The translations under genes and the position numbers were made by a program. This document shows, piece after piece, positions 1 to 64,000 of a stretch of DNA of 64,000 bases. The DNA lies in NCBI GenBank assembly GCA_030428355.1, contig JAUIBL010000002.1, positions 62,001-126,000 on the forward strand, written 5' to 3'. Source of the DNA: Alphaproteobacteria bacterium (GTDB lineage Bacteria; Pseudomonadota; Alphaproteobacteria; Rhodobacterales; Rhodobacteraceae). Numbering within the stretch: the stretch's first letter is position 1; each line of letters starts with the position of its first letter. The notes beneath the pieces were generated by a model. The model had not been told where the DNA came from. It made no database searches and was given only the letters and a program-made list of their open reading frames with translations.

Positions 1-2
1 AA

Positions 3-899
3 AGCATGAAGGACGCCTATTTCTTCAGCGCTGACAGCGAGTTGCTTGTCGTTCCTCAGGAGGGACGCCTGCGCTTTGCCACCGAGCTTGGCATCATCGA
101 CATCGAACCCAAGGAGATCGCGATCCTCCCGCGGGGTCTGGTTTACAGGGTCGAGGTTCTCGACGGTCCCTGCCGGGGCTTTGTCTGCGAAAACTACGGC
201 CAGAAATTCGAACTGCCCGGGCGTGGCCCCATCGGGGCCAACTGCATGGCCAACCCGCGCGATTTCAAAGCACCGGTCGCAGCCTTCGAGGACCGCGAGG
301 TTCCGTCGACCCTGACCGTCAAATGGTGCGGGCAGTTCCACGAGACAAAAATCGGACAAAGCCCGCTCGACGTGGTGGCCTGGCATGGCAATTACGCGCC
401 CTACAAGTATGATTTGCAGACCTATTGTCCGGTCGGCGCGATCCTCTTCGACCATCCCGACCCGTCGATCTTTACCGTCCTCACCGCGCCTTCGGGTGTG
501 CCGGGCACTGCGAATATCGACTTCGTTCTCTTCCGCGAACGCTGGATGGTGGCTGAAAACACCTTCCGCCCGCCGTGGTATCACAAGAACATCATGTCCG
601 AGCTGATGGGCAACATCTACGGCCAGTACGATGCGAAACCGCAGGGATTCGTCCCCGGCGGCATGAGCCTGCACAACATGATGCTGCCCCACGGTCCGGA
701 CCGCGAGGCATTCGAGAAAGCGTCGAACGCCAACCTTGGTCCCGACAAACTGGACCGCACCATGTCCTTCATGTTCGAAACGAGGTTCCCGCAGCATCTT
801 ACTGAATTTGCGGGAAAAGAAGCGCCCTTGCAGGACGATTACATCGACTGCTGGGGAAGCCTTGAAAAGAAGTTCGACGGCACGCCGGGGAAGAAATAA
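3..899 (+). CDS. hmgA: homogentisate 1,2-dioxygenase (5' partial)
   Basis: Ring-cleaving non-haem iron dioxygenase that converts homogentisate to maleylacetoacetate in tyrosine/phenylalanine catabolism; cytosolic. The reading frame is already open at the window edge. The first Met matches an internal position of the family, so about 150 N-terminal residues of a roughly 450-residue enzyme lie outside. The visible part carries the family blocks [31 protein letters not shown] and [11 protein letters not shown]. It also has the segment [15 protein letters not shown] and a later SLHNMM, which hold the His/Glu iron ligands. Fumarylacetoacetase follows after 3 bases, so the two are co-transcribed. 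A maleylacetoacetate isomerase is not in view. Confidence 0.95.
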
Positions 900-902
900 C
901 CG

Positions 903-2153
903 ATGGGTCTGTGCAGGTCCTGGCTCGAGAGCGCCAACGCGCCGGAGTGTGAGTTCCCGCTGAACAACTTGCCCTATGGCGTGTTCTCGGTGGGCGACGG
1001 TGACCTGCGCTGCGGTGTGGCGATTGGCGACCGGATCGTCGATGCGACCGGGCTGGAGGCGGCAGGTATCCTGCGCGCCGATCCCGACGCCGATGTGCTG
1101 GACGCGCCCTGCTGGAACGACTTCATGGAACTGGGCCGCGAGGCGTGGTCGCAATACCGCTCGGCGCTGACTGCCTTGTTGGCCGACGGTGCGGACGAGG
1201 CGGTGCAGGACGCGATCATCACGCATTCCGTCCCGATGGCCGAGGCGGTGTTGCACATGCCGTTCCGTGTGAGCGAGTTTACCGATTTCTACTCGAGCCT
1301 TCACCACGCAACCAATGTCGGCACCATGTTCCGGGGGGCGGAACACGCGCTGCCGCCGAACTGGCTGCACATCCCGATTGGTTACAATGGCCGCGCGTCC
1401 TCGGTTGTGGTCTCCGGCACGCCGGTCACGCGGCCTCATGGTCAGATTAAGGGACCGGACGACGCCATACCGCGCTTTGCGCCGTCCGCCCGGTTCGACA
1501 TCGAGCTTGAAATGGGCGCAATCGTGGGGCAGGCGTCAGACGGCCCGATCACCGTGGCCGAGGCGTTCGACAACATCTTCGGCTACGTCATCCTGAACGA
1601 CTGGTCGGCGCGGGACATTCAGGCGTGGGAATACCATCCGCTTGGCCCCTTTCAGTCCAAGGCCACCGCCACGACCATCAGCCCGTGGATCGTGACCGCC
1701 GAAGCCTTGGCGCCCTTCCGCACCAGCACACCTACGCGGGAAAAACCGCTGCTGGACTATCTCTCGGAACCCGGTCCGATGCTCTACGACATCGCGCTCG
1801 AGGTCGGTCTGACACCGGAGGCGGGGACAGAAACCGTGATCGCGCGCACCAACTACCGCGAAATGTACTATTCCGCCGCCCAGCAACTGGCCCATCACAC
1901 CAGTTCGGGCTGTCCGATGCGGGTGGGTGATCTGCTTGGGTCAGGCACGATCTCGGGGCCGGAGAGGCACAGTCGCGGCGCTTTGCTGGAGCTGAGCTGG
2001 GGTGGAAAAGAGCCGATCACGCTGGACACGGGCGAAACGCGAACTTTTGTCGAGGATGGCGACACCCTGACACTGCGCGGTCATGCGCAAGGCGACGGCT
2101 ACCGCATCGGGTTCGGGTCCTGTGTCGGGAAGGTGCTGCCCGCGCGAGGCTGA
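903..2153 (+). CDS. fahA: fumarylacetoacetase
   Basis: Hydrolyses fumarylacetoacetate to fumarate and acetoacetate, the last step of the homogentisate pathway. The product has 416 residues, normal for the family. The N-terminal SH3-like domain begins with the usual SW.ESAN..C.FPLNNLPYGVF pattern, and the C-terminal catalytic domain contains FSSLHHATNVG-like (YSSLHHATNVGTMFRG here), LNDWSARDIQAWEY and PLGPFQSK signatures around the metal site. The ATG lies 3 bases after the hmgA stop, giving a two-gene operon. The next gene runs the opposite way and ends 6 bases later. Confidence 0.95.
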   Translation: MGLCRSWLESANAPECEFPLNNLPYGVFSVGDGDLRCGVAIGDRIVDATGLEAAGILRADPDADVLDAPCWNDFMELGREAWSQYRSALTALLADGADEAVQDAIITHSVPMAEAVLHMPFRVSEFTDFYSSLHHATNVGTMFRGAEHALPPNWLHIPIGYNGRASSVVVSGTPVTRPHGQIKGPDDAIPRFAPSARFDIELEMGAIVGQASDGPITVAEAFDNIFGYVILNDWSARDIQAWEYHPLGPFQSKATATTISPWIVTAEALAPFRTSTPTREKPLLDYLSEPGPMLYDIALEVGLTPEAGTETVIARTNYREMYYSAAQQLAHHTSSGCPMRVGDLLGSGTISGPERHSRGALLELSWGGKEPITLDTGETRTFVEDGDTLTLRGHAQGDGYRIGFGSCVGKVLPARG

Positions 2154-2159
2154 GACCTG

Positions 2160-2555
2160 TCAGCCCAGATGCGCAGTGGCCTCGATTTCGACCTTGGCCT
2201 CGTCTTCGATCAGCGCGCTGACCACCACCATCGACATCGCCGGAAAATGCCTGCCGAACACGTCGCGATAGGCAGCGCCGACTTCAGCTTGGTGCGCCAG
2301 ATATTCAGCCTTGTCCGTCACGTACCATGTCAGCCGGGTGACGTCCTCCACCGTACCGCCCGCCGCCTCGACAATCGCGCGGATGTTGGACAGGGCCTGC
2401 CGCATCTGGCCGATGAAATTCGAAGCGACGAATACCTTGTCGGCATCCCAGCCGATCTGCCCGCCGATATGCAGCACCCCGTCCTTGGTCAGCATCCCGT
2501 TGGCATAGCCTTTGGCGGGCAGCCAGCCCTCGGGTTGGATGGTCTTATGCGTCAT
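2160..2555 (-). CDS. RidA family enamine/imine deaminase, last gene of the anthranilate operon
   Basis: A 131-residue protein of the RidA (YjgF/YER057c/UK114) family, which hydrolyses reactive enamines and imines to ketones and ammonia. It shows the short trimeric fold pattern (GVLHIGGQIGWDAD, then NIRAIVEAAGG..EDVTRLTWYVTD). The chosen ATG overlaps the stop of the upstream thioesterase by 11 bases; a longer open frame upstream is the thioesterase region read in another frame. As the last gene of an operon whose pathway intermediate (2-amino-5-oxocyclohex-1-enecarboxyl-CoA) is an enamine, deamination of that intermediate or a derivative is a reasonable inference. Generic damage control is the alternative. 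Confidence 0.85.
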   Translation of the reverse strand: MTHKTIQPEGWLPAKGYANGMLTKDGVLHIGGQIGWDADKVFVASNFIGQMRQALSNIRAIVEAAGGTVEDVTRLTWYVTDKAEYLAHQAEVGAAYRDVFGRHFPAMSMVVVSALIEDEAKVEIEATAHLG

Positions 2556-2964
2556 CTGGGACCTCTTTGCTTTTGAGAAGGGGAACGAGCACCTCGGGCC
2601 ACGGGCTTGGCCGGCCTGTGTTGTCGACATGCACAAGCGTCGCGCGGGTCTCGAAGCGGACCTCGTCGCTACAGGTCGCTGTCATCCGGTAGGTCAGGGA
2701 CGCAGTGCCAAGCCGCAGCACCCAAAGCGACAGCCGAAGGTGGTCGCCGTGATAGCTCGGTCGCACGAACCGCGTTTCGATCTGGGCTGTGGGGATGCCC
2801 TCGGTCTTGAGGATTTGCTCGAACGGGTAGTCGAGAGCTTCGTCGAAGAAGGCTTCGACGAGATCGTTCATCATCTCGAAATAGCGCGGGAAAAATACGA
2901 TCCCCGCCGGGTCGCAATGGCGAAAGAGAACCTTCTGGTCCTTGGCAAAGACGGGCTCTGTCAT
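2545..2964 (-). CDS. acyl-CoA thioesterase, 4-hydroxybenzoyl-CoA thioesterase type
   Basis: A 139-residue single hot-dog-fold thioesterase. The N-terminal segment FRHCDPAGIVFFPRYFEMMN carries the Asp-Pro-Ala-Gly-Ile-Val-Phe signature of 4-hydroxybenzoyl-CoA thioesterases, whose Asp is catalytic. Its ATG overlaps the stop of the CoA ligase (ATGA), so it is translationally coupled. In an aryl-CoA operon it probably releases CoA from dead-end or trapped acyl-CoA intermediates. An N-terminally extended frame is open but is the shadow of the ligase. The precise substrate is not visible from sequence. Confidence 0.85.
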   Translation of the reverse strand: MTEPVFAKDQKVLFRHCDPAGIVFFPRYFEMMNDLVEAFFDEALDYPFEQILKTEGIPTAQIETRFVRPSYHGDHLRLSLWVLRLGTASLTYRMTATCSDEVRFETRATLVHVDNTGRPSPWPEVLVPLLKSKEVPDDA

Positions 2965-4577
2965 TGGTCTTTCAATCTGAAACGCTGGATCTTGCCGGTG
3001 GCGGTCTTGGGCAGGCTGTCGGTGAACACGACCGAGCGTGGGTACTTGTAGGGCGCGATGGCCGATTTCACGTGGTCCTGCAAGGCTTTGACCATATCGC
3101 CATCCCCGCTGTGGCCGTCCGCCAAGACCACATGGGCTTGAACGATATGCCCGCGTTCCTCGTCCGGTGCTCCGATCACCGCACATTCGGCCACGGCAGG
3201 GTGGGCCAGCAAGGCCGCTTCCACCTCGGGGCCGGCGATGTTGTAGCCGGAACTCACGATCATGTCGTCATTGCGCGCGGCGAAGTGGAAATAGCCGTCT
3301 TCGTCCCGCCAGAAGCTGTCGCCTGTGATGTTCCAGCCGTCCTGCACATAGGCGCTCTGGCGATCCCCCTTGAGATAGCGGCACCCGGTCGGGCCACGCA
3401 CCGCCAGCCGCCCGACCTTACCATCCGGCACCACCTCACCCGCGTCATTGATGACCTTGGCCTCGTAGCCTGTCACAGGTTTGCCGGTGCAGGCGGGTTT
3501 GTGGTCGTCAAACCGGTTGGAGATGAAGATGTGCAGAAGTTCCGTCGCGCCGATCCCGTCGAGCATGGCTTTGCCTGTCTTGGCGATCCACTCGTCATAA
3601 ACCGGTCCGGGCAGGGTTTCGCCCGCCGACACGGCAGCCCGCAGCGATGAAAGGTCGGCCCCATCCTCCATCGCGCGCAGCATCACGCGGTACGCGGTGG
3701 GTGCAGTGAAGCAGACCGTGGCTTTGTATTTCTCGATGATCTCGATCATGTTCGGCGGCGTCGCCTGTTCCAGCAGCGTTGCCGCCGCCCCGAACCGCAG
3801 CGGAAAGATCGCAAGCCCTCCCAGCCCGAAGGTAAAGGCCAGCGGGGGCGAGCCGACGAATACGTCGTCCGGAGTCACGCTAAGAACCTCGCGCGCATAA
3901 CCGTCTGCGATGATCATCAAATCCCGGTGGAAATGCATTGTCGCCTTGGGCACCCCGGTAGACCCCGATGTGAACCCCAGCAGCGCCACATCATCGCGCC
4001 CTGTGGGGACGGAGGTAAAGCGCACAGGCTTTTCCAACGCCAGTCGGTCCAGTTCTGCGTCGTGGTTAGAGGTGCCATCGAACCCGACCACGGATGTCAA
4101 CGTCGCGCTGTCCTTGGCGCAGGCTACCATCTCGTCCATCAGCCGTGTGTCGCACAGCGCGTGTGTGATCTCGGCCAGTTCCACATAGGTCCGCAACTCG
4201 GCCGCGCGCAGCATCGGCATGGTGTTGACCACCACCGCACCCACTTTGGTTGCAGCCAACCAACAGGCCACCATCGCCGGATTATTGGCGGACCGGATCA
4301 GCACGCGGTTGCCGGGTTTCACCCCCAAATCCTCGACCAGCACATGGGCCAGCCGGTTGGTCCAATCGCTGAGCTCCTTGTAGGTGCGCAGCCGCCCGTT
4401 ACCGATCAGCGCGGTATGATCTCCAAAACCCTTCTCGACCATGCCATCGGTCAGTTCCCACCCGGCGTTCAGCCGTTCGGGATAATCGAACCCCGCCAAA
4501 TTGAACTCCGGCCAGAGGTCAGGCGGCGGAAGGTTGTCGCGGGCGAATGTGTCGACATGGGCAGAGGGTCCGAGCAT
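2961..4577 (-). CDS. abmG: 2-aminobenzoate (anthranilate)-CoA ligase / benzoate-CoA ligase family
   Basis: A 538-residue AMP-forming aryl-CoA ligase that would activate anthranilate with ATP and CoA. Motifs in order: the P-loop-like GFTSGSTGVPKATMHFHRD, an aromatic-binding region near DGIGATELLHIFISN, the hinge region TGDSFWRDEDGYFHF..RNDD, and the C-terminal lysine in PKTATGKIQRF. The ATG is preceded by a strong AAGGAGG and overlaps the preceding stop as TGATG. The frame stays open far upstream, but that extension is antiparallel to nothing family-like and is a shadow of the acyl-CoA dehydrogenase. The symbol rests on the neighbouring 2-aminobenzoyl-CoA monooxygenase/reductase; benzoate or salicylate as substrate is possible. 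Confidence 0.85.
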   Translation of the reverse strand: MLGPSAHVDTFARDNLPPPDLWPEFNLAGFDYPERLNAGWELTDGMVEKGFGDHTALIGNGRLRTYKELSDWTNRLAHVLVEDLGVKPGNRVLIRSANNPAMVACWLAATKVGAVVVNTMPMLRAAELRTYVELAEITHALCDTRLMDEMVACAKDSATLTSVVGFDGTSNHDAELDRLALEKPVRFTSVPTGRDDVALLGFTSGSTGVPKATMHFHRDLMIIADGYAREVLSVTPDDVFVGSPPLAFTFGLGGLAIFPLRFGAAATLLEQATPPNMIEIIEKYKATVCFTAPTAYRVMLRAMEDGADLSSLRAAVSAGETLPGPVYDEWIAKTGKAMLDGIGATELLHIFISNRFDDHKPACTGKPVTGYEAKVINDAGEVVPDGKVGRLAVRGPTGCRYLKGDRQSAYVQDGWNITGDSFWRDEDGYFHFAARNDDMIVSSGYNIAGPEVEAALLAHPAVAECAVIGAPDEERGHIVQAHVVLADGHSGDGDMVKALQDHVKSAIAPYKYPRSVVFTDSLPKTATGKIQRFRLKDQ

Positions 4578-5728
4578 CACGTTCCTCCTTCGAAGGCGGC
4601 AAGGGTCTGACGGGCGATGATGACTTTCTGAACATCCGATGCGCCTTCGTAGATGCGCAGCGCGCGGATCTCGCGGTAGAGCGTTTCGACAGCCGTGCCC
4701 GACCGCACGCCGTCGCCGCCGAAAAGCTGAACCGCTGTGTCGATGACCTGTTGCGCCTGATCGGTGGCAAAAAGCTTGGCCATCGCCGCTTCGCGGGTGA
4801 TGCGCGGCGCCCCGGTGTCGCGGGTCCATGCGGCCCGGTAGACAAGCAGGGCGCTGGCATCCACATCGACCGCCATCTCCGCGATATGGCCTTGGACCAT
4901 TTGCAAATCGGCTAGGGGCGACCCGGCGATCTGCCGTGTCGTGACCCGCGCCAAAGCCTTGTCCAAGGCACGGCGGGCAAAGCCAAGTGCCGCGGCGGCC
5001 ACAGTGGCGCGGAAGACGTCGAGCACCGACATAGCGACTTTGAACCCCTGACCGGGCGCACCTAGTAGCGCATAAGCCGGGATGCGGCAGTCGGTAAAGC
5101 GCAGCGTCGCCAGTGGATGCGGTGCAATCGTGTCCAGACGTTCGGCAATCTCGAACCCCGGCAGATCGGGTGTAACGATGAAGGCTGACAGCCCCTTGGC
5201 CCCCGGAGCCTCTCCGGTGCGGGCAAAAAGCGTGTAGACATCGGCGATGCCGCCATTCGAAATCCACGTCTTTTCGCCGTTCAGCACATAGCAGTCGCCA
5301 TCGCGCGTGGCGGTCATGGTCGAGTTGGCCACATCCGATCCCGACCCCGGTTCGGTCAGCGCAAAGGCGGCAATCGCCTTTCCCGCGCGGGTCTTGGGCA
5401 GCCACGTGGCTTTCTGCGCCTCCGTCCCGAACAGCGTTATTGCTCCAGTGCCTAGCCCCTGCATGGCAAAGGCAAAATCGGCCAGCCCGTCGTGCCGCGC
5501 CAGCGTTTCCCGCGCAAGGCACAGCGTACGCAGGTCGAACCGTCCGTCGTCGCTCGATGTGGGCTGCAAGAGGCCCGCCGCACCCATTTGAGCGACAAGC
5601 GCTCGGCACGCCGCATCCGTATCGCTGTGGTCGACCTCCAAACTCTGCGCCACCTCTTCGACACGCGCCGCCCAGTCGCGGTGGGCGGGTTCAAAAAACG
5701 GCCAGTGGAGGTAGCTTTGATCCGCCAT
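4577..5728 (-). CDS. acyl-CoA dehydrogenase
   Basis: A 383-residue FAD-dependent acyl-CoA dehydrogenase for an alpha,beta-oxidation step, passing electrons to ETF. Seen: the FAD/substrate block [17 protein letters not shown], then [14 protein letters not shown], and near the C terminus [19 protein letters not shown], where the Glu is the usual catalytic base position. The ATG at 5728 overlaps the previous stop (TGATG). A TTG one codon earlier is in frame but unnecessary. In the operon it would oxidise the saturated ring or ring-opened CoA ester after the monooxygenase/reductase step of anthranilate degradation. Confidence 0.9.
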
Positions 5729-6531
5729 CAATCGCCCTCGAACACCGGTTTTTCCTTGGCCACAAACGCCTCGTAGGCGCGGCGGAAATCGTTGCCCTGC
5801 ATGCAGATCGCCTGCGCCTGCGCTTCGGCCTCGATGGCCTGTTCAAGGCTCATGGACCATTCCTGCGCCAGCATCGTCTTGGTCATGGAATTGGCGAAGG
5901 TCGGTCCTGCGACGATGCGTTCGGCCAGCTTGATCGCCTCAGCTTCAAGCGTGCCCGCGTCCACCACGCGGTTGAAGAACCCCCATGCCTCGCCCTCGGC
6001 GGCGCTCATGGCGCGTCCGGTATAAAGCAGGTCTGCGGCACGCCCCTGTCCGATGATCCGGGGCAGGATGGCGCAAGCGCCCATATCGCAGCCCGCAAGC
6101 CCGACGCGGTTGAACAGGAACGCGGTCTTGGCCTCGGGTGTGGCCAGCCGCAGGTCCGACGCCATCGCCATGATCGCACCTGCGCCTGCACAAACACCAT
6201 CGACAGCCGCGATCACTGGCTTGCCACAGCCGATCATCGCCTTGACCAGATCGCCGGTCATGCGGGTAAAGGTCAGCAGTTCCTTCATGCTCATCCGCGT
6301 CAGCGGCCCAATGATGTCATGCACATCGCCGCCCGAGGAAAAGTTGCCACCATTGGGCAGGATCACCACAGCATTAATGTCGTCGGAGTAGACCAGCGCC
6401 CGGAACCAGTCGCGCAATTCAGCGTAACTGTCGAAGGTAAAGGGGTTTTTCCGCTCGGGCCGGTCATGCGCGATCCGTGCGATGCCGCCTGCGATTTCGC
6501 AGCGGAAATGCTGCGGCTTACTCAGATCCAT
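5728..6531 (-). CDS. enoyl-CoA hydratase/isomerase family protein
   Basis: A 267-residue crotonase-fold protein. It has the oxyanion-hole segment [13 protein letters not shown] (about residues 63-75) and the second one [20 protein letters not shown]. The residue pattern [21 protein letters not shown] replaces the common glutamates of true hydratases, so it may be a ring-hydrolase or isomerase rather than a simple hydratase. It overlaps the MarR gene by 14 bases and is coupled to the dehydrogenase by TGATG. It belongs to the beta-oxidation part of the anthranilyl-CoA pathway by context. Confidence 0.85.
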
Positions 6532-6994
6532 GTCTGGCCTCCTGCGTCATGGCCTTTTTCAGCAGGCCCATCAGTGTCTGGGTGTCGGTGTCCGAAAGCG
6601 GTGCGAGCAACTCGTCAATCCACGCCTCGTGCTGTGCGGCGAGGTCGGCAAACGCTGCTTCTCCCTTGGGGGTCAACCGCGCCAGATTGGCACGGCGGTC
6701 GCCGGGCACGGCCACGCGCAGAGCGAGTCCTTCTTCGACCAGACGGTCGACGATTCCGGTGACGTTCCCGTTTGACACTTTGAGGTAGCGGGACAGGTCG
6801 CTCATCTTCAGCCCGTCCCTGTGGCGGGCAAGGGCGGCCATCACGTCGAACCGGGGCAGGGTGGTGTCATGCCTGTCGCGCAACCGGCGGCGCAATTCGC
6901 CTTCGATGCCCGAGGACAGTTTCAGAAGTTGCAGCCAAAGGCGCAGACGTGCCTTCGATGTCGGTTCGGTCTGTACGTTCTGTTCAGGTTTCAT
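6518..6994 (-). CDS. MarR family transcriptional regulator of the aryl-CoA operon
   Basis: A 158-residue winged-helix regulator. The helix-turn-helix region [23 protein letters not shown] is followed by a wing [19 protein letters not shown], both typical of MarR. It sits inside the operon it probably controls, with ATGA overlap to the SDR gene upstream and a 14-base overlap with the hydratase downstream. MarR proteins of aryl-CoA pathways (for example BadR and the hydroxycinnamate regulators) are typically repressors released by a CoA-thioester. The tandem palindromes at 10053-10086 in the divergent promoter are the likely target. Confidence 0.9.
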
Positions 6995-7706
6995 GCCTCG
7001 CCCCCCGACACGGACAAGGCATGCCCGTTGATCCCCGCAGCAGCGGGCGAGGCGAGGAAGAGAGCGGTTCCCGCAATCTCGGACGGGGTGATCAGCCGTC
7101 CCTGCGGATTGCCCGCGGCGACCTTTGCTGTGGCTGCCTCCCGGTCCAGATCGAACCGCTGCATCAGCCCGCTGATGGCCCCTTCCGCCAGATCGGTATC
7201 GGTGAAGCCCGGGCAGATCGCGTTGCAGGTGCCGCCGGATTTCGCCACGTCCAGCGCAATGGAGCGCACGAGCCCCAGCACGCCGTGCTTGGCCGCGGTG
7301 TAGGCCGGGACCGAGGCGTTGCCCTGCAAGGACGCGGTCGAGGCGATGGCGATCAGTCGTGCATCCGCTGGCCCCGTCCGCAACGCCTCGCGGAAGGTGA
7401 GGAACGTGCCGGTGAGGTTTACGGCCAGCGTGGTGTTCCAGTCGTCCAGCGACAGCTTCGCCACCTTGCCGGACGCCCCCCAGCCCGCATTTGCGATGAC
7501 CACGTCGAACGGGGTTTCGAACAGAGCCGCGATGTGCGCCTCAGAGGTCACGTCTGCCTGACGGCAGGTGATGTCGCGCCCCTCGGCGGTTTCGTGTAAC
7601 GGTTCCATCCGGCGGCCCGCAATGGTCACTGCATCGCCGTGGGCGGCAAAGGCATGGGCGATGGCACGGCCAATGCCCGTACCGCCGCCGGTGACCAGAA
7701 CCCGCC

Positions 7707-7710
<4 letters not shown>
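6991..7710 (-). CDS. SDR family NAD(P)-dependent oxidoreductase
   Basis: A 239-residue classical short-chain dehydrogenase. The N-terminal [13 protein letters not shown] is the Rossmann TGxxxGxG motif, NAGWGASG corresponds to the NAG motif, and AYTAAKHG supplies the catalytic Tyr-x3-Lys. The ATG overlaps the stop of the monooxygenase/reductase gene (ATGA), which fixes the start within a longer open frame. It probably oxidises a hydroxyl to a ketone, or reduces a ketone, in the alicyclic part of the 2-aminobenzoyl-CoA pathway. Substrate specificity cannot be read from the sequence. Confidence 0.9.
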
Positions 7711-10001
<2,291 letters not shown>

Positions 10002-10052
10002 CTCGACCTCTTTCTTTAGCAGCTTGAGGGAAAGGCTGCCCGAGTCGCCAGT

Positions 10053-10086
10053 TTATTTCAAGTTTGAAATTTTAAACTTGAAATAA
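10053..10086. promoter_or_regulatory. tandem MarR-type operator in divergent promoter
   Basis: Two overlapping palindromes are seen: ATTTCAAGTTTGAAAT at 10055-10070 (perfect 7-base arms) and ATTTTAAACTTGAAAT at 10069-10084 (one mismatch). They also form a single perfect 13-base inverted repeat (10053-10065 with 10074-10086, 8-base spacer). They lie in the 182-base gap between the aryl-CoA operon (start 10001) and the bifunctional beta-oxidation gene (start 10184), about 50 and 100 bases from the two starts. Size and symmetry fit MarR dimers. Control by the operon's own MarR protein is inferred. Confidence 0.75.
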
Positions 10087-10183
10087 GTACGATGCCGCGA
10101 TCCGATGGCAGGAGACACTTGCCATTCCGCACCCGCGCCCCGACAAATGCGCCAACTCTGCAAGACGAAAGAGACCAAGAACG

Positions 10184-12115
10184 ATGACCGTTTCGATAGC
10201 CAAACAAGGCCGCGTGGCGGTCGTCACCATCGACAATCCCCCGGTCAATGCGTCGTCGCAGGCGGTGCGTGCGGGGTTATTGCGGGCCGTGGCGGGGACC
10301 GAGGCTGACCCGGACATCACGTCGGTGGTCCTCGCCTGCGCCGGGCGCACCTTTGTCGCCGGGGCCGACGTGCGCGAGTTCGACCTGCCGCCGGTCGAGC
10401 CGCATCTGCCGGATGTCATCGCCGCCATCGAGGCAGCCTCAAAACCCTGGGTCGCAGCGATCCACGGCACGGCGCTGGGCGGTGGGTTGGAACTGGCGAT
10501 GGGGTGTCATGCGCGGATTGCGGATGCCACGGCGCGCATGGGGTTGCCCGAAGTGACCCTTGGTCTGGTGCCGGGGGCGGGGGGCACGGTTCGGTTGCCG
10601 CGTCTGGTGGAGGCGGAACTGGCGCTGACGATGATCGCGGGGGGCAAGCCGATCTCGGCCACGGCGGCGCTGGAAGCCGGTCTCATCGACGCGATTGCCA
10701 CAGGCGATCTGTTGGAAGAGGCGGTGGCCTTGGCCGCCAAACAGAGCGCGCCTCGTCGCACACTTGAAAAGACGGTTATTGGAGCAGCCAACGCCGACGC
10801 GTTCGACAAGACGGCATCGGATCTGCGCCGCAAAGCACGCGGGCAAGTGTCGATTGGCGCGGCCATCGACGCGGTGGAGCGCGGCCTGCGCTTGCCCGCG
10901 GACGCGGCATTGGCCGAAGAACGCGCAACCTTCCTCGCCTTGAAATCCAGCGATCAGGCCCGCGCCTTGCGGCACATCTTCTTTGCCGAACGCGCCACCC
11001 TGGCCGACCCGAGGGCGAAACAGACCCCGCGCCCGGTCACCCGGATCGGTGTCATCGGGGGCGGCACAATGGGGGCGGGCATTGCGTCGGCCTGCCTGAT
11101 GCGCGGGTTCCATGTGACGCTGATCGAACGCGACGAGACCAGCCTTGAGGCTGGGGCGGGTCGCGTGCGCGGAACACTCGAAAGCAGCGCCAAGCGGGGC
11201 CTTCTGCCTGATCTGGACGCTGTCGTCGCGCGGTTCGAAACCGCGACCGATTACGCCGCTCTGGCGGATGCGGATCTGGTGATCGAAGCGGTGTTCGAGG
11301 ACATGGAGGTCAAGAAACAGGTCTTTGTGCAACTGGATGCAGTCACCAGACCGGATGCGATCCTGGCGACCAACACCTCCTATCTCGAAGTGAATGCCAT
11401 TGCGGCGGTCCTGTCCGACCCGTCGCGCGCCATTGGTCTGCATTTCTTTTCCCCGGCGCATATCATGAAGCTCTTGGAGATCGTTCTACCCGACACGGTG
11501 TCAGAGGATGTGATTGCCACGGCGGCGAAGCTGTCCAAATCGCTGGGCAAGATCGGTGTCCTGTCCGGTGTCTGCGACGGCTTCATCGGCAACCGCATCA
11601 TGTCGGCCTACCGGGCCGAGGCGGATCGGCTCTTGATCGACGGGGCCACGCCGTCACAGGTGGATGCGGCCATGCGCGATTATGGCTTTCCGATCGGCGT
11701 GTTTGAGATGCAGGATCTGGCGGGCCTCGACATCGCGTGGGCCATGCGCAAGCGGCGGCTGGCCGAGGGCAAGATCACCGGGCCGTATATCCGGATTGCC
11801 GACCGACTGTGCGAGATGGGGCGGTTCGGGCGCAAGACGGGTGGCGGATGGTACGATTATTCCGACGCGGGTGCGCAGCCGTCGGAGGTGGTGCTGTCCA
11901 TCATCGCCGAGGAGCGTCAGGCGATGGGGACGGCAGGTGGCGACTTTGCCGATGCAGATGTGATGCCCCGCATTCTGGGCGCGATGACACGAGAGGCGGA
12001 GGCGGTTCTGGCCGAAGGCATCGCCCGATCCGCCGATGACATCGACGTGGTCATGGTCAACGGCTACAGCTTCCCGCGCTGGAAAGGCGGGCCGATGTTT
12101 GCGGCGAGGGACTGA
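10184..12115 (+). CDS. bifunctional enoyl-CoA hydratase / 3-hydroxyacyl-CoA dehydrogenase, short C terminus
   Basis: A 643-residue FadJ-type fusion. The N-terminal crotonase domain (VAAIHGTALGGGLELAMGCH and GLPEVTLGLVPGAGGTVRLPR, with both catalytic Glu regions) is followed by the NAD domain (IGVIGGGTMGAGIAS, about residue 288) and the dehydrogenase motif IGLHFFSPAHIMKLLEIV. The protein ends at GGPMFAARD, roughly 40-50 residues earlier than usual, where relatives continue through the second C-terminal domain. A gene on the other strand ends 6 bases later. It is divergent from the anthranilate operon and shares its operator region, so it probably completes ring-product degradation. Confidence 0.88.
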   Translation: MTVSIAKQGRVAVVTIDNPPVNASSQAVRAGLLRAVAGTEADPDITSVVLACAGRTFVAGADVREFDLPPVEPHLPDVIAAIEAASKPWVAAIHGTALGGGLELAMGCHARIADATARMGLPEVTLGLVPGAGGTVRLPRLVEAELALTMIAGGKPISATAALEAGLIDAIATGDLLEEAVALAAKQSAPRRTLEKTVIGAANADAFDKTASDLRRKARGQVSIGAAIDAVERGLRLPADAALAEERATFLALKSSDQARALRHIFFAERATLADPRAKQTPRPVTRIGVIGGGTMGAGIASACLMRGFHVTLIERDETSLEAGAGRVRGTLESSAKRGLLPDLDAVVARFETATDYAALADADLVIEAVFEDMEVKKQVFVQLDAVTRPDAILATNTSYLEVNAIAAVLSDPSRAIGLHFFSPAHIMKLLEIVLPDTVSEDVIATAAKLSKSLGKIGVLSGVCDGFIGNRIMSAYRAEADRLLIDGATPSQVDAAMRDYGFPIGVFEMQDLAGLDIAWAMRKRRLAEGKITGPYIRIADRLCEMGRFGRKTGGGWYDYSDAGAQPSEVVLSIIAEERQAMGTAGGDFADADVMPRILGAMTREAEAVLAEGIARSADDIDVVMVNGYSFPRWKGGPMFAARD

Positions 12116-12120
12116 CGCGG

Positions 12121-13383
12121 TCAGGCGTCCTCAGGCACCCGGATCGCAGCGCAGCCCTGATAAGCCATGTACCCGCGCTGAATGGCAATCTGGTCGGCGA
12201 TGAACTTGGCGTCGTGCCAGACCCCCCAGATAAAGGAGGAGCCGCGTCGCGTCTGCCAGGGCAGGCCGACGAAATAGAGCCCCGGTTCGCGGGACACACC
12301 ACGTTGATGCAACGGACGGCCCTTGTCGTCGAACGTGTCGGCCTTGATCCAGCCGAAATCGAACTGATAGCCGGTGGCCCAGAGGATTGTGCCGATCCCC
12401 GTCTCGGCCAGATCGATCTCGCGGATCGGATCGGTCACGCAGGCGGGATCGTCCGGGATGGTCCGCGCTTCGGGTTCAAGCGGCAGATCGAGCCCGTGCT
12501 TGGCGATATAGGCGTCCGCCTCATCCAGCACTGACAGGTAATTCGCATCCCCGGCCTGAAGGTTGGTTTTCAGATCGTCGGCAAATCGCACCACGCCGTC
12601 GCTGTACCCCTCGGTCATCCCCAAAAGCGTCATGCCCCGATGCGCCAGCGCGCGGAAGTCGATGGTCTTGCCGCCATGCGCGCCGCTGACGGCAATGGTG
12701 ACATGCTCGGTGCCCGGACCGGGGCTATCGGCGTTCCACTTACCGAGGACCCCCAGCCACCAGACATTGTCGCGCCCCCTGTAGCGGCGGGGCGGGCGGT
12801 CGTGGGGGCCGATGGAGAGATAGACCTCGCGTCCCGCCTCCATCAACTCTTCGGCAATCTGCACCCCGGACGAGCCACCGCCCACGACCAGCACCGCCCC
12901 TTGGGGAAGCTGTGCGGGGTTGCGATAGGCGTTGGAATGAAGCTGCAGCGGCCCCGCGTCGGCGGGCACCACCGGCGGGATCGCCGGTTTCTGGAAGGGG
13001 CCTGTCGCGGCCACCACATGCCGGGCGCGGATCGTGCCTTTGGAGGTCTGAACCACGAAGCCACCATCCTTGGGCGTCACCGCCGTCACATCGACGCCGG
13101 TGCGGATCGGCGCGTTGAACCGCTTGGCGTAGGTTTCGAAATAGGCGGCCACGCTTTCCTTGTCGGGGAAGGCATCGTCGTCACACCCGAAGGCCATGTT
13201 CGGAAAGCGGTCATGCCACGCCGGGCCGTTTGCGACGAGCGAATCCCAGCGTTCGGTCCGCCAGCGTTCGGCGATCCGGGCGCGTTCGAGAACCACATGG
13301 GGAATGTCGAGGTGGGTCAGGTGTTCGCTCATCGCGACCCCGGCCTGTCCTGCGCCGACAACAACCGTATCGATTTCTTCCAT
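12121..13383 (-). CDS. flavin-containing monooxygenase-like NAD(P)/FAD oxidoreductase
   Basis: A 420-residue flavoprotein related to class B FMO and YUC-like enzymes. It has the FAD motif VVVGAGQAGVAMSEHL at the N terminus, a central VLVVGGGSSGVQIAEEL for NADPH, and the typical late motif ILWATGYQFDF. The ATG is preceded by AAGGAGG. It may oxygenate an amine or a carbonyl compound. It is divergent from the RidA/DUF1028/LysR operon, and a LysR-type box (13482-13496) lies between the two, so it may belong to the same amine regulon. The substrate is unknown. Confidence 0.8.
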   Translation of the reverse strand: MEEIDTVVVGAGQAGVAMSEHLTHLDIPHVVLERARIAERWRTERWDSLVANGPAWHDRFPNMAFGCDDDAFPDKESVAAYFETYAKRFNAPIRTGVDVTAVTPKDGGFVVQTSKGTIRARHVVAATGPFQKPAIPPVVPADAGPLQLHSNAYRNPAQLPQGAVLVVGGGSSGVQIAEELMEAGREVYLSIGPHDRPPRRYRGRDNVWWLGVLGKWNADSPGPGTEHVTIAVSGAHGGKTIDFRALAHRGMTLLGMTEGYSDGVVRFADDLKTNLQAGDANYLSVLDEADAYIAKHGLDLPLEPEARTIPDDPACVTDPIREIDLAETGIGTILWATGYQFDFGWIKADTFDDKGRPLHQRGVSREPGLYFVGLPWQTRRGSSFIWGVWHDAKFIADQIAIQRGYMAYQGCAAIRVPEDA

Positions 13384-13481
13384 GGGTGCCTCCTTGACGA
13401 TGGGGCCGAGCATAGGCAGCGGTCCGGCGCGGGGCACACAACGGATTCCGAAAGCCTTGCTTGGGTTCACGCTAATCAAAC

Positions 13482-13496
13482 TTAGGCTTGGGCTAA
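13482..13496. promoter_or_regulatory. LysR-type box 1
   Basis: TTAGGCTTGGGCTAA, an interrupted palindrome (TTAG-N7-CTAA, containing T-N11-A), is centred 89 bases before the RidA start at 13578 and about 106 bases before the divergent monooxygenase start. The same motif occurs at 15696-15710 (inverted) and 21272-21286. The LysR gene at 14759 is the obvious candidate to bind it. A further CTAA is found just upstream (13472-13475). Confidence 0.7.
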
Positions 13497-13577
13497 CCAC
13501 AGATGAGGGAAAGGGTCGTTCCGCCCTTCGACGCCGAAAGGGTAGACCGATCATCAAGCTCCAAGAGGACACCCGGC

Positions 13578-14006
13578 ATGGCCCATACCCGTATCCGCAC
13601 ATTCAACACGTCCGACACATATCCCGAACAGAACCTCGACAACGATCTTTGTCAGGCGGTCGTCACCCAAGGTGGGCGGATCGTCTGGCTGCGGGGGCAG
13701 TGCCCGCAGAACCTTGATGATGCCAGGAACATCGACAGCCATGATCCGGTCGAACAGACCCACAAGGTGATGCAGAACATCCGTCAGTTGATCGAAGAGG
13801 CCGGAGGCGAGATGGCGCATCTGGTCAAGGTGGTGGTCTACATCACCGATGTGCGCCACCGCGAGGCGGTCTATCGCACGATGGGCGAGTACATCAAAGG
13901 CGTGCATCCCGTGTCCACGGGCCTTGTCGTCAGCGCGCTGGCGCGGCCGGAATGGCTGGTCGAGATCGACGGCACCGCCGTGATCCCGGACGGGTATCAG
14001 CGATGA
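13578..14006 (+). CDS. RidA family protein
   Basis: A 142-residue RidA-fold enamine/imine deaminase. Visible features are VVTQGGRIVWLRGQCPQNLD, the helix region VMQNIRQLIEEAGGEMAHLVKVVVYITD, and the Arg-containing REAVYRTMGEYIKGVHPVSTGLVV segment near the active site. The selected ATG follows AGAGGAC; a longer frame upstream lies in the promoter. DUF1028 follows with ATGA overlap. In a region rich in amine-oxidising and PLP enzymes it may hydrolyse imine products, but a general protective role is also possible. Confidence 0.85.
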   Translation: MAHTRIRTFNTSDTYPEQNLDNDLCQAVVTQGGRIVWLRGQCPQNLDDARNIDSHDPVEQTHKVMQNIRQLIEEAGGEMAHLVKVVVYITDVRHREAVYRTMGEYIKGVHPVSTGLVVSALARPEWLVEIDGTAVIPDGYQR

Positions 14007-14677
14007 CGTTCTCACTGGTGGCTCGCTGTGCCGACACGGGCATGTTCGGCGTGGCGATTTCCTCGTCTTCCCCGGCAGTTGCGGCGCGGTGTTCCTACGC
14101 GCGGGCGGGTGTCGGTGCGGTGGCGAGCCAGAACGTGACCGACCCGACGCTTGGGCCATTTGCGCTTGATCTCATGCAAGGCGGCATGTCGGCACCCGAG
14201 GCGATTGCGGGTGTGCGCGATCAGGGACGGCACATCGCCTACCGTCAGGTGCTGGCGATTGACCGGCAGGGACGGACGGCGATCCATTCGGGGCCGAAAT
14301 CGCTGGGGATCTGGACACAGGCCGAAGGGGTGAATGTCGCCTCGGGCGGCAATCTTCTGGCCAATGACGGCGTTCCGGGGGCCATCGTTGCGGCCTTTGA
14401 GGCGGCGCAGGGTCATCTTGGCGACAGGCTCATTGCCGCCTTGCGTGCGGGGCTGGCGGCAGGCGGCGAGGCCGGGCCGGTGCATTCCGCGGGCATGATG
14501 CTGGTCGACAACGTGAGCTGGCCCGTCGCCGACCTGCGCTGCGACTGGACCGAGGATTGCCCGATCGAGGCGGTCGCCACCGCGTGGGAGGTCTACAAAC
14601 CGCAGCTTGACGCCTATGTGCAGCGCGCGCTCGACCCGACACAGGCGCCGTCCTACGGTGTGCCGGGTGACGAATGA
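14003..14677 (+). CDS. DUF1028 domain protein (Ntn-hydrolase-like)
   Basis: A 224-residue DUF1028 protein. The N terminus FSLVARCADTGMFGVAISSSSPAVAARC and the block GAVASQNVTDPTLGPFALDLM are family hallmarks; the fold resembles Ntn-hydrolases such as proteasome subunits, although the usual nucleophile-exposing processing is not evident. The function of the family is not established. It overlaps RidA by 4 bases and precedes the LysR regulator, so it belongs to the putative amine-catabolism regulon. A hydrolase acting on an amide or lactam intermediate would fit, but this is speculation. Confidence 0.85.
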   Translation: MTFSLVARCADTGMFGVAISSSSPAVAARCSYARAGVGAVASQNVTDPTLGPFALDLMQGGMSAPEAIAGVRDQGRHIAYRQVLAIDRQGRTAIHSGPKSLGIWTQAEGVNVASGGNLLANDGVPGAIVAAFEAAQGHLGDRLIAALRAGLAAGGEAGPVHSAGMMLVDNVSWPVADLRCDWTEDCPIEAVATAWEVYKPQLDAYVQRALDPTQAPSYGVPGDE

Positions 14678-14758
14678 CGCGCTTTGGCATCAGACAGCCT
14701 TGAAGACACCGGGCAACCCGTCCAAGGTTTGAGGGAACCGCTTGGTCAGGGGGCACGG

Positions 14759-15694
14759 ATGCTGCGCTACACGTTGCGGCAATTGGAGTATTTCGTCGCC
14801 GTCGGCGAAACCGGAAGCATCGCGCGTGCGTCCGAGAGGATCAACGTGTCCTCTCCATCCATCTCCTCGGCCATCTCGCAGCTAGAGGCGGAATTCGGCC
14901 TGCCCCTGTTTGTGCGGCAGCACGCGCAGGGCCTGTCGCTGACACAAGCCGGGCGGCAGATGCTGGAGCAGGCGAAGATCGTACTTCGCGAGGCGGGCGC
15001 GATGATGGACATCGCGGGCGACATTTCCGGCTCCGTCCGCGGGCCGCTCAGCATTGGCTGCCTGTTGACCTTTGCGCAGCTCGTCCTGCCGACCCTGCGC
15101 CGGGGATTCGAAGCCGAATTTCCCGAAGTGCGGCTGCGTCAGCATGAACTGAACCAGGTGGAGTTGTTCAGTGCCTTGCGTCGGTCCGAGATCGACGTGG
15201 CGCTGACCTATGACCTTGATGTGCCTGCCGATCTGCAATTCACCGCACTGGTGCGCCTTCCTCCCATCGCGCTTATGGGGATCGCACACCCGCTGGCGGA
15301 CCGCGATGTCGTGACGGTCGAAGACCTCAGCGCGTATCCCATGGTGTTGCTCGACCTGCCGCTCAGCGCGGATTACTTCCTGTCGCTCTTCGATCAGGCG
15401 GGCGGCAAGCCGGTGATCGCCGAACGGACCCGCGACATGGCGGTGATGCGGTCGATGGTGGGCAATGATTTCGGCTACTCCATCGCCAATGTCCGCCCGC
15501 TGAGCGACACCTCGCCCGATGGCAACCCTGTGCGGGTCATCCCCATCGGCGGCAAGGTTCGGGCATTGCGGATGGGCCTGCTGACGGCGCAGGATGCGGA
15601 CCGGTCGAACGCAGTGCGCGCGTTCATCGAATACGCCGCTTCGCTTGTCCGCTCCGGGCGGTTGGACCGGATCGGCGGAGAGCCGTTGGTCTGA
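14759..15694 (+). CDS. LysR family transcriptional regulator of the amine/polyamine region
   Basis: A 311-residue LysR protein. The N-terminal winged helix (LRQLEYFVAVGETGSIARAS, then SISSAISQLEAEFGLPLFVR) is followed by a two-lobe effector domain (RGPLSIGCLLTFAQLVLPTL onward). It is the third gene after RidA and DUF1028 with an 81-base gap, and is followed within 2 bases by a copy of the TTAGGC-type box. Three such boxes flank this and neighbouring operons at similar distances, which makes this protein their likely regulator. The effector is probably an amine-related catabolite. Confidence 0.9.
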   Translation: MLRYTLRQLEYFVAVGETGSIARASERINVSSPSISSAISQLEAEFGLPLFVRQHAQGLSLTQAGRQMLEQAKIVLREAGAMMDIAGDISGSVRGPLSIGCLLTFAQLVLPTLRRGFEAEFPEVRLRQHELNQVELFSALRRSEIDVALTYDLDVPADLQFTALVRLPPIALMGIAHPLADRDVVTVEDLSAYPMVLLDLPLSADYFLSLFDQAGGKPVIAERTRDMAVMRSMVGNDFGYSIANVRPLSDTSPDGNPVRVIPIGGKVRALRMGLLTAQDADRSNAVRAFIEYAASLVRSGRLDRIGGEPLV

Positions 15695-15695
15695 C

Positions 15696-15710
15696 TTAGC
15701 GACAGCCTAA
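15696..15710. promoter_or_regulatory. LysR-type box 2
   Basis: TTAGCGACAGCCTAA, the reverse complement of TTAGGCTGTCGCTAA, begins just after the LysR stop codon and is centred 84 bases before the start of the trimethylamine-dehydrogenase-like gene. Relative to box 1 (13482-13496) it keeps the TTAGGC and GCTAA arms and the 15-base length. Position and symmetry fit a LysR recognition site activating the 15787-21221 operon. Confidence 0.7.
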
Positions 15711-15786
15711 GCAACGCTTCCGTGGCCAAGACTTTTGCACTGCAGCACAGATTGTAATCTGTCCGAAACCCGACAGGAGAGGCTTG

Positions 15787-17865
15787 ATGCTCGACGGACG
15801 CGATCCCCGGTATGACGTGCTATTCGACCCGCTGACCATCGGTCCGGTCACCGCCAAGAACCGCTTTTACCAGGTGCCGCATTGCAACGGCGGCGGCTAT
15901 CGCGACCCGTCCGCGGCTGCGGCCATGCGCGGGATCAAGTCCGAAGGTGGCTGGGGCGTGATCTTTACCGAACAATGCGAGATGCACCACACGTCCGAGA
16001 TCACGCCGTTCATCGAACTGCGTCTGTGGGAGGACAAGGACATTCCCATGCTTGCCAAGATGGCGGGCAAGATGAAGGAACATGGGGCACTGGCGGGCAT
16101 CCAACTGGCCTATTCCGGCATCAACGGGCCGAACATGTACACCAAGGAAGTGCCGCTTGCGGTCTCGGCGGGGCCGATCCGCACCTTCACCAATGACCCG
16201 GTCCAGGCGCGCGCTTTGTCGAAGGACGAGATCAAGGATCTGCGCCGCTGGTTCGTGAACGCGGCCAAGCGCGCCAGGATCGCGGGGTTTGACCTGATCT
16301 GCCTTTACGGCGCGCATGGCTTCGGCATCTTCCAGCACTTCCTCAGCCGCGCCACCAACATGCGTGACGACGAATATGGCGGCAGTCTGGAAAACCGGTC
16401 CCGGTTCGCGCGCGAGGTGATTGCCGACATGCGTGACGCAGTGGGGGAAAGCATGGGCCTCACCCTGCGGGTCTCGCTGGACGAAACCATCGGCGATCTC
16501 GGCTTTTCGAACGCCGAGGTGCGCGAGTTCATCGACATGAACAAGGACCTGCCGGACCTCTGGGATCTGGCGCATGGCACGTGGGAAGATTGCTCCGGCC
16601 CGTCCCGCTTCAAGGAAGAGGGCGCGCAAGAGGCGCTGGTGCGCGGCATCCGCGAGCTGTCGTCGAAACCGGTGGTGGGGGTTGGGCGGTTCACCTCGCC
16701 CGATGTGATGGCCAGGATGGTCCGCAGCGGCGTGCTCGACGCCATCGGCTGCGCCCGCCCGTCGATTGCCGATCCCTTCCTGCCCAGGAAGATCGAGGAA
16801 GGCCGGATCGAGGACATCCGCGAATGTATCGGCTGCAACATCTGCATCACCGGTGACATGACCATGTCGATCAGCCGCTGCACGCAGAACCCGACCTTCA
16901 TGGAGGAATGGCGCAAGGGCTGGCACCCGGAACGCATGAATCCCAAGGGCCGCAGCGAAAACGTGTTGGTCGTCGGCGCTGGTCCGGCGGGGTTGGAGGC
17001 GACGCGGGCCTTGGCCGAACGCGGCTATGATGTGGCGCTTGCCGAGGCCGGACGTGTTCTGGGTGGGCGCGTCGCGCGGGAACGGCTGTTGCCGGGCCTG
17101 TCAGCGTGGGGGCGGGTTGCGGATTACCGCACTTATCAGATCAGCCAGAAACCCAATGTGGAGACCTATTTCGACAGTGCTCTGGATGCCGAGGCAATCC
17201 TGGAATTCGGCTTCCAGAACATCTGCATCGCCACCGGGGCCACATGGCGCAGGGACGGGGTGAGCCGTCAGCATGTGGTGCCGTTTCCGATGGATGCTGC
17301 AATGCCGGTGTTCACGCCCGATGACATCATGGACGGCCAGCGCCCCTCGGGCCACGTGGTGATCTATGACGACGATCACTACTACATGGGCGGCGTGCTG
17401 GCGGAACTGCTGCGCAACGAGGGCTGCGCGGTGACGATCATCACGCCATCGGCCTATCTGTCGGACTGGACGGTGAACACGCTGGAACAGCACACGATCC
17501 ACCGCCGACTGGCCAAGATGGGCGTCGAGATCGTTCTTAATCGCGGTGTGACCGAGATTTCAGCGGGCCATGTGGTGTCGAATTGCACCTATACCGATCA
17601 GACCCGCCAGATCGACTGCGACGCGGTTGTAGTGGTGGCGTCGAAGTTGGAGAACAACCAGCTTTACCATGACCTCAAGGCGCGCGAGGCGGAATGGGCG
17701 GATGCGGGGATCAACTCGGTGCGGATCATCGGCGATGCCGAAGCGCCGGGGCCGATTGCCTGGGCGACCTATGCAGGCCATCGCTATGCGCGCGAACTCG
17801 ATGGTGAGGATATTGGCGATGCGCTGCCCTTCCGCCGTGAGATCACGGAGCTTGCAGTCGATTGA
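15787..17865 (+). CDS. trimethylamine dehydrogenase-like NADH:flavin oxidoreductase
   Basis: A 692-residue flavoprotein. It has an N-terminal FMN barrel of the old-yellow-enzyme family ([34 protein letters not shown]), a [4Fe-4S] motif ECIGCNIC with a further Cys 12 residues on (about residues 347-361), and C-terminal ADP/NAD-binding domains (VLVVGAGPAGLEATRALAER). This is the architecture of trimethylamine, dimethylamine and related N-demethylating dehydrogenases. The ATG follows GACAGGAG; an in-frame TTG lies just before it. It leads a four-gene operon with a PLP decarboxylase, a deacetylase and an amidase, so oxidation of an amine is likely. Confidence 0.88.
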   Translation: MLDGRDPRYDVLFDPLTIGPVTAKNRFYQVPHCNGGGYRDPSAAAAMRGIKSEGGWGVIFTEQCEMHHTSEITPFIELRLWEDKDIPMLAKMAGKMKEHGALAGIQLAYSGINGPNMYTKEVPLAVSAGPIRTFTNDPVQARALSKDEIKDLRRWFVNAAKRARIAGFDLICLYGAHGFGIFQHFLSRATNMRDDEYGGSLENRSRFAREVIADMRDAVGESMGLTLRVSLDETIGDLGFSNAEVREFIDMNKDLPDLWDLAHGTWEDCSGPSRFKEEGAQEALVRGIRELSSKPVVGVGRFTSPDVMARMVRSGVLDAIGCARPSIADPFLPRKIEEGRIEDIRECIGCNICITGDMTMSISRCTQNPTFMEEWRKGWHPERMNPKGRSENVLVVGAGPAGLEATRALAERGYDVALAEAGRVLGGRVARERLLPGLSAWGRVADYRTYQISQKPNVETYFDSALDAEAILEFGFQNICIATGATWRRDGVSRQHVVPFPMDAAMPVFTPDDIMDGQRPSGHVVIYDDDHYYMGGVLAELLRNEGCAVTIITPSAYLSDWTVNTLEQHTIHRRLAKMGVEIVLNRGVTEISAGHVVSNCTYTDQTRQIDCDAVVVVASKLENNQLYHDLKAREAEWADAGINSVRIIGDAEAPGPIAWATYAGHRYARELDGEDIGDALPFRREITELAVD

Positions 17866-19196
17866 GCCACGATCCCTTTCCCTTCGCGCCCGACGACACG
17901 CGCCGCATACTGGATTGGGTCGAAGGCCATATCGCCGCCGGTCCCGACCCAAGGAACGGGGCCCGACCCGCTGTCGCGTTGGAGGCCGAGATGGGCGGGT
18001 CCATCACGCCCGACGGTCTTGGCGCCGAAGCGGCGTTTGCGCTTTTCACCGATGTCATCCAGCCTGCGACGCGCCCGTTCGGCCATCCGACATCTCTGTC
18101 CTTCGTCGCCGCAGCGCCTACGCGCGCTGCGCTGAGTTTTGACGCGGCCTTGGGTGCGGCAGGCATTTTTGCCGGCAACTGGGATGGCGGGGCAGGGGCG
18201 ATCCATGCCGAAAACCAGGCGCTGCGCTGGCTCTCCGATCTGGCGGGCTGGCCGTCATCTGCGGGCGGCGTGTTTGTGGCAGGCGGAACTTTGGGCAACC
18301 TTTCCGCCCTGCATGCCGCCCGGCACTGGCACCGGGGCCGCACTGACACGAACGGGCGCGGTGCGATCCTCTGTTCGTCCGAGGCGCATTCCTCGATTGC
18401 CGCCGTTGCGCGCGTGATGGATGCGGATTTGATCGTCGTCCCCTCTGGTCCGTCAGGTCGGATGACAGCCAAAGCCGCCGCCGCGCATGTGACGCCTGAA
18501 ACCTTTGCCATTGTGGCCAATGGTGGGGCCACCAATTGCGGGGCGGTGGATGACATTGCCGGGCTGACCGACCTTGCCGAAGCAAAGGGCGTCTGGGTGC
18601 ATGTCGATGGGGCCTATGGCGGAGCGGCAATGGCCGATCCGGCGATGCGCCCGGCATTCAACGGGATCGAGCGGGCGGACTCATTAATCATCGACCCACA
18701 CAAATGGGTCTTTGCCCCCTATGACAGTTGCGCCTTGCTCTACCGGGATGCCGCCCATGGGGCTGCCGCACATGGACAGCGGGCGGTCTATCTCGACACT
18801 GTCGACAAGAATGAATGGAACCCCTCCGATTATGCGCTGCACCTGACCCGCCGGGCACGGGGGCTGCCGCTGTGGTATTCGCTGGCGACGCATGGGACCA
18901 AGGCCTACGCGCAGGCGATTGCCCAAACCCGCGCGATTGCCGAAGACCTTGCGGATCGGATCGCTGCCGCGCCATGGCTCGACCTGTTGCTTGGGCCGAA
19001 CCTGACGGTGATCCTGTTCCGTCCCAAGGGCAAGACGGAGGACGAGATGATCCGCTGGGCCGAAGAACACCGCCGCTCCGGCGCCTTGCTCTGCCTGCCC
19101 ACCCGCTGGCGTGGCGAGATGGTGTTCCGCCTCTGCATCGTCAATCCGCAGACGGACGCGGATCATGTCATGTCCGTTCTGGACACACTACAATGA
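17862..19196 (+). CDS. PLP-dependent group II decarboxylase family protein
   Basis: A 444-residue aminotransferase-fold PLP enzyme of the aromatic amino acid / diaminobutyrate decarboxylase family. The motif IIDPHKWVFAPYDSCALLYRD contains the HK pair whose Lys binds PLP; VHVDGAYGGAAM contains the Asp that contacts the PLP nitrogen. The start is TTG, overlapping the previous stop (TTGA); no suitable ATG exists nearby. The decarboxylation substrate is unknown; an amino acid yielding an amine for the same pathway is plausible. Confidence 0.82.
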   Translation: MSHDPFPFAPDDTRRILDWVEGHIAAGPDPRNGARPAVALEAEMGGSITPDGLGAEAAFALFTDVIQPATRPFGHPTSLSFVAAAPTRAALSFDAALGAAGIFAGNWDGGAGAIHAENQALRWLSDLAGWPSSAGGVFVAGGTLGNLSALHAARHWHRGRTDTNGRGAILCSSEAHSSIAAVARVMDADLIVVPSGPSGRMTAKAAAAHVTPETFAIVANGGATNCGAVDDIAGLTDLAEAKGVWVHVDGAYGGAAMADPAMRPAFNGIERADSLIIDPHKWVFAPYDSCALLYRDAAHGAAAHGQRAVYLDTVDKNEWNPSDYALHLTRRARGLPLWYSLATHGTKAYAQAIAQTRAIAEDLADRIAAAPWLDLLLGPNLTVILFRPKGKTEDEMIRWAEEHRRSGALLCLPTRWRGEMVFRLCIVNPQTDADHVMSVLDTLQ

Positions 19197-20335
19197 CCAC
19201 CCGGACCGAAGACATCCTCGCGCGGCTGATCGCCTTCGACACGGTCAGCGCCAAATCGAACCTTGCGCTGATCGACCATGTCGAGGACCACCTGACCCAG
19301 CGCGGCTTCCGTGTCACACGCATCGCCGATCCGGACGCGCCCAAAGCCGGGCTCTATGCCGAGATTGGTCCCGAGGGCGCCGGGGGCGTGCTGCTGTCAG
19401 CCCATACCGATGTTGTGCCGGTCGACGGGCAGGATTGGACCCGCGATCCCTTTGCTCTGACCCTGGCGGATGGCCGTCTTTACGGACGCGGCACCACAGA
19501 CATGAAGGGCTTTGTCGCTGCCATGCTCCGCGCTGCCGATGCGGCAAGCCATCTTGCGCTGAACGAGCCGCTGAAACTGGTTCTGTCCTATGACGAGGAA
19601 GTGGGCTGTCTGGGCATCGCGCGCATGCTCGACCGCCTGACGCCCCTGATCGGGGCACCACGCCTCGCGATTGTTGGAGAGCCGACCGACATGCGCGTCG
19701 CCATCGGCCACAAGGGCAAACGGTGCTACCGCGCCACTGTCCGAGGCGAGGCCGGCCATTCGGCCATGGCCCCGAATTTCGTCAACGCGCTGAACGTGGC
19801 GGCGGATTTCGTGAAGGCGCTGCAAGACATGCAGTCCAACCTCGCCCGGAACGGCGCGCAGGATGCGGCCTATGACGTGCCCTACAGCACCGTCCATGTG
19901 GGTCTTCTGTCCGGTGGGCGGGCGCTCAACATCGTGCCGGACCATGCCGAGATGACTCTTGAAATCAGGCACTTGGCTCAGGACGATCCGGATATGCTGG
20001 AGCAACAGATCACAGACGCGGCCACACGCGTCGCCATGGCTTATGGCCCGGGTGCGGGGATCGAGGTTCAGCGGCTATGGTCCTATCCGGGTCTTGATAC
20101 CCCACAAGACGCGCCGTTGGTGGCAGAGGTCCAACGTCTTGCCGGGACCGGCACCACCAAGGTCGCCTTCGGCACCGAGGCGGGGTTCTTCGACGCGCTG
20201 GGCATCCCGACCGTGGTCTGCGGTCCGGGGTCGATGAGCGGGCAGGGGCACAAGGCGGATGAATTCCTGTTGCAGTCAGAGTTGCAGGCCTGCGACGCAA
20301 TGCTCGACCGGCTGCTGCATGCAATGACGAACTGA
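19193..20335 (+). CDS. argE: acetylornithine deacetylase-like M20 amidohydrolase
   Basis: A 380-residue M20 family metallohydrolase close to ArgE. Metal and catalytic blocks: LLSAHTDVVPVDGQDW, GRGTTDMKGFVAAML, SYDEEVGCLG, IVGEPTDM and near the end GPGSMSGQGHKADEF. Typical ArgE deacetylates N-acetyl-L-ornithine. Here it overlaps the PLP gene (ATGA) and precedes an N-carbamoylputrescine amidase-like gene. It may therefore act on an N-acylated amine or amino acid in catabolism rather than in arginine synthesis; the symbol refers to family resemblance. Confidence 0.82.
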   Translation: MTTRTEDILARLIAFDTVSAKSNLALIDHVEDHLTQRGFRVTRIADPDAPKAGLYAEIGPEGAGGVLLSAHTDVVPVDGQDWTRDPFALTLADGRLYGRGTTDMKGFVAAMLRAADAASHLALNEPLKLVLSYDEEVGCLGIARMLDRLTPLIGAPRLAIVGEPTDMRVAIGHKGKRCYRATVRGEAGHSAMAPNFVNALNVAADFVKALQDMQSNLARNGAQDAAYDVPYSTVHVGLLSGGRALNIVPDHAEMTLEIRHLAQDDPDMLEQQITDAATRVAMAYGPGAGIEVQRLWSYPGLDTPQDAPLVAEVQRLAGTGTTKVAFGTEAGFFDALGIPTVVCGPGSMSGQGHKADEFLLQSELQACDAMLDRLLHAMTN

Positions 20336-20345
20336 GGGGCAAAAG

Positions 20346-21221
20346 ATGAGACAGGTCACGGTTGCCGCGACACAGATGGCCTGTGGTGCGGATGAGGCAG
20401 CGAATATCGACCGGGCGGAGAATTTGGTCCGGCAGGCCGCCGCTCAGGGCGCGCAAATCATCCTGCTGCAGGAATTGTTTGAAAGCCGCTATTTCTGTCA
20501 GGACGAAGACGCCGAAGACCTGTTTCGCGCCCGGCCTGCCGACAACCACCCCACGCTCGAGCGGTTTGCCAAGCTGGCCTCGGACCTGAAGGTCGTGCTG
20601 CCGGTGTCGTTTTACGAACTCGCGGGGCAGGCGCGGTTCAATTCGGTTGCCGTGATCGACGCAAACGGTGCGCGATTGGGTGTCTACCGCAAGACGCATA
20701 TTCCGCATGGCGCGGGCTATCAGGAGAAGTACCATTTCTCGCCGGGCGACACGGGGTTTCGGGTGTGGGAGACCGCTTATGGCCGGATCGGCGTGGGTAT
20801 CTGCTGGGATCAATGGTTTCCCGAAAGCGCACGTGCCATGGCGTTGCAGGGCGCGGAGCTATTGTTCTACCCCACCGCCATCGGGTCGGAGATCGGGGCC
20901 GAGGAGTGGGACAGCGCCCCGCATTGGCAACGTGTCCAGCAGGGCCATGCGGGGGCCAACCTTGTGCCGCTGATCGCCTCGAACCGCATCGGTACGGAAC
21001 CGGGGCGGCATGGCACCGAAATAACCTTCTACGGATCGTCCTTCATTGCCGACGAATTCGGCGCCAAGGTGGCCGAAGCGGATCGGACCACCGAGACCGT
21101 GCTGCTCCACACGTTCGATCTGGACGCGACGGCGCGCAACCGAGCCTATTGGGGTGTCTTCCGCGACCGCCGGCCCGAGCATTACGGCCTTCTGGGCACG
21201 CTGGATGGGGTGTCTGGATAG
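20346..21221 (+). CDS. aguB: N-carbamoylputrescine amidase-like nitrilase-family hydrolase
   Basis: A 291-residue carbon-nitrogen hydrolase. The Glu-Lys-Cys triad is visible in ILLQELFESRYFCQ, YRKTHIPHG and GVGICWDQWFPESARAM. The last pattern and FYPTAIGSEIG are typical of N-carbamoylputrescine amidases, which release putrescine, CO2 and ammonia. It is the last gene of the operon that starts at 15787, 10 bases after the ArgE-like gene. A Pot-type transporter operon follows, which supports a polyamine link. Confidence 0.9.
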   Translation: MRQVTVAATQMACGADEAANIDRAENLVRQAAAQGAQIILLQELFESRYFCQDEDAEDLFRARPADNHPTLERFAKLASDLKVVLPVSFYELAGQARFNSVAVIDANGARLGVYRKTHIPHGAGYQEKYHFSPGDTGFRVWETAYGRIGVGICWDQWFPESARAMALQGAELLFYPTAIGSEIGAEEWDSAPHWQRVQQGHAGANLVPLIASNRIGTEPGRHGTEITFYGSSFIADEFGAKVAEADRTTETVLLHTFDLDATARNRAYWGVFRDRRPEHYGLLGTLDGVSG

Positions 21222-21271
21222 AAAAATCCTAACGAGCGATGCCTAAAAAACGGGCGATTTGCGAAAAGAAA

Positions 21272-21286
21272 TTAGGCAAAGGCTAA
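21272..21286. promoter_or_regulatory. LysR-type box 3
   Basis: TTAGGCAAAGGCTAA is centred 94 bases before the proposed start of the ABC transporter operon (21373). It matches boxes at 13482-13496 and 15696-15710 in length, TTAGGC arm, CTAA end and distance to the start codon. The 151-base gap between the amidase and the ATPase gene holds this site and presumably the promoter; no other structure was clear. Confidence 0.7.
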
Positions 21287-21372
21287 CAAGTGCTGAGGGA
21301 CACAAGTCTTCTGCATGGCCCACTTCGTTTCTACGCTCGGTTCCAGAGACTTCACCGGTTGGGGACACCGAT

Positions 21373-22464
21373 TTGCCGCAAGACAGGGACATCGCCATCG
21401 ACGTGCAGGGCGCGGTCAAGCGGTATGGCACCTTCACGGCGTTGAAGACGATTTCCCTGTCGATCCGGGACAACGAGTTTTTCACCCTTCTGGGCCCCTC
21501 GGGCTGTGGCAAGACCACACTCCTGCGGATGATCGCCGGGTTCGAGGATGTGACCGAAGGTGCGATCTATCTGTATGGCGACGAGATCGACACCCTGCCG
21601 CCGCACAAGCGCCCGGTGAACACGGTGTTCCAGAACTACGCGCTTTTCCCGCACATGACCGTTCTCGACAATGTCGGCTTCGGGCTTGAAATGCTGGGTA
21701 AATCCAAGGCCGAGGCCCGCGCGCGGGCGGGCGAAGTGCTCGAGATGGTGCAGTTGTCGCAATTCGCGGCGCGCAAGCCGTCGCAACTGTCCGGGGGCCA
21801 ACAGCAACGCGTGGCCTTGGCCCGCGCGCTGGCACCCCGGCCCAAGGTGCTGTTGCTGGACGAACCGCTGTCTGCGTTGGACCTCAAGCTGCGCAAGGCG
21901 ATGCAGGTGGAACTCAAGCACCTGCAGCGCGAAACCGGCATCACTTTCATCTTCGTCACCCACGATCAGGAAGAGGCGCTGACCATGTCCGACCGGATCG
22001 CGGTCATGTCGGCGGGCGAATTGCAGCAACTGGGCGAAGCGCGCGAGATCTATGAACACCCGCGCAACGTCTTTGTGGCGGACTTCATCGGTGACACGAA
22101 CCTGATGGAGGTCACGGTGGACGCGGTTTCGAATGGGCGCGCGCAGTGCCATCTCGGCGGTGGGCACAGGTTGACCTGCGATGCCGTGGACGGGATCGGA
22201 CCGGGGGCCAAGGTGCATATGTCGCTACGCCCGGAACGCTTGTTCCTGTCGGCAGACCCGGTTGCGGACGAAAGCCTCAAGGGGCGGGTGCGCGAGATGA
22301 TCTATATCGGCACCGACATCGCCACTATCGTCGATCTGGACGGCGGACCGCAATTCACCGTGCGCTCGTCCAATTCCTCGCGCGGGAACGCGCGCATCTT
22401 CGAGCCGGGCACCGAAGTTGCCGTCAACATGGAGCAGGGGGCCGCACGGCTCCTGATCGACTGA
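21373..22464 (+). CDS. potA: polyamine-type ABC transporter ATP-binding protein
   Basis: A 363-residue ATPase of the spermidine/putrescine type. Walker A GPSGCGKTT, Q-loop NYALFPHMTVLDNVGFG, signature [17 protein letters not shown], Walker B VLLLDEPLSALD, followed by a TOBE domain. No ATG precedes the conserved N terminus at a sensible distance. The best start is the TTG at 21373 (LPQDRDIAIDVQGAV) preceded by GGGGAC; an upstream TTG at 21259 would run through the regulatory box. It is coupled to the permease by TGATG. Confidence 0.88.
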   Translation: MPQDRDIAIDVQGAVKRYGTFTALKTISLSIRDNEFFTLLGPSGCGKTTLLRMIAGFEDVTEGAIYLYGDEIDTLPPHKRPVNTVFQNYALFPHMTVLDNVGFGLEMLGKSKAEARARAGEVLEMVQLSQFAARKPSQLSGGQQQRVALARALAPRPKVLLLDEPLSALDLKLRKAMQVELKHLQRETGITFIFVTHDQEEALTMSDRIAVMSAGELQQLGEAREIYEHPRNVFVADFIGDTNLMEVTVDAVSNGRAQCHLGGGHRLTCDAVDGIGPGAKVHMSLRPERLFLSADPVADESLKGRVREMIYIGTDIATIVDLDGGPQFTVRSSNSSRGNARIFEPGTEVAVNMEQGAARLLID

Positions 22465-23384
22465 TGGCAGGGGGCGGCGCGACAGGCGGCACGGTCCAGA
22501 GCGAAACCTATCGCGAGGCGCGCACGCTGCTGTTGCTGCCCGCTTGGGTGACGCTCGGTCTGCTGACGCTCGCGCCGTTGATGATCATGCTGGTCTATTC
22601 CTTCCTGACCAAGGAATTCCGGGGCGGCGTGATCTGGGAGTTCAGCCTCGACGCCTATGACCAGTTCTTCTTTGACCGGGGCCTTTTCGGAGACGAGCCA
22701 CCGAAGATCGAATGGACCTATATCGGCATCTTCTGGCGCTCGATCTGGCAGGCGGGGGCGGCCACGATCCTCAGCCTGCTGATCGGCTTTCCGACCGCCT
22801 ATTTCATCGCCACGCGCCCCGAAGGGCAACGCGCGTTCTGGGTGTTTCTGGTGACGATCCCCTATTGGGTGAACCTGCTCATCCGCACCGTGTCGATGAA
22901 GTTCCTGCTGCGCGACGAAGGGCCGTTGAATGACGGGCTGATCGGGTTGGGGATCATTTCCGAGCCCTTGGGTATCGTGAACACCAACCTCGCCGTGCAG
23001 TTGGGGCTGTTTTACTCCTACCTGCCGTTCATGGTGCTGCCGATCTATGCCGCCGTCGAGCGCTACAACTTCGCCCTGTCCGAGGCGGCGTCTGATCTTT
23101 ACGCCCCGCGCTGGGCGGTGCTGCGCCGGATCGTGATCCCGTCGGTCAAGCCGGGCATCATCGCGGGATGTATCCTTGTTTTCGTACCCTCGCTCGGGTC
23201 GTTCCTCGCACCGGACCTGCTGGGCGGGGCGCGGACCTTCATGATCGGGTCGCTGATCGAAGAGCAGTTCAAGGGCAACGCAGGCAACTGGCCCTTCGGC
23301 GCAGCCGCGTCGATGATCCTTCTGACGATGGTGCTGTTCCTGCTGATGGTCTTTGCCCGTCAAAGCCGGAAGGAGGCGGCGTGA
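22464..23384 (+). CDS. potB: polyamine-type ABC transporter permease, PotB-like
   Basis: A 306-residue inner-membrane permease with about six hydrophobic segments (for example [20 protein letters not shown] near the N terminus). It has the EAA loop [21 protein letters not shown] that contacts the ATPase. The ATG overlaps the PotA stop (TGATG); an upstream extension of the frame is a shadow of potA. Together with PotC it would form the channel for a polyamine or related cation. Substrate specificity lies with the binding protein at 25278. Confidence 0.9.
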
Positions 23385-24196
23385 TGGCCAAACCCTATGA
23401 CCTGCGCCGCTATCCGGGCTTTTTCGCCATCACGCTACTTTGCCTCGTGATCCTCTACGCACCGCTGGTGGTGGTCGCGGTCTACAGCTTCAACGACTCC
23501 CCCTCGATCACGATCTGGGAAGGATTCTCGCTGCGCTGGTATGTGGACGTGTTCACCGGCCCCGAAAGCGGCAAGTTCAAAGAGGCGGCGTGGAACAGCT
23601 TTGTCATCGCGATCACCGCGGCCACGACGGCCACCATCATCGCAACACTTGCCGCCACCGCCGTCCTGCGCGCCGGTACGTTCCGGTTGCGCACGGTGTC
23701 CATCGGCATGATCTCCCTTCCGCTCATGGTGCCCGAGATCGTCACGGCCGTTGCCACGCTGATCTTCTTCAACGCCATCGCGATCGAACGCGGGCTGATG
23801 ACCATCCTGCTGGCTCATATCGCGTTCTGCATCCCCTTCGCCTACATGCCGATTTCCGCGCGGATGCAGGGGATCGAAGCCACGTACGAACAGGCCGCGA
23901 TGGACCTTTACGCCACCAAGCGGCAGGCGTTTACACGCATTCTTCTGCCGCTGATGATGCCGGGGATCGTGTCCGGGTTCATCCTTGCCTTCATCATCTC
24001 GCTCGATGACTTCATCATCACCAATTTCGTCAAAGGTGCGGGGGTGGAAACCCTTCCCACCGCGATCTTTGGCGCGGTCAAACAGGGCATCAAGCCCAAC
24101 ATCATGGCCATTTCAACGCTTCTGCTGGCGGTGTCCATCGTCATGGTCGCGTTGTCGTGGCTGATCGGTCGCCGGGATCCGGCAGAGGGACGCTGA
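23384..24196 (+). CDS. potC: polyamine-type ABC transporter permease, PotC-like
   Basis: A 270-residue permease. A first membrane segment at about residues 12-34 is followed by others, and the EAA loop reads [20 protein letters not shown]. The conserved YSFNDS sequence after the first segment is typical of PotC/PotI. The start overlaps the PotB stop (TGATG, preceded by AAGGAGG), and its own stop overlaps the next start the same way, so the operon is tightly coupled. Confidence 0.9.
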
Positions 24197-25224
24197 TGGA
24201 AACGATCTATTCCGAAGACCACAAACTGCGCGACGCCCAGACGGAACTATATGGCGGGCAACTGGTCTACCCGTTCGAACGCCCGTCGCGGCTCGACTAC
24301 ATCCATGCGCGGCTGACCGAGGTGGGTCTTGGGCCGATCACGGCGCCCGACAGCTTTGGCATGGAGCCGATCCTGGCGGTGCACGATGCCGACTACGTCG
24401 ACTTCCTGCACTCCGCATGGGACCGCTGGCAGGCCGCAGGGTTCAAAGGCGAGGCGATTGCAGGCACATGGCCTGCGCGGCGTATGGTGCAAGCGCGTCC
24501 GTCGGGCATCGACGGGCAGTTGGGCTACTATGCGCTTGCTGCCGAGACCAGCATCACGCAAGGCACATGGCAGGCCGCGCTTTCAAGTGTCCACGTCGCC
24601 CTGACCGGGGCAGAGCGTCTGCGCACCGGCGCGCACGGCTGCTTCGCGCTTTGTCGTCCGCCGGGGCACCATGCGGCAAAGGACCTGTACGGCGGCTATT
24701 GCTTCTTCAACAACGCCGCCATCGCGGCCCAGCATCTGCGCGACACAGGCATGGCGCGCGTCGCCATCCTCGACGTGGACTTCCACCATGGCAACGGCAC
24801 GCAGGACATCTTCTACGACCGGGACGATGTACTTTTCATCTCGCTGCATGGTACTCCGGAGGAGGCGTTTCCCTACTTTCTCGGCTATGCCAACGAAACC
24901 GGTTCGGGCGTGGGCGAAGGCTTTACGCTCAACCTGCCGATGCCGCGCGGCACCGGCTTTGACGTCTGGCGCACCGCGCTGGCCACAGCCTTGGAGCGGA
25001 TCGCGGATTATGCACCGGATGCCCTGATCGTGTCGCTGGGGGTGGATACGTTCGAGACCGACCCGATCAGCTTTTTCAAACTCACCTCACCGGATTTCAT
25101 CACGATGGGCGCGGACATCGCGGCTGCAGGCCTGCCGACGCTCTTTGTGATGGAAGGTGGCTACGACATCGCGGAAATCGGGATCAACACCCTGAACGTG
25201 CTGGAAGGATTCCAAGGCCACTGA
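24196..25224 (+). CDS. acetylpolyamine amidohydrolase / histone-deacetylase family
   Basis: A 342-residue zinc hydrolase of the arginase/deacetylase fold. Zinc and catalytic residues are visible in CRPPGHHAAKDLYGGYCFFN, AILDVDFHHGNGTQDIFY and VSLGVDTFETDP. Bacterial members of this branch deacetylate acetylpolyamines such as acetylputrescine and acetylcadaverine. Placement inside a Pot-type transporter operon, directly between permease and binding protein and coupled by TGATG, strongly suggests that acetylated polyamines are imported and then deacetylated. Confidence 0.9.
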   Translation: METIYSEDHKLRDAQTELYGGQLVYPFERPSRLDYIHARLTEVGLGPITAPDSFGMEPILAVHDADYVDFLHSAWDRWQAAGFKGEAIAGTWPARRMVQARPSGIDGQLGYYALAAETSITQGTWQAALSSVHVALTGAERLRTGAHGCFALCRPPGHHAAKDLYGGYCFFNNAAIAAQHLRDTGMARVAILDVDFHHGNGTQDIFYDRDDVLFISLHGTPEEAFPYFLGYANETGSGVGEGFTLNLPMPRGTGFDVWRTALATALERIADYAPDALIVSLGVDTFETDPISFFKLTSPDFITMGADIAAAGLPTLFVMEGGYDIAEIGINTLNVLEGFQGH

Positions 25225-25277
25225 GCGTGGCGCAACCAACTCCGCCCACACGGGCATCAACCAACAGGGGACTGACC

Positions 25278-26315
25278 ATGAAGATATTTCTCAAGACAAC
25301 CGTCGCAGCAAGCGCACTGGCGCTGACAGCCGGGGCCGCAGCGGCCGAGGGCAAACTGGTGATCTACCACTGGTTTGAATACATCCCGCAGGAATTGCTC
25401 GACAAATTCAGCGAGGACTACGGCGTCGAGGTGGTCATGGACACCTATGACAGCAACGAAGCTCTGCTCGCATCGCTCAAAGCCGGGGCCATCGGCACCT
25501 ATGACGTGGCGGTGCCGGGCGACTACATGGTGCAGATCATGGCGGGCGAGGGTCTGCTTGACACGATCGCCGAGGGAGAACTGGCCAACAAAGGCAACAT
25601 CGCGCCGGAATGGGCCGATCCGTCCTTCGATCCGGGTCGGCAGCACTCGATCCCGTATCAGTGGGGGTCGACCTCCTTTGCTGTGAACCGCGATGTCTAT
25701 TCGGGCGACATCGGCACCACGGACATCCTGTTCAATCCCCCGGCCGAGCTGTCGGGCAAGATCAACATGCTCGACAGTCAGGGCGAAGTACTGGCAATGG
25801 CGGCGCTGCACATGGGCATCCCGCAATGTTCCACCGACCGCGATCAGCTCAAGGCGCTGAACGACATGCTGCAAGAGGCCAAGACCCATTGGGCGTCCTT
25901 CAACTCGGACACCGCGAAAGAGGTGCTGGTGTCGGGCGATGCCGCGGTCGGCCAGATCTACGATGGCTTTGCCGCCAAGGGCCGCGAAGAGGGCGCCAAT
26001 ATCGAATACGCCTTCCCGTCGCAGGGCTACATCGTCTGGATGGACAACGTCGTCCTGCTCAAGGACGCGCCGAACCGCGACAACGCGATCAAGTTCATGG
26101 ACTTCCTTCTGGAACCCGAGAACATCGCCGCCGTCACCAACTACGCGCGCTATAACGCGGGTGTCACGGGTGTGGGCGACTTCCTTGATCCGACGCTGGC
26201 CACCCAGCCTGAAAGCAACCCGCCCGCAAGCGCCGGGGCCGGTGTGTTCATCGAAGTCTGCGATCAGGCCACGCAAGAGGTCTATGACCAGATCTGGACC
26301 AACCTGAAGAAGTGA
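25278..26315 (+). CDS. periplasmic polyamine-binding protein, PotD/PotF family
   Basis: A 345-residue solute-binding protein with a Sec signal peptide (basic MKIFLKT, hydrophobic core, AAAAEG cleavage region near residue 22). The mature start KLVIYHWFEYIPQELLDKF and the block DVAVPGDYMVQIMAGEGLLD are characteristic of PotD/PotF proteins. The ATG follows a weak GGGGAC; an upstream in-frame start without signal sequence is not used. It is the last gene of the transporter operon and is followed by a hairpin. The ligand may be an acetylated or otherwise modified polyamine given the neighbouring deacetylase. Confidence 0.9.
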   Translation: MKIFLKTTVAASALALTAGAAAAEGKLVIYHWFEYIPQELLDKFSEDYGVEVVMDTYDSNEALLASLKAGAIGTYDVAVPGDYMVQIMAGEGLLDTIAEGELANKGNIAPEWADPSFDPGRQHSIPYQWGSTSFAVNRDVYSGDIGTTDILFNPPAELSGKINMLDSQGEVLAMAALHMGIPQCSTDRDQLKALNDMLQEAKTHWASFNSDTAKEVLVSGDAAVGQIYDGFAAKGREEGANIEYAFPSQGYIVWMDNVVLLKDAPNRDNAIKFMDFLLEPENIAAVTNYARYNAGVTGVGDFLDPTLATQPESNPPASAGAGVFIEVCDQATQEVYDQIWTNLKK

Positions 26316-26323
26316 CGACTTTG

Positions 26324-26351
26324 CCCTCGACGCCACAGCGCGCGTCGGGGG
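26324..26351 (+). terminator. terminator-like hairpin after the transporter operon
   Basis: CCCTCGACGC (26324-26333) pairs with GCGTCGGGGG (26342-26351), giving a 10-base stem with one G-U pair and an 8-base loop, 9 bases after the binding-protein stop. The following CTCTTCC is only weakly T-rich, so intrinsic termination would be inefficient. Confidence 0.45.
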
Positions 26352-26437
26352 CTCTTCCGATGGATCACCAACAGATGATCGACCGATCGTGCATCTTGCG
26401 GTAAAGGCCACCTGAAGACACTTCGGAAAGGCCGAAC

Positions 26438-26965
26438 ATGCACCCCCAAACCGTCCCCGACGCCCTTTTTCATACCCGTGTGCGCAACGATGCGCTGGAC
26501 GGTCCCAACCCGTTCGAATGGAAGCAGGTGACCACAGACGACGTGTTCGCAGGCAAGCGGATTGTCCTCTTTGGCGTGCCGGGTGCCTTCACACCAGCCT
26601 GTTCCGAAAATCACCTGCCCGGCTTCGAGGCCCAGTATGACAGCTTCCGCGCTCTGGGCATTGACGAGGTGATCTGCCTGTCGGTCAACGATGCCTTCGT
26701 GATGCACCAATGGGCGCTGTCCCGGAACATCGAAAAGGTGCGCATGCTGCCGGACGGCAATGGCGAATTCACCCGCAAGATGGGCATGCTGGTCGAACGG
26801 ACCAGCAACGGCATGGGCCTGCGCAGTTGGCGCTACGCGATGTATGTCAACGACCGCACCATCGAGGCGCTTTTCATGGAGCCAGGGTTCAAGGACAATC
26901 CCCCCGGTGTGCCGCTCGATGTGTCGTCCGCCGAAAACATGCTGCGTCATCTGCAGACTCTCTGA
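26438..26965 (+). CDS. peroxiredoxin, Prx5-like
   Basis: A 175-residue AhpC/TSA-fold peroxiredoxin of the Prx5/hybrid type, reducing H2O2 and alkyl hydroperoxides with a thiol partner. The active-site segment GVPGAFTPACSENHLPGF contains the peroxidatic Cys in the PxxxTxxC motif. SWRYAMYVNDRTIEALFMEP is the usual C-terminal region. No fused glutaredoxin domain is present. It stands alone or with the VOC gene 34 bases downstream. Peroxide defence next to a flavin-oxidase region and an oxygen-sensitive hydrogenase is sensible but not proof of linkage. Confidence 0.92.
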   Translation: MHPQTVPDALFHTRVRNDALDGPNPFEWKQVTTDDVFAGKRIVLFGVPGAFTPACSENHLPGFEAQYDSFRALGIDEVICLSVNDAFVMHQWALSRNIEKVRMLPDGNGEFTRKMGMLVERTSNGMGLRSWRYAMYVNDRTIEALFMEPGFKDNPPGVPLDVSSAENMLRHLQTL

Positions 26966-26999
26966 AGCCGGGGCCAAAGGCGCATAAGGACCAACCGCC

Positions 27000-27389
27000 A
27001 TGACACACCTGCGCGGAACACATCACGCCGCCATCATCTGTTCGGATTATGCCCGGTCCAAGGCGTTTTACACACAAACGCTGGGCCTTGCCGTTCTGGC
27101 CGAGAATTACCGCGAGGACCGGCAGTCCTGGAAGCTTGATCTGGCCCTGCCGGATGGCACGCAGATCGAACTGTTTTCCTTCCCCGACGCCCCGGTGCGA
27201 CCATCGCAGCCCGAGGCTCAGGGCCTGCGGCACCTGGCCTTTGTCGTCAACGACATCGTTGCGGCAAAGCGCGATCTCGAAGCGAAAGGCATCGCCGTCG
27301 AGGACATTCGCGTCGATCCCTACACCCAACGGCGCTTCACCTTTTTCCCGGACCCGGACGGGCTGCCGCTGGAACTTTACGAAAGCTGA
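27000..27389 (+). CDS. VOC family protein (glyoxalase I-like)
   Basis: A 129-residue vicinal oxygen chelate protein of the GloA2/YaeR type. Likely metal ligands are in the first strand (HHAAIICSD), IELFSF, LRHLAFVV and the terminal PLELYE. It resembles glyoxalase I-like proteins that dimerise to form the metal sites. The ATG is preceded by TAAGGA. It converges with hypE, whose stop is 10 bases away, and no terminator is visible between. The substrate is unknown. Confidence 0.85.
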   Translation: MTHLRGTHHAAIICSDYARSKAFYTQTLGLAVLAENYREDRQSWKLDLALPDGTQIELFSFPDAPVRPSQPEAQGLRHLAFVVNDIVAAKRDLEAKGIAVEDIRVDPYTQRRFTFFPDPDGLPLELYES

Positions 27390-27398
27390 GCGTTTGGA

Positions 27399-28448
27399 TC
27401 AGCAGATGCGGGGCAACTGCTCTCCGACCAGCGTGTCGACCAGCCGTTGCCCGCCGAACAGGGTCTTCATCGTGACCCGTCCCGGATGACCGGCTTTGGC
27501 CGTGCCGATGGCGGTGGCATTGCTCCCCGCCTCGACGCTCTTCATCGCGGCGAGCGCAGCGTCGGCCTCGTCCTCCGGTACAAACAGCACCAGCGTGCCT
27601 TCGTTCGCAAGGTAAAGCGGGTCGAGCCCCAGCACCTCGCAGACGCCTTTGACCTCGGGGCGCAGGGGCAGGGTGGTCTCGTCGATTTCGATCTGCACGC
27701 CTGCGGCGTCTGCCATCTCGTTCAGCGCCGACGCAACCCCACCGCGCGTTGCATCGCGGGCGGCGCGGGTGTTGGGTGCTGCCTGAAGCACCGCTTCGAT
27801 CAGCGCATTCAGGCTTTGGCAATCGGACTGGATGTCGGTGCTCAGCGCCATGTCGCCGCGTGCCGCAAGGATGGTCGCGCCGTGATCGCCGAGCACGCCA
27901 TTGACCAGTGCCACATCGCCGGGGCGGATGTTGTCCGCCCGCATGTCACGCCCCGCCGGAATGACCCCGACGCCCGAGGTGGTGACAAAGACCTTGTCCG
28001 CAGCCCCCCGTTCCACAACCTTGGTGTCGCCGGTGACAATCCGCACACCGGCCTTGTCGGCCTCGGCCTGCATCGACGCCACGATGCGGCGCAGAAGTGC
28101 GAATTCGCAGCCTTCCTCGATGATGAACGCCGCAGACAGCCAGAGAGGTTTCGCTCCGCCGACCGCCAGATCGTTCACCGTGCCGCAGACCGCAATCTTG
28201 CCGATGTCGCCGCCGGGAAATTCGGGCGGGGACACGACAAAGCTGTCCGTGGTGAAGGCCAGTTGCGCACCCGGTTCGCGCAGCGCGTCCGAGGTCAGCC
28301 GCGCCTGATCCTCGGATCCCGGCGGCAGGAACACGTCGGTAAAGATCTCTTCGATAAGATCGCGCATCGCCTTGCCGCCGCCACCATGCGCCATGGTCAC
28401 GCGGTCGCCACGCAGGCGGGCGGGTTTGATCGGGGTCGTCATGTTCAT
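27399..28448 (-). CDS. hypE: hydrogenase maturation protein HypE
   Basis: A 349-residue PurM-like ATPase that dehydrates a carbamoyl group on its C-terminal cysteine to cyanide for the [NiFe] active site. The C terminus reads EQLPRIC, the required Pro-Arg-Ile-Cys tail. Other marks are VTMAHGGGGKAMRDLI near the N terminus and ATRGGVASALNEMA. Its ATG overlaps the hypD stop (ATGA). It is the last gene of the hydrogenase accessory operon. Confidence 0.97.
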   Translation of the reverse strand: MNMTTPIKPARLRGDRVTMAHGGGGKAMRDLIEEIFTDVFLPPGSEDQARLTSDALREPGAQLAFTTDSFVVSPPEFPGGDIGKIAVCGTVNDLAVGGAKPLWLSAAFIIEEGCEFALLRRIVASMQAEADKAGVRIVTGDTKVVERGAADKVFVTTSGVGVIPAGRDMRADNIRPGDVALVNGVLGDHGATILAARGDMALSTDIQSDCQSLNALIEAVLQAAPNTRAARDATRGGVASALNEMADAAGVQIEIDETTLPLRPEVKGVCEVLGLDPLYLANEGTLVLFVPEDEADAALAAMKSVEAGSNATAIGTAKAGHPGRVTMKTLFGGQRLVDTLVGEQLPRIC

Positions 28449-29590
28449 TCCGCCGCCTCCAGCGTGTCATCGGTCGCGCCGTATTGGTAATAGGCAGCGC
28501 AGGCCCCTTCGGAACTGACCATCAGCGCGCCAAGCGGCATCTCGGGGGTGCAGCCGGTGCCATATTCCGGGCAGCCCGTGGGCTTGATCCGCCCGGTCAT
28601 CACCTGACCACAGGCGCAGCCTTCGGGTTCGGCAACGATGCGCGGTCCGGCCCCGTAGCCGACAGCGAATTTCTCCTCGGCATCAAAGGCCGCGTATTTG
28701 CCCCGGATGCGCAACCCGCTCGCGTCGATCTCGCCCAGCCCGCGCCATTCGAAGGTCGGGCGCGGCTCGTAAACATCGGCAATCGCGGCAAGCGAGACCG
28801 GGTTGCCGTGCTCCGGCACCACCCGCGCGTATTGGTTCTCGACCTCCGCCCGCCCGTCGCGGATCTGGCGCAGCACCATCAAGACGGATTGCAACAGGTC
28901 CAGCGGTTCGAAGCCAGCGACCACGATGGGCTTTCCGTACGTTTCAGCGATGAAATCGTACGGATGGGTGCCGATCACCATCGACACATGGCCGGGGCCG
29001 ACAAACCCATCCAGCACCATATGCGGATCATCCAGCAGTGCCTTGATCGGCGGGGGCACTGTAATGTGGTTGCAGAACACGCTGAAATTGCTCAGGCTTT
29101 CCCGTGCCGCCTGCTGGATCGACAGCGCGGTCGACGGTGTCGTTGTCTCGAACCCAAGGCCAAAGAACACCACTTCCCGCTCCGGGTTGCGCCGCGCGAT
29201 TTCCAGCGCATCCAAGGGCGAATAGACCATGCGGATGTCAGCACCATCGGCCTTGGCCTGCAACAGAGATTTCTGCGTTCCCGGCACACGCATCGCGTCG
29301 CCGAAGGTGCAGAAGATCACCTCGGGCCGTTCGGCGATTTCGACACATTCGTCGATGCGGCTCATCGGCAGCACACAGACCGGGCAGCCGGGACCGTGGA
29401 TGAACTCGATGCCTTTGGGTGTCAGCCGATCCAGACCGTAGCGGAAAATCGCGTGGGTGTGCCCACCGCAGATTTCCATGATATGTACGGGATTTTGGGC
29501 AGTTGCGCCAATTTCTTCAATCAATGTCTCAATTGTGGACAGCACGGCTTTTGCAGCAATCGGATCGCGGAATTCTTCGACATATCTCAT
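28445..29590 (-). CDS. hypD: hydrogenase maturation protein HypD
   Basis: A 381-residue Fe-S protein that, with HypC, assembles the Fe(CN)2CO group. Typical segments are IMEICGGHTHAIFRYGLD, HGPGCPVCVLPMSRID and GFETTTPSTA, and a late cysteine cluster (EGCACGQVMTGRIKPTGCPE) binds the [4Fe-4S] centre. The start overlaps hypC (ATGA) and the stop overlaps hypE. Length is normal. Confidence 0.97.
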   Translation of the reverse strand: MRYVEEFRDPIAAKAVLSTIETLIEEIGATAQNPVHIMEICGGHTHAIFRYGLDRLTPKGIEFIHGPGCPVCVLPMSRIDECVEIAERPEVIFCTFGDAMRVPGTQKSLLQAKADGADIRMVYSPLDALEIARRNPEREVVFFGLGFETTTPSTALSIQQAARESLSNFSVFCNHITVPPPIKALLDDPHMVLDGFVGPGHVSMVIGTHPYDFIAETYGKPIVVAGFEPLDLLQSVLMVLRQIRDGRAEVENQYARVVPEHGNPVSLAAIADVYEPRPTFEWRGLGEIDASGLRIRGKYAAFDAEEKFAVGYGAGPRIVAEPEGCACGQVMTGRIKPTGCPEYGTGCTPEMPLGALMVSSEGACAAYYQYGATDDTLEAAE

Positions 29591-29877
29591 TGCGTGCCCT
29601 CAAGTGCTGCTGTCCCTTCAGCCATCGCCTCCAGCGTTTCTTGCGCCTCTCCAAGACCGCGCAACGCCTCCAGCGTCTTTGCTGCCTCGTCCGGGTCGAT
29701 CACGCTCATGGCAAAGCCCACATGGATCAGCGCCCATTCCCCAACAAGATCGCCAAGGTTCGGCGTCGCCACGCAGGCCACCGACACCTCACGGCGCACG
29801 CCGGAGATGTCCGCCATCGCCATCAATCGGTCTGCATCGGTGATCTCGACGATCTGTCCCGGTATTCCCAGACACAT
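29587..29877 (-). CDS. hypC: hydrogenase maturation chaperone HypC
   Basis: A 96-residue HypC/HupF/HybG family chaperone starting MCLGIPGQIVEITD; the Cys at position 2 is the essential ligand that binds the iron cofactor and the large-subunit precursor. A second family member, HupF, is encoded at 35478-35792. It follows hupR by 3 bases and overlaps hypD. Confidence 0.96.
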   Translation of the reverse strand: MCLGIPGQIVEITDADRLMAMADISGVRREVSVACVATPNLGDLVGEWALIHVGFAMSVIDPDEAAKTLEALRGLGEAQETLEAMAEGTAALEGTQ

Positions 29878-29880
29878 GGC

Positions 29881-31362
29881 TCAATCCTCCTCTTCAGGGG
29901 CGGTGGTCTTGCCCGGTTGATGCACGCCGTAGCGGTCCAGCTTGGAGCGCAGGCCGACACGGCTCAGCCCCAGCTCGTCGGCTGCACGGCTCTTGTTCCA
30001 TTTCAGTCGGGTCAGCGTTTCGCGCAAAATCCGCGCCTCGATGGCTTCGACCCTGTCCTTGAGCGTGCCTTCCGACACCAGCAGATCGGTCGCGCGCGGA
30101 TCGGGGCGCGCCGACACGGACGGATCGGCCTGCAGGATGTGGCGCGAGATCAGTTCCGGCCCAAGGCGCGGTTCCTGGCTCAGGATCAGCATCCGGGTCA
30201 GTTCGTTGGTCAACTCGGGCAGGTTTCCGGGCCAGTCGTAATTGCCCAGAAATTCCAGCGCGAGTTTCGACAGCCCTTCGACGGGCTTCGAATGTTCGCT
30301 CGCCAGATCGCCAAGGATGTGGCGCGACAGGATGTCGAGATCCTCCATCCGCGCCCGCAGGGGCGGCAGAGACAGTTCGGTGGTGGAAATCGCATAGTAA
30401 AGGTCCGACCGGAACTCACCCTCGGCCACGGCTACGGACAGATCGCTGTGACTGCCGGTGATCAGCCGTGTGTTCGTGGTCAGCGTCTCCATCCCGCCGA
30501 TCGGTTCAAAACTGCCTTCGGTCGCCACGCGCAGCAACACCAACTGCATCTGCGGGCTGAGCGTATCGACCCCGTTCAGGAACAGGGTTCCCCGTGCGGC
30601 CTTCTGCAAGAGGCCGATCTTCGTATTGGGCTGGCCGGGCAGGGCGCCTTTCTTGGCGCCCAGCAATTCCAGTTTGAGCACGTCATCCGGCAGACCGGCG
30701 CAGTTCAGTTCATAGAATGACTGGTCCGACCGCAAGGAGGCATAGTGCATCGCGCGCGCCATGATGTCCTTGCTGGTGCCCGCCTCGCCAGTGATGAGGA
30801 CCGGCACATCAAAGCTCGCCACCTGCCGCGCCAGTTCAACCGTCGCGTTCATCGGAGAATTGGGCGCGCGCAGGATGCGCTCGAACCCGAAGCCTTCCCG
30901 CAAGGTCCGACGCCGCGCTTCGACCTTGGTTTCGGCTGTCTTGCCCATGAACCGCATCTCGAGCGACATCCGGTCATGATCACGCGCAAGCTGGAACAGT
31001 TGCGCCGCGTTCTTGGCCGCCATGACAAGCTGATCGGGATGCCAGGGCTTGGTCAGGAACTGGTAGATCCCGGCCTCGTTGATTGCCGAAATCATGTCGT
31101 TGGTTTCGGTATAGCCGGTGATGATGATCCGCACCGTGTCCGGCCAGCGTTCGCGCACATCCGCAAGAAATTCGACACCTGTCTTGCCGGGCATGCGCTG
31201 GTCGCAAAAGATCGCCTGAACGAAGTTCTCCTCCATCAGCCGCATCGCATCATCGGCATTGGTGGCCGCCAGACAGTCGAAATCGTCCTCCAGCGCCATC
31301 CGCATGGCGGCCAGCGAATGCTCTTCGTCATCCACCAGCAGAAGGGTGGGCAGGCTTGTCAT
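29881..31362 (-). CDS. hupR: HupR, NtrC-family response regulator with degenerate AAA+ domain
   Basis: A 493-residue regulator of the uptake hydrogenase genes. The receiver domain holds [11 protein letters not shown] and the phospho-acceptor Asp54 ([12 protein letters not shown]). The central AAA+ domain is altered: Walker A reads GEAGTSKD instead of GESGTGKE, the sigma-54 contact loop GAFTGA is replaced by GAKKGALPG (about 235-243), and Walker B reads GTLFLNGVD with Asn-Gly in place of Asp-Glu. The Fis-type helix-turn-helix near the C terminus ([20 protein letters not shown]) is intact. This fits a DNA-binding activator working without sigma-54, as known for Rhodobacter HupR. It lies between hypB and hypC, coupled to hypB by ATGA. 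Confidence 0.95.
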
Positions 31363-32198
31363 TGCGCCGCCTCTTGGATGGCTTTCTCGGCCAGATGGGT
31401 CCGCAGCCACGCCAGCCACTCCGCCATGCCTTCGCCGGTGCGGGCCGACAGGTGCAGGATCTCGATCCCCGGGTTCACCCGCCGCAGGTTGGCCTCGTAG
31501 AGGTCGAGATCCACATCGCAATGGGGCGCAAGGTCGATCTTGTTCAGGATCGCCAACCGCGCTGCGGTGAACATATCGGGGTATTTCAACGGCTTGTCTT
31601 CACCTTCGGTCACAGAAAGGATCGCCACCTTGGCATCTTCGCCCAAATCAAAGGCGGCGGGGCAGACCAGATTGCCGACGTTCTCGATAAAGAGGATCGA
31701 CCCCGCTTCTAGCGCCAGATGCTCCATTGCGTGGCCGACCATGTGACCATCCAGATGGCAGCCCTTGCCGGTGTTCACCTGCACCGCCCGCGCACCGGTG
31801 GCGCGGATTCGGTCGGCGTCGTTCTGGGTCTGCTGGTCCCCTTCGATCACCGCCAGCGGTTGATCCCCAAGGGCTTCGATGGTCTTGCAAAGAAGCGTCG
31901 TCTTGCCCGAGCCCGGCGAGGACACGAGGTTCAGCGCCAGAATGCCGCGTTGGGTCAGAACAGCGCGATTGGCCTGCGCATAGCGGTCGTTCTTCGACAG
32001 GATGTCGGTCTCGATCTCGATCAGCCGCTCCTGCGACATGCCCGGCACTTCGGTGCCCGCGGGGCCGTGGCCGTAATGGTGGTGGTCGTGGTAATGATGG
32101 TGGTGGTGATGACCGTGGTCATGATCATGATGGTGGTGATCATGGCTGTGCCCAAGCACCTTGGTTTCGCCGTCCGAACATCCACAAACAGTACACAT
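31359..32198 (-). CDS. hypB: HypB GTPase with histidine-rich nickel-binding region
   Basis: A 279-residue nickel-insertion GTPase. It begins [11 protein letters not shown] (N-terminal Cys motif), followed by a long His/Asp-rich stretch from about residue 17 to 44 with roughly 18 His, suited to nickel storage. The G-domain motifs are [18 protein letters not shown] (P-loop), [16 protein letters not shown] and LNKIDLAPH (guanine recognition). It overlaps hypA as TAATG and hupR as ATGA. An upstream open extension is a hypA shadow. Confidence 0.97.
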
Positions 32199-32539
32199 TA
32201 CGCCACCTCCAAATCCTTGATCCGCATTTCGTCGCCGCCCTGCGGCATCAGTTTTCCACCGCCACATAAGGGGCAGGGGTCGAGGCGGGCTTCGATCTCC
32301 ACCTCTTTCATACAATCATAGCACAGCGCCCGCCCGGGCAGGTCGAGCGTGACCAGCTCCGCACCTTCCGCCACCGATCCGCGCATCACCACGTCGAAGG
32401 CAAAGTGCAGCGCCTTGGTCTCGACCCCGGCAAAGCGCCCGATCTCGACCCGCACGCGGGTGATGCGTGCGACATTGTGCTGGCGGGCCTGATCTTCGAT
32501 CACGCTGCGCATGCCTTCGCAAAGCGACATCTCATGCAT
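32198..32539 (-). CDS. hypA: hydrogenase maturation nickel metallochaperone HypA
   Basis: A 113-residue nickel and zinc binding protein. [10 protein letters not shown] carries the N-terminal Met-His nickel ligand, and the zinc site has two Cys-x2-Cys pairs (LCYDCMKEV and CPLCGGGK). It overlaps the hupK end by 8 bases and hypB by TAATG. It partners HypB for Ni delivery to HupL. Confidence 0.96.
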
Positions 32540-33440
32540 GCTCCGGCTCCCTTTGTTGGGCAGGTTCGACGGAAACTGGATAACACGGATCGAGAATTGA
32601 CAAGAGCAGCGGCGCCAACCCCCGCGCACGCTCGGCGGGCAGGCTGGCCAGTGACTGGTCCAGCGCGCCGCCATGGGCTGTCAGGTGATCGGTCGGCGTG
32701 ACGCGCGTAAAGGCGGTGACGCGGCCGTCCTCGACCTGAGCCGTGATCCCGTAAAGGCCTCGTGCGGCTTCGACAACAGCGCCGTTTGTAAGCCGCCAAA
32801 GCTGCGGAAGTTCGCCCGTCAGCAAGACATCCAGTTCATACGCCACAGCCAATGCCGACCACAGCGGTCCATGCCCGTGAGTGGTGGCAATCTGGTGCAG
32901 GACCGGGTGGTCGGCACGGCGGGCGGCAACCGAGTTTTCCTGAACGCCGAAGTCGAAAACGGTGTTCGTCGTGGCATGGGGCAGGGTCGCCCGGCATCCC
33001 TCGCCGGGTTGAAAAAGCTCCGGGATCGCGCGCAGGATCGGCGCGATGCCGGTGTCTTGCGCGAGAAATTCGCGCAGATCATCGAAATGATGCGGCATTC
33101 CTGCAGGGTCGCCAAACAGCGCCTGACGTGCCGCGCCCGACCCCGTCATCCAATCCCGCGGCAAAGCCACCGCAGGGCGGGACATCAGTGCAGGCCATTT
33201 CAGGCAAAGCTTCGCCACATGCTCCCGCAGGATTTCCTGCCGCAACGCCTCTTGCCAGCCGGCCTCAAGCTCCAGCCCCAGTGCCGCCCGCACCGCCACT
33301 CCCTGCGCCACGCGGCACAGGTTGAAAAGGCGCGGCAGCAACGCCGCGACCTCGTGCACCGGCTTGCCCAGCACCATCCCTGCGACGGGCAGGGTGGGCA
33401 CCGGCTTGGCGCGCAGGGGATATGCGAGCGACTGGTTCAT
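32532..33440 (-). CDS. hupK: hydrogenase expression/formation protein HupK
   Basis: A 302-residue protein with distant resemblance to [NiFe]-hydrogenase large subunits but without the full set of metal-binding cysteines. The C-terminal [11 protein letters not shown] retains a remnant of the DPCxxC motif, and the early segment [13 protein letters not shown] another. HupK/HoxV is thought to act as a scaffold during active-site assembly. It lies between hupJ and hypA as in Rhodobacter. Confidence 0.9.
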
Positions 33441-33443
33441 GGC

Positions 33444-34223
33444 CTAGCGTGTCTCCGCCAAACCGCCCGAGATCACCGCACGGCGGGTCGGCACGTCGGT
33501 CAGGATCGGCACCTCGTCCTCAGCGGGCTTGAGTGCCGCCTCGCGCTCGGCGCGGATGTCGGCGGCACGGTCGGTCTCGGCGCGGTTGCCTTCGTCGAAG
33601 AGCGCCACCATGACCGCGCGCGCCACCTCCTGCGCCTGCATCTGGGTCGAGAAATCGCCCATGGGTGAAAACAGCGAACAGGCCTTGTAACCGCCGATCA
33701 TGTCACGGGTGTTGTGGATGAATTCATACTCGCCGGACGGAAAGGCGATCAGCTCTTTCGCGCCGGGCATCAGGCCCGACCAATCCTCGTTATCCGCAGG
33801 AAGCTGGATCAGGTTCATGAACCACGGCGAAATCAGCACGCCCAAGGGCCGTCCATCGACCATGCGAAAGCCCACCGCCTCGACCGAGAGCAGCTTGTTC
33901 ACCATCGGCAGGTCGCGCATCTTGGCGTGCCAGATCTCGCGGAATTCGGCGACCAGCTTGGCGGTCAGTGCATCCAGACGGGCGGTTTCGGCCATGTGTT
34001 CGGAGCCGGGGTCTTCCAAGACCATGAACTGTTCTTTCGGTGCACCGCAATTGGGGCAGGACCAATCGTCGGGCAGGGCCAGAAACGGCGTTCCTGCCTC
34101 GACCTGACGGTAATCGTCACCTTCTGCCGGATCGTAGGGCGTCCAGCAGATCTTGCATTCCATGACCGCCTGGGCGCTGATCTTGTCCTCGGCGCCGAGG
34201 AAACTGCCTTCGAAGCGGCTCAT
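33444..34223 (-). CDS. hupJ: HupJ with fused N-terminal rubredoxin (HupI) domain
   Basis: A 259-residue fusion. Residues about 20-70 form a rubredoxin (CKICWTPYDP and CPNCGAPKEQF, two Cys-x2-Cys knuckles for one Fe). The rest is the HybE/HupJ assembly chaperone (LLSVEAVGFRMVDGRPLGVL, FPSGEYEFIHN). In other bacteria these are separate hupI and hupJ genes. The rubredoxin is linked to making hydrogenase under oxygen. It overlaps hupH by ATGA. Confidence 0.92.
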   Translation of the reverse strand: MSRFEGSFLGAEDKISAQAVMECKICWTPYDPAEGDDYRQVEAGTPFLALPDDWSCPNCGAPKEQFMVLEDPGSEHMAETARLDALTAKLVAEFREIWHAKMRDLPMVNKLLSVEAVGFRMVDGRPLGVLISPWFMNLIQLPADNEDWSGLMPGAKELIAFPSGEYEFIHNTRDMIGGYKACSLFSPMGDFSTQMQAQEVARAVMVALFDEGNRAETDRAADIRAEREAALKPAEDEVPILTDVPTRRAVISGGLAETR

Positions 34224-35065
34224 CGGATCGCCTCCAGCACATTGACCAGACGCTTGGCGCTGTCGCTCAGATCTTCCGGCGCGGCGCAGGCGACTTCGGG
34301 CACCTTGGTCACTTCGAACGTGTCGAGGATCAGCGTGTCCTGGGAATTGAAGAACTGCACCCGCCAGACATGGGGCACCGCCGTTGCCGTCACCCGGCAG
34401 TTGCCATAGCCGCGCGACAGGATCGTCACCGCGCCTTCGCCCACCGCCTGATCGAGCCAGACAAGGTCTTCCTCGGTATGGGGCAGCAGCGACAGGTTGA
34501 TGACGTGCAACTCGGCCTCGGGCGTGAAGGCTGCGGATTTGTCGGCAAGCTCGATCTGCAAGGGTGGCGCGTTGACGACACCGGGCGCGCGAGGGGCGTC
34601 CTTGCCAAGCGCCTTGCGCACAGGGGCGAATGGTGCGTCGGTGATGCAGGCCGGGATGGCGGCAACTTCGATCACGTCCGATTTCGCGGATTTCAACGTC
34701 CAGATCCCTGCAAACACGCTTTCCTGCACGGCGATGGCGGGAATGGCGCGCACTTTGGCCGACACCTCGCCACTGCCCATGGTTTCCGCGATCAGCGCAC
34801 GGTTTGCGGCATCCAGACCGGCCAGATCGAACTGGCGGGTTCCACCGTGGACGCTGACCTCTTCAGCGGCCTTTGCGACCAGCTCCAGCAGGGCAAACGC
34901 GGCGGTCAGATCGGCATCGCCCAAATCCTCGATTTCGGGGATACGCGGCGAATAGGTGCGCATGTCCTGCGGTAGCGGCATGTATTCCAGCGCCTCGTCC
35001 TGATGGTCGAGCGGTTGCGAGCCGGGGCCGAAACCTGTGGGGGGCAGCATGAAGGGGTTTGTCAT
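34220..35065 (-). CDS. hupH: hydrogenase expression/formation protein HupH
   Basis: A 281-residue HupH/HyaF family protein, an assembly chaperone of the uptake hydrogenase, probably for small-subunit Fe-S maturation. Family traits: the N-terminal PLPQDMRTY, HVINLSLLPHTEEDLVWLD, and GYGNCRVTATAVPHVWRVQFFNS. It is coupled to hupJ (ATGA) and separated from hupG by 12 bases. Confidence 0.94.
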   Translation of the reverse strand: MTNPFMLPPTGFGPGSQPLDHQDEALEYMPLPQDMRTYSPRIPEIEDLGDADLTAAFALLELVAKAAEEVSVHGGTRQFDLAGLDAANRALIAETMGSGEVSAKVRAIPAIAVQESVFAGIWTLKSAKSDVIEVAAIPACITDAPFAPVRKALGKDAPRAPGVVNAPPLQIELADKSAAFTPEAELHVINLSLLPHTEEDLVWLDQAVGEGAVTILSRGYGNCRVTATAVPHVWRVQFFNSQDTLILDTFEVTKVPEVACAAPEDLSDSAKRLVNVLEAIR

Positions 35066-35077
35066 GGTCTTGTCCTC

Positions 35078-35461
35078 TTATTCGGCAGCAACGGGCAGGG
35101 AGAGGAAATGCGTGATCCGTTCCACGTAGTCGGACCAGTCACGCACTTTGGGGATGCCGCCGAGGCAGGCCCCGTTGCGGAAGAAGATCAGGCTGGGTGT
35201 CTTGAGCACACCGGTGCTTTCGCGCAGCTCTGTCTCGATGGCATCCATGGCAACCGCACAGTCGAATTGGCCCTGGAACGCCTGACGCAACTCGGGGAGA
35301 ATGACAGCCACGTCAGGCGTTTCAAGGTTCCGCCGCGCATCGCCGGGCACAAAGATCGCATGGGTGCCGGGCGCTTCGGTGAAACGTGCGACATCCGCCA
35401 TGGTTTGAAGCGCGGGGTATTCTAAATCGGTGGTCAATCGGGTGACAAGTGGGTGGGTCAT
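35078..35461 (-). CDS. hupG: hydrogenase assembly chaperone HupG (HyaE-like)
   Basis: A 127-residue thioredoxin-fold protein of the HyaE/HupG family lacking the CxxC pair, proposed to chaperone the Tat-exported small subunit. The start MTHPLVTRL is chosen because AAGGA lies 8 bases upstream; an in-frame Met at 35485 would overlap hupF. The segment AIFVPGDARRNLETPDVAVILPEL is typical. Confidence 0.9.
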   Translation of the reverse strand: MTHPLVTRLTTDLEYPALQTMADVARFTEAPGTHAIFVPGDARRNLETPDVAVILPELRQAFQGQFDCAVAMDAIETELRESTGVLKTPSLIFFRNGACLGGIPKVRDWSDYVERITHFLSLPVAAE

Positions 35462-35477
35462 ATCCGGTCCTTGTTGG

Positions 35478-35792
35478 TCAGCCATAGGTCTTGCCCGCGT
35501 CGAACGCGGCTTGCAGATGCGGCGGCAATTGGGGTGTGGCGGCATCGAGATCGGCAAAGGCATCGCCCAAAGCGTTGCCTTGCATCACCGACCGCAGCCC
35601 CTCGAGCGCGGCGCTGATCTTTTCTGCCTCGTCTTCCGAGATCACCTCGCGCGCGGCCCCGAGAAAGGTCAGCACCCAGTCACCGACCTGCGCCTCTGGG
35701 GTCAGCGACAGGTCTATGAGGTCGGCACTGTCCGCAACTTCGGCGGCGATGCCGGTGATGGCCGTGATCCGAAGGGGAAGGCCGACGCACAT
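35478..35792 (-). CDS. hupF: hydrogenase maturation chaperone HupF (HypC family)
   Basis: A 104-residue HypC-type chaperone starting [14 protein letters not shown] with the essential Cys2, longer than HypC at the C terminus. HupF stabilises HupL during maturation under higher oxygen in rhizobia. It follows hupD by 3 bases. Confidence 0.95.
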
Positions 35793-35795
35793 GGG

Positions 35796-36404
35796 CTATT
35801 CCGCCGCCGGAAAGAAGCGCGCGTCGCCGATGCGGCAGGCGTCGTCTTCCGACGGGCGGCCGTCTTCGTAAGCGCTGTGCATGATCGACGGATCGGCCAG
35901 CAGGTCGCTTTGGGTGCGACCCGGTTTGGCCACATGTCCCATCTGGGCGAGATAGGACAGCGCCATGCGCACCGCCGGTTTGATCTGGGCTGCCACGATG
36001 TCGCGCAAGCCGCCGCCGTAATCTTCAAGCTCTTCTGGCTGGCACCCGATCAGCAGCAGGCGCGTGGGGCAGTAGCCCATGAGCTGGGCTGTTGCGATCA
36101 CGTCCTGAAAGCCGGTCTGATGCAGGGACATCTTCTTGGCCCCCATGAAACGCGGCACCTCATCATCCTCGACGATCTTGAGCGTGCCGGGCTCCAGCCC
36201 GTAATCCACCGCATCGAACACGATCAGCGTGTCGGCCTCTTCGAGGAAGGGAAGCAGGTAAAGCCCCTGCGTGCCGCCATCCAGAAGTGTCACGCCCTCG
36301 GGCAGTTCCCAATGTGCCGCAAGATGTTCGATGCAGCGCACGCCAAAGCCCTCGTCGGCCCAAAGCACGTTGCCAATGCCCATGATCAGCACCTGATCCG
36401 CCAT
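35796..36404 (-). CDS. hupD: hydrogenase maturation protease HupD
   Basis: A 202-residue nickel-dependent endopeptidase that removes the HupL C-terminal peptide after the DPCxxCxxH motif. The start MADQVLIMGIGNVLWADEGFG is diagnostic, with Glu and Asp ligands there and in LIVFDAVDYGLEPG; a His lies in SLHQTGFQDV. It is the first gene of the accessory operon, behind an AT-rich gap and a terminator for the structural operon. Confidence 0.96.
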   Translation of the reverse strand: MADQVLIMGIGNVLWADEGFGVRCIEHLAAHWELPEGVTLLDGGTQGLYLLPFLEEADTLIVFDAVDYGLEPGTLKIVEDDEVPRFMGAKKMSLHQTGFQDVIATAQLMGYCPTRLLLIGCQPEELEDYGGGLRDIVAAQIKPAVRMALSYLAQMGHVAKPGRTQSDLLADPSIMHSAYEDGRPSEDDACRIGDARFFPAAE

Positions 36405-36628
36405 GCGTTCCTCCCTTGTTTCGGACAGGAAAGTGTCTTTCCATCCGTGGCTGAAAGCGAGACTAGCTTACCAGGTGATCCATCGGATCGAAAAAACGTG
36501 CATCTGGCGTGTTTTATTCAACATATTGTTTTTGCGTTGTATTCTTTTGTATGCCGAGTTTCACAAATTTGCAAAGTGATTATTTGCTATCCATTTTTCT
36601 GGAATATCGAAAGTTAGATGACCAAAAG
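36405..36628 (-). promoter_or_regulatory. AT-rich promoter region of the hupD accessory operon
   Basis: This 224-base gap is far more AT-rich than its surroundings. On the minus strand it offers TTGCAA and TACAAA hexamers 17 bases apart, and alternative TTGTGA/AATACA, resembling sigma-70 elements. A small palindrome GATCCATCGGATC lies at 36477-36489 closer to hupD. No FNR-type TTGAT-N4-ATCAA or -24/-12 element was seen. The exact promoter is uncertain. Confidence 0.4.
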
Positions 36629-36657
36629 GGAAAGCGGGCGACTCGCGCCCGCTTTCC
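36629..36657 (-). terminator. rho-independent terminator after hupC
   Basis: GGAAAGCGGGCG and CGCCCGCTTTCC form a perfect 12-base stem with a 5-base loop. Read on the minus strand it is followed by CTTTTGG and lies 21 bases beyond the hupC stop. It should end the structural operon and separate it from the hupD operon. Confidence 0.7.
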
Positions 36658-36678
36658 AGTGTTGACGGTCCGTCCGGC

Positions 36679-37464
36679 TTAGTTCGGGTCGTCGTCCTTG
36701 AACGTCCGTGTCCCCGAGATCATCGTCGACACCATCGACTGGCGGGACATGATGTCTTCCCGGATCGCGGCGTAGATGTGGATCATCACGAAGATCACGA
36801 TGGCCCACATGCCCAGATGGTGGATCTGGTGCATCATGTGCGACCCGCCCACAAGGTCGAGCAGCGGCCCGAACATCGTATCGAGGATGCCATCGCGCCC
36901 CACGCCCTCGGAATAAAGTGCAAAGCCCGTCACGATCATGAAGGTCATGCCCACGGTCATGAAGAAGAACATCGCGATCTGGGCCAGCGGGTTGTGGCCC
37001 ACATATTTGCGCGGGTTCTTCTTGAGGAAGGCGTACCACTTGATCTCGTCCAGCACTTCGGACCACCATTTCCCGCTCCAGAGCGGCAGCTTGAACATCT
37101 GCTTGGCGTGGTGGTTGCCCACGAACGCCCAATAGATGCGGCCGAAGAAGCCGACCGTCATGATCATGGCAGCGGCGAAATGGGCAAAGCGGATGTAGCC
37201 GAACAGGAACTGGTCCGTGGCCTCCGCCATCTCGATCGACGGCGGGGGAGATGCGATCAGGTAGCCACTGACGCAGAGAACAAGGATCGCCGCCGCGTTG
37301 ATCCAATGCCAGAGCCGCACAGGCGCCTCGTAGACATAGACCGATGTGTTGCGGGTGATCGTCGCCCTGTCCGCCTCGGTGGCGTCGCCGGTCAGGGGCG
37401 CGATGGAGTAGAACTCCATCTTACGCTCCATCTCGGCGGGGATGTCTGTCACGTCGGTTTTCAT
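36679..37464 (-). CDS. hupC: Ni/Fe-hydrogenase b-type cytochrome subunit HupC
   Basis: A 261-residue membrane di-haem cytochrome b that anchors HupSL and passes electrons from H2 to quinone. Four hydrophobic segments are visible, with haem-ligand histidines in VRLWHWINAAAILVL, IRFAHFAAAMIMTVG and MHQIHHLGMWAIVIF. The ATG overlaps the stop of the small upstream gene (ATGA). A GTG three codons earlier is possible. Confidence 0.96.
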   Translation of the reverse strand: MKTDVTDIPAEMERKMEFYSIAPLTGDATEADRATITRNTSVYVYEAPVRLWHWINAAAILVLCVSGYLIASPPPSIEMAEATDQFLFGYIRFAHFAAAMIMTVGFFGRIYWAFVGNHHAKQMFKLPLWSGKWWSEVLDEIKWYAFLKKNPRKYVGHNPLAQIAMFFFMTVGMTFMIVTGFALYSEGVGRDGILDTMFGPLLDLVGGSHMMHQIHHLGMWAIVIFVMIHIYAAIREDIMSRQSMVSTMISGTRTFKDDDPN

Positions 37465-37634
37465 GGGAGCCACCGGCCCCGCAGCGCAAGGACAGCGGCC
37501 ACCGCGATCAGCGCGACCCCCAGAAGCGGCGCTGCATGCGTCATCCCGTGGGCGGCCTCGGGCAGGGGCGCGTGGTCCCCATGCGCGAAGGCGGCTCCGG
37601 GCAGAAGGACGGCGAGTGTGAGTAGCGTTTTCAT
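37461..37634 (-). CDS. 57-residue His-containing membrane protein between hupL and hupC
   Basis: The small frame has a Sec-type signal (MKTLLTLAVLLPGAAFA), a short His-rich periplasmic stretch HGDHAPLPEAAHGMTHA and one C-terminal membrane helix (APLLGVALIAVAAVLALRG). Its start follows an AGGAGGAC-type ribosome site 14 bases after hupL, and its stop overlaps hupC (ATGA), so translation is likely. It is not part of the classic hupSLC unit and I do not recognise a family; the HGDH pattern recalls the start of HupE/UreJ-type proteins. A role in nickel handling or HupC assembly is a guess. Confidence 0.65.
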   Translation of the reverse strand: MKTLLTLAVLLPGAAFAHGDHAPLPEAAHGMTHAAPLLGVALIAVAAVLALRGRWLP

Positions 37635-37648
37635 GGTTCTGTCCTCCC

Positions 37649-39442
<1,794 letters not shown>

Positions 39443-39444
39443 GA

Positions 39445-40545
39445 TCAGGCCTCCTCGTTCATCGGGGTTGGGGTTTTCTGGGCTTTGTTCTGCGCCGATT
39501 TCAGCGCCGACACCGCCGCATGAAGCGCGACACCGCCGCCAACGACACCGGCCGCGGCCATGCCGATCTGGTCGGCGTTTTTCTCCACGCCGAACTGCGT
39601 GAGGTCGGTCACGCGGTCATAGAACGTGCCCTGATCCCAGAACCCGTCTTCCGAGCAGCCGATGCAGCCATGCCCCGACTGGATCGGGAAGCTGACGCCT
39701 TCGTTCCAGCGCACGGTCGAACAGGCGTTGTAGGTGGTCGGACCCTTGCAGCCCATCTTGTAGAGGCAATAGCCCTTGCGCGCGCCGTCGTCGTCCCAGG
39801 CTTCGACGAACTGGCCCGCATCGAAATGTGGCCGGCGATAGCACTTGTCATGGATACGTTGACCGTAAAACATCGCCGGCCTGCCCTGCCGGTCGAGTTC
39901 CGGCAGGCGGTCAAATGTCAGCATGTAGGTGATCACCCCGGTCATCACTTCGGCGATGGGCGGGCAGCCCGGCACCTTGATGATCGGCTTGTCGGTGATG
40001 ACCTTGTGCACGGGGGTGGCCTGTGTCGGGTTCGGCTTTGCCGCCTGCACACAGCCATAAGACGCACAGGCGCCCCAACTGATGACCGCCTTCGCGTCCT
40101 TTGCGGCCATCTTGAGCTTTTCGACAAAGGGCTTGCCGCCCGAAATGCAGAACATCCCGTCTTCATTCAGCGGCGGGTTGCCCTCGACGGCCAGAATGTA
40201 CTGGCCCTTGTACTTTTCGATCGTGTCCATCATCGCGGCTTCTGCCGCATGGCCTGCAGCGGCCATCAGCGTGTCGTCGTAATCGAGGCTGATCATCGAC
40301 AGGACCACGTCCTTGGCCAGCGGGTGCGCTGAGCGGATGAACGACTCTGAACAGCAGGTGCATTCCAGCCCGTGCACCCAGATCACCGGGGTGCGCGGCT
40401 TGGTCTCCATCGCATGGGCGATCTTGGGCACGAAAGCCGGGCCCAGACCCAGCGCGCTCGCCGTGAGCGAGCAGTATTTCATGAAGCTGCGGCGGGTGAT
40501 CCCCTGCCTGCGCATCACGTCGTAGAACGTTTCGATATTGGCCAA
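39445..40545 (-). CDS. hupS: uptake [NiFe]-hydrogenase small subunit HupS, TTG start
   Basis: A 366-residue Fe-S subunit with Tat signal ([15 protein letters not shown]; twin Arg) and the cluster ligands in [21 protein letters not shown]-like ([11 protein letters not shown]) and [14 protein letters not shown]. The proposed start is TTG at 40545, since the family N terminus ([13 protein letters not shown]) requires it and GGAGGAG lies 6 bases upstream. A C-terminal hydrophobic segment ([21 protein letters not shown]) anchors it in the membrane. Confidence 0.97.
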
Positions 40546-40765
40546 ACCGGTCTCCTCCGCAGTGAGTCCGACGACACAGGCCGTCGGTGATATGTCTCAA
40601 TCCTCTTGATGGCGCGGACCGGTGCGGAAGGGTTTGAAAAAGATGCGTCAGAGGAGTGATTTACATTCCCTATAAAAATCAGTCAGTTGGGGCGGATTTT
40701 TCTCAAATGTGCTCGCTGTTTGACGGCTGGATGGTAACCGGTTGGCCGGGGTGGTGGTTGCGGTC
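40546..40765 (-). promoter_or_regulatory. hupSLC promoter region
   Basis: The 220 bases between the hypF stop and the hupS start form the only sizeable gap before the structural genes. The segment around 40640-40700 is AT-rich (minus-strand GATTTTTATAGGGAATGTAA) and could hold a -10 element. No -24/-12 (TGGCAC-N5-TTGC) sequence was found, which agrees with a HupR lacking the sigma-54 loop. No clear HupR TTG-N5-CAA site was identified by eye. Confidence 0.5.
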
Positions 40766-42997
40766 TTACCGGTCGCGGCGATCCGTGGCGGCAGCGATCA
40801 ACGCTTGCCCCAAAGCCAGCCCGCCATCATTTGCGGGCACCTTGGTGTGAAGCAGCACCGGCACGTCCCCCAAGGCGGAAATGGTCAGGTCGAGCAACAA
40901 GGCGTTCTGGAAACACCCGCCGGACAGAGCGACCGCCTTGGCGTTACCGGCGATCACCAAGCGCTGTGCGGTAGCCGCGAAGGCATGGGCCAGCCCGCTG
41001 TGGAAGCGCAGCGCCATAAGGCTTTTGTCCGTGCCTTGGCGCAGGTCGGCAATCGCCGCCTTCCACATCGGCGCGGGGTCGATCACGCCATCCGTTTCGC
41101 CAAACGGGTAGGGGCCGCCAGCACCACCGTCCGCGCGCAGGGCCATCGCCTCCAACAACATCGCGGCCTCACCTTCAAAACTCTGTGCCCCGGAGAACCC
41201 AAGGAGCGCCGCAAACGCATCGAACAACCGCCCGGCGGAGGATGATAGCGGCGCGTTCACCCCCTTGGCCATCGCCTGCCGCAACACGTCACGCGGCGCG
41301 TCTGGCAGCATGGTGTCGGCGACATCGGACAGCCCCGCCTGATCCAGCCGCGCCAACAGATTGCGCCACGGCTCACGGCTCGCCATGTCCGCGCCCGGTA
41401 GAGGGGCGGGCTTCAGATGCGCGGCACGGGCGAACCCGGCGTAGTCGCCCAGCAAGACCTCACCCCCCCAGATCGTGCCATCCGACCCAAGGCCCAGACC
41501 GTCCAGAATGATCCCGGCAACCGGCCCGCCTTCCAAAGGCCAGCCGTTTTCGGCCAGACAGGCCGTCAGATGCGCATGGTGGTGCTGCACCTCGACCAAG
41601 GCACCGCCCGCCCGCGCCGCCGCGTGTTGCGAGGACCGGTAGCCGGGGTGCAGGTCGCAGGCGAAGACCTCGGGGTGATGATCGAACAGCGCCGCATAAT
41701 CCGCGTCGGCCTTCACGAATTCGTCCCACGTCAGCGGATCGTCCAGATCGCCCAGATGATGAGACAGCAGCGCCTGACCGTTCTTCACAAGGCAGATTGC
41801 GGATTTCAGATGCGCGCCGAAGGCGACGACCTGTCGGGTCTTCTCAAACCCCGGAGGCAGGGGCAGCGTGTCCGGCACCATCCCCCGCGCGCGGCGCAGG
41901 ATCATCGGACCGTGTTTCGTCACCTGCATCACGCTGTCATCCAGCCGCCGCGCGATCTCGCGATTGTGGGACAGGATGCCATCGGCAAACCCGCCCAGCT
42001 TTTCCACCGCCTCGTCATTGCCGATTACTTGCGGCTCGCCCGACAGGTTGCCTGAGGTCATCACCAACGGGCGCTGCACTGTGTCGAGCAGCAGGTGGTG
42101 GAGCGGCGTGTACGGCAACATCCAGCCCAGCCGGTCCTGACCGGGGGCCAGTGCGTCGGGCAGGGTGCTCTGGTGCGCCAGCAGCACAATGGGGGCTGCG
42201 CTTGAGGATAAAGCGGCACGCTCCTCCGGCGACGGGGTCGCGTGTGCCGCGATCTCCTCCCAACGTCCCATCAGCGCCAGCGGCTTGGTCGGGCGGTGCT
42301 TGCGGGTGCGGAGCGTTGCAATCGCATCGGCATGGGTCGCGTCGCAGCACAGGTGAAACCCGCCCAGCCCCTTGATGGCGAGGATTTCGCCCGCCAGAAG
42401 CCGCTCGGCCGCACGCGCGATCACGTCCTCGCCATGATCCAGCCAGAGCTGCGGGCCGCAAACCGCGCAGGCGACGGGCTGGGCATGGAAACGACGGTCT
42501 GCCGGGTCGGCATATTCCGCCGCGCAGTCGGCGCACATCTCGAACACGCCCATCGTCGTCTTGGCGCGGTCATAGGGCAGGCCGTGCAGGATTGTGAACC
42601 GCGGCCCGCAATGGGTGCAATTGGTAAACGCATATCCCGCGCGACGGGGATCAGAACCGCGAATATCGGCGAGGCAATCGGGGCAGGTGGCGGCATCCGG
42701 AGTCACCCGCGTTTCCGCGCCGCTGCCCTGGCTGGCGGTGATCTCGAACGTGGTGGGTGTGTCGTCAAACACATGCGACGCGGTTTCCACCGCATCCACC
42801 CGCGCCAAAGGCGGCGCATCGCTGGTGATGGCAGCAACGAAGGCATCCAGATCAGCCCCGCACGCATGGATCAACACGCCCTCGGGGTCGTTCAGAACCT
42901 CGCCCGTGACGCCGAACCGCCGCGCCAATTGCCAGATGAAAGGCCGGAACCCGACGCCCTGAACCTGTCCGCGCACGCGGATGCGCAGACCGTCCAT
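40766..42997 (-). CDS. hypF: carbamoyltransferase HypF
   Basis: A 743-residue enzyme that makes thiocarbamate on HypE from carbamoyl phosphate. Domains in order: acylphosphatase (RIRVRGQVQGVGFRPF), two zinc fingers (ATCPDCLADI, NCTHCGPRF, CADCAAEY, ACAVCGPQL), YrdC-like (LLAGEILAIKGLGGFHLCCD) and a Kae1-like C-terminal domain (VEVQHHHAHLTACLAENG). The ATG overlaps the hupV stop (TGATG). Confidence 0.97.
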   Translation of the reverse strand: MDGLRIRVRGQVQGVGFRPFIWQLARRFGVTGEVLNDPEGVLIHACGADLDAFVAAITSDAPPLARVDAVETASHVFDDTPTTFEITASQGSGAETRVTPDAATCPDCLADIRGSDPRRAGYAFTNCTHCGPRFTILHGLPYDRAKTTMGVFEMCADCAAEYADPADRRFHAQPVACAVCGPQLWLDHGEDVIARAAERLLAGEILAIKGLGGFHLCCDATHADAIATLRTRKHRPTKPLALMGRWEEIAAHATPSPEERAALSSSAAPIVLLAHQSTLPDALAPGQDRLGWMLPYTPLHHLLLDTVQRPLVMTSGNLSGEPQVIGNDEAVEKLGGFADGILSHNREIARRLDDSVMQVTKHGPMILRRARGMVPDTLPLPPGFEKTRQVVAFGAHLKSAICLVKNGQALLSHHLGDLDDPLTWDEFVKADADYAALFDHHPEVFACDLHPGYRSSQHAAARAGGALVEVQHHHAHLTACLAENGWPLEGGPVAGIILDGLGLGSDGTIWGGEVLLGDYAGFARAAHLKPAPLPGADMASREPWRNLLARLDQAGLSDVADTMLPDAPRDVLRQAMAKGVNAPLSSSAGRLFDAFAALLGFSGAQSFEGEAAMLLEAMALRADGGAGGPYPFGETDGVIDPAPMWKAAIADLRQGTDKSLMALRFHSGLAHAFAATAQRLVIAGNAKAVALSGGCFQNALLLDLTISALGDVPVLLHTKVPANDGGLALGQALIAAATDRRDR

Positions 42998-44430
42998 CAG
43001 TGCACCGTACACACCATGCAGGGATCAAAGCTGCGCACGATGTGCTGCACGCTGAGCGGCGTGTCTTCGGCGTCGCCCACCTCCGCGCCGACCAATGCGG
43101 CCTCGACCGGGCCTGGCAATCCTGCCGCGTCGCGCGGGCTGAAGTTCCACGTCGTCGGCGCGATGATCTGGTAGCCGCTGATCCGCCCGTTCTCGACGCT
43201 GATCCAATGCCCCAGCGCCCCGCGCGCCGCCTCGACCAGCCCTTTGCCAGAGCCATGGGCGGGCAGGGGCACATCTTCGATGAACCGCGCCTCGGGTGTC
43301 AGTGCCGACACCCAGCGTTCCAGCAGGATCTGCGTGCGTGCGATTTCGAGCAGTCGACCCGCCACGCGGGCGCGGACATTTGATCCATGCGCCGCAAGAT
43401 CCAAGGCCGCCGGGTGCCCGTCCACCACCTGCCGGGCAAAGGCCCCGGTCTCCATGCTCTGTCCACCAAGGCGCGGTGCCTTGCACCAGCTATATGCGGG
43501 GGCCTGCATGTCTTCGTCCGGGTGCGTTTCGCCCTTGGAGGGATGCGCGGTGTCGCCATGCATCCACGCATGGCTCAGGTCTTCGCGGATGGCGCCCGTG
43601 TCCACCGGGGACAGCGCGCCATCCTGCCAGACGCCCTGTGCAAAGGCACGGTCTTCGGGCAAAGGATAGGCCCCGAAGGACAGGTAGCGACCGGGACCAA
43701 ACCCCATTCCGCCCAGACCCAGATCGGCGGCGATCTCCATGAAGAGACCGGCATCGCCTTTGTCCCAGCCGATCAGCGCCTCGGCGGTACTGACTTCTGC
43801 AAAGGCTTCGACCGACGTACCGAAAAGCGTCGTTTCCAAGTAGCGGCGGAAGGACGCCAGCGTGCTGCCCATGCGGATACGGTCGCGCAAGGTTGGCGCG
43901 CGGGTGACGCCACCGGGCTGGATGGCCAGCGTATGCGGCCACTTGCCCCCGAGCAGTCCGACAATGTGCAGGATCTCCGCCCGAGCCGCGACACAGGCCC
44001 GCGCGGCAGAGCCTTCCATCGCCGTGAACCGTGCGACGGCCCTCTCGTGCCATGAACGCCCAGCATAGGCCGGGCGGGCAAAATCGGCGCAGAAGAACAG
44101 ATTGAAATGGGTCAGGTGATCGCACAGGTTCTCGATCCCGTGCATGATCGCGGTCGCCAGCGCCCCTTGCGGCAGTTGCGCCCGGCCTGCCAGATCGCCC
44201 AAGGCTGCCGAGGCCGCCGCAGATTGGCTGATCGAACAGATCCCGCAGATGCGCGGCGTGATGGTAAGCGCATCCATCGGATCCTTGCCCAGCATCATCA
44301 CCTCGAAGCCCCGGAACATCGGAGAGTTGGCATAGGCCGCCGTCACATGACCGTCCGCCACCTCCAGCCGGATTTCAAGATCGCCCTCAACGCGGTTGAA
44401 CGGGCCGACAAGCAGGGATCGTGTGGTCAT
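42997..44430 (-). CDS. hupV: H2-sensing regulatory hydrogenase large subunit HupV
   Basis: A 477-residue large subunit of the cytoplasmic H2 sensor. It keeps the nickel ligands (TPRICGICSISQ and DPCMVCTVH) but ends exactly at the final His, so no HupD-type processing is needed; this is characteristic of regulatory hydrogenases. With HupU it signals H2 to the kinase HupT. It is coupled to hupU by ATGA. Confidence 0.97.
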   Translation of the reverse strand: MTTRSLLVGPFNRVEGDLEIRLEVADGHVTAAYANSPMFRGFEVMMLGKDPMDALTITPRICGICSISQSAAASAALGDLAGRAQLPQGALATAIMHGIENLCDHLTHFNLFFCADFARPAYAGRSWHERAVARFTAMEGSAARACVAARAEILHIVGLLGGKWPHTLAIQPGGVTRAPTLRDRIRMGSTLASFRRYLETTLFGTSVEAFAEVSTAEALIGWDKGDAGLFMEIAADLGLGGMGFGPGRYLSFGAYPLPEDRAFAQGVWQDGALSPVDTGAIREDLSHAWMHGDTAHPSKGETHPDEDMQAPAYSWCKAPRLGGQSMETGAFARQVVDGHPAALDLAAHGSNVRARVAGRLLEIARTQILLERWVSALTPEARFIEDVPLPAHGSGKGLVEAARGALGHWISVENGRISGYQIIAPTTWNFSPRDAAGLPGPVEAALVGAEVGDAEDTPLSVQHIVRSFDPCMVCTVH

Positions 44431-45419
44431 TTCTGCTTGACCCTGAGCGTCGGCGTCACCTTGATCCGGTCCGCCACGGCGTTGTCCGACAGCCGCTTGG
44501 GCGTCGCTGCCTTGGACAAAGACGCCAGCGCCATGAACCACGCCTTGGGCATGTCCGACGGCAGGCCCACCGGGATGCCTGCGAATTTAGGGGTTTCGCT
44601 GAACGGATGGCTGGGTTCCTCGAATTCGGGTGCTGTGCAGTTGATGCAGGCATAGCCCGCACGGGTGCAGGAACTGCCGCCGTTCCAGCCGCGAATGTTG
44701 CAATCGCCCACCGCCTGCGTGCCCACACAGCCCAGATGCTCCATCATGCAGCCCATCTGGCCGGGCTTTTCGGCACTGGCCTTGTATTCGTAGAATTCGT
44801 TTTTCGGACAGGCATGGTGGACGAGGTTCTCGGCATAGAAGAGCGGGCGTTGAAGCGCGTCGAGCGCGTCTGCCCGCATCTCTCCTGCCGCGATCAGCAT
44901 CAGGGTTTCCGTCACCCAATCGGGATGCGTCGGGCAGCCTGCCACGTTGATCACCGGAAGGCCCGATCCGCTGCGAAAGCTCTCGGGCAGGGCACCACCG
45001 GGATTGCGGCCGTCATATTGGACGCCGATGGCCCCTGCCGGATTGCCGCCCGCCGATGTCACACCGCCATAGGTCGCGCAGGTTCCCACCGCCACCACAT
45101 GGGCGGCGCGCGGGGCAAGGCTCTGTACCCAATCGAGCATTGAACGCCCGGTGCCCGACAGCATCTGGAAGCGCCCTGTGCCTTTGGGTCCGGTCAGGAT
45201 GGAGCCTTCGACGCAAAGGATGTCGAGCGGCACGCGCCCGGTCTCCAAATCGTTCAGAATGCGCCGCACCTCGCCGCCGGTTTCCTGCGACAGGGCCGGG
45301 TGCCAGAGAAAGCGCAGACCGGCATTGTCGAGAAGGTCGAACACGCCCGGAGATTCCGCGTTCAGCAAAGACATCGTGCAGCCGCCGCAGCCTGCCGATT
45401 GCAGCCAGAGGATGTTCAT
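44427..45419 (-). CDS. hupU: H2-sensing regulatory hydrogenase small subunit HupU
   Basis: A 330-residue Fe-S small subunit (NILWLQSAGCGGCTMSLLNA, GTCATYGG, NVAGCPTHPDW, GWNGGSSCTRAGYACINC). It lacks the Tat signal and the membrane tail of HupS, so it stays in the cytoplasm. It partners HupV. The start overlaps the hupT stop (ATGA). Confidence 0.97.
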   Translation of the reverse strand: MNILWLQSAGCGGCTMSLLNAESPGVFDLLDNAGLRFLWHPALSQETGGEVRRILNDLETGRVPLDILCVEGSILTGPKGTGRFQMLSGTGRSMLDWVQSLAPRAAHVVAVGTCATYGGVTSAGGNPAGAIGVQYDGRNPGGALPESFRSGSGLPVINVAGCPTHPDWVTETLMLIAAGEMRADALDALQRPLFYAENLVHHACPKNEFYEYKASAEKPGQMGCMMEHLGCVGTQAVGDCNIRGWNGGSSCTRAGYACINCTAPEFEEPSHPFSETPKFAGIPVGLPSDMPKAWFMALASLSKAATPKRLSDNAVADRIKVTPTLRVKQK

Positions 45420-46738
45420 TCAGGGTCTCCTGCGGGCAGGCACAGCTCGAAACAACTGCCGTCCGGTCCTGTCCGGGCAAGGGTGAGCATGCCGCCGTTT
45501 TCCTGCGCGATCTTCTGCGAGATCGACAGGCCCAGCCCGGTACCTTTGCCGACGGGTTTGGTGGTGAAGAAGGGGTCGAAGATGGCACTGGCATGGGCTT
45601 CGGAAATCCCCGGCCCGTTATCCGTCACCTGCAGGACGGTTTTGCCGTCGCGCTCTTCGGCGGTCAGCGTGACCAGCGGGTCGGTGGTGTCGGCCAGCGC
45701 GTCGATGGCGTTCTGCACGAGGTTCATGACGATCTGCTGCACATGGCCGGGATTGCCCAAGGCAAAGGCCTGTGCCGGGCCGTACACGGCGATACGGACA
45801 GGGGTCTTGGTGCCGCGCACCACCCAATCGGCGGCGGTGCGGGCGGTCTGGACCATGTCAAAGCGGACCTTCTCGCCCGACCCATCGGCACTCAGGCGGC
45901 GCAGATCCTCGACGATGTCGCGCACGCGTTCGGCCCCGTCCTTGGCCCCATCGATGGCGCCGCGCAGATTTTTTACCGTTCGGTCAAGTTTCAGCTCGTC
46001 TCGCAGGGCGACCAGCTCCGGGCGGCTTTTGCCCGCTTGGACCGCCTCGAAATAGGTCTCGAACCGGCGGGTGTATTTTTCCAGCGCATGGGTGTTGGCG
46101 TAGACGAAGCTGATCGGGTTGTTGAGTTCATGCGCCACACCCGCGACCAGCCGTCCGAGAGAGGCCAGCTTTTCATGCTGCACCAGTTGCGCCTGCGCAT
46201 TCTGCAAGGCGGTGTGGCTGGCTTCGAGTTCGCGGTAGGCGTTGCGCAATTCGCCCAAGGGACGCCCGACAAGCACGACGCCTTCGCTGCGCCCGCGTGG
46301 GTCAAGACGCGGGCTGACGCTGACTTCGAGCGGTGTCGCGCCGTCCGGGGTGAGAAATCCCACCTCGACCACCCGAGGGCGGCGGTCGCGCATCGCTTCG
46401 ATGATGACATTGGTCAGGACCTGACCGGATGGCACGTCCAGCAGGTCGGTGAGTGGCGTGCCGGACGCCGGATCGGAGGTGCGGCCGAGGATGGTCGAAA
46501 ACGCGCCGCCGGTGCGTTCGATGCCCAGCGTGCGATCCACCACGATCAGCAGTTCCGAAATCGAGGACAGCACCGAGGCCATGAATTGGCGCATCTCATC
46601 CAGTTCGCGGTTCTGCGCCTCGAGCCGTTCCTGATAGTCCACCAGTTCGGAATAGGTCCGGTCCATGGCCGCAACCACGTCGCGCCAGGTCTGGTCGTCC
46701 AAAGCGTGCAGAGGCTCGTCCGGGGTCAGGGCTGTCAT
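45416..46738 (-). CDS. hupT: HupT sensor histidine kinase
   Basis: A 440-residue soluble kinase: an N-terminal coiled coil (about residues 25-50), a PAS domain (about 55-175), a second helix, the H-box LVAGVAHELNNPISFVYAN with the phosphorylated His, then N-, G1- and G2-boxes (VQQIVMNLVQNAIDAL, VTDNGPGIS, GKGTGLGLSISQKI). It is the first gene of hupTUV-hypF. In Rhodobacter, HupT phosphorylates and thereby inactivates HupR when HupUV sees no H2; the same is likely here. Confidence 0.95.
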   Translation of the reverse strand: MTALTPDEPLHALDDQTWRDVVAAMDRTYSELVDYQERLEAQNRELDEMRQFMASVLSSISELLIVVDRTLGIERTGGAFSTILGRTSDPASGTPLTDLLDVPSGQVLTNVIIEAMRDRRPRVVEVGFLTPDGATPLEVSVSPRLDPRGRSEGVVLVGRPLGELRNAYRELEASHTALQNAQAQLVQHEKLASLGRLVAGVAHELNNPISFVYANTHALEKYTRRFETYFEAVQAGKSRPELVALRDELKLDRTVKNLRGAIDGAKDGAERVRDIVEDLRRLSADGSGEKVRFDMVQTARTAADWVVRGTKTPVRIAVYGPAQAFALGNPGHVQQIVMNLVQNAIDALADTTDPLVTLTAEERDGKTVLQVTDNGPGISEAHASAIFDPFFTTKPVGKGTGLGLSISQKIAQENGGMLTLARTGPDGSCFELCLPAGDPE

Positions 46739-46857
46739 GGGTCCTCCATTGCGCTACCCTAACCCCAGCGCTTTGGCTCCTGCAACATCGGTGGAGGGAA
46801 GGGGGCCGGTGCAGGCAAGGGCGGACCCGCCGGATCGTCACCGATCTTTGTTGCAGT

Positions 46858-46873
46858 TGACACATCCGTGTCA
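46858..46873. promoter_or_regulatory. unassigned palindrome in the hupT-phnF gap
   Basis: TGACACATCCGTGTCA has perfect 6-base arms around a 4-base centre, in the 177-base divergent gap between hupT and phnF. Its left arm overlaps a TTGACA hexamer that could be a -35 element for phnF. It differs from the PhnF operator next to it and could bind a second regulator for either direction. Confidence 0.4.
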
Positions 46874-46893
46874 CACGGTGCCGATAGGACATG

Positions 46894-46909
46894 ATTCATT
46901 CGGATGAAT
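46894..46909. promoter_or_regulatory. PhnF-type operator 1
   Basis: ATTCATTCGGATGAAT is a palindrome with 6-base arms around TCGG, directly before phnF. The identical 16 bases occur at 53344-53359 before phnC and a variant at 61882-61899. The right arm provides a GGATGA ribosome-binding-like sequence 8 bases before the ATG at 46916, so a bound repressor would cover the translation start region. Autoregulation by PhnF is inferred. Confidence 0.75.
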
Positions 46910-46915
46910 TGGAGC

Positions 46916-47641
46916 ATGACACGAGATCGTTGGCGCGAGATTCGCGCATCCCTGGAAAAAGACATCATGGACGGCATTCTGGAACCCGGTTCGCAACTCC
47001 CGACGGAGCCGGAACTGGCGCAGATCCACATGGCCGGTCGGCACAGTGTGCGACGGGCCATCGCGGATTTGGCCAAGACCGGACATCTGAGCATCGAACA
47101 GGGTCGTGGCACCTTCGTGCAGCCGCGTCCCAAACTGGAATACACGATCGGTTCGCGGACGCGGCTGCGGCGCAACATGGCGTCACAGGGCGTCGATGTG
47201 TCGGGCCGCATGCTGGGGGTTGAGCGGATACCGGCCTCGGATCGGATTGCCGAACGGCTGGGCGTCGCGCCCGGCACCGAGGTGATTGCGACACGGCGGC
47301 TGACGTTGGCGGATGGTGTGCCGGTGTCCTTTGGCACGATCCATCACGAGGCCCGGCGGTTCGCCGCCTTCGCAGAGCGGCGCGAGGCGCTTGGGTCCAC
47401 GTCGCAGGTCTATGCTTCCTACGGGATTGCCGACTACCTGCGCGCCAGCACCGAAATGCTCGCCCGTCCCGCCAGCGCAGACGAGGCGCGGCAGTTGCGC
47501 CAGCATCCGGACATGCCGGTGATCGTCATCACCGCTGTCGATGCCGAGCTTGACGGCACGCCGCTGGCGATGAGCGAGGTCATCTGGTCGGCAGCACGGG
47601 TCCGGTTCACCATCGACACACGCGGAGATGTAGACACATGA
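46916..47641 (+). CDS. phnF: PhnF, GntR/UTRA family regulator of phosphonate metabolism
   Basis: A 241-residue repressor with an N-terminal winged helix (IMDGILEPGSQLPTEPELAQ, then RHSVRRAIADLAKTGHL.IEQGRGTFV) and a UTRA ligand domain (ASDRIAERLGVAPGTEVIAT, MPVIVITAVDAELDGTPLAM). The ATG at 46916 is preferred over one at 46904 that lies inside the operator. Its stop overlaps phnG (ATGA). It probably controls the operons with ATTCATTCGGATGAAT palindromes. Confidence 0.92.
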   Translation: MTRDRWREIRASLEKDIMDGILEPGSQLPTEPELAQIHMAGRHSVRRAIADLAKTGHLSIEQGRGTFVQPRPKLEYTIGSRTRLRRNMASQGVDVSGRMLGVERIPASDRIAERLGVAPGTEVIATRRLTLADGVPVSFGTIHHEARRFAAFAERREALGSTSQVYASYGIADYLRASTEMLARPASADEARQLRQHPDMPVIVITAVDAELDGTPLAMSEVIWSAARVRFTIDTRGDVDT

Positions 47642-48081
47642 CAGCACTGCCACAGACCCTGTCCGGATGGACCCACGCGCAGCAGCTTGATGTGCTGGCC
47701 CGGGCGGATGCCGCGCGGATCAAGGCCTTTGCCGAACCGCTGATCGCCGATCTGCCCGAGATCACGGTGATCGAGAACCGGACCGGACTGGTCATGCTGC
47801 CGATGCGGGACACCGCGCAGGGTACGCATTTCCATCTGGGCGAAGTGCTGGTGAGCGAGGCGCATGTGTCCGCCGGAGGGCAAGAGGGCTACGGGATGCG
47901 GCGGGTGCGGGACCTTGAAGCGGCGATGGCGATGGCACTAGTCGATCTGGCAATTGCGCTGGGCCACGCGCCCGAGGCTTGCGCCGCGTTCCTGTCGAAC
48001 GAGGCGCGGGCGCAGTCCGAGGCCGACACCGAAACCCTGCGCAAGGTCGAAGCGACCCGCGTCGACATGGAGACCTTCTGA
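47638..48081 (+). CDS. phnG: C-P lyase complex subunit PhnG
   Basis: A 147-residue PhnG. The core RTGLVMLPMRDTAQGTHFHLGEVLVSEAHV matches the family segment for which LGEVLV.E..V is characteristic, followed by GYGMRRVRDLEAAMAMALVD. In E. coli PhnG forms the (GHIJ)2 core that attaches ribose triphosphate to phosphonates together with PhnI, H and L. It is coupled to phnF (ATGA) and phnH (TGATG). Confidence 0.93.
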   Translation: MTALPQTLSGWTHAQQLDVLARADAARIKAFAEPLIADLPEITVIENRTGLVMLPMRDTAQGTHFHLGEVLVSEAHVSAGGQEGYGMRRVRDLEAAMAMALVDLAIALGHAPEACAAFLSNEARAQSEADTETLRKVEATRVDMETF

Positions 48082-48614
48082 TGAGACTGCAGCCTGTTCC
48101 GTCGGATTTCGAGGCGCGCTGCAATGCGACCTTCGACGCGGTGATGTGGGCGCTGGCGCGTCCGGGCGTGATGCGCGACCTACCTCAGGCGGGCCTTGCG
48201 CAAGTCGTCGAGGCACTGATCGACCGGGAATGTGCGGTCCATTGCCCGGATGAGGCGCTGGCCATGCTGGCGCGGCGCACTGGGGCGGAGCTTGTGGCGC
48301 CGGAGGCGGCGGATCATGTCTTTGCCGAAACGGTCACGCCCGAGATGCCGGACCGTCTGGCCTGCGGTTCCGATCTGCATCCCGAGGACGGGGCGACGCT
48401 TGTCGCCGGTGCCGTGTTCGGAGCCGGGCAGCGTGTGTGTCTGACTGGACCGGGTGTGGACGGTGAGGTGATCGTGATCATTGGCGGTCTGCCCGGTGAC
48501 TTCTGGCAGCGACGCGCGCGGGCGATGCGCTATCCGATGGGGTTCGAGATGTTGCTGGTCGATGGCGCGCGTCTGATCGGCGTGCCGCGATCCACGGTGG
48601 TGGAGGTGCTCTGA
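48081..48614 (+). CDS. phnH: C-P lyase complex subunit PhnH
   Basis: A 177-residue PhnH, slightly shorter than the E. coli protein. Typical are the start with FDAVMWALARPGVMRDLP, the central DLHPEDGATLVAGAV, LTGPGVDG and the ending YPMGFEMLLVDGARLIGVPRS. It is a structural partner of PhnG/I/J. Both junctions are TGATG. Confidence 0.93.
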   Translation: MRLQPVPSDFEARCNATFDAVMWALARPGVMRDLPQAGLAQVVEALIDRECAVHCPDEALAMLARRTGAELVAPEAADHVFAETVTPEMPDRLACGSDLHPEDGATLVAGAVFGAGQRVCLTGPGVDGEVIVIIGGLPGDFWQRRARAMRYPMGFEMLLVDGARLIGVPRSTVVEVL

Positions 48615-49678
48615 TGGCTTATGTGGCGACCCGCGGCGGCGAACGCGCGATCGAACAGTCCCAGCGGTTGTTCAAGGCCGAGATGGGCGAGATCACTCCC
48701 GAGCGTGTGGCCGAGATCCGCGCGGCGATGCCCTATCTCATCGACCGGGTGATGGGCGAAGCGTCGCTCTATGACGAAGATCTGGCGGCACTGGCCTTGG
48801 CGCAGACAGGCGGGGAGCTTTACGAGGCGGTGCTCTTGCTGCGGGCATGGCGGACGACGCAGCCGCGCATCGCTGTGGCGGAACCGGTGACGCAGGAGGG
48901 GTTGTTCACGCATCGGCGCATTTCGGCGGCGTTCAAGGACATTCCCGGCGGGCAGGTGCTTGGGCCGACGATGGATTATGCGCATCGCATCCTTGCGACC
49001 GAGGTTCTGGACGGGCAGGTGCACCGCCCCGATCCGGTGGAGCCTGCGGCAAGGCCCTCGCCCGCGCGGCAGCCGTCGGTCGCGGCGTGGCAGGCGGAGA
49101 ACGGTCTGCTGACCGGGGCTGTCCCTGACAAGACGGTCGGCAACGACATCCCCGACGTGACGCGCGAGCCGCTGCTGTTTCCGGCGAAGCGCGCGCACAC
49201 CTTGCAAAGCCTGGCACGGGCGGAAACGGGGGGCGTGCTGGCGCTGGGCTATGCCGCGCAGCGCGGCTATGGGCAGGCGCATCCCACGGTGAATGAGCTG
49301 CGTCTGGCCGAGGCCGAGATCGTCGTCACCCATCCGCGCGGAACGCAGTTCAGCGCCGGGCGGGTCAAGGTCAGCCAGGCCGAGGTGGTCGACAAGAAGG
49401 GTGACGGTCTGCGGCTGGGTTTTGCCGCGACATTGGGCTGGAACGAGGTCAAGGTGATCGCGGCGGCGACGCTGGACCTCAATGCCGAGGGTGCGCCGAA
49501 GGGGGCGCCGACCGAAGAGGAGTTCTTCCTCTATCACACCGAAGGCGTCGAAAGTTCAGGCTTCTGCATCCACTTCAAGCTGCCGCATTACGTGACCTTC
49601 CAGTCGAGCCTCGATGCGATGCGCGATGCCAAGGCCCAAAAGGCCGCCAAGGAAAAAAGCCCGGAGCCTGCGGAATGA
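48614..49678 (+). CDS. phnI: C-P lyase complex subunit PhnI, divergent
   Basis: A 354-residue PhnI, the subunit that transfers the phosphonate onto the ribose of ATP. Conserved: RGGERAIEQSQ, FKDIPGGQVLGPTMDYAHR, QRGYGQAHPTVNELR, and near the C terminus IHFKLPHYVTFQ with the two His that bind metal in the E. coli protein. The stretch LGWNEVKVIAAATLDL (about residues 270-285) stands where most PhnI read ERKAMAMALVDRAL-like, so this copy is noticeably divergent. It is coupled to phnJ by ATGA. Confidence 0.9.
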   Translation: MAYVATRGGERAIEQSQRLFKAEMGEITPERVAEIRAAMPYLIDRVMGEASLYDEDLAALALAQTGGELYEAVLLLRAWRTTQPRIAVAEPVTQEGLFTHRRISAAFKDIPGGQVLGPTMDYAHRILATEVLDGQVHRPDPVEPAARPSPARQPSVAAWQAENGLLTGAVPDKTVGNDIPDVTREPLLFPAKRAHTLQSLARAETGGVLALGYAAQRGYGQAHPTVNELRLAEAEIVVTHPRGTQFSAGRVKVSQAEVVDKKGDGLRLGFAATLGWNEVKVIAAATLDLNAEGAPKGAPTEEEFFLYHTEGVESSGFCIHFKLPHYVTFQSSLDAMRDAKAQKAAKEKSPEPAE

Positions 49679-50589
49679 CCCTTCAGACCCTCACCAAACC
49701 TTGGGAGCCGATGTCCTATGGCTTTCTGGACGGATCGGCCAAGCGCGAGATCCGGCGCAAGATGATCAAGGCAATCGCGGTGCCGGGCTGTCAGATGCCC
49801 TATGCCAGTCGCGAGGTGCCGATGGCGCGGGGGTGGGGCACGGGTGGTCTGCAGGTGTCGCTGACGCTGGTGAACCCGGCGATGCGGGTCAAGGTGATCG
49901 ACCAGGGTGCCGACGACAGCGTCAATGCCGCGTCCATCCGGCGGTTCATCGCGCGGGTGGCGGGCACGCCGACGACGATGGATACGCTGGAGGCCGATCT
50001 GATCCAGTCGCGCCACCGCATCCCGGAAGAAGTGCTGCGCGAAGATCAGGTGCTGGTCCTGCAGGTGCCGAATCCGGAACCGCTGCGCCCGGTGCAACCG
50101 AATATGTCGATTGCCCGACAGATGCACGCGGATGCGGATTACGGGCGGATGTGGCTGCAGCTTTACGAACAGATCGTCCGGTCCGGGCGCGTGATGCAGG
50201 GGGCGAGTTATCCCAGCCTCGTGCATGGGCGGCACGTCATGACCCCATCACCGATCCCGCGCTGGGACGTGCCCAAGCTACATATGGCAAAACACCTGAC
50301 CATTCTGTCGGCGGGACGGGAAAAGCGCATCTTCGCGGTGCCGCCCTTTACAAGGGTCGAACCGCTGGTGTTCTCGGACGTGCCCTACAAGGTCGAGGAT
50401 CATGCAGGTTTGACCTGTCATCGCTCGGGAACGCGCGGGTTTTTCATGAACGAGATCCCGCAGGATGACGGCAGTTCGGTCTTCGAAGTGTCGGACAGTG
50501 AATGGGGCGTCAAGGCGATCCGCCGCCGCGACGGAGAAGAGGTCGCCCTAGGCGAGACCTGGTACAAGAACGGGAAAATGCCGTCATGA
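49675..50589 (+). CDS. phnJ: PhnJ-like C-P lyase subunit lacking Fe-S cysteines
   Basis: A 304-residue PhnJ. The body is well conserved: VPGCQMPYASREVPMARGWG with Gly38 (E. coli Gly32), VKVIDQGADDSVNAASIRR, SRHRIPEE, QVPNPEPLRPV, GREKRIFAVPPFTRVEPL. In E. coli, Cys241, Cys244, Cys266 and Cys272 hold the [4Fe-4S] cluster and the thiyl radical. By alignment these are Cys248, Ser251, Val272 and Gly278 here. Only two Cys remain in the whole protein (39 and 248). A new C-terminal tail of about 25 residues follows. The frame is continuous into the overlap with phnK, so this is not a frameshift. Radical-SAM C-P cleavage appears impossible; the retained activity is unknown. Confidence 0.88.
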   Translation: MTLQTLTKPWEPMSYGFLDGSAKREIRRKMIKAIAVPGCQMPYASREVPMARGWGTGGLQVSLTLVNPAMRVKVIDQGADDSVNAASIRRFIARVAGTPTTMDTLEADLIQSRHRIPEEVLREDQVLVLQVPNPEPLRPVQPNMSIARQMHADADYGRMWLQLYEQIVRSGRVMQGASYPSLVHGRHVMTPSPIPRWDVPKLHMAKHLTILSAGREKRIFAVPPFTRVEPLVFSDVPYKVEDHAGLTCHRSGTRGFFMNEIPQDDGSSVFEVSDSEWGVKAIRRRDGEEVALGETWYKNGKMPS

Positions 50590-51383
50590 CGCTTACACTC
50601 GACGCACCGCGTATCGTCACGACGCATCCGCTCTTGCAGGTGCATCACGTGTCAAAATCCTATGGATCGGTCACGGCACTGCGCGATGTGTCCGCCATCG
50701 CCTATCCCGGCGAGGTTCTGGGCATCGTAGGGGAAAGCGGTTCGGGCAAATCCACGCTTCTGCGCATGATGAACCTCGGGGAAACGCCGGACACGGGCAG
50801 CTACACGCTCGACCTTCCGGATGTGGAGGGCAACCTTTTCGACCTCGACCGGTTTGCGCGGCGGATGCTGTGCGCGACGCGGATCGGGATCGTCTACCAG
50901 AACCCGCATCTGGGGCTGCTGATGAAACACTCCTCTTCGGGCAACGTGGCCGAACGGCTCTTGGTGGCGGGCGAACGCAGTTTTGCGACACTGCGCGCCA
51001 AAGCCACCGCCGCGCTTGAGGCGTCGGAGTTTCCTCTCGACCGGCTGGATGCGCCACCCATCGAATTGTCGGGCGGGATGCAACAGCGGGTGCAACTGGC
51101 CAAGGCCATCGCGCTGGAACCTGCGCTTCTTTTGCTGGATGAACCGACCACCGGGCTGGATGTCAGCGTACAGGCGCTGGTGCTCGATACGCTGAAGCGG
51201 CTGCAACAGGAACGGCGGATCACCATGGTGATCGTCAGTCACGATCTGGGTGTGATCCGCACTCTGGCAGATCGTGTGATGGTCATGCGCGGAGGCGCGG
51301 TCGTCGAGGCGGGGCTGGTCGACCAGATTTTCCAGGACCCGCAACACGCCTACACACAACAATTGGTGCATGCAAAGCTATGA
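50586..51383 (+). CDS. phnK: C-P lyase complex ATPase PhnK
   Basis: A 265-residue ABC-type ATPase that binds the C-P lyase core. Walker A GIVGESGSGKSTLLRM, signature ELSGGMQQRVQLAKAIA, Walker B ALLLLDEPTTGLDVSV. The PhnK-like insertion (TRIGIVYQNPHLGLLMKHSS) contacts the core in E. coli. It is coupled to phnJ and phnL by ATGA. Confidence 0.93.
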   Translation: MTLTLDAPRIVTTHPLLQVHHVSKSYGSVTALRDVSAIAYPGEVLGIVGESGSGKSTLLRMMNLGETPDTGSYTLDLPDVEGNLFDLDRFARRMLCATRIGIVYQNPHLGLLMKHSSSGNVAERLLVAGERSFATLRAKATAALEASEFPLDRLDAPPIELSGGMQQRVQLAKAIALEPALLLLDEPTTGLDVSVQALVLDTLKRLQQERRITMVIVSHDLGVIRTLADRVMVMRGGAVVEAGLVDQIFQDPQHAYTQQLVHAKL

Positions 51384-52099
51384 CCCCGGTTCTGGACATC
51401 GAAGGCCTGAGCAAAGGCTTCACCCTGCATCATCTGGGCAACCGGATCGAGGCGTTCGACGACATCTCGTTCACCGTCGGGGCAGGGGAATTCGTGCTGC
51501 TGAAGGGTGCGAACGGGGCGGGCAAATCGACCCTTTTGCGGACGCTCTACAGGTCCTATCTGCCGCGCGCGGGGGTGATCCGGTTCCATTCCGATCATGG
51601 CCCCATCGACCTTGCCCGCGCGGCGGATATTGACGTGGCGCATCTGCGGCGGACCGAGATCGGGTTCGTTACCCAGTTCCTGCAGGCGCGGCCCCGCGTC
51701 AGTGCCGAGGCCATCGTGGCCGAACCGCTGCGGTTGCATGGTGTGGCGGTGGAAGAGGCGCTGGCGCAGGCGCGGGAGGCTTTGAAAACCTTCGGGGTGA
51801 AGCCGGACTTGTGGAAGGCTTATCCCACAACCTTTTCCGGCGGGGAGCAGCAGAAGGTGAACCTCGCACGGGCGTTGATCCTGCCGCAGAAGCTATTGCT
51901 TCTGGACGAACCCACAGCATCGCTCGACGCGCATGCGCGCGCGGCGCTGGTGGCCCGTCTGGCCGAACTGAAGGCGGCCGGCACCGCGATGATCGGGGTG
52001 TTTCACCATCCCGGCGACGTCGAACAGTTGATCGACCGCGTGGTCGATCTCACCCCCGATTTCATCAAGAGCGAGGACCGGACCGATGTGGATCTCTGA
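51380..52099 (+). CDS. phnL: C-P lyase complex ATPase PhnL
   Basis: A 239-residue ABC ATPase. Walker A reads LLKGANGAGKSTLLRTLY, the Q-loop area EIGFVTQFLQARPRVSA is PhnL-specific, followed by TTFSGGEQQKVNLARALI and LLLLDEPTASLDAH. PhnL is needed for nucleotide-phosphonate formation. Its end overlaps phnM by 14 bases. Confidence 0.93.
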   Translation: MTPVLDIEGLSKGFTLHHLGNRIEAFDDISFTVGAGEFVLLKGANGAGKSTLLRTLYRSYLPRAGVIRFHSDHGPIDLARAADIDVAHLRRTEIGFVTQFLQARPRVSAEAIVAEPLRLHGVAVEEALAQAREALKTFGVKPDLWKAYPTTFSGGEQQKVNLARALILPQKLLLLDEPTASLDAHARAALVARLAELKAAGTAMIGVFHHPGDVEQLIDRVVDLTPDFIKSEDRTDVDL

Positions 52100-53273
52100 T
52101 GTGACGCTGGTGCTTCCCGACCGCGCGGTCAGCCGCGCGTCGTTGCGGATTGCGGACGGCAAGATCGCCGAGCTTGTCGAGCGTCCTGTGCCCGGCGGTA
52201 TCACCGGCCCGGACCTGACGGTCTATCCGGGTTTCATCGATATGCATGGCGACATGATCGAGCTGGAACTCGAGCCGCGCGCGCGGGTGGATTTCCCGAT
52301 GGAGGTGGCGCTGGCCTCGCTGGATGCGCGGCTTGCGGCGGCGGGTGTGACAACGGCCTATGCCGCGGTATCTTTCTCGCGCGGGGCGCGTGACGGGGAA
52401 CGTAGGTCCTATGCGCATACCAGCCAGGTCATCCGTCAGCTTCACGCGATGCGCGAGACCTGCCGGGTCGATCATCGCATCCACGCGCGGTTCGACATCA
52501 CCTTCGACAATGCGGTCGGTGTGCTGGAGCAACTGCTGGACGATGAGCAGGTCGATCTGGTGTCGCTGATGGATCACACGCCGGGGCAGGGGCAGTACCG
52601 CAATCTCGAAGTGCATGTGAAGAACAAGGCGGCGCATCACGGGATTTCGGAAACCGAAGCCCGTCAGATGGTGGCAAATACCATTGCGCTGCGGTCGCGT
52701 CCTCAGGAAATCCTGATGGGCAATATCCGCGCGGTGTCGAAAATGTGCGCAGATCACGGAGTGAGCCTTGCCAGCCACGACGATGATACCGTGTCCAAGG
52801 CGCATCTGATGGCCGACATGGGGGCGAGGATCGCCGAGTTTCCAGTGACGATGGAGGCCGCCAAGGCCGCGGTGGACAAGGGCATGATGACGGCGATGGG
52901 TGCGCCGAATGCGATGCGGGGGCAAAGCTATTCGGGCAACCTGTCCGCGCGGGTTCTGCATGCAGCGGGGCTGTTGCACATCCTTGCGTCCGATTACCAT
53001 CCCGGTGCCATGCTGGCTGCCGTCCACGCTCTTGCCCCAAGCGATCCCGACGGATTGGCCGGGGCGGTGCGGCTGGTGTCGGTCAATCCTGCGCGGGCGC
53101 TGGGGCTGTCGGATCGGGGGACGCTGGCCATCGGCAAACGTGCGGATCTGTTCGTGACCGATGCGCGTGGCCGGGTCGCACTGACGCTGTGCGGCGGGCA
53201 AGTCGTGTATCACAACGGGACGCTCGACCTCGCGGCGTCCAAATCTCGGGCATTTGCCGAGGCAGTGGGGTGA
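52086..53273 (+). CDS. phnM: alpha-D-ribose 1-methylphosphonate 5-triphosphate diphosphatase PhnM
   Basis: A 395-residue amidohydrolase that releases pyrophosphate from the ribosyl triphosphate intermediate. Motifs: GFIDMHGDMIELELEPRARV (metal), LVSLMDHTPGQGQYRN (typical PhnM), LASHDDDTVSKAH, EFPVTMEAAKAA, MGAPNAMRGQSYSGN and ILASDYHPGAML (late Asp). A second PhnM-like protein is encoded at 60555-61763. phnN and phnP were not seen in the window. Confidence 0.92.
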   Translation: MWISDVTLVLPDRAVSRASLRIADGKIAELVERPVPGGITGPDLTVYPGFIDMHGDMIELELEPRARVDFPMEVALASLDARLAAAGVTTAYAAVSFSRGARDGERRSYAHTSQVIRQLHAMRETCRVDHRIHARFDITFDNAVGVLEQLLDDEQVDLVSLMDHTPGQGQYRNLEVHVKNKAAHHGISETEARQMVANTIALRSRPQEILMGNIRAVSKMCADHGVSLASHDDDTVSKAHLMADMGARIAEFPVTMEAAKAAVDKGMMTAMGAPNAMRGQSYSGNLSARVLHAAGLLHILASDYHPGAMLAAVHALAPSDPDGLAGAVRLVSVNPARALGLSDRGTLAIGKRADLFVTDARGRVALTLCGGQVVYHNGTLDLAASKSRAFAEAVG

Positions 53274-53343
53274 GAAGTTCAACGAAACTTCATTCGACGG
53301 TGCACTGACTGTTACGTTCGAGACCTAGGATCAGGCCAAGGAA

Positions 53344-53359
53344 ATTCATTCGGATGAAT
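53344..53359. promoter_or_regulatory. PhnF-type operator 2
   Basis: The same ATTCATTCGGATGAAT as before phnF ends 4 bases before the phnC ATG. Its right arm supplies a GGATGA 6 bases ahead of the ATG. An additional half-site TTCATTCG lies at 53289-53296. It suggests separate PhnF control of phnCDE. Confidence 0.75.
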
Positions 53360-53363
53360 CGCC

Positions 53364-54164
53364 ATGGCCGGAACCCTCTCGCTCTCGAACGTATCCCGGA
53401 TTTTCGGAGACACCCGCGCGGTTGACCGCGTTTCGCTCGACATCGCGCCGGGCCAGTTCGTCGGGGTGATCGGTCGCTCGGGGGCGGGCAAGTCGACCAT
53501 GCTGCGGCTGGTGAACCGGTTGATCGACCCAAGCGAAGGGTCGATCTCGTTCGATGGCACGGAGATCACGGCCCTCAAGGGCAAGGCGCTGCGGGCATGG
53601 CGGCGCGACTGCGCGATGATCTTCCAGCAGTTCAACCTTGTCGACCGTCTGGACGTGCTGACCAATGTCCTGATCGGGCGTCTGGCCGAGCATGGCTTCT
53701 TCAGTTCCATGTCGATGCGGTTCACGGATGAAGAGCGCACGATGGCGCTGCAGGCGCTGGACAGGTTGGATCTTGTCCCACAGGCGCTGCAGCGCGCGGG
53801 TACGCTTTCAGGTGGCCAGCAGCAACGTGTCGCCATTGCCAAAGCCTTGGTGCAACGGCCGAAAATCATGCTGGCGGATGAACCCATCGCGTCGCTTGAT
53901 CCTGCCAATGCCACGCTTGTGATGGACGGTCTCAAGCAGATCAACACCGAAGACGGGCTGACCGTGCTGGTCAACCTGCACACGCTGGACACCGCACGCG
54001 CCTATTGCGACCGCATCATCGCGATGCGCGCGGGGCGCGTCTTTTTCGACGGCACGGCGGCTCAACTGACCGACGATGTCAGGCGCGACATCTACGGCAC
54101 GGACGGTCTGCGCGATTTCAACGAGGCCGTGACCTCGACCCAGCGCCTTGCCGTGCCGGCCTGA
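53364..54164 (+). CDS. phnC: phosphonate ABC transporter ATP-binding protein PhnC
   Basis: A 266-residue ABC ATPase: [72 protein letters not shown]. It energises phosphonate uptake with PhnD and two PhnE permeases downstream. The start directly follows the operator. A 36-base gap leads to phnD. Confidence 0.95.
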
Positions 54165-54200
54165 CCCAACTGCCACCTGCAACCCAAGGGGAGATGACCC

Positions 54201-55121
54201 ATGAAACTGTTGACCACCACCGCACTGATCGCCGTTCTGGCCACCGCTGCCGCAGCCGACGGCTGGAAAGACGACTACCAGGTTCTGAAGTTCGGCATCC
54301 TGTCCGGCGAGAACGAAAAGGACCGCCTGATGCGTAACGAACCGCTGCGCGTCTATCTCGAAGACACGCTGGGTGTTCAGGTCGAGATCTTCACCGCAGG
54401 CAATTATGACGGCGTGATTCAGGCGCTGGCCGCCGACCAGATCGAGATCGCGCGCCTTGGGTCATCCGCCTATGCGGCGGCCTACACGGCGACCAATGGC
54501 GGTGTTGTGCCGACGCTGACCGGCAAGGCCCTGAACGGGGACACGGGTTACTACTCCATCGTCGTGACCCGCTGCGACAGCGGCATCAAGAGCCTTGAAG
54601 ACGCCAAGGGCAAGGTTCACGCCTTTGCCGATCCGGACAGCACCTCGGGTTATGCGGTGCCGTACTTCAACATGGTGACGCGCGAAGGCTTCAAGCCGGA
54701 AGAGTTCTTCAGCACGGTGACGTTCTCGGGCAGCCACGAAGCTGGCGTGACAGGTGTTGTCAACGGCACCTTCGACACGGCGGCCACCTATCAGGACAAC
54801 GACACTGATGGCGTCTATCAGCGCATGGAAGACAAGGGCATGATCGAACCCGGTCAGGTCTGCAAGATCTGGCAGAGCCCAGAAATCACGTCCGGCCCGT
54901 GGACCTTCCGCAAGAACCTGCCCGAGGCGCTGATCGAAGACGTGACAGCCGCCATCGAAAGCTTCCCGACGGCTGATCCCGAAGGCTACAAGCTCTATTC
55001 GTCCTGGACCGCGGACAACCCCAACCCGGATGACGGCTTCGTACGTGTTGATCACGAGCGGTACCAGTGGATCGTCGACATGCGCGCGTGGATCAAGGAA
55101 CAGCGTCGTTCGGGCTCCTGA
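54201..55121 (+). CDS. phnD: phosphonate-binding periplasmic protein PhnD
   Basis: A 306-residue binding protein with Sec signal (MKLLTTTALIAVLATAAAADG). The ligand-site pattern FADPDSTSGYAVPYFN is the hallmark of PhnD, with TFSGSHEAGVTGVVNGTFD following. AAGGGGAG precedes the ATG. The exact ligand among phosphonates or phosphate esters cannot be read. Confidence 0.94.
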   Translation: MKLLTTTALIAVLATAAAADGWKDDYQVLKFGILSGENEKDRLMRNEPLRVYLEDTLGVQVEIFTAGNYDGVIQALAADQIEIARLGSSAYAAAYTATNGGVVPTLTGKALNGDTGYYSIVVTRCDSGIKSLEDAKGKVHAFADPDSTSGYAVPYFNMVTREGFKPEEFFSTVTFSGSHEAGVTGVVNGTFDTAATYQDNDTDGVYQRMEDKGMIEPGQVCKIWQSPEITSGPWTFRKNLPEALIEDVTAAIESFPTADPEGYKLYSSWTADNPNPDDGFVRVDHERYQWIVDMRAWIKEQRRSGS

Positions 55122-55224
55122 GCCTGTGATGTGACGGGGTCTCTGCATGCCCCGATCCCCATGGCGTATGTCCCTGCGCCATGGGGCTTTGTCGCCTGAC
55201 GTCCCGCGCCGCCCGGAGCCGAAC

Positions 55225-56172
55225 ATGACAGCCACAGCCGATTTCAACGCTATCCCCGCGTCCGACCGCGCCTCTGCCCTGTCGGCCTTCGAGGCGGAGT
55301 TCGCAGCGCAGCGCCGATATGCGCGCCGTGCCTGGGCCATCGGCACGGGTCTCTTCCTAATCGTTTTCGTTCTGACGGCGTGGATCGGCGATTTCTTCAA
55401 GGTCACGCAGGTGACCATGCCGGACGGATCGCGCGACTGGCGCTGGATCATCCCGGCGGGCATTCCGCGTCTTGGCGAATATATCGAAAAGACCATCCCG
55501 ACTCTGCGTTGGGACACCCTTGGCACGGATTTCGCCAACTGGTTCTGGCGCTGGAAGATCTGGATGGAGCTGTTGTTCGAAACCGTCCTAATCGCCTTCA
55601 TGGCGACGGTGTTCGGAGTGATCGGCGGGTTTCTTCTGTCCTTCCCGGCCTCGCGGAACCTTGCGCCCAACACATGGGTCCTTTGGATCACCCGCCGCTA
55701 TCTCGAGATCGCGCGGACCGTGCCGGAGCTGGTCTGGGCGCTGATCTTCGTCTTCTGTTTCTCCGTCGGGCCGATGGCCGGGGTTCTGGCCATCGGGCTG
55801 CATGCGGCGGGCGCGCTGGGCAAGCTGTATTCCGAGGTCAACGAGAACATCGACATGCGCCCGCTCGAAGGTGTGAAAGCCGCCGGTGGCACATGGTTCG
55901 ACCAGATCCGCTACGGGGCGGTGCCGCAGGTGATGCCCAACATCATCAGCTACACGCTGCTGCGCTTCGAGATCAACGTGCGCGCCTCGTCGATCATCGG
56001 TTATGTCGGCGCGGGTGGTCTGGGGCAGGAATTCCGCACCGCCATGAGTTTTCAGGAATACACCGACCTTTCGGCGCTCTTCGTCATCATCTTCGTGACC
56101 GTGATGATCATCGATTACGGGTCGGAAAAGCTGCGCCACCGGATCATTCACCTTGAGGAGACCCGGCCATGA
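55225..56172 (+). CDS. phnE: phosphonate ABC transporter permease PhnE (1)
   Basis: A 315-residue membrane permease with about five to six segments (for example GTGLFLIVFVLTAWIG). The coupling region is EGVKAAGGTWFDQIRYGAVP followed by VRASSIIGYVGAGGLGQEF, typical of PhnE. The start ATG at 55225 is chosen within a longer open frame. It overlaps the second PhnE by ATGA. Confidence 0.93.
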   Translation: MTATADFNAIPASDRASALSAFEAEFAAQRRYARRAWAIGTGLFLIVFVLTAWIGDFFKVTQVTMPDGSRDWRWIIPAGIPRLGEYIEKTIPTLRWDTLGTDFANWFWRWKIWMELLFETVLIAFMATVFGVIGGFLLSFPASRNLAPNTWVLWITRRYLEIARTVPELVWALIFVFCFSVGPMAGVLAIGLHAAGALGKLYSEVNENIDMRPLEGVKAAGGTWFDQIRYGAVPQVMPNIISYTLLRFEINVRASSIIGYVGAGGLGQEFRTAMSFQEYTDLSALFVIIFVTVMIIDYGSEKLRHRIIHLEETRP

Positions 56173-57026
56173 CCGTCACCCCGGAACAGATCGCTGAGGC
56201 CCGCGCAAACGTGCCGCTGGCCTTTCAGGCACCGTTGCCGGTGCGCCTGCGCCGCTATGCGCTCTGGGCGTTTTTCGTGGGGCTGTTCTGCTGGTGCCTT
56301 TACGATTTCAACTTCTCGCCCGCCCGCATCTGGGAAGGGCTGGGGCGCTTCGGCACCGTCGCGAGCTTCATGTTCCCGCCCTACATATGGACAAGCTGGG
56401 CAGAGTTTTCGGAAATCCTGAACGGTCTGGGTGAGACCCTCGCGATTGCGTTTCTGGGCACGGTGCTGGGCGCGGTCTTTGCCTTTCCGCTGTCCTTCCT
56501 CGGGGCCAAGAACATCAACCGCCTGAACTGGCTGCGCTTGTCGACGCGGCGTGGCTATGACGTGATCCGCGCCTTCGAGACGCTGATCCTTGCGCTGATC
56601 TTCATACGCGCCTTCGGGCTGGGGCCGCTTGCGGGCATCCTTGCCATCGCGGTGAGCGAGATCGGCACCTTTGCCAAGCTGTTCTCCGAAGCCATCGAGA
56701 ACACGTCGAACAAACCCGTTGAAGGGGTGAAAGCCTCGGGTGGGTCGCGGTTGCAGCAAATCCGGTTCGGCATCGCCCCCCAGGTCAACCCGGTGATCCT
56801 GTCGATCCTGCTCTACAACTTCGAGTCCAACGTGCGGTCGGGCACGATCCTTGGCATCGTCGGGGCTGGCGGGATCGGGTTTCTGCTGTCCGACCGCATC
56901 GCGGCCTATCGATGGGGCGAGGCGTGGTCGATCATCTTCCTGATCATCGCCATGGTCTACGTGATCGACTGGCTGTCCGGCCTGATCCGGCAACGGCTGA
57001 TCGGAAAGACGGACTTGGCGAAGTGA
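56169..57026 (+). CDS. phnE: phosphonate ABC transporter permease PhnE (2)
   Basis: A 285-residue paralogue of the preceding permease (EGVKASGGSRLQQIRFGIAP, NVRSGTILGIVGAGGIGF). The two likely form a heterodimer. A 161-base gap to the next gene shows no clear hairpin or palindrome. Confidence 0.93.
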   Translation: MTVTPEQIAEARANVPLAFQAPLPVRLRRYALWAFFVGLFCWCLYDFNFSPARIWEGLGRFGTVASFMFPPYIWTSWAEFSEILNGLGETLAIAFLGTVLGAVFAFPLSFLGAKNINRLNWLRLSTRRGYDVIRAFETLILALIFIRAFGLGPLAGILAIAVSEIGTFAKLFSEAIENTSNKPVEGVKASGGSRLQQIRFGIAPQVNPVILSILLYNFESNVRSGTILGIVGAGGIGFLLSDRIAAYRWGEAWSIIFLIIAMVYVIDWLSGLIRQRLIGKTDLAK

Positions 57027-57187
57027 GAAAGGCCCGGATCGACTCTGGTCCGTGGCGACAGTCAGGCGCGACCGCTCTGGTGGGACCGCATCTTCCGTAC
57101 CGCGGAACTTGATGAGCCGGGCGGCAAGGCCGACCCGCTTGGTCAGGGACTTCCCAAAAGTTTGAACACCATGACGGAGACACCAAG

Positions 57188-57817
57188 ATGAGTGGCGCTG
57201 GATCGAAGAAACACCTCACTGAAGCCCCGAACATCCATCCCGAAGCCAGCGTCGTGGACTGCGCACTGGGGGCTTGGACCGAGGTGGGCAAAGGCACGTC
57301 GATGCGGGCGTCGACCATGGGCGACTGGTCCTATATCACTCAGGATTGCCATGTCGTCTGGACCAGCATCGGCAAGATGTGCTCGATCGCGAATTCCACG
57401 CGCATCAATCCCGGCAATCATCCGACCTGGCGCGCAGTCCAGCATCACAGCGTCTACCGGGCCGAGGCCTATGGGCTGGGCGAGGACGACCACGACTTCT
57501 TTGACTGGCGCAAATCGGATTGGGTGACGATCGGTCATGACGTGTGGATCGGCCACGGTGTGACCGTGACGGCAGGTGTGACCATCGGGACTGGTGCCGT
57601 CATCGGTGCGGGGGCAGTGGTGACAAAGGATGTGGCACCCTATACCGTTGTCGGCGGCGTCCCCGCTCGGGTGATCAAACGCCGCTTTACCGAAGCCCAG
57701 GCCGACGCACTTCAGGACATTGCCGTCTGGGATTGGTCACGAGACAGATACCGTGCGGCCTTGCCGGACATTCGGGCGCTGGAGATTGATGCCTTCATTG
57801 AAAAATACCGCCGCTGA
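57188..57817 (+). CDS. phosphonate-cluster hexapeptide-repeat acyltransferase
   Basis: A 209-residue left-handed beta-helix transferase of the type repeatedly found in phn operons. Hexapeptide repeats run through [20 protein letters not shown] and [20 protein letters not shown], after an N-terminal [20 protein letters not shown]. The acceptor is unknown, perhaps an aminophosphonate. The next gene starts inside its last 29 bases. Confidence 0.88.
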
Positions 57818-58352
57818 GCCGCCTCCCGAACAACCTTCGCGCCCGGTATTCGACACGGGTTTCTACATTCTTGCAGTCTCGGCCCTCGCCGCAGGCGCAT
57901 TGGTTGTGTTGTTCAAGGGTTGGGACCGCGCACTCGCTATCGCCCGGGACGAGATGCTGTTCATGGCGGTACTTGCCCCCAAGATCGCGGCGGGCATGTT
58001 CATCGCGGCCACGCTGCCGCTCTTGATGCCGCGGGACAAGGTGGCGATCTGGATCGGACGGGAAAGCGGCATGCGTGGGTTGCTGCTGGCGGCCTTTGCC
58101 GGCGCGGCCATCCCCGGCGGCCCGGCCATGACCTTTCCGCTTGCGGCAAGTTTCGGTCTGGTCGGCGCAGACATCGGGGCCATCATGGCTTTTGTGACAA
58201 GCTGGGCGCTGCTCAGTCTGAACCGGACACTGATCTGGGAGTTTTCGTTCCTGCCGGTAGACCTTGTCTGGTGGCGCGTGCTTTTGTGCCTGCCGTTCCC
58301 GATCCTCATCGGCCTCGCCGCGCGCGCGGTCTTCGGAGGACGGGACGCGTGA
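57789..58352 (+). CDS. small permease-like membrane protein A
   Basis: A 187-residue membrane protein with four to five hydrophobic segments. Its signature is [20 protein letters not shown] followed by [13 protein letters not shown] and a WEF motif. The next gene carries the same pattern, so the two are paralogous halves. They resemble UPF0718/ArsP-type permeases only loosely. The start may be this ATG, overlapping the transferase by 29 bases, or the TTG at 57798. A transport role for a product of the phn pathway is inferred from position. Confidence 0.7.
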
Positions 58353-58831
58353 ACATCCTGATCGGTACGGTTCTGCTGGGCGCGGTTGCGCTGTGGCTCT
58401 ACGCGAGATTGCCCAATGCCGAATGGCGCGCCGCCGGGATGGCGAATGCGTGGCGCATGGCGCAGTTCACCGCGCCTCGGATCGTTGTGGCTCTTCTGGG
58501 GGCCGGGTTCTTTGCCGAGCTGCTGCCCCCCGAGCAGGTGCGCGCACTTTTCGGAGAGGGGGCGGGTTTGTCCGGGGTGCTGCTGGCAATTGCCTTGGGT
58601 CCCATCACGCCGGGTGGCGCTTTTGTGGCTTTTGCGGTGGGGGCGGCGGCACTCAAGGCGGGGGCCACATCGAGCCTAGTCGTCACCTATGTCACCGCGT
58701 GGTCGCTATTTTCCGCCTCGCGGTTCCTGGCGTACGAGCTGCCGCTGATGGGTCGGCAATTGGCGCTGCGTCGGTTGCTGTTGTGCCTCCCGGTGCCGTT
58801 TCTGATTGCCGGAGCTGCGCATGTCGTTTGA
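58349..58831 (+). CDS. small permease-like membrane protein B
   Basis: A 160-residue membrane protein. TPGGAFVAFAVGAAALKAGA, YVTAWSLFSASR and a YEL motif parallel the preceding protein ([30 protein letters not shown]). The start is GTG overlapping the previous stop (GTGA). The close coupling suggests a 1:1 heterodimer. Substrate unknown. Confidence 0.7.
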   Translation: MNILIGTVLLGAVALWLYARLPNAEWRAAGMANAWRMAQFTAPRIVVALLGAGFFAELLPPEQVRALFGEGAGLSGVLLAIALGPITPGGAFVAFAVGAAALKAGATSSLVVTYVTAWSLFSASRFLAYELPLMGRQLALRRLLLCLPVPFLIAGAAHVV

Positions 58832-59375
58832 AACCGGCCTACTGATGCGTCCGATCGAAACACCGCGGCTGATCCTTGTGGCGCCCCAGGCACATCATCT
58901 GGAGGCATATGTCGCCTATTGTGCCAGTGCGCGGGCGCGGTTTGTCGGTGGGCCGTTCGATGCGGCCAAGGCTTTTGACAAACTCTGTTCCATGGCGGGC
59001 CACTGGACGCTGCGCGGCTTCGGCAGATATGTCATCACCCTCAAGGAAAGCGGGCAGGCCATCGGGCATGTCGGGGCGTTGCAGATCGACGATGCAGAAC
59101 TGCCGGAGATGACGTGGACGTTGTGGCCGGATGACGCCGAAGGACGTGGCTACGCATTCGAAGCAGCCACGGCCTATCTGGCTCAAGCAAAACGGGCGGT
59201 TGGGGTCGATGAGATGTTGATCCGAATCGCGGCGGGAAATGCACGGTCAAGCAAACTTGCGGAACGATTGGGTGCGTCGGTCGACACAACGATCAAGGCG
59301 GCGGCTTGGATGGGGGATGGATTGACCTACCGCATCACTCTCCCCCAAGTATCAGACCCCGACGGTGCTGACTGA
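58821..59375 (+). CDS. GNAT family N-acetyltransferase
   Basis: A 184-residue acetyltransferase of the RimJ/RimL-like branch (IETPRLILVAPQAHHLEAYV; acetyl-CoA region AEGRGYAFEAATAYLAQAKR; RIAAGNARSSKLAERLGAS). The ATG at 58821 follows GGAG and overlaps the previous gene by 11 bases; a Met at 58845 is a possible alternative. PhnO, an aminophosphonate acetyltransferase, also belongs to the GNAT fold, so an analogous role is possible, though this is not a PhnO orthologue by eye. Confidence 0.82.
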   Translation: MSFETGLLMRPIETPRLILVAPQAHHLEAYVAYCASARARFVGGPFDAAKAFDKLCSMAGHWTLRGFGRYVITLKESGQAIGHVGALQIDDAELPEMTWTLWPDDAEGRGYAFEAATAYLAQAKRAVGVDEMLIRIAAGNARSSKLAERLGASVDTTIKAAAWMGDGLTYRITLPQVSDPDGAD

Positions 59376-59386
59376 GCAAGATCGTG

Positions 59387-59575
59387 TCAGCCTTTTGCGC
59401 TGACGATCCAGTTGCGGATTTTTTCCTTGGGGGCGCCGGAAAATTCGGCGGATTTCGTGTCGTCGAAAATGTGTTTTCGCGGATCGAACACCCGAGGCGA
59501 TCTGGCCGATTTTTCCTGAATCCAAACAGCGATGACCTGCTGCGTTTCGTCAAGCTCTGCAATGTAACACGTCAT
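59387..59575 (-). CDS. small conserved-looking hypothetical protein
   Basis: A 62-residue soluble frame (MTCYIAELDETQQVIAVWIQ at the start; ending KEKIRNWIVSAKG). Composition is protein-like, with alternating hydrophobic residues and balanced charge, and it occupies a 287-base gap that is otherwise free of coding. It converges with the GNAT gene. No family recognised; it could still be spurious. Confidence 0.45.
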   Translation of the reverse strand: MTCYIAELDETQQVIAVWIQEKSARSPRVFDPRKHIFDDTKSAEFSGAPKEKIRNWIVSAKG

Positions 59576-59662
59576 ACACGCCGCCGTATCTGGTCTTGAA
59601 CACTTCAGGACCGTACGGCGGCGGATTTCGATTCGGCAAGGTCGACCATCAGGTCGACCCTG

Positions 59663-60478
59663 TCATACGACAAGGCCCAGCTCGGATAGGTATCTGTAAC
59701 CAATTGGAATATGGTCTTTATTCCGCAGCTCGAGGACAAGATGTGGGGCACTTTGACACTCTGCAAGCGCACGGAAAACGGCGATCCATTCGATCTCGCC
59801 TTCTCCCGGTGCCCAATGCCGGTCAGCATGACCGTCGACATCCTGCAGATGCACATGGGCCAGTTGGTCGCCCGCGTCTCGGACGAAATCCTCGACCGGT
59901 GGGGCGCCGGACATGCGGCGGGCAAGCTGCGCGTGGCCGGTGTCGATGGACAGTGCAATGGCCTTGGAGCCAAAACTGTCCAACATGGCGCGGCGTGTTT
60001 CGGGGCGCACATCTTGGATGTTCTCGATCACGAGGGTCTGACCGGCCGCTTCGGCCGCCTTTACAACCGGGCGCAGGGTGGCATGGATCCGGTCCAGCTT
60101 GGCTTCTGCATAGCCTTTCCAACTGAAGACATTGTTCTGGAACCACAGCGTATAGGGGGAATGCAGCACCATCTGGCGTGCCCCGATCCGGTCCGCAGCT
60201 TCAAGCGCCTTGAGAAGGCGGGCCGTTATCAGCGGTTGCAGTTCCGGGTCCTTGTTGTCGATGTCCAGCCCTTCGAACGGGCCGTGGATGCCGACGCGGC
60301 CTGTATGCCCGTCCAGAGCCGCCTTTACGGCTGCGATGCGGTCCTCGTATTCGGTCGTGAGGGCGGTATGGGACATGAAATCCTGAATTTCGATGTCGCG
60401 GTCTGCGTCGAACAGCCAATCGCGGTGATCCGCGATCTCGGCGGCTTTGAGGCAGGCTCCGATCTTGAGCGGGGTCAT
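59663..60478 (-). CDS. sugar phosphate isomerase/epimerase-like TIM-barrel protein
   Basis: A 271-residue AP-endonuclease-2-like barrel (KIGACLKAAEIADHRDWLFD; GRVGIHGPFEGLD; MVLHSPYT; LVIENIQDVRPE; SIDTGHAQLARRM; LAHVHLQDVDGHADRHWAPG). Metal ligands fit His, Glu, Asp and His of xylose-isomerase-type barrels. The start at 60478 follows AAGGAGA. It lies downstream of the second phnM in a unit with a PhnF-type site, so action on a sugar-phosphate from the phn pathway is likely. Confidence 0.83.
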   Translation of the reverse strand: MTPLKIGACLKAAEIADHRDWLFDADRDIEIQDFMSHTALTTEYEDRIAAVKAALDGHTGRVGIHGPFEGLDIDNKDPELQPLITARLLKALEAADRIGARQMVLHSPYTLWFQNNVFSWKGYAEAKLDRIHATLRPVVKAAEAAGQTLVIENIQDVRPETRRAMLDSFGSKAIALSIDTGHAQLARRMSGAPPVEDFVRDAGDQLAHVHLQDVDGHADRHWAPGEGEIEWIAVFRALAECQSAPHLVLELRNKDHIPIGYRYLSELGLVV

Positions 60479-60515
60479 GCGGGCGTCTCCTTGAAGCATG
60501 GTCTGCAGTCAGGTC

Positions 60516-60547
60516 GTCATGGCACGGCACTGCAACCGCGCCATGAC
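60516..60547 (-). repeat. inverted repeat between the second phnM and the TIM-barrel gene
   Basis: GTCATGGC (60516-60523) and GCCATGAC (60540-60547) form perfect arms, extendable by CGG/CCG with one bulge, in the 76-base gap between the two genes. There is no T-run, so it is more likely an mRNA-stabilising or attenuating structure than a terminator. Confidence 0.5.
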
Positions 60548-60554
60548 AGAGGGT

Positions 60555-61763
60555 TTATCCTGCGGGGTGGCCACGATAGGCTGGGCGTCCCGCCACCCAT
60601 GTGCCGCGAATGGCCGGCGGATGACCGTCGGGCCAATCCACCAGCACGAGATCGGCGCGGTTGCCGACGGCGATCTGACCGCGATCCGTCAGGTTCATGG
60701 CCCGTGCTGGCCCGGACGACACCAGCGACCAAAGGCGCAGACGGTCGGCGCGGCGGTCAGCGTCCAGACGGGACACGGCCGCGAGCATCGCGGGGTAGAA
60801 GTAATCCGAGGCCAGCGCATCGCAGAGCCCCGCCTCGACCATGTCGCCCGCGGCCAGAGAGCCGATATGGCTGCCCCCGCGCGCGGCATTCGGCGCGCCG
60901 AAGATGATCGTGTCGCCATGGGCGCGCGCAGCCTCGGCAGCTTCCAGCACCATCGGGAATTCGGCCACGCAGGCACCCCGGTCGCGGAACCAGGCGCGGG
61001 TTTCGGCGCGGGTGTCGTCATGGCTGAGCATCGGCGCGCCTTTTGCGCGGGCCATCGCCGCGACGGTTTCGATGGCATTCGGCACGTCACTGCGCCGGTC
61101 CCAGACCTCCCCCAGCAGGGCGATGTAATCGTCCTCGCTGATGCCCGAGCGATGGGCCTTGGACGCCGTGCGTTTGCGCATGCGGTCATCATCGAGTTCG
61201 GCCACCGTGAAATCCGGGCTGAATTCGAACGCGCGATCCTGGATCGGCACGTCATAGGCCCGCATGGTCATCGAGGTGTGATCGTTGAAGGCGACCGACG
61301 GCAGCAGCGGTGCGTCCAGCGCCCATTCGATTGTTTCGAGCGCCTCGAACGCGAAGGTTTCCCAGCGCAGTTGCACGCGGTTCTCGACCAACAGCCGTGG
61401 GGCGAGATCGCGGATCGCCTGCATGACCTCACGGCCTCGTGCCACATCCCGCAAGCCCGGTTCCCAGCCCAGCGTAATGGCGTGATAGGCCGTGGCGATC
61501 CCGTTTGTGGCGAGCTGGCGGTCGGTGTCGAGGACGGCGGCTTCGGTTGGGAAGAACACGCCGGGTCGGGGCATCAACTGCCGTTCGAACGCATCTCCAT
61601 GCGCGTCGATCAGGGCAGGGGCCAGAATGAGACCGTGCGCGTCGATCACCTCGCCCTGCACCGGGCCACCGATCTCGGCGATGCAGCCATCTGCGATGGT
61701 GACGGTGGTGTCGTGGATGCCATCCGGCAGGTAGACGCGTGCGCCTGCAAAGGTCTGTATCAC
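60555..61763 (-). CDS. second PhnM-like amidohydrolase
   Basis: A 402-residue paralogue of PhnM. Motifs: ALIDAHGDAFERQLMPRPGV (closer to the E. coli form PRPKVDW than the first copy), FNDHTSMTMRAYD, MLSHDDTRAETRAWF, AEFPMVLEAAEAAR, FGAPNAARGGSHIGSLAAGD and LASDYFYPAMLA. The start is taken as GTG at 61763 after AAGGAAG; the frame is open 30 codons further. It is convergent to the main phn operon. Confidence 0.85.
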   Translation of the reverse strand: MIQTFAGARVYLPDGIHDTTVTIADGCIAEIGGPVQGEVIDAHGLILAPALIDAHGDAFERQLMPRPGVFFPTEAAVLDTDRQLATNGIATAYHAITLGWEPGLRDVARGREVMQAIRDLAPRLLVENRVQLRWETFAFEALETIEWALDAPLLPSVAFNDHTSMTMRAYDVPIQDRAFEFSPDFTVAELDDDRMRKRTASKAHRSGISEDDYIALLGEVWDRRSDVPNAIETVAAMARAKGAPMLSHDDTRAETRAWFRDRGACVAEFPMVLEAAEAARAHGDTIIFGAPNAARGGSHIGSLAAGDMVEAGLCDALASDYFYPAMLAAVSRLDADRRADRLRLWSLVSSGPARAMNLTDRGQIAVGNRADLVLVDWPDGHPPAIRGTWVAGRPAYRGHPAG

Positions 61764-62115
61764 CAGATCTTCCTTCCCAAATCTCTTCGTCAGGACCTTA
61801 GAGCTGCATAGGCGTACCGTCGCGCACAAGAGACGCGCCTTGTTCCCGTCCACCTTTCAGGAATCATGAGGGTCCCGTGTGTTCATTCGTCCGGATGAAT
61901 CGCCGAAAGCTGTGGCAGTCTCTCAACGCTTTGATGACGTGTTTGTAACATCGTGCAAGTTGTGTCGCGCCGACGAGGCGTCCCATATCCATCCGGCTTG
62001 GGTCGGCGCGGCGGACGGGCTCGTGTCCATCGAAAAGGCTCATCTGGTTTGCCCTTCAACCTGGACGCTGTCGGAGGTCGCCACGACATGCGGGTGTGCA
62101 GGCCTATTCGAACTG
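61764..62115. other. 352-base gap with a PhnF-type site
   Basis: This stretch separates the second phnM from the 3' end of the LysR gene. It contains the operator-like element at 61882-61899 and presumably the phnM promoter on the minus strand. Open frames here on the plus strand are not protein-like and run into the antisense of the LysR gene. No RNA gene or repeat was recognised. Confidence 0.5.
61882..61899. promoter_or_regulatory. PhnF-type operator 3, variant spacing
   Basis: TTCATTCGTCCGGATGAA has 8-base arms with one mismatch around TC. Relative to the two perfect operators the centre is longer, while both arms and the following CGCC are the same as before phnC. It is about 120 bases upstream of the second phnM start. 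Confidence 0.6.
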
Positions 62116-63048
62116 TCATTTTGCGATTTCCCGTTCGATGTCGTCCTGCATGCGGATCACGGCGGCTTCCAGATCCGAGATGAAGGCGCGGGCGGCCAGA
62201 GACTGCGTTGCGTAGCCGGGTGTGAGGATCGACACCCGGTTGGAAATGCGCGGGCGGAACCTTCGGATAGCAAGCTGTTGGCCCTCGGGCGCAACCATCA
62301 GATGCCCATAGGCGGTGATCATGTCGCAGACCATCACGCACAATCCCTCGGCCACGAACTGCAACCCCGGCAGGAAAGTCCGCAGCTCCAGACGTTTGTT
62401 GAACCTGCATCCCGCCTCGTGAAACGCCGCTTCCGTCTGCACGGCGGTGCTGTGTTCATTGAACAGAACCGCCATCGGTCGACCGTCAAGGTCCTGCGGC
62501 GTGATCACGGCGCTGCGGGCCAGCGGATCGTCCGGAGGAAGCACGCAGACACATTCAAGGTCATGGTCGGTCTGATGGATCGACGCGCGCGGGCGCGGTG
62601 TTTCCGCAAAACCCACGTCGAATTGCTGCGCCGCGATCAGGTCTTCGATCACGTCCGAAGAGCGCATGATCAACGCAACGTCGAGATCGTCCTTCCCGCG
62701 CAGAAACCGGGTCAGCAGCCGGGGCAGAAACACGCTTGATGCGGCAGGATGGCAGGCAACCTTGAGCTTGCCCGATTGCAGGCCGCTCATCCGTTCAAGC
62801 GTTCGCTCGGTTCTTTCGACCCGTCCGAGGATGTCTTCGCATTCTTCCAGGAAGAAATGGGCTTCCGGCGTTGGGGTCAGCTTGCCCTGCGTGCGGACAA
62901 AAAGCGCGAACCCCAACTGGTCCTCCAGCGTCTGCACCATGGTCGACACTGCAGGTTGGGTCCGACCGACCGCACGCGCAGCCTGGCTGATGGAGCCCGA
63001 CCGCATCACTTCGCGAAAGGTCGACAATTGGCGCAGAGACAGGTGCAT
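62116..63048 (-). CDS. LysR family transcriptional regulator next to a TRAP transporter
   Basis: A 310-residue LysR protein: MHLSLRQLSTFREVMRSGSI, SQAARAVGRTQPAVSTMVQT, then the effector domain (SGKLKVACHPAASSVFLPRL). It is divergent from the TRAP genes with a 113-base gap that contains an inverted repeat, the standard arrangement for control of a solute transporter by its substrate or product. Confidence 0.9.
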   Translation of the reverse strand: MHLSLRQLSTFREVMRSGSISQAARAVGRTQPAVSTMVQTLEDQLGFALFVRTQGKLTPTPEAHFFLEECEDILGRVERTERTLERMSGLQSGKLKVACHPAASSVFLPRLLTRFLRGKDDLDVALIMRSSDVIEDLIAAQQFDVGFAETPRPRASIHQTDHDLECVCVLPPDDPLARSAVITPQDLDGRPMAVLFNEHSTAVQTEAAFHEAGCRFNKRLELRTFLPGLQFVAEGLCVMVCDMITAYGHLMVAPEGQQLAIRRFRPRISNRVSILTPGYATQSLAARAFISDLEAAVIRMQDDIEREIAK

Positions 63049-63053
63049 GGGTA

Positions 63054-63105
63054 GGTATAAATTCAGTTGATGATGTCAGAGATATTATCAAATTGATTTT
63101 ATACC
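63054..63105. promoter_or_regulatory. inverted repeats in the LysR-TRAP promoter
   Basis: GGTATAAA (63054-63061) is repeated inverted as TTTATACC (63098-63105). Inside, ATCAAATTGAT (63087-63097) is an 11-base palindrome. The AT-rich region begins 6 bases before the LysR start and is about 60-100 bases before the TRAP start; LysR binding is inferred. Confidence 0.5.
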
Positions 63106-63161
63106 CTCTGTCCAGTCAGAACTGCCCAAACCCACGCATCATCGTGTGGGGTGGGGGACAG

Positions 63162-63632
63162 ATGGACAGTTTTGCGAAATATCTGCTGACAGCTCTGATC
63201 TGCATTGTTGCACTGGGCCAATTCGTTCAGGTCATCACGCGTTACGTGCTGCAGGTTCCTGTGATGGGTCTTGAAGAGACCATGCTCTACCCGACGCTGT
63301 GGCTCTATATTCTCGGCTCGGTCAACGCCTCGCGAGAAAACACCCATATCCGGGCCAACGTGCTTGAGATCTTCATCAAGACCGACCGTGGTCACACCGT
63401 GCTGGCCATTATCGGCGAGATCATCAGCCTGATCGTCGGGCTGTGGTTGCTAAGCTGGGCGTGGGATTACACCCGGTATGCCTGGCGGGTCTGGCGGGAA
63501 AGCCCGACGCTCTACATCCCGACCTTCTATTCCGACATCGCGCTTCTGACGGGGTTGGGCCTGATGATGGTCTACACCGCGTGGCACCTGTGGCGGCACA
63601 TCCGCAGCCTGCGTACGGGAGACGTGGCATGA
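63162..63632 (+). CDS. dctQ: TRAP transporter small permease (DctQ)
   Basis: A 156-residue four-helix membrane protein: LLTALICIVALGQFVQVITR, MGLEETMLYPTLWLYILG, LAIIGEIISLIVGLWLLSWA and IALLTGLGLMMVYTAWHLW. The acidic EE pair and the following HIRANVLE segment are typical of DctQ. ATGA overlap couples it to DctM. The substrate-binding DctP is not in view. Confidence 0.9.
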   Translation: MDSFAKYLLTALICIVALGQFVQVITRYVLQVPVMGLEETMLYPTLWLYILGSVNASRENTHIRANVLEIFIKTDRGHTVLAIIGEIISLIVGLWLLSWAWDYTRYAWRVWRESPTLYIPTFYSDIALLTGLGLMMVYTAWHLWRHIRSLRTGDVA

Positions 63633-64000
63633 TCGAGATCGCACTTCTGGCCATTGCCGTTCTGGTGATCACGCTGACCCTCGGGGTGCCGTTGCCCTAC
63701 TGTTTCGGTGCGGCGCTGATGGTGATGTATTTCATCGGCGATGTGACCATGAAAGGCATGATGCTCTGGGGATTCCAGCAGTTGGGAAACCCCGTGCTTC
63801 TGGCGATCCCGCTCTTCGTCCTTGCCGGAACGATCATGTCCGAGAGCGGCATTGCCGCCTCGCTTTTGCGCTTCGTCAACGCGTTCATTGGCCATGTGCG
63901 GGGTGGTCTGGGTGTGGTCGCGGCCGTGTCCTGTGCGGTGATCGGGGCGATTTCCGGCTCGGGCCTGACCGGCATTGCAGCCATCGGGCCGCTGCTGATC
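63629..64000 (+). CDS. dctM: TRAP transporter large permease (DctM), 3' partial
   Basis: The first 124 codons of a DctM membrane protein, cut by the window end. It begins MIEIALLAIAVLVITLTLGV with VPLPYCFGAALMVMYF, then NPVLLAIPLFVLAGTIMSES and CAVIGAISGSGLTGIAAIGP, the conserved large-permease motif. It forms the transport channel with DctQ. Confidence 0.93.
   Translation, partial: MIEIALLAIAVLVITLTLGVPLPYCFGAALMVMYFIGDVTMKGMMLWGFQQLGNPVLLAIPLFVLAGTIMSESGIAASLLRFVNAFIGHVRGGLGVVAAVSCAVIGAISGSGLTGIAAIGPLLI

Follow-up and report, generated by a model that had tools for sequence, protein, structure and literature searches.

A multi-phylum subfamily of C-P lyase-like operons whose PhnJ lacks three of the four iron-sulfur and thiyl cysteines

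The window, by which we mean the whole stretch of 64,000 nucleotides analysed (positions 62001-126000 of contig C12 of a 3.56-Mb Rhodobacteraceae genome), carries a complete operon, phnF-G-H-I-J-K-L-M-C-D-E-E-act, at 46904-57817. All seven genes of the C-P lyase core, phnGHIJKLM, are contiguous at 47638-53273. The initial annotation had proposed that the core genes other than phnJ, the regulator and the transporter were retained, and profiles and homology bear this out from phnF to act. The operon and a neighbouring cassette comprise the following features.

46904..47641, + strand: phnF, regulator of the phn operon (homologue of the annotated phnF of Haematobacter, L035, 45% identity)
47638..48081, + strand: phnG (PF06754, 76.2 bits)
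48072..48614, + strand: phnH (PF05845, 103.6 bits)
48614..49678, + strand: phnI, with conserved zinc ligands H328/H333 and H219 in E. coli numbering (PF05861, 356 bits)
49675..50589, + strand: phnJ variant without three of the four Fe-S/thiyl cysteines (translation, PF06007 profile, alignments; model mean pLDDT 85.6)
50416..50526, + strand: remodelled C-terminal cluster domain of PhnJ, residues 248-284, with C248, S251, V272, G278 and K280 (alignment; confident fold in the predicted model)
50586..51383, + strand: phnK, ABC ATPase (PF00005; ATGA overlap with phnJ)
51380..52099, + strand: phnL, ABC ATPase showing the subfamily's characteristic Walker A Asn and FHH (PF00005)
52086..53273, + strand: phnM, RPnTP diphosphatase (NF011988, 436.5 bits, cut-off 369)
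53364..54164, + strand: phnC (homologue of the annotated phnC of L035, 73% identity)
54201..55121, + strand: phnD, substrate-binding protein (PF12974, 180.5 bits; PDB relatives PhnD and PtxB)
55225..56172, + strand: phnE1, permease (homology; the start is a choice, the frame being open from an upstream ATG at 55147)
56169..57026, + strand: phnE2, permease (homology)
57188..57817, + strand: act, phn-associated hexapeptide transferase (TIGR03308, 272.1 bits, cut-off 201.65)
59663..60499, - strand: TIM-barrel protein of the AP_endonuc_2 family, neighbouring cassette (PF01261, 104.6 bits)
60555..61766, - strand: second phnM homologue, neighbouring cassette (NF011987, 364.2 bits, cut-off 253)

The nearest NCBIfam model of the TIM-barrel protein is CbiR, at 36.5 bits and under the cut-off of 105. 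Two adjacent small genes at 57786-58352 and 58349-58831 each match one half of the ArsP_1 permease profile (18-130 and 174-275 of its 294 positions) with scores under the cut-off, and probably form a split permease pair. Upstream of the operon, we read by eye a set of NiFe uptake hydrogenase-like genes with a HypF-like protein (39445-45419, - strand) and, next to it, a sensor-kinase-like gene (45416-46738).

Translation of 49675-50589 gives 304 amino acids with zero internal stops. The protein scores 384.5 bits against the PF06007 PhnJ profile (cut-off 25) over residues 13-279, the PDB sequence of E. coli PhnJ aligns to its residues 14-277 (E 2e-79), and the predicted model has the PhnJ fold. 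Both neighbouring genes overlap its reading frame: phnI runs to 49678, and phnK begins at 50586, the phnK start spanning the phnJ stop TGA at 50587-50589. In the described C-P lyase mechanism, Cys241, Cys244 and Cys266 bind a [4Fe-4S] cluster and Cys272 gives rise to the thiyl radical. The alignment places C248, S251, V272 and G278 of the window protein at E. coli C241, C244, C266 and C272, and the protein does not have the four cysteines of a radical C-P lyase (EC 4.7.1.1 type). The radical-site residue Gly32 is present as Gly38, which concerns the residue and not a radical. The residues and coordinates first reported for this altered PhnJ proved correct by translation, profile and alignment, as did its intact frame with overlapping neighbours.

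The same annotation suggested searching the homologues for a clade with this altered pattern, and the search found one. Among 122 aligned PhnJ rows, all four cysteines are retained in 52, none or one in 70, and two or three in none; the rows are the distinct sequences from 141 matches, mostly chosen by similarity to the window protein (one of the contributing lists covering 80 loci at most), and 70:52 is not a population frequency. The first cysteine, at the Cys241 position, is kept in 68 of the 70 variant rows, the other two, from Anaerolineae, having Asp instead. The Gly32 position is Gly in all 70. Within the family of the window genome, 147 of 295 genomes have a PhnJ match, and the variant, 77-100% identical to the window PhnJ, is present in 16, counting the window's own; three cysteines are missing in each of these 16, all of which were read. 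The remaining PhnJ of the family, among the matches listed, are 46-52% identical. More broadly, variant relatives are 70-93% identical to the window protein in Rhodobacterales and Hyphomicrobiales, 61-66% in Chloroflexota, Deinococcales and other bins, and 59-62% on Thermus plasmids. The pattern also occurs in closed plasmid records, such as Thermus thermophilus HB8 pVV8 and Haematobacter massiliensis pOT1-5. Public plasmid annotation labels the variant as a C-P lyase subunit.

Five of 398 genomes in one phylum, the window's own included, have the variant as called by identity bands rather than residues, and the two of these that were read (G531 and G413) are cysteine-poor. In the phylum of the Anaerolineae bin G333, 27 of 301 genomes have a PhnJ at E 1e-60 or better, 9 of them variant, 18 canonical and 0 both. 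There we read the cysteines at 28 of 28 places, of which 26 were fetched and two were G333 and G338 (L100 and L105); cysteine state matched identity band every time. The subfamily spans Rhodobacterales, Hyphomicrobiales, Thermus, Deinococcales and Chloroflexota bins. Its altered C-terminal domain is marked by a conserved signature of its own, is predicted to have the same fold and is under purifying selection, with a pN/pS of 0.21 compared with 0.10 in the PhnJ core (11 sequences). We conclude with high confidence, from sequence, that the cysteine-poor PhnJ represents a real and functional non-canonical C-P-lyase subfamily.

The rest of the complex separates into what was kept and what changed. 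The PhnI zinc ligands and the PhnJ residues that contact 5-phosphoribosyl 1,2-cyclic phosphate (PRcP) are unchanged in the variant, the latter being invariant in 70 of 70 variant rows (the roles of these residues are those given in part of the text of PMC9947105). PhnL has changed in step with the loss of the PhnJ cysteines. Its Walker A Ser is replaced by Asn in 67/67 variant and 0/49 canonical rows with letters, and the residue after the switch His is changed from Asp to His (FHD to FHH) in 62/65 and 0/48, respectively; E. coli appears twice among the canonical rows in these subunit counts. We found no conserved extra cysteine cluster in variant PhnG, H, I, K, L or M. The sole standout, PhnI Cys326, is found in 66 of 69 variant letters but also in 11 of 55 canonical rows, and we rejected the idea that the cluster ligands had moved to another subunit. 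We likewise rejected a small cluster protein hidden within the window operon, since the gaps from phnF to phnE2 are too small (the largest, 55122-55224, is 103 bp); the gap between phnE2 and act is 161 bp. The line between the kept parts (ribosylation, PhnM, the zinc/PRcP site and the ABC pair) and the lost Fe-S/thiyl cysteines follows the division of the published pathway into two chemical halves.

Trees of four subunits bear on how often the cysteines were lost. A PhnJ tree without the C-terminal domain (92 of the 122 rows, near-copies omitted) needs two changes, with a row from a Bacteroidetes bin (L118) outside the main group. This is suggestive of a second independent loss; the row is a long branch, and the contig of the bin that it comes from is 3,182 bases long. 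L122 and L134, both canonical and on long branches, are placed among the variants near Thermus, and hence PhnJ does not prove a single loss for Thermus and the rest. In the PhnL tree (87 of 115 rows, near-copies and four long-branch rows omitted, with L134 out and L122 kept), a fully supported branch separates the variant from the other rows. Quick trees of PhnI and PhnK need two changes each.

We identified the genes flanking phnJ by their similarity to window genes and a small number of reference genes, and there may be further neighbours. The linked genes common to different phyla are phnGHIJKLM, to which phnCDE and the hexapeptide transferase are usually added; by similarity to this limited reference set, no extra gene is common to all operons compared. 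A phnF homologue holds the same position in many alphaproteobacterial variant operons. The gene after act varies: PhnX (TIGR01422, over the cut-off) lies directly 3' of it in two bins (L098, 14277-15101; L106, 10201-11019), and a tyrosine-phosphatase family gene in L108. It had been proposed that the clade would always go with a second phnM, the TIM-barrel gene and the permease pair; comparison of the loci led us to reject this as a general rule, the linkage being only local. The cassette of the TIM barrel and second phnM neighbours only part of the alphaproteobacterial loci and sometimes adjoins a canonical operon. TIM-barrel relatives of at least 70% identity and nearly full length occur in 10 of the 295 family genomes; nine of these carry the variant and one does not. 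A further partial match (77%, with a stop) lies in a family genome without the variant. Within the flanks read, the permease pair is present in the window, in L082 and by the canonical operon in L060. In relatives the cassette (window 59663-61766, - strand) continues into another phosphonate-type ABC transporter, and it may adjoin the canonical operon, as in L058 and L059.

We found no report of a cysteine-lacking PhnJ in the open-access literature searched. Part of one study (PMC11978286) mentions two major PhnJ clades and shows the four cysteines as conserved in the proteins of that study. Compared with E. coli C-P lyase PhnGHIJKLM (PhnJ in PDB 4xb6 and 7z15-7z19), the variant has Cys244, Cys266 and Cys272 replaced and a new C-terminal signature, and its PhnL differs by the Walker A and FHH changes. 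The canonical C-P lyase of the window's own genome (G000:C16) has a homologous PhnJ of 48% identity, but it keeps the four cysteines and lies on another contig; its operon has PhnN and DUF1045 alongside, whereas these are absent from the window's variant operon. In the canonical operon of the same genome, we noted by eye a HAD-family hydrolase-like ORF between phnI and phnJ (L001, 2603-3412, - strand). Haloarchaeal C-P lyases (Haloarcula, Natrinema) are among the closer canonical ones, with a PhnJ 54-56% identical, but they keep CCCC and are linked to an epimerase-family and a HAD-family gene. The phnGHIJK set with a second ABC ATPase on plasmids of Proteus and Labrenzia, linked to iron ABC genes, is likewise a divergent phn complex, yet its PhnJ, 38-44% identical to that of the window, also has CCCC. 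In these stretches (L173, Proteus mirabilis pPM35-1; L174, Labrenzia pTHAF191b_d) no phnM is annotated, and an iron-type ABC transporter and a small hypothetical gene precede the phn cluster.

What could such a complex do? The main inference of the initial annotation, that it does not use the known radical chemistry, holds. Since the loss of the cysteines is genuine, extends through the subfamily and is under selection, and the whole core operon is kept, use of the described Fe-S/thiyl mechanism by the variant seems very unlikely. The best explanation, to which we would give somewhat less than an even chance, is that this C-P-lyase-like complex works without radicals, ribosylating a phosphorus compound and setting free a ribosyl cyclic phosphate, with reaction, product and substrate class inferred from the genes. 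PhnGHI(L) would join the phosphorus compound to the ribose of ATP and PhnM would strip pyrophosphate. In the cysteine-poor PhnJ, powered by PhnK/PhnL, the ribose 2'-OH would then attack the phosphorus at the zinc site and the group on phosphorus would be expelled by ionic chemistry, giving PRcP without an iron-sulfur cluster or thiyl radical. The substrates would be compounds whose leaving group can depart without radical cleavage, such as phosphate esters, P-N or P-S compounds, or phosphonates yielding a stabilised carbanion. For PRcP-forming non-radical chemistry by the variant as such, the chances appear about even.

Genes that may handle PRcP give some support to ionic PRcP release in Alphaproteobacteria. 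DUF1045 is proposed, in part of PMC8235418, as a phosphoribosyl cyclic phosphodiesterase. PhnN and DUF1045 are both present in 4/4 alphaproteobacterial genomes that have only the variant, not always by the operon; in G328 the two genes are on other contigs than phnJ. Outside this class, support for the PRcP route appears thin: among 13 carriers not labelled Alphaproteobacteria, PhnN is over the cut-off in 0, DUF1045 gives a weak match in 1, and PhnP-like matches of 103-115 bits, below the cut-off, occur in 4, the others being weaker or absent. A YmdB-family metallophosphoesterase lies near the variant operon of Thermus thermophilus HB8 pVV8 (L033, 19034-19837), with a homologue near that of L040, and is a candidate cyclic phosphodiesterase. 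YmdB acts on cyclic nucleotides.

Some observations count against this explanation. PhnCDE, PhnF, act and the adjacent PhnX fit a phosphonate substrate. The invariant Gly32 would be expected if a glycyl radical were still used, although it may instead be structural. Retention of the first cysteine in 68 of 70 rows also counts here, as it is not known to have a role. By contrast, the neighbours of the rhizobial variant loci (Ugp- and Opp-type transporters, a phosphodiesterase-family gene of PF01663 and a PfkB-type kinase) point away from a phosphonate. PF01663 also includes phosphonoacetate hydrolase, so the rhizobial gene is no proof of an ester substrate.

These observations bear on the alternative that survives best, namely that radical or at any rate true C-P cleavage is kept, with unactivated C-P bonds still broken, either because another cofactor or protein starts the radical or because the known cysteines are less essential than believed. 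Gly32, the phosphonate-type transporter and regulator, and the PhnX neighbours in two bins all favour it, as do the 17 carrier genomes in which the variant is the sole PhnJ found. The distance of 30 A between the cluster site and Gly32 is moreover an open problem in the published structures, according to parts of PMC9947105 and PMC7916636. Yet the other variant subunits offer no conserved extra cysteine cluster, and the operons compared share no extra gene within the limited reference set. On balance we regard kept C-P cleavage as improbable.

A second alternative takes the variant complex to be a ribosylation helper that makes ribosyl-phosphonates from other substrates for cleavage by a canonical PhnJ of the same cell. 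That the complex might rely on a second canonical phnJ had been named at the outset as a possible refutation of a distinct role. Such a gene does exist in the window's genome (G000:C16:4574-5386), with four cysteines and near phnI, K, L, N, M and DUF1045. A further PhnJ is also present in 15 of the 16 family carriers (counting a second copy of G231 that is absent from the matches listed) and, at canonical score, in 33 of 36 named alphaproteobacterial carriers, one second copy being in two pieces. Second copies in the survey of 49 carriers were called by profile score, and the 30 then fetched and read all have four cysteines. However, a canonical PhnJ was found in 0 of the 13 carriers not labelled Alphaproteobacteria (one of which, L103, has no phylum in its title), and the cysteine-poor PhnJ is the only one found in 17 of 64 distinct carrier genomes. 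This total combines 16 family carriers, 1 without a canonical copy (G074), with 49 others, 16 without, less one shared genome (L007 and L064, of identical DNA). G074 is 99% complete; many other carriers are bins, which makes single absences weak, but the pattern is uniform. The phylum of G333 likewise has no genome with both types among its 27 with PhnJ, many of them bins. Hence, dependence on a canonical PhnJ, or a pure helper role, cannot be general, and we consider this alternative quite improbable.

Slightly less probable still is a non-catalytic PhnJ that serves as a scaffold for PhnK/PhnL or as a regulator of the ribosylation module, with the ribosyl-phosphorus product used as such. This would agree with the role of PhnJ as docking partner of PhnK, described in part of PMC9947105, and with the parallel change in PhnL; it sits poorly with the invariant PRcP-contacting residues and with PhnN and DUF1045 in the four alphaproteobacterial variant-only genomes. 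Finally, an artefact or decaying pseudogene, to which the three missing catalytic residues could point and for which a sequencing error had been envisaged, is practically excluded by the intact frame, the strong purifying selection and the recurrence of the pattern in several phyla (70 distinct rows) and in closed plasmid records.

In sum, the initial annotation stands as regards a real, selected and subfamily-wide cysteine loss and a chemistry other than the described one; its linkage does not, and a canonical phnJ is present. Beyond the ionic release of PRcP that we prefer, a bolder and rather unlikely possibility is that a widespread branch of C-P lyase, found in several phyla, uses the PhnI/PhnJ zinc site to break P-X bonds, perhaps even C-P bonds, and needs neither an iron-sulfur cluster nor SAM nor a thiyl radical. 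In part of PMC9947105, the cluster site and the proposed glycyl radical are 30 A apart in the solved structures and PRcP is at the zinc site. On this view the product would really be formed at the zinc site, and the gap in the canonical enzyme would be explained.

The mechanism by which PhnJ breaks the C-P bond is unsettled, and a natural subfamily without the cluster ligands but with the zinc/PRcP site separates its two halves, whose roles become directly testable through the variant. There are also consequences for surveys of phosphonate use. Where phnJ counts serve to infer the breakdown of methylphosphonate and the aerobic production of methane, they may include genes doing neither, and an annotation that takes the cysteines into account would correct them.
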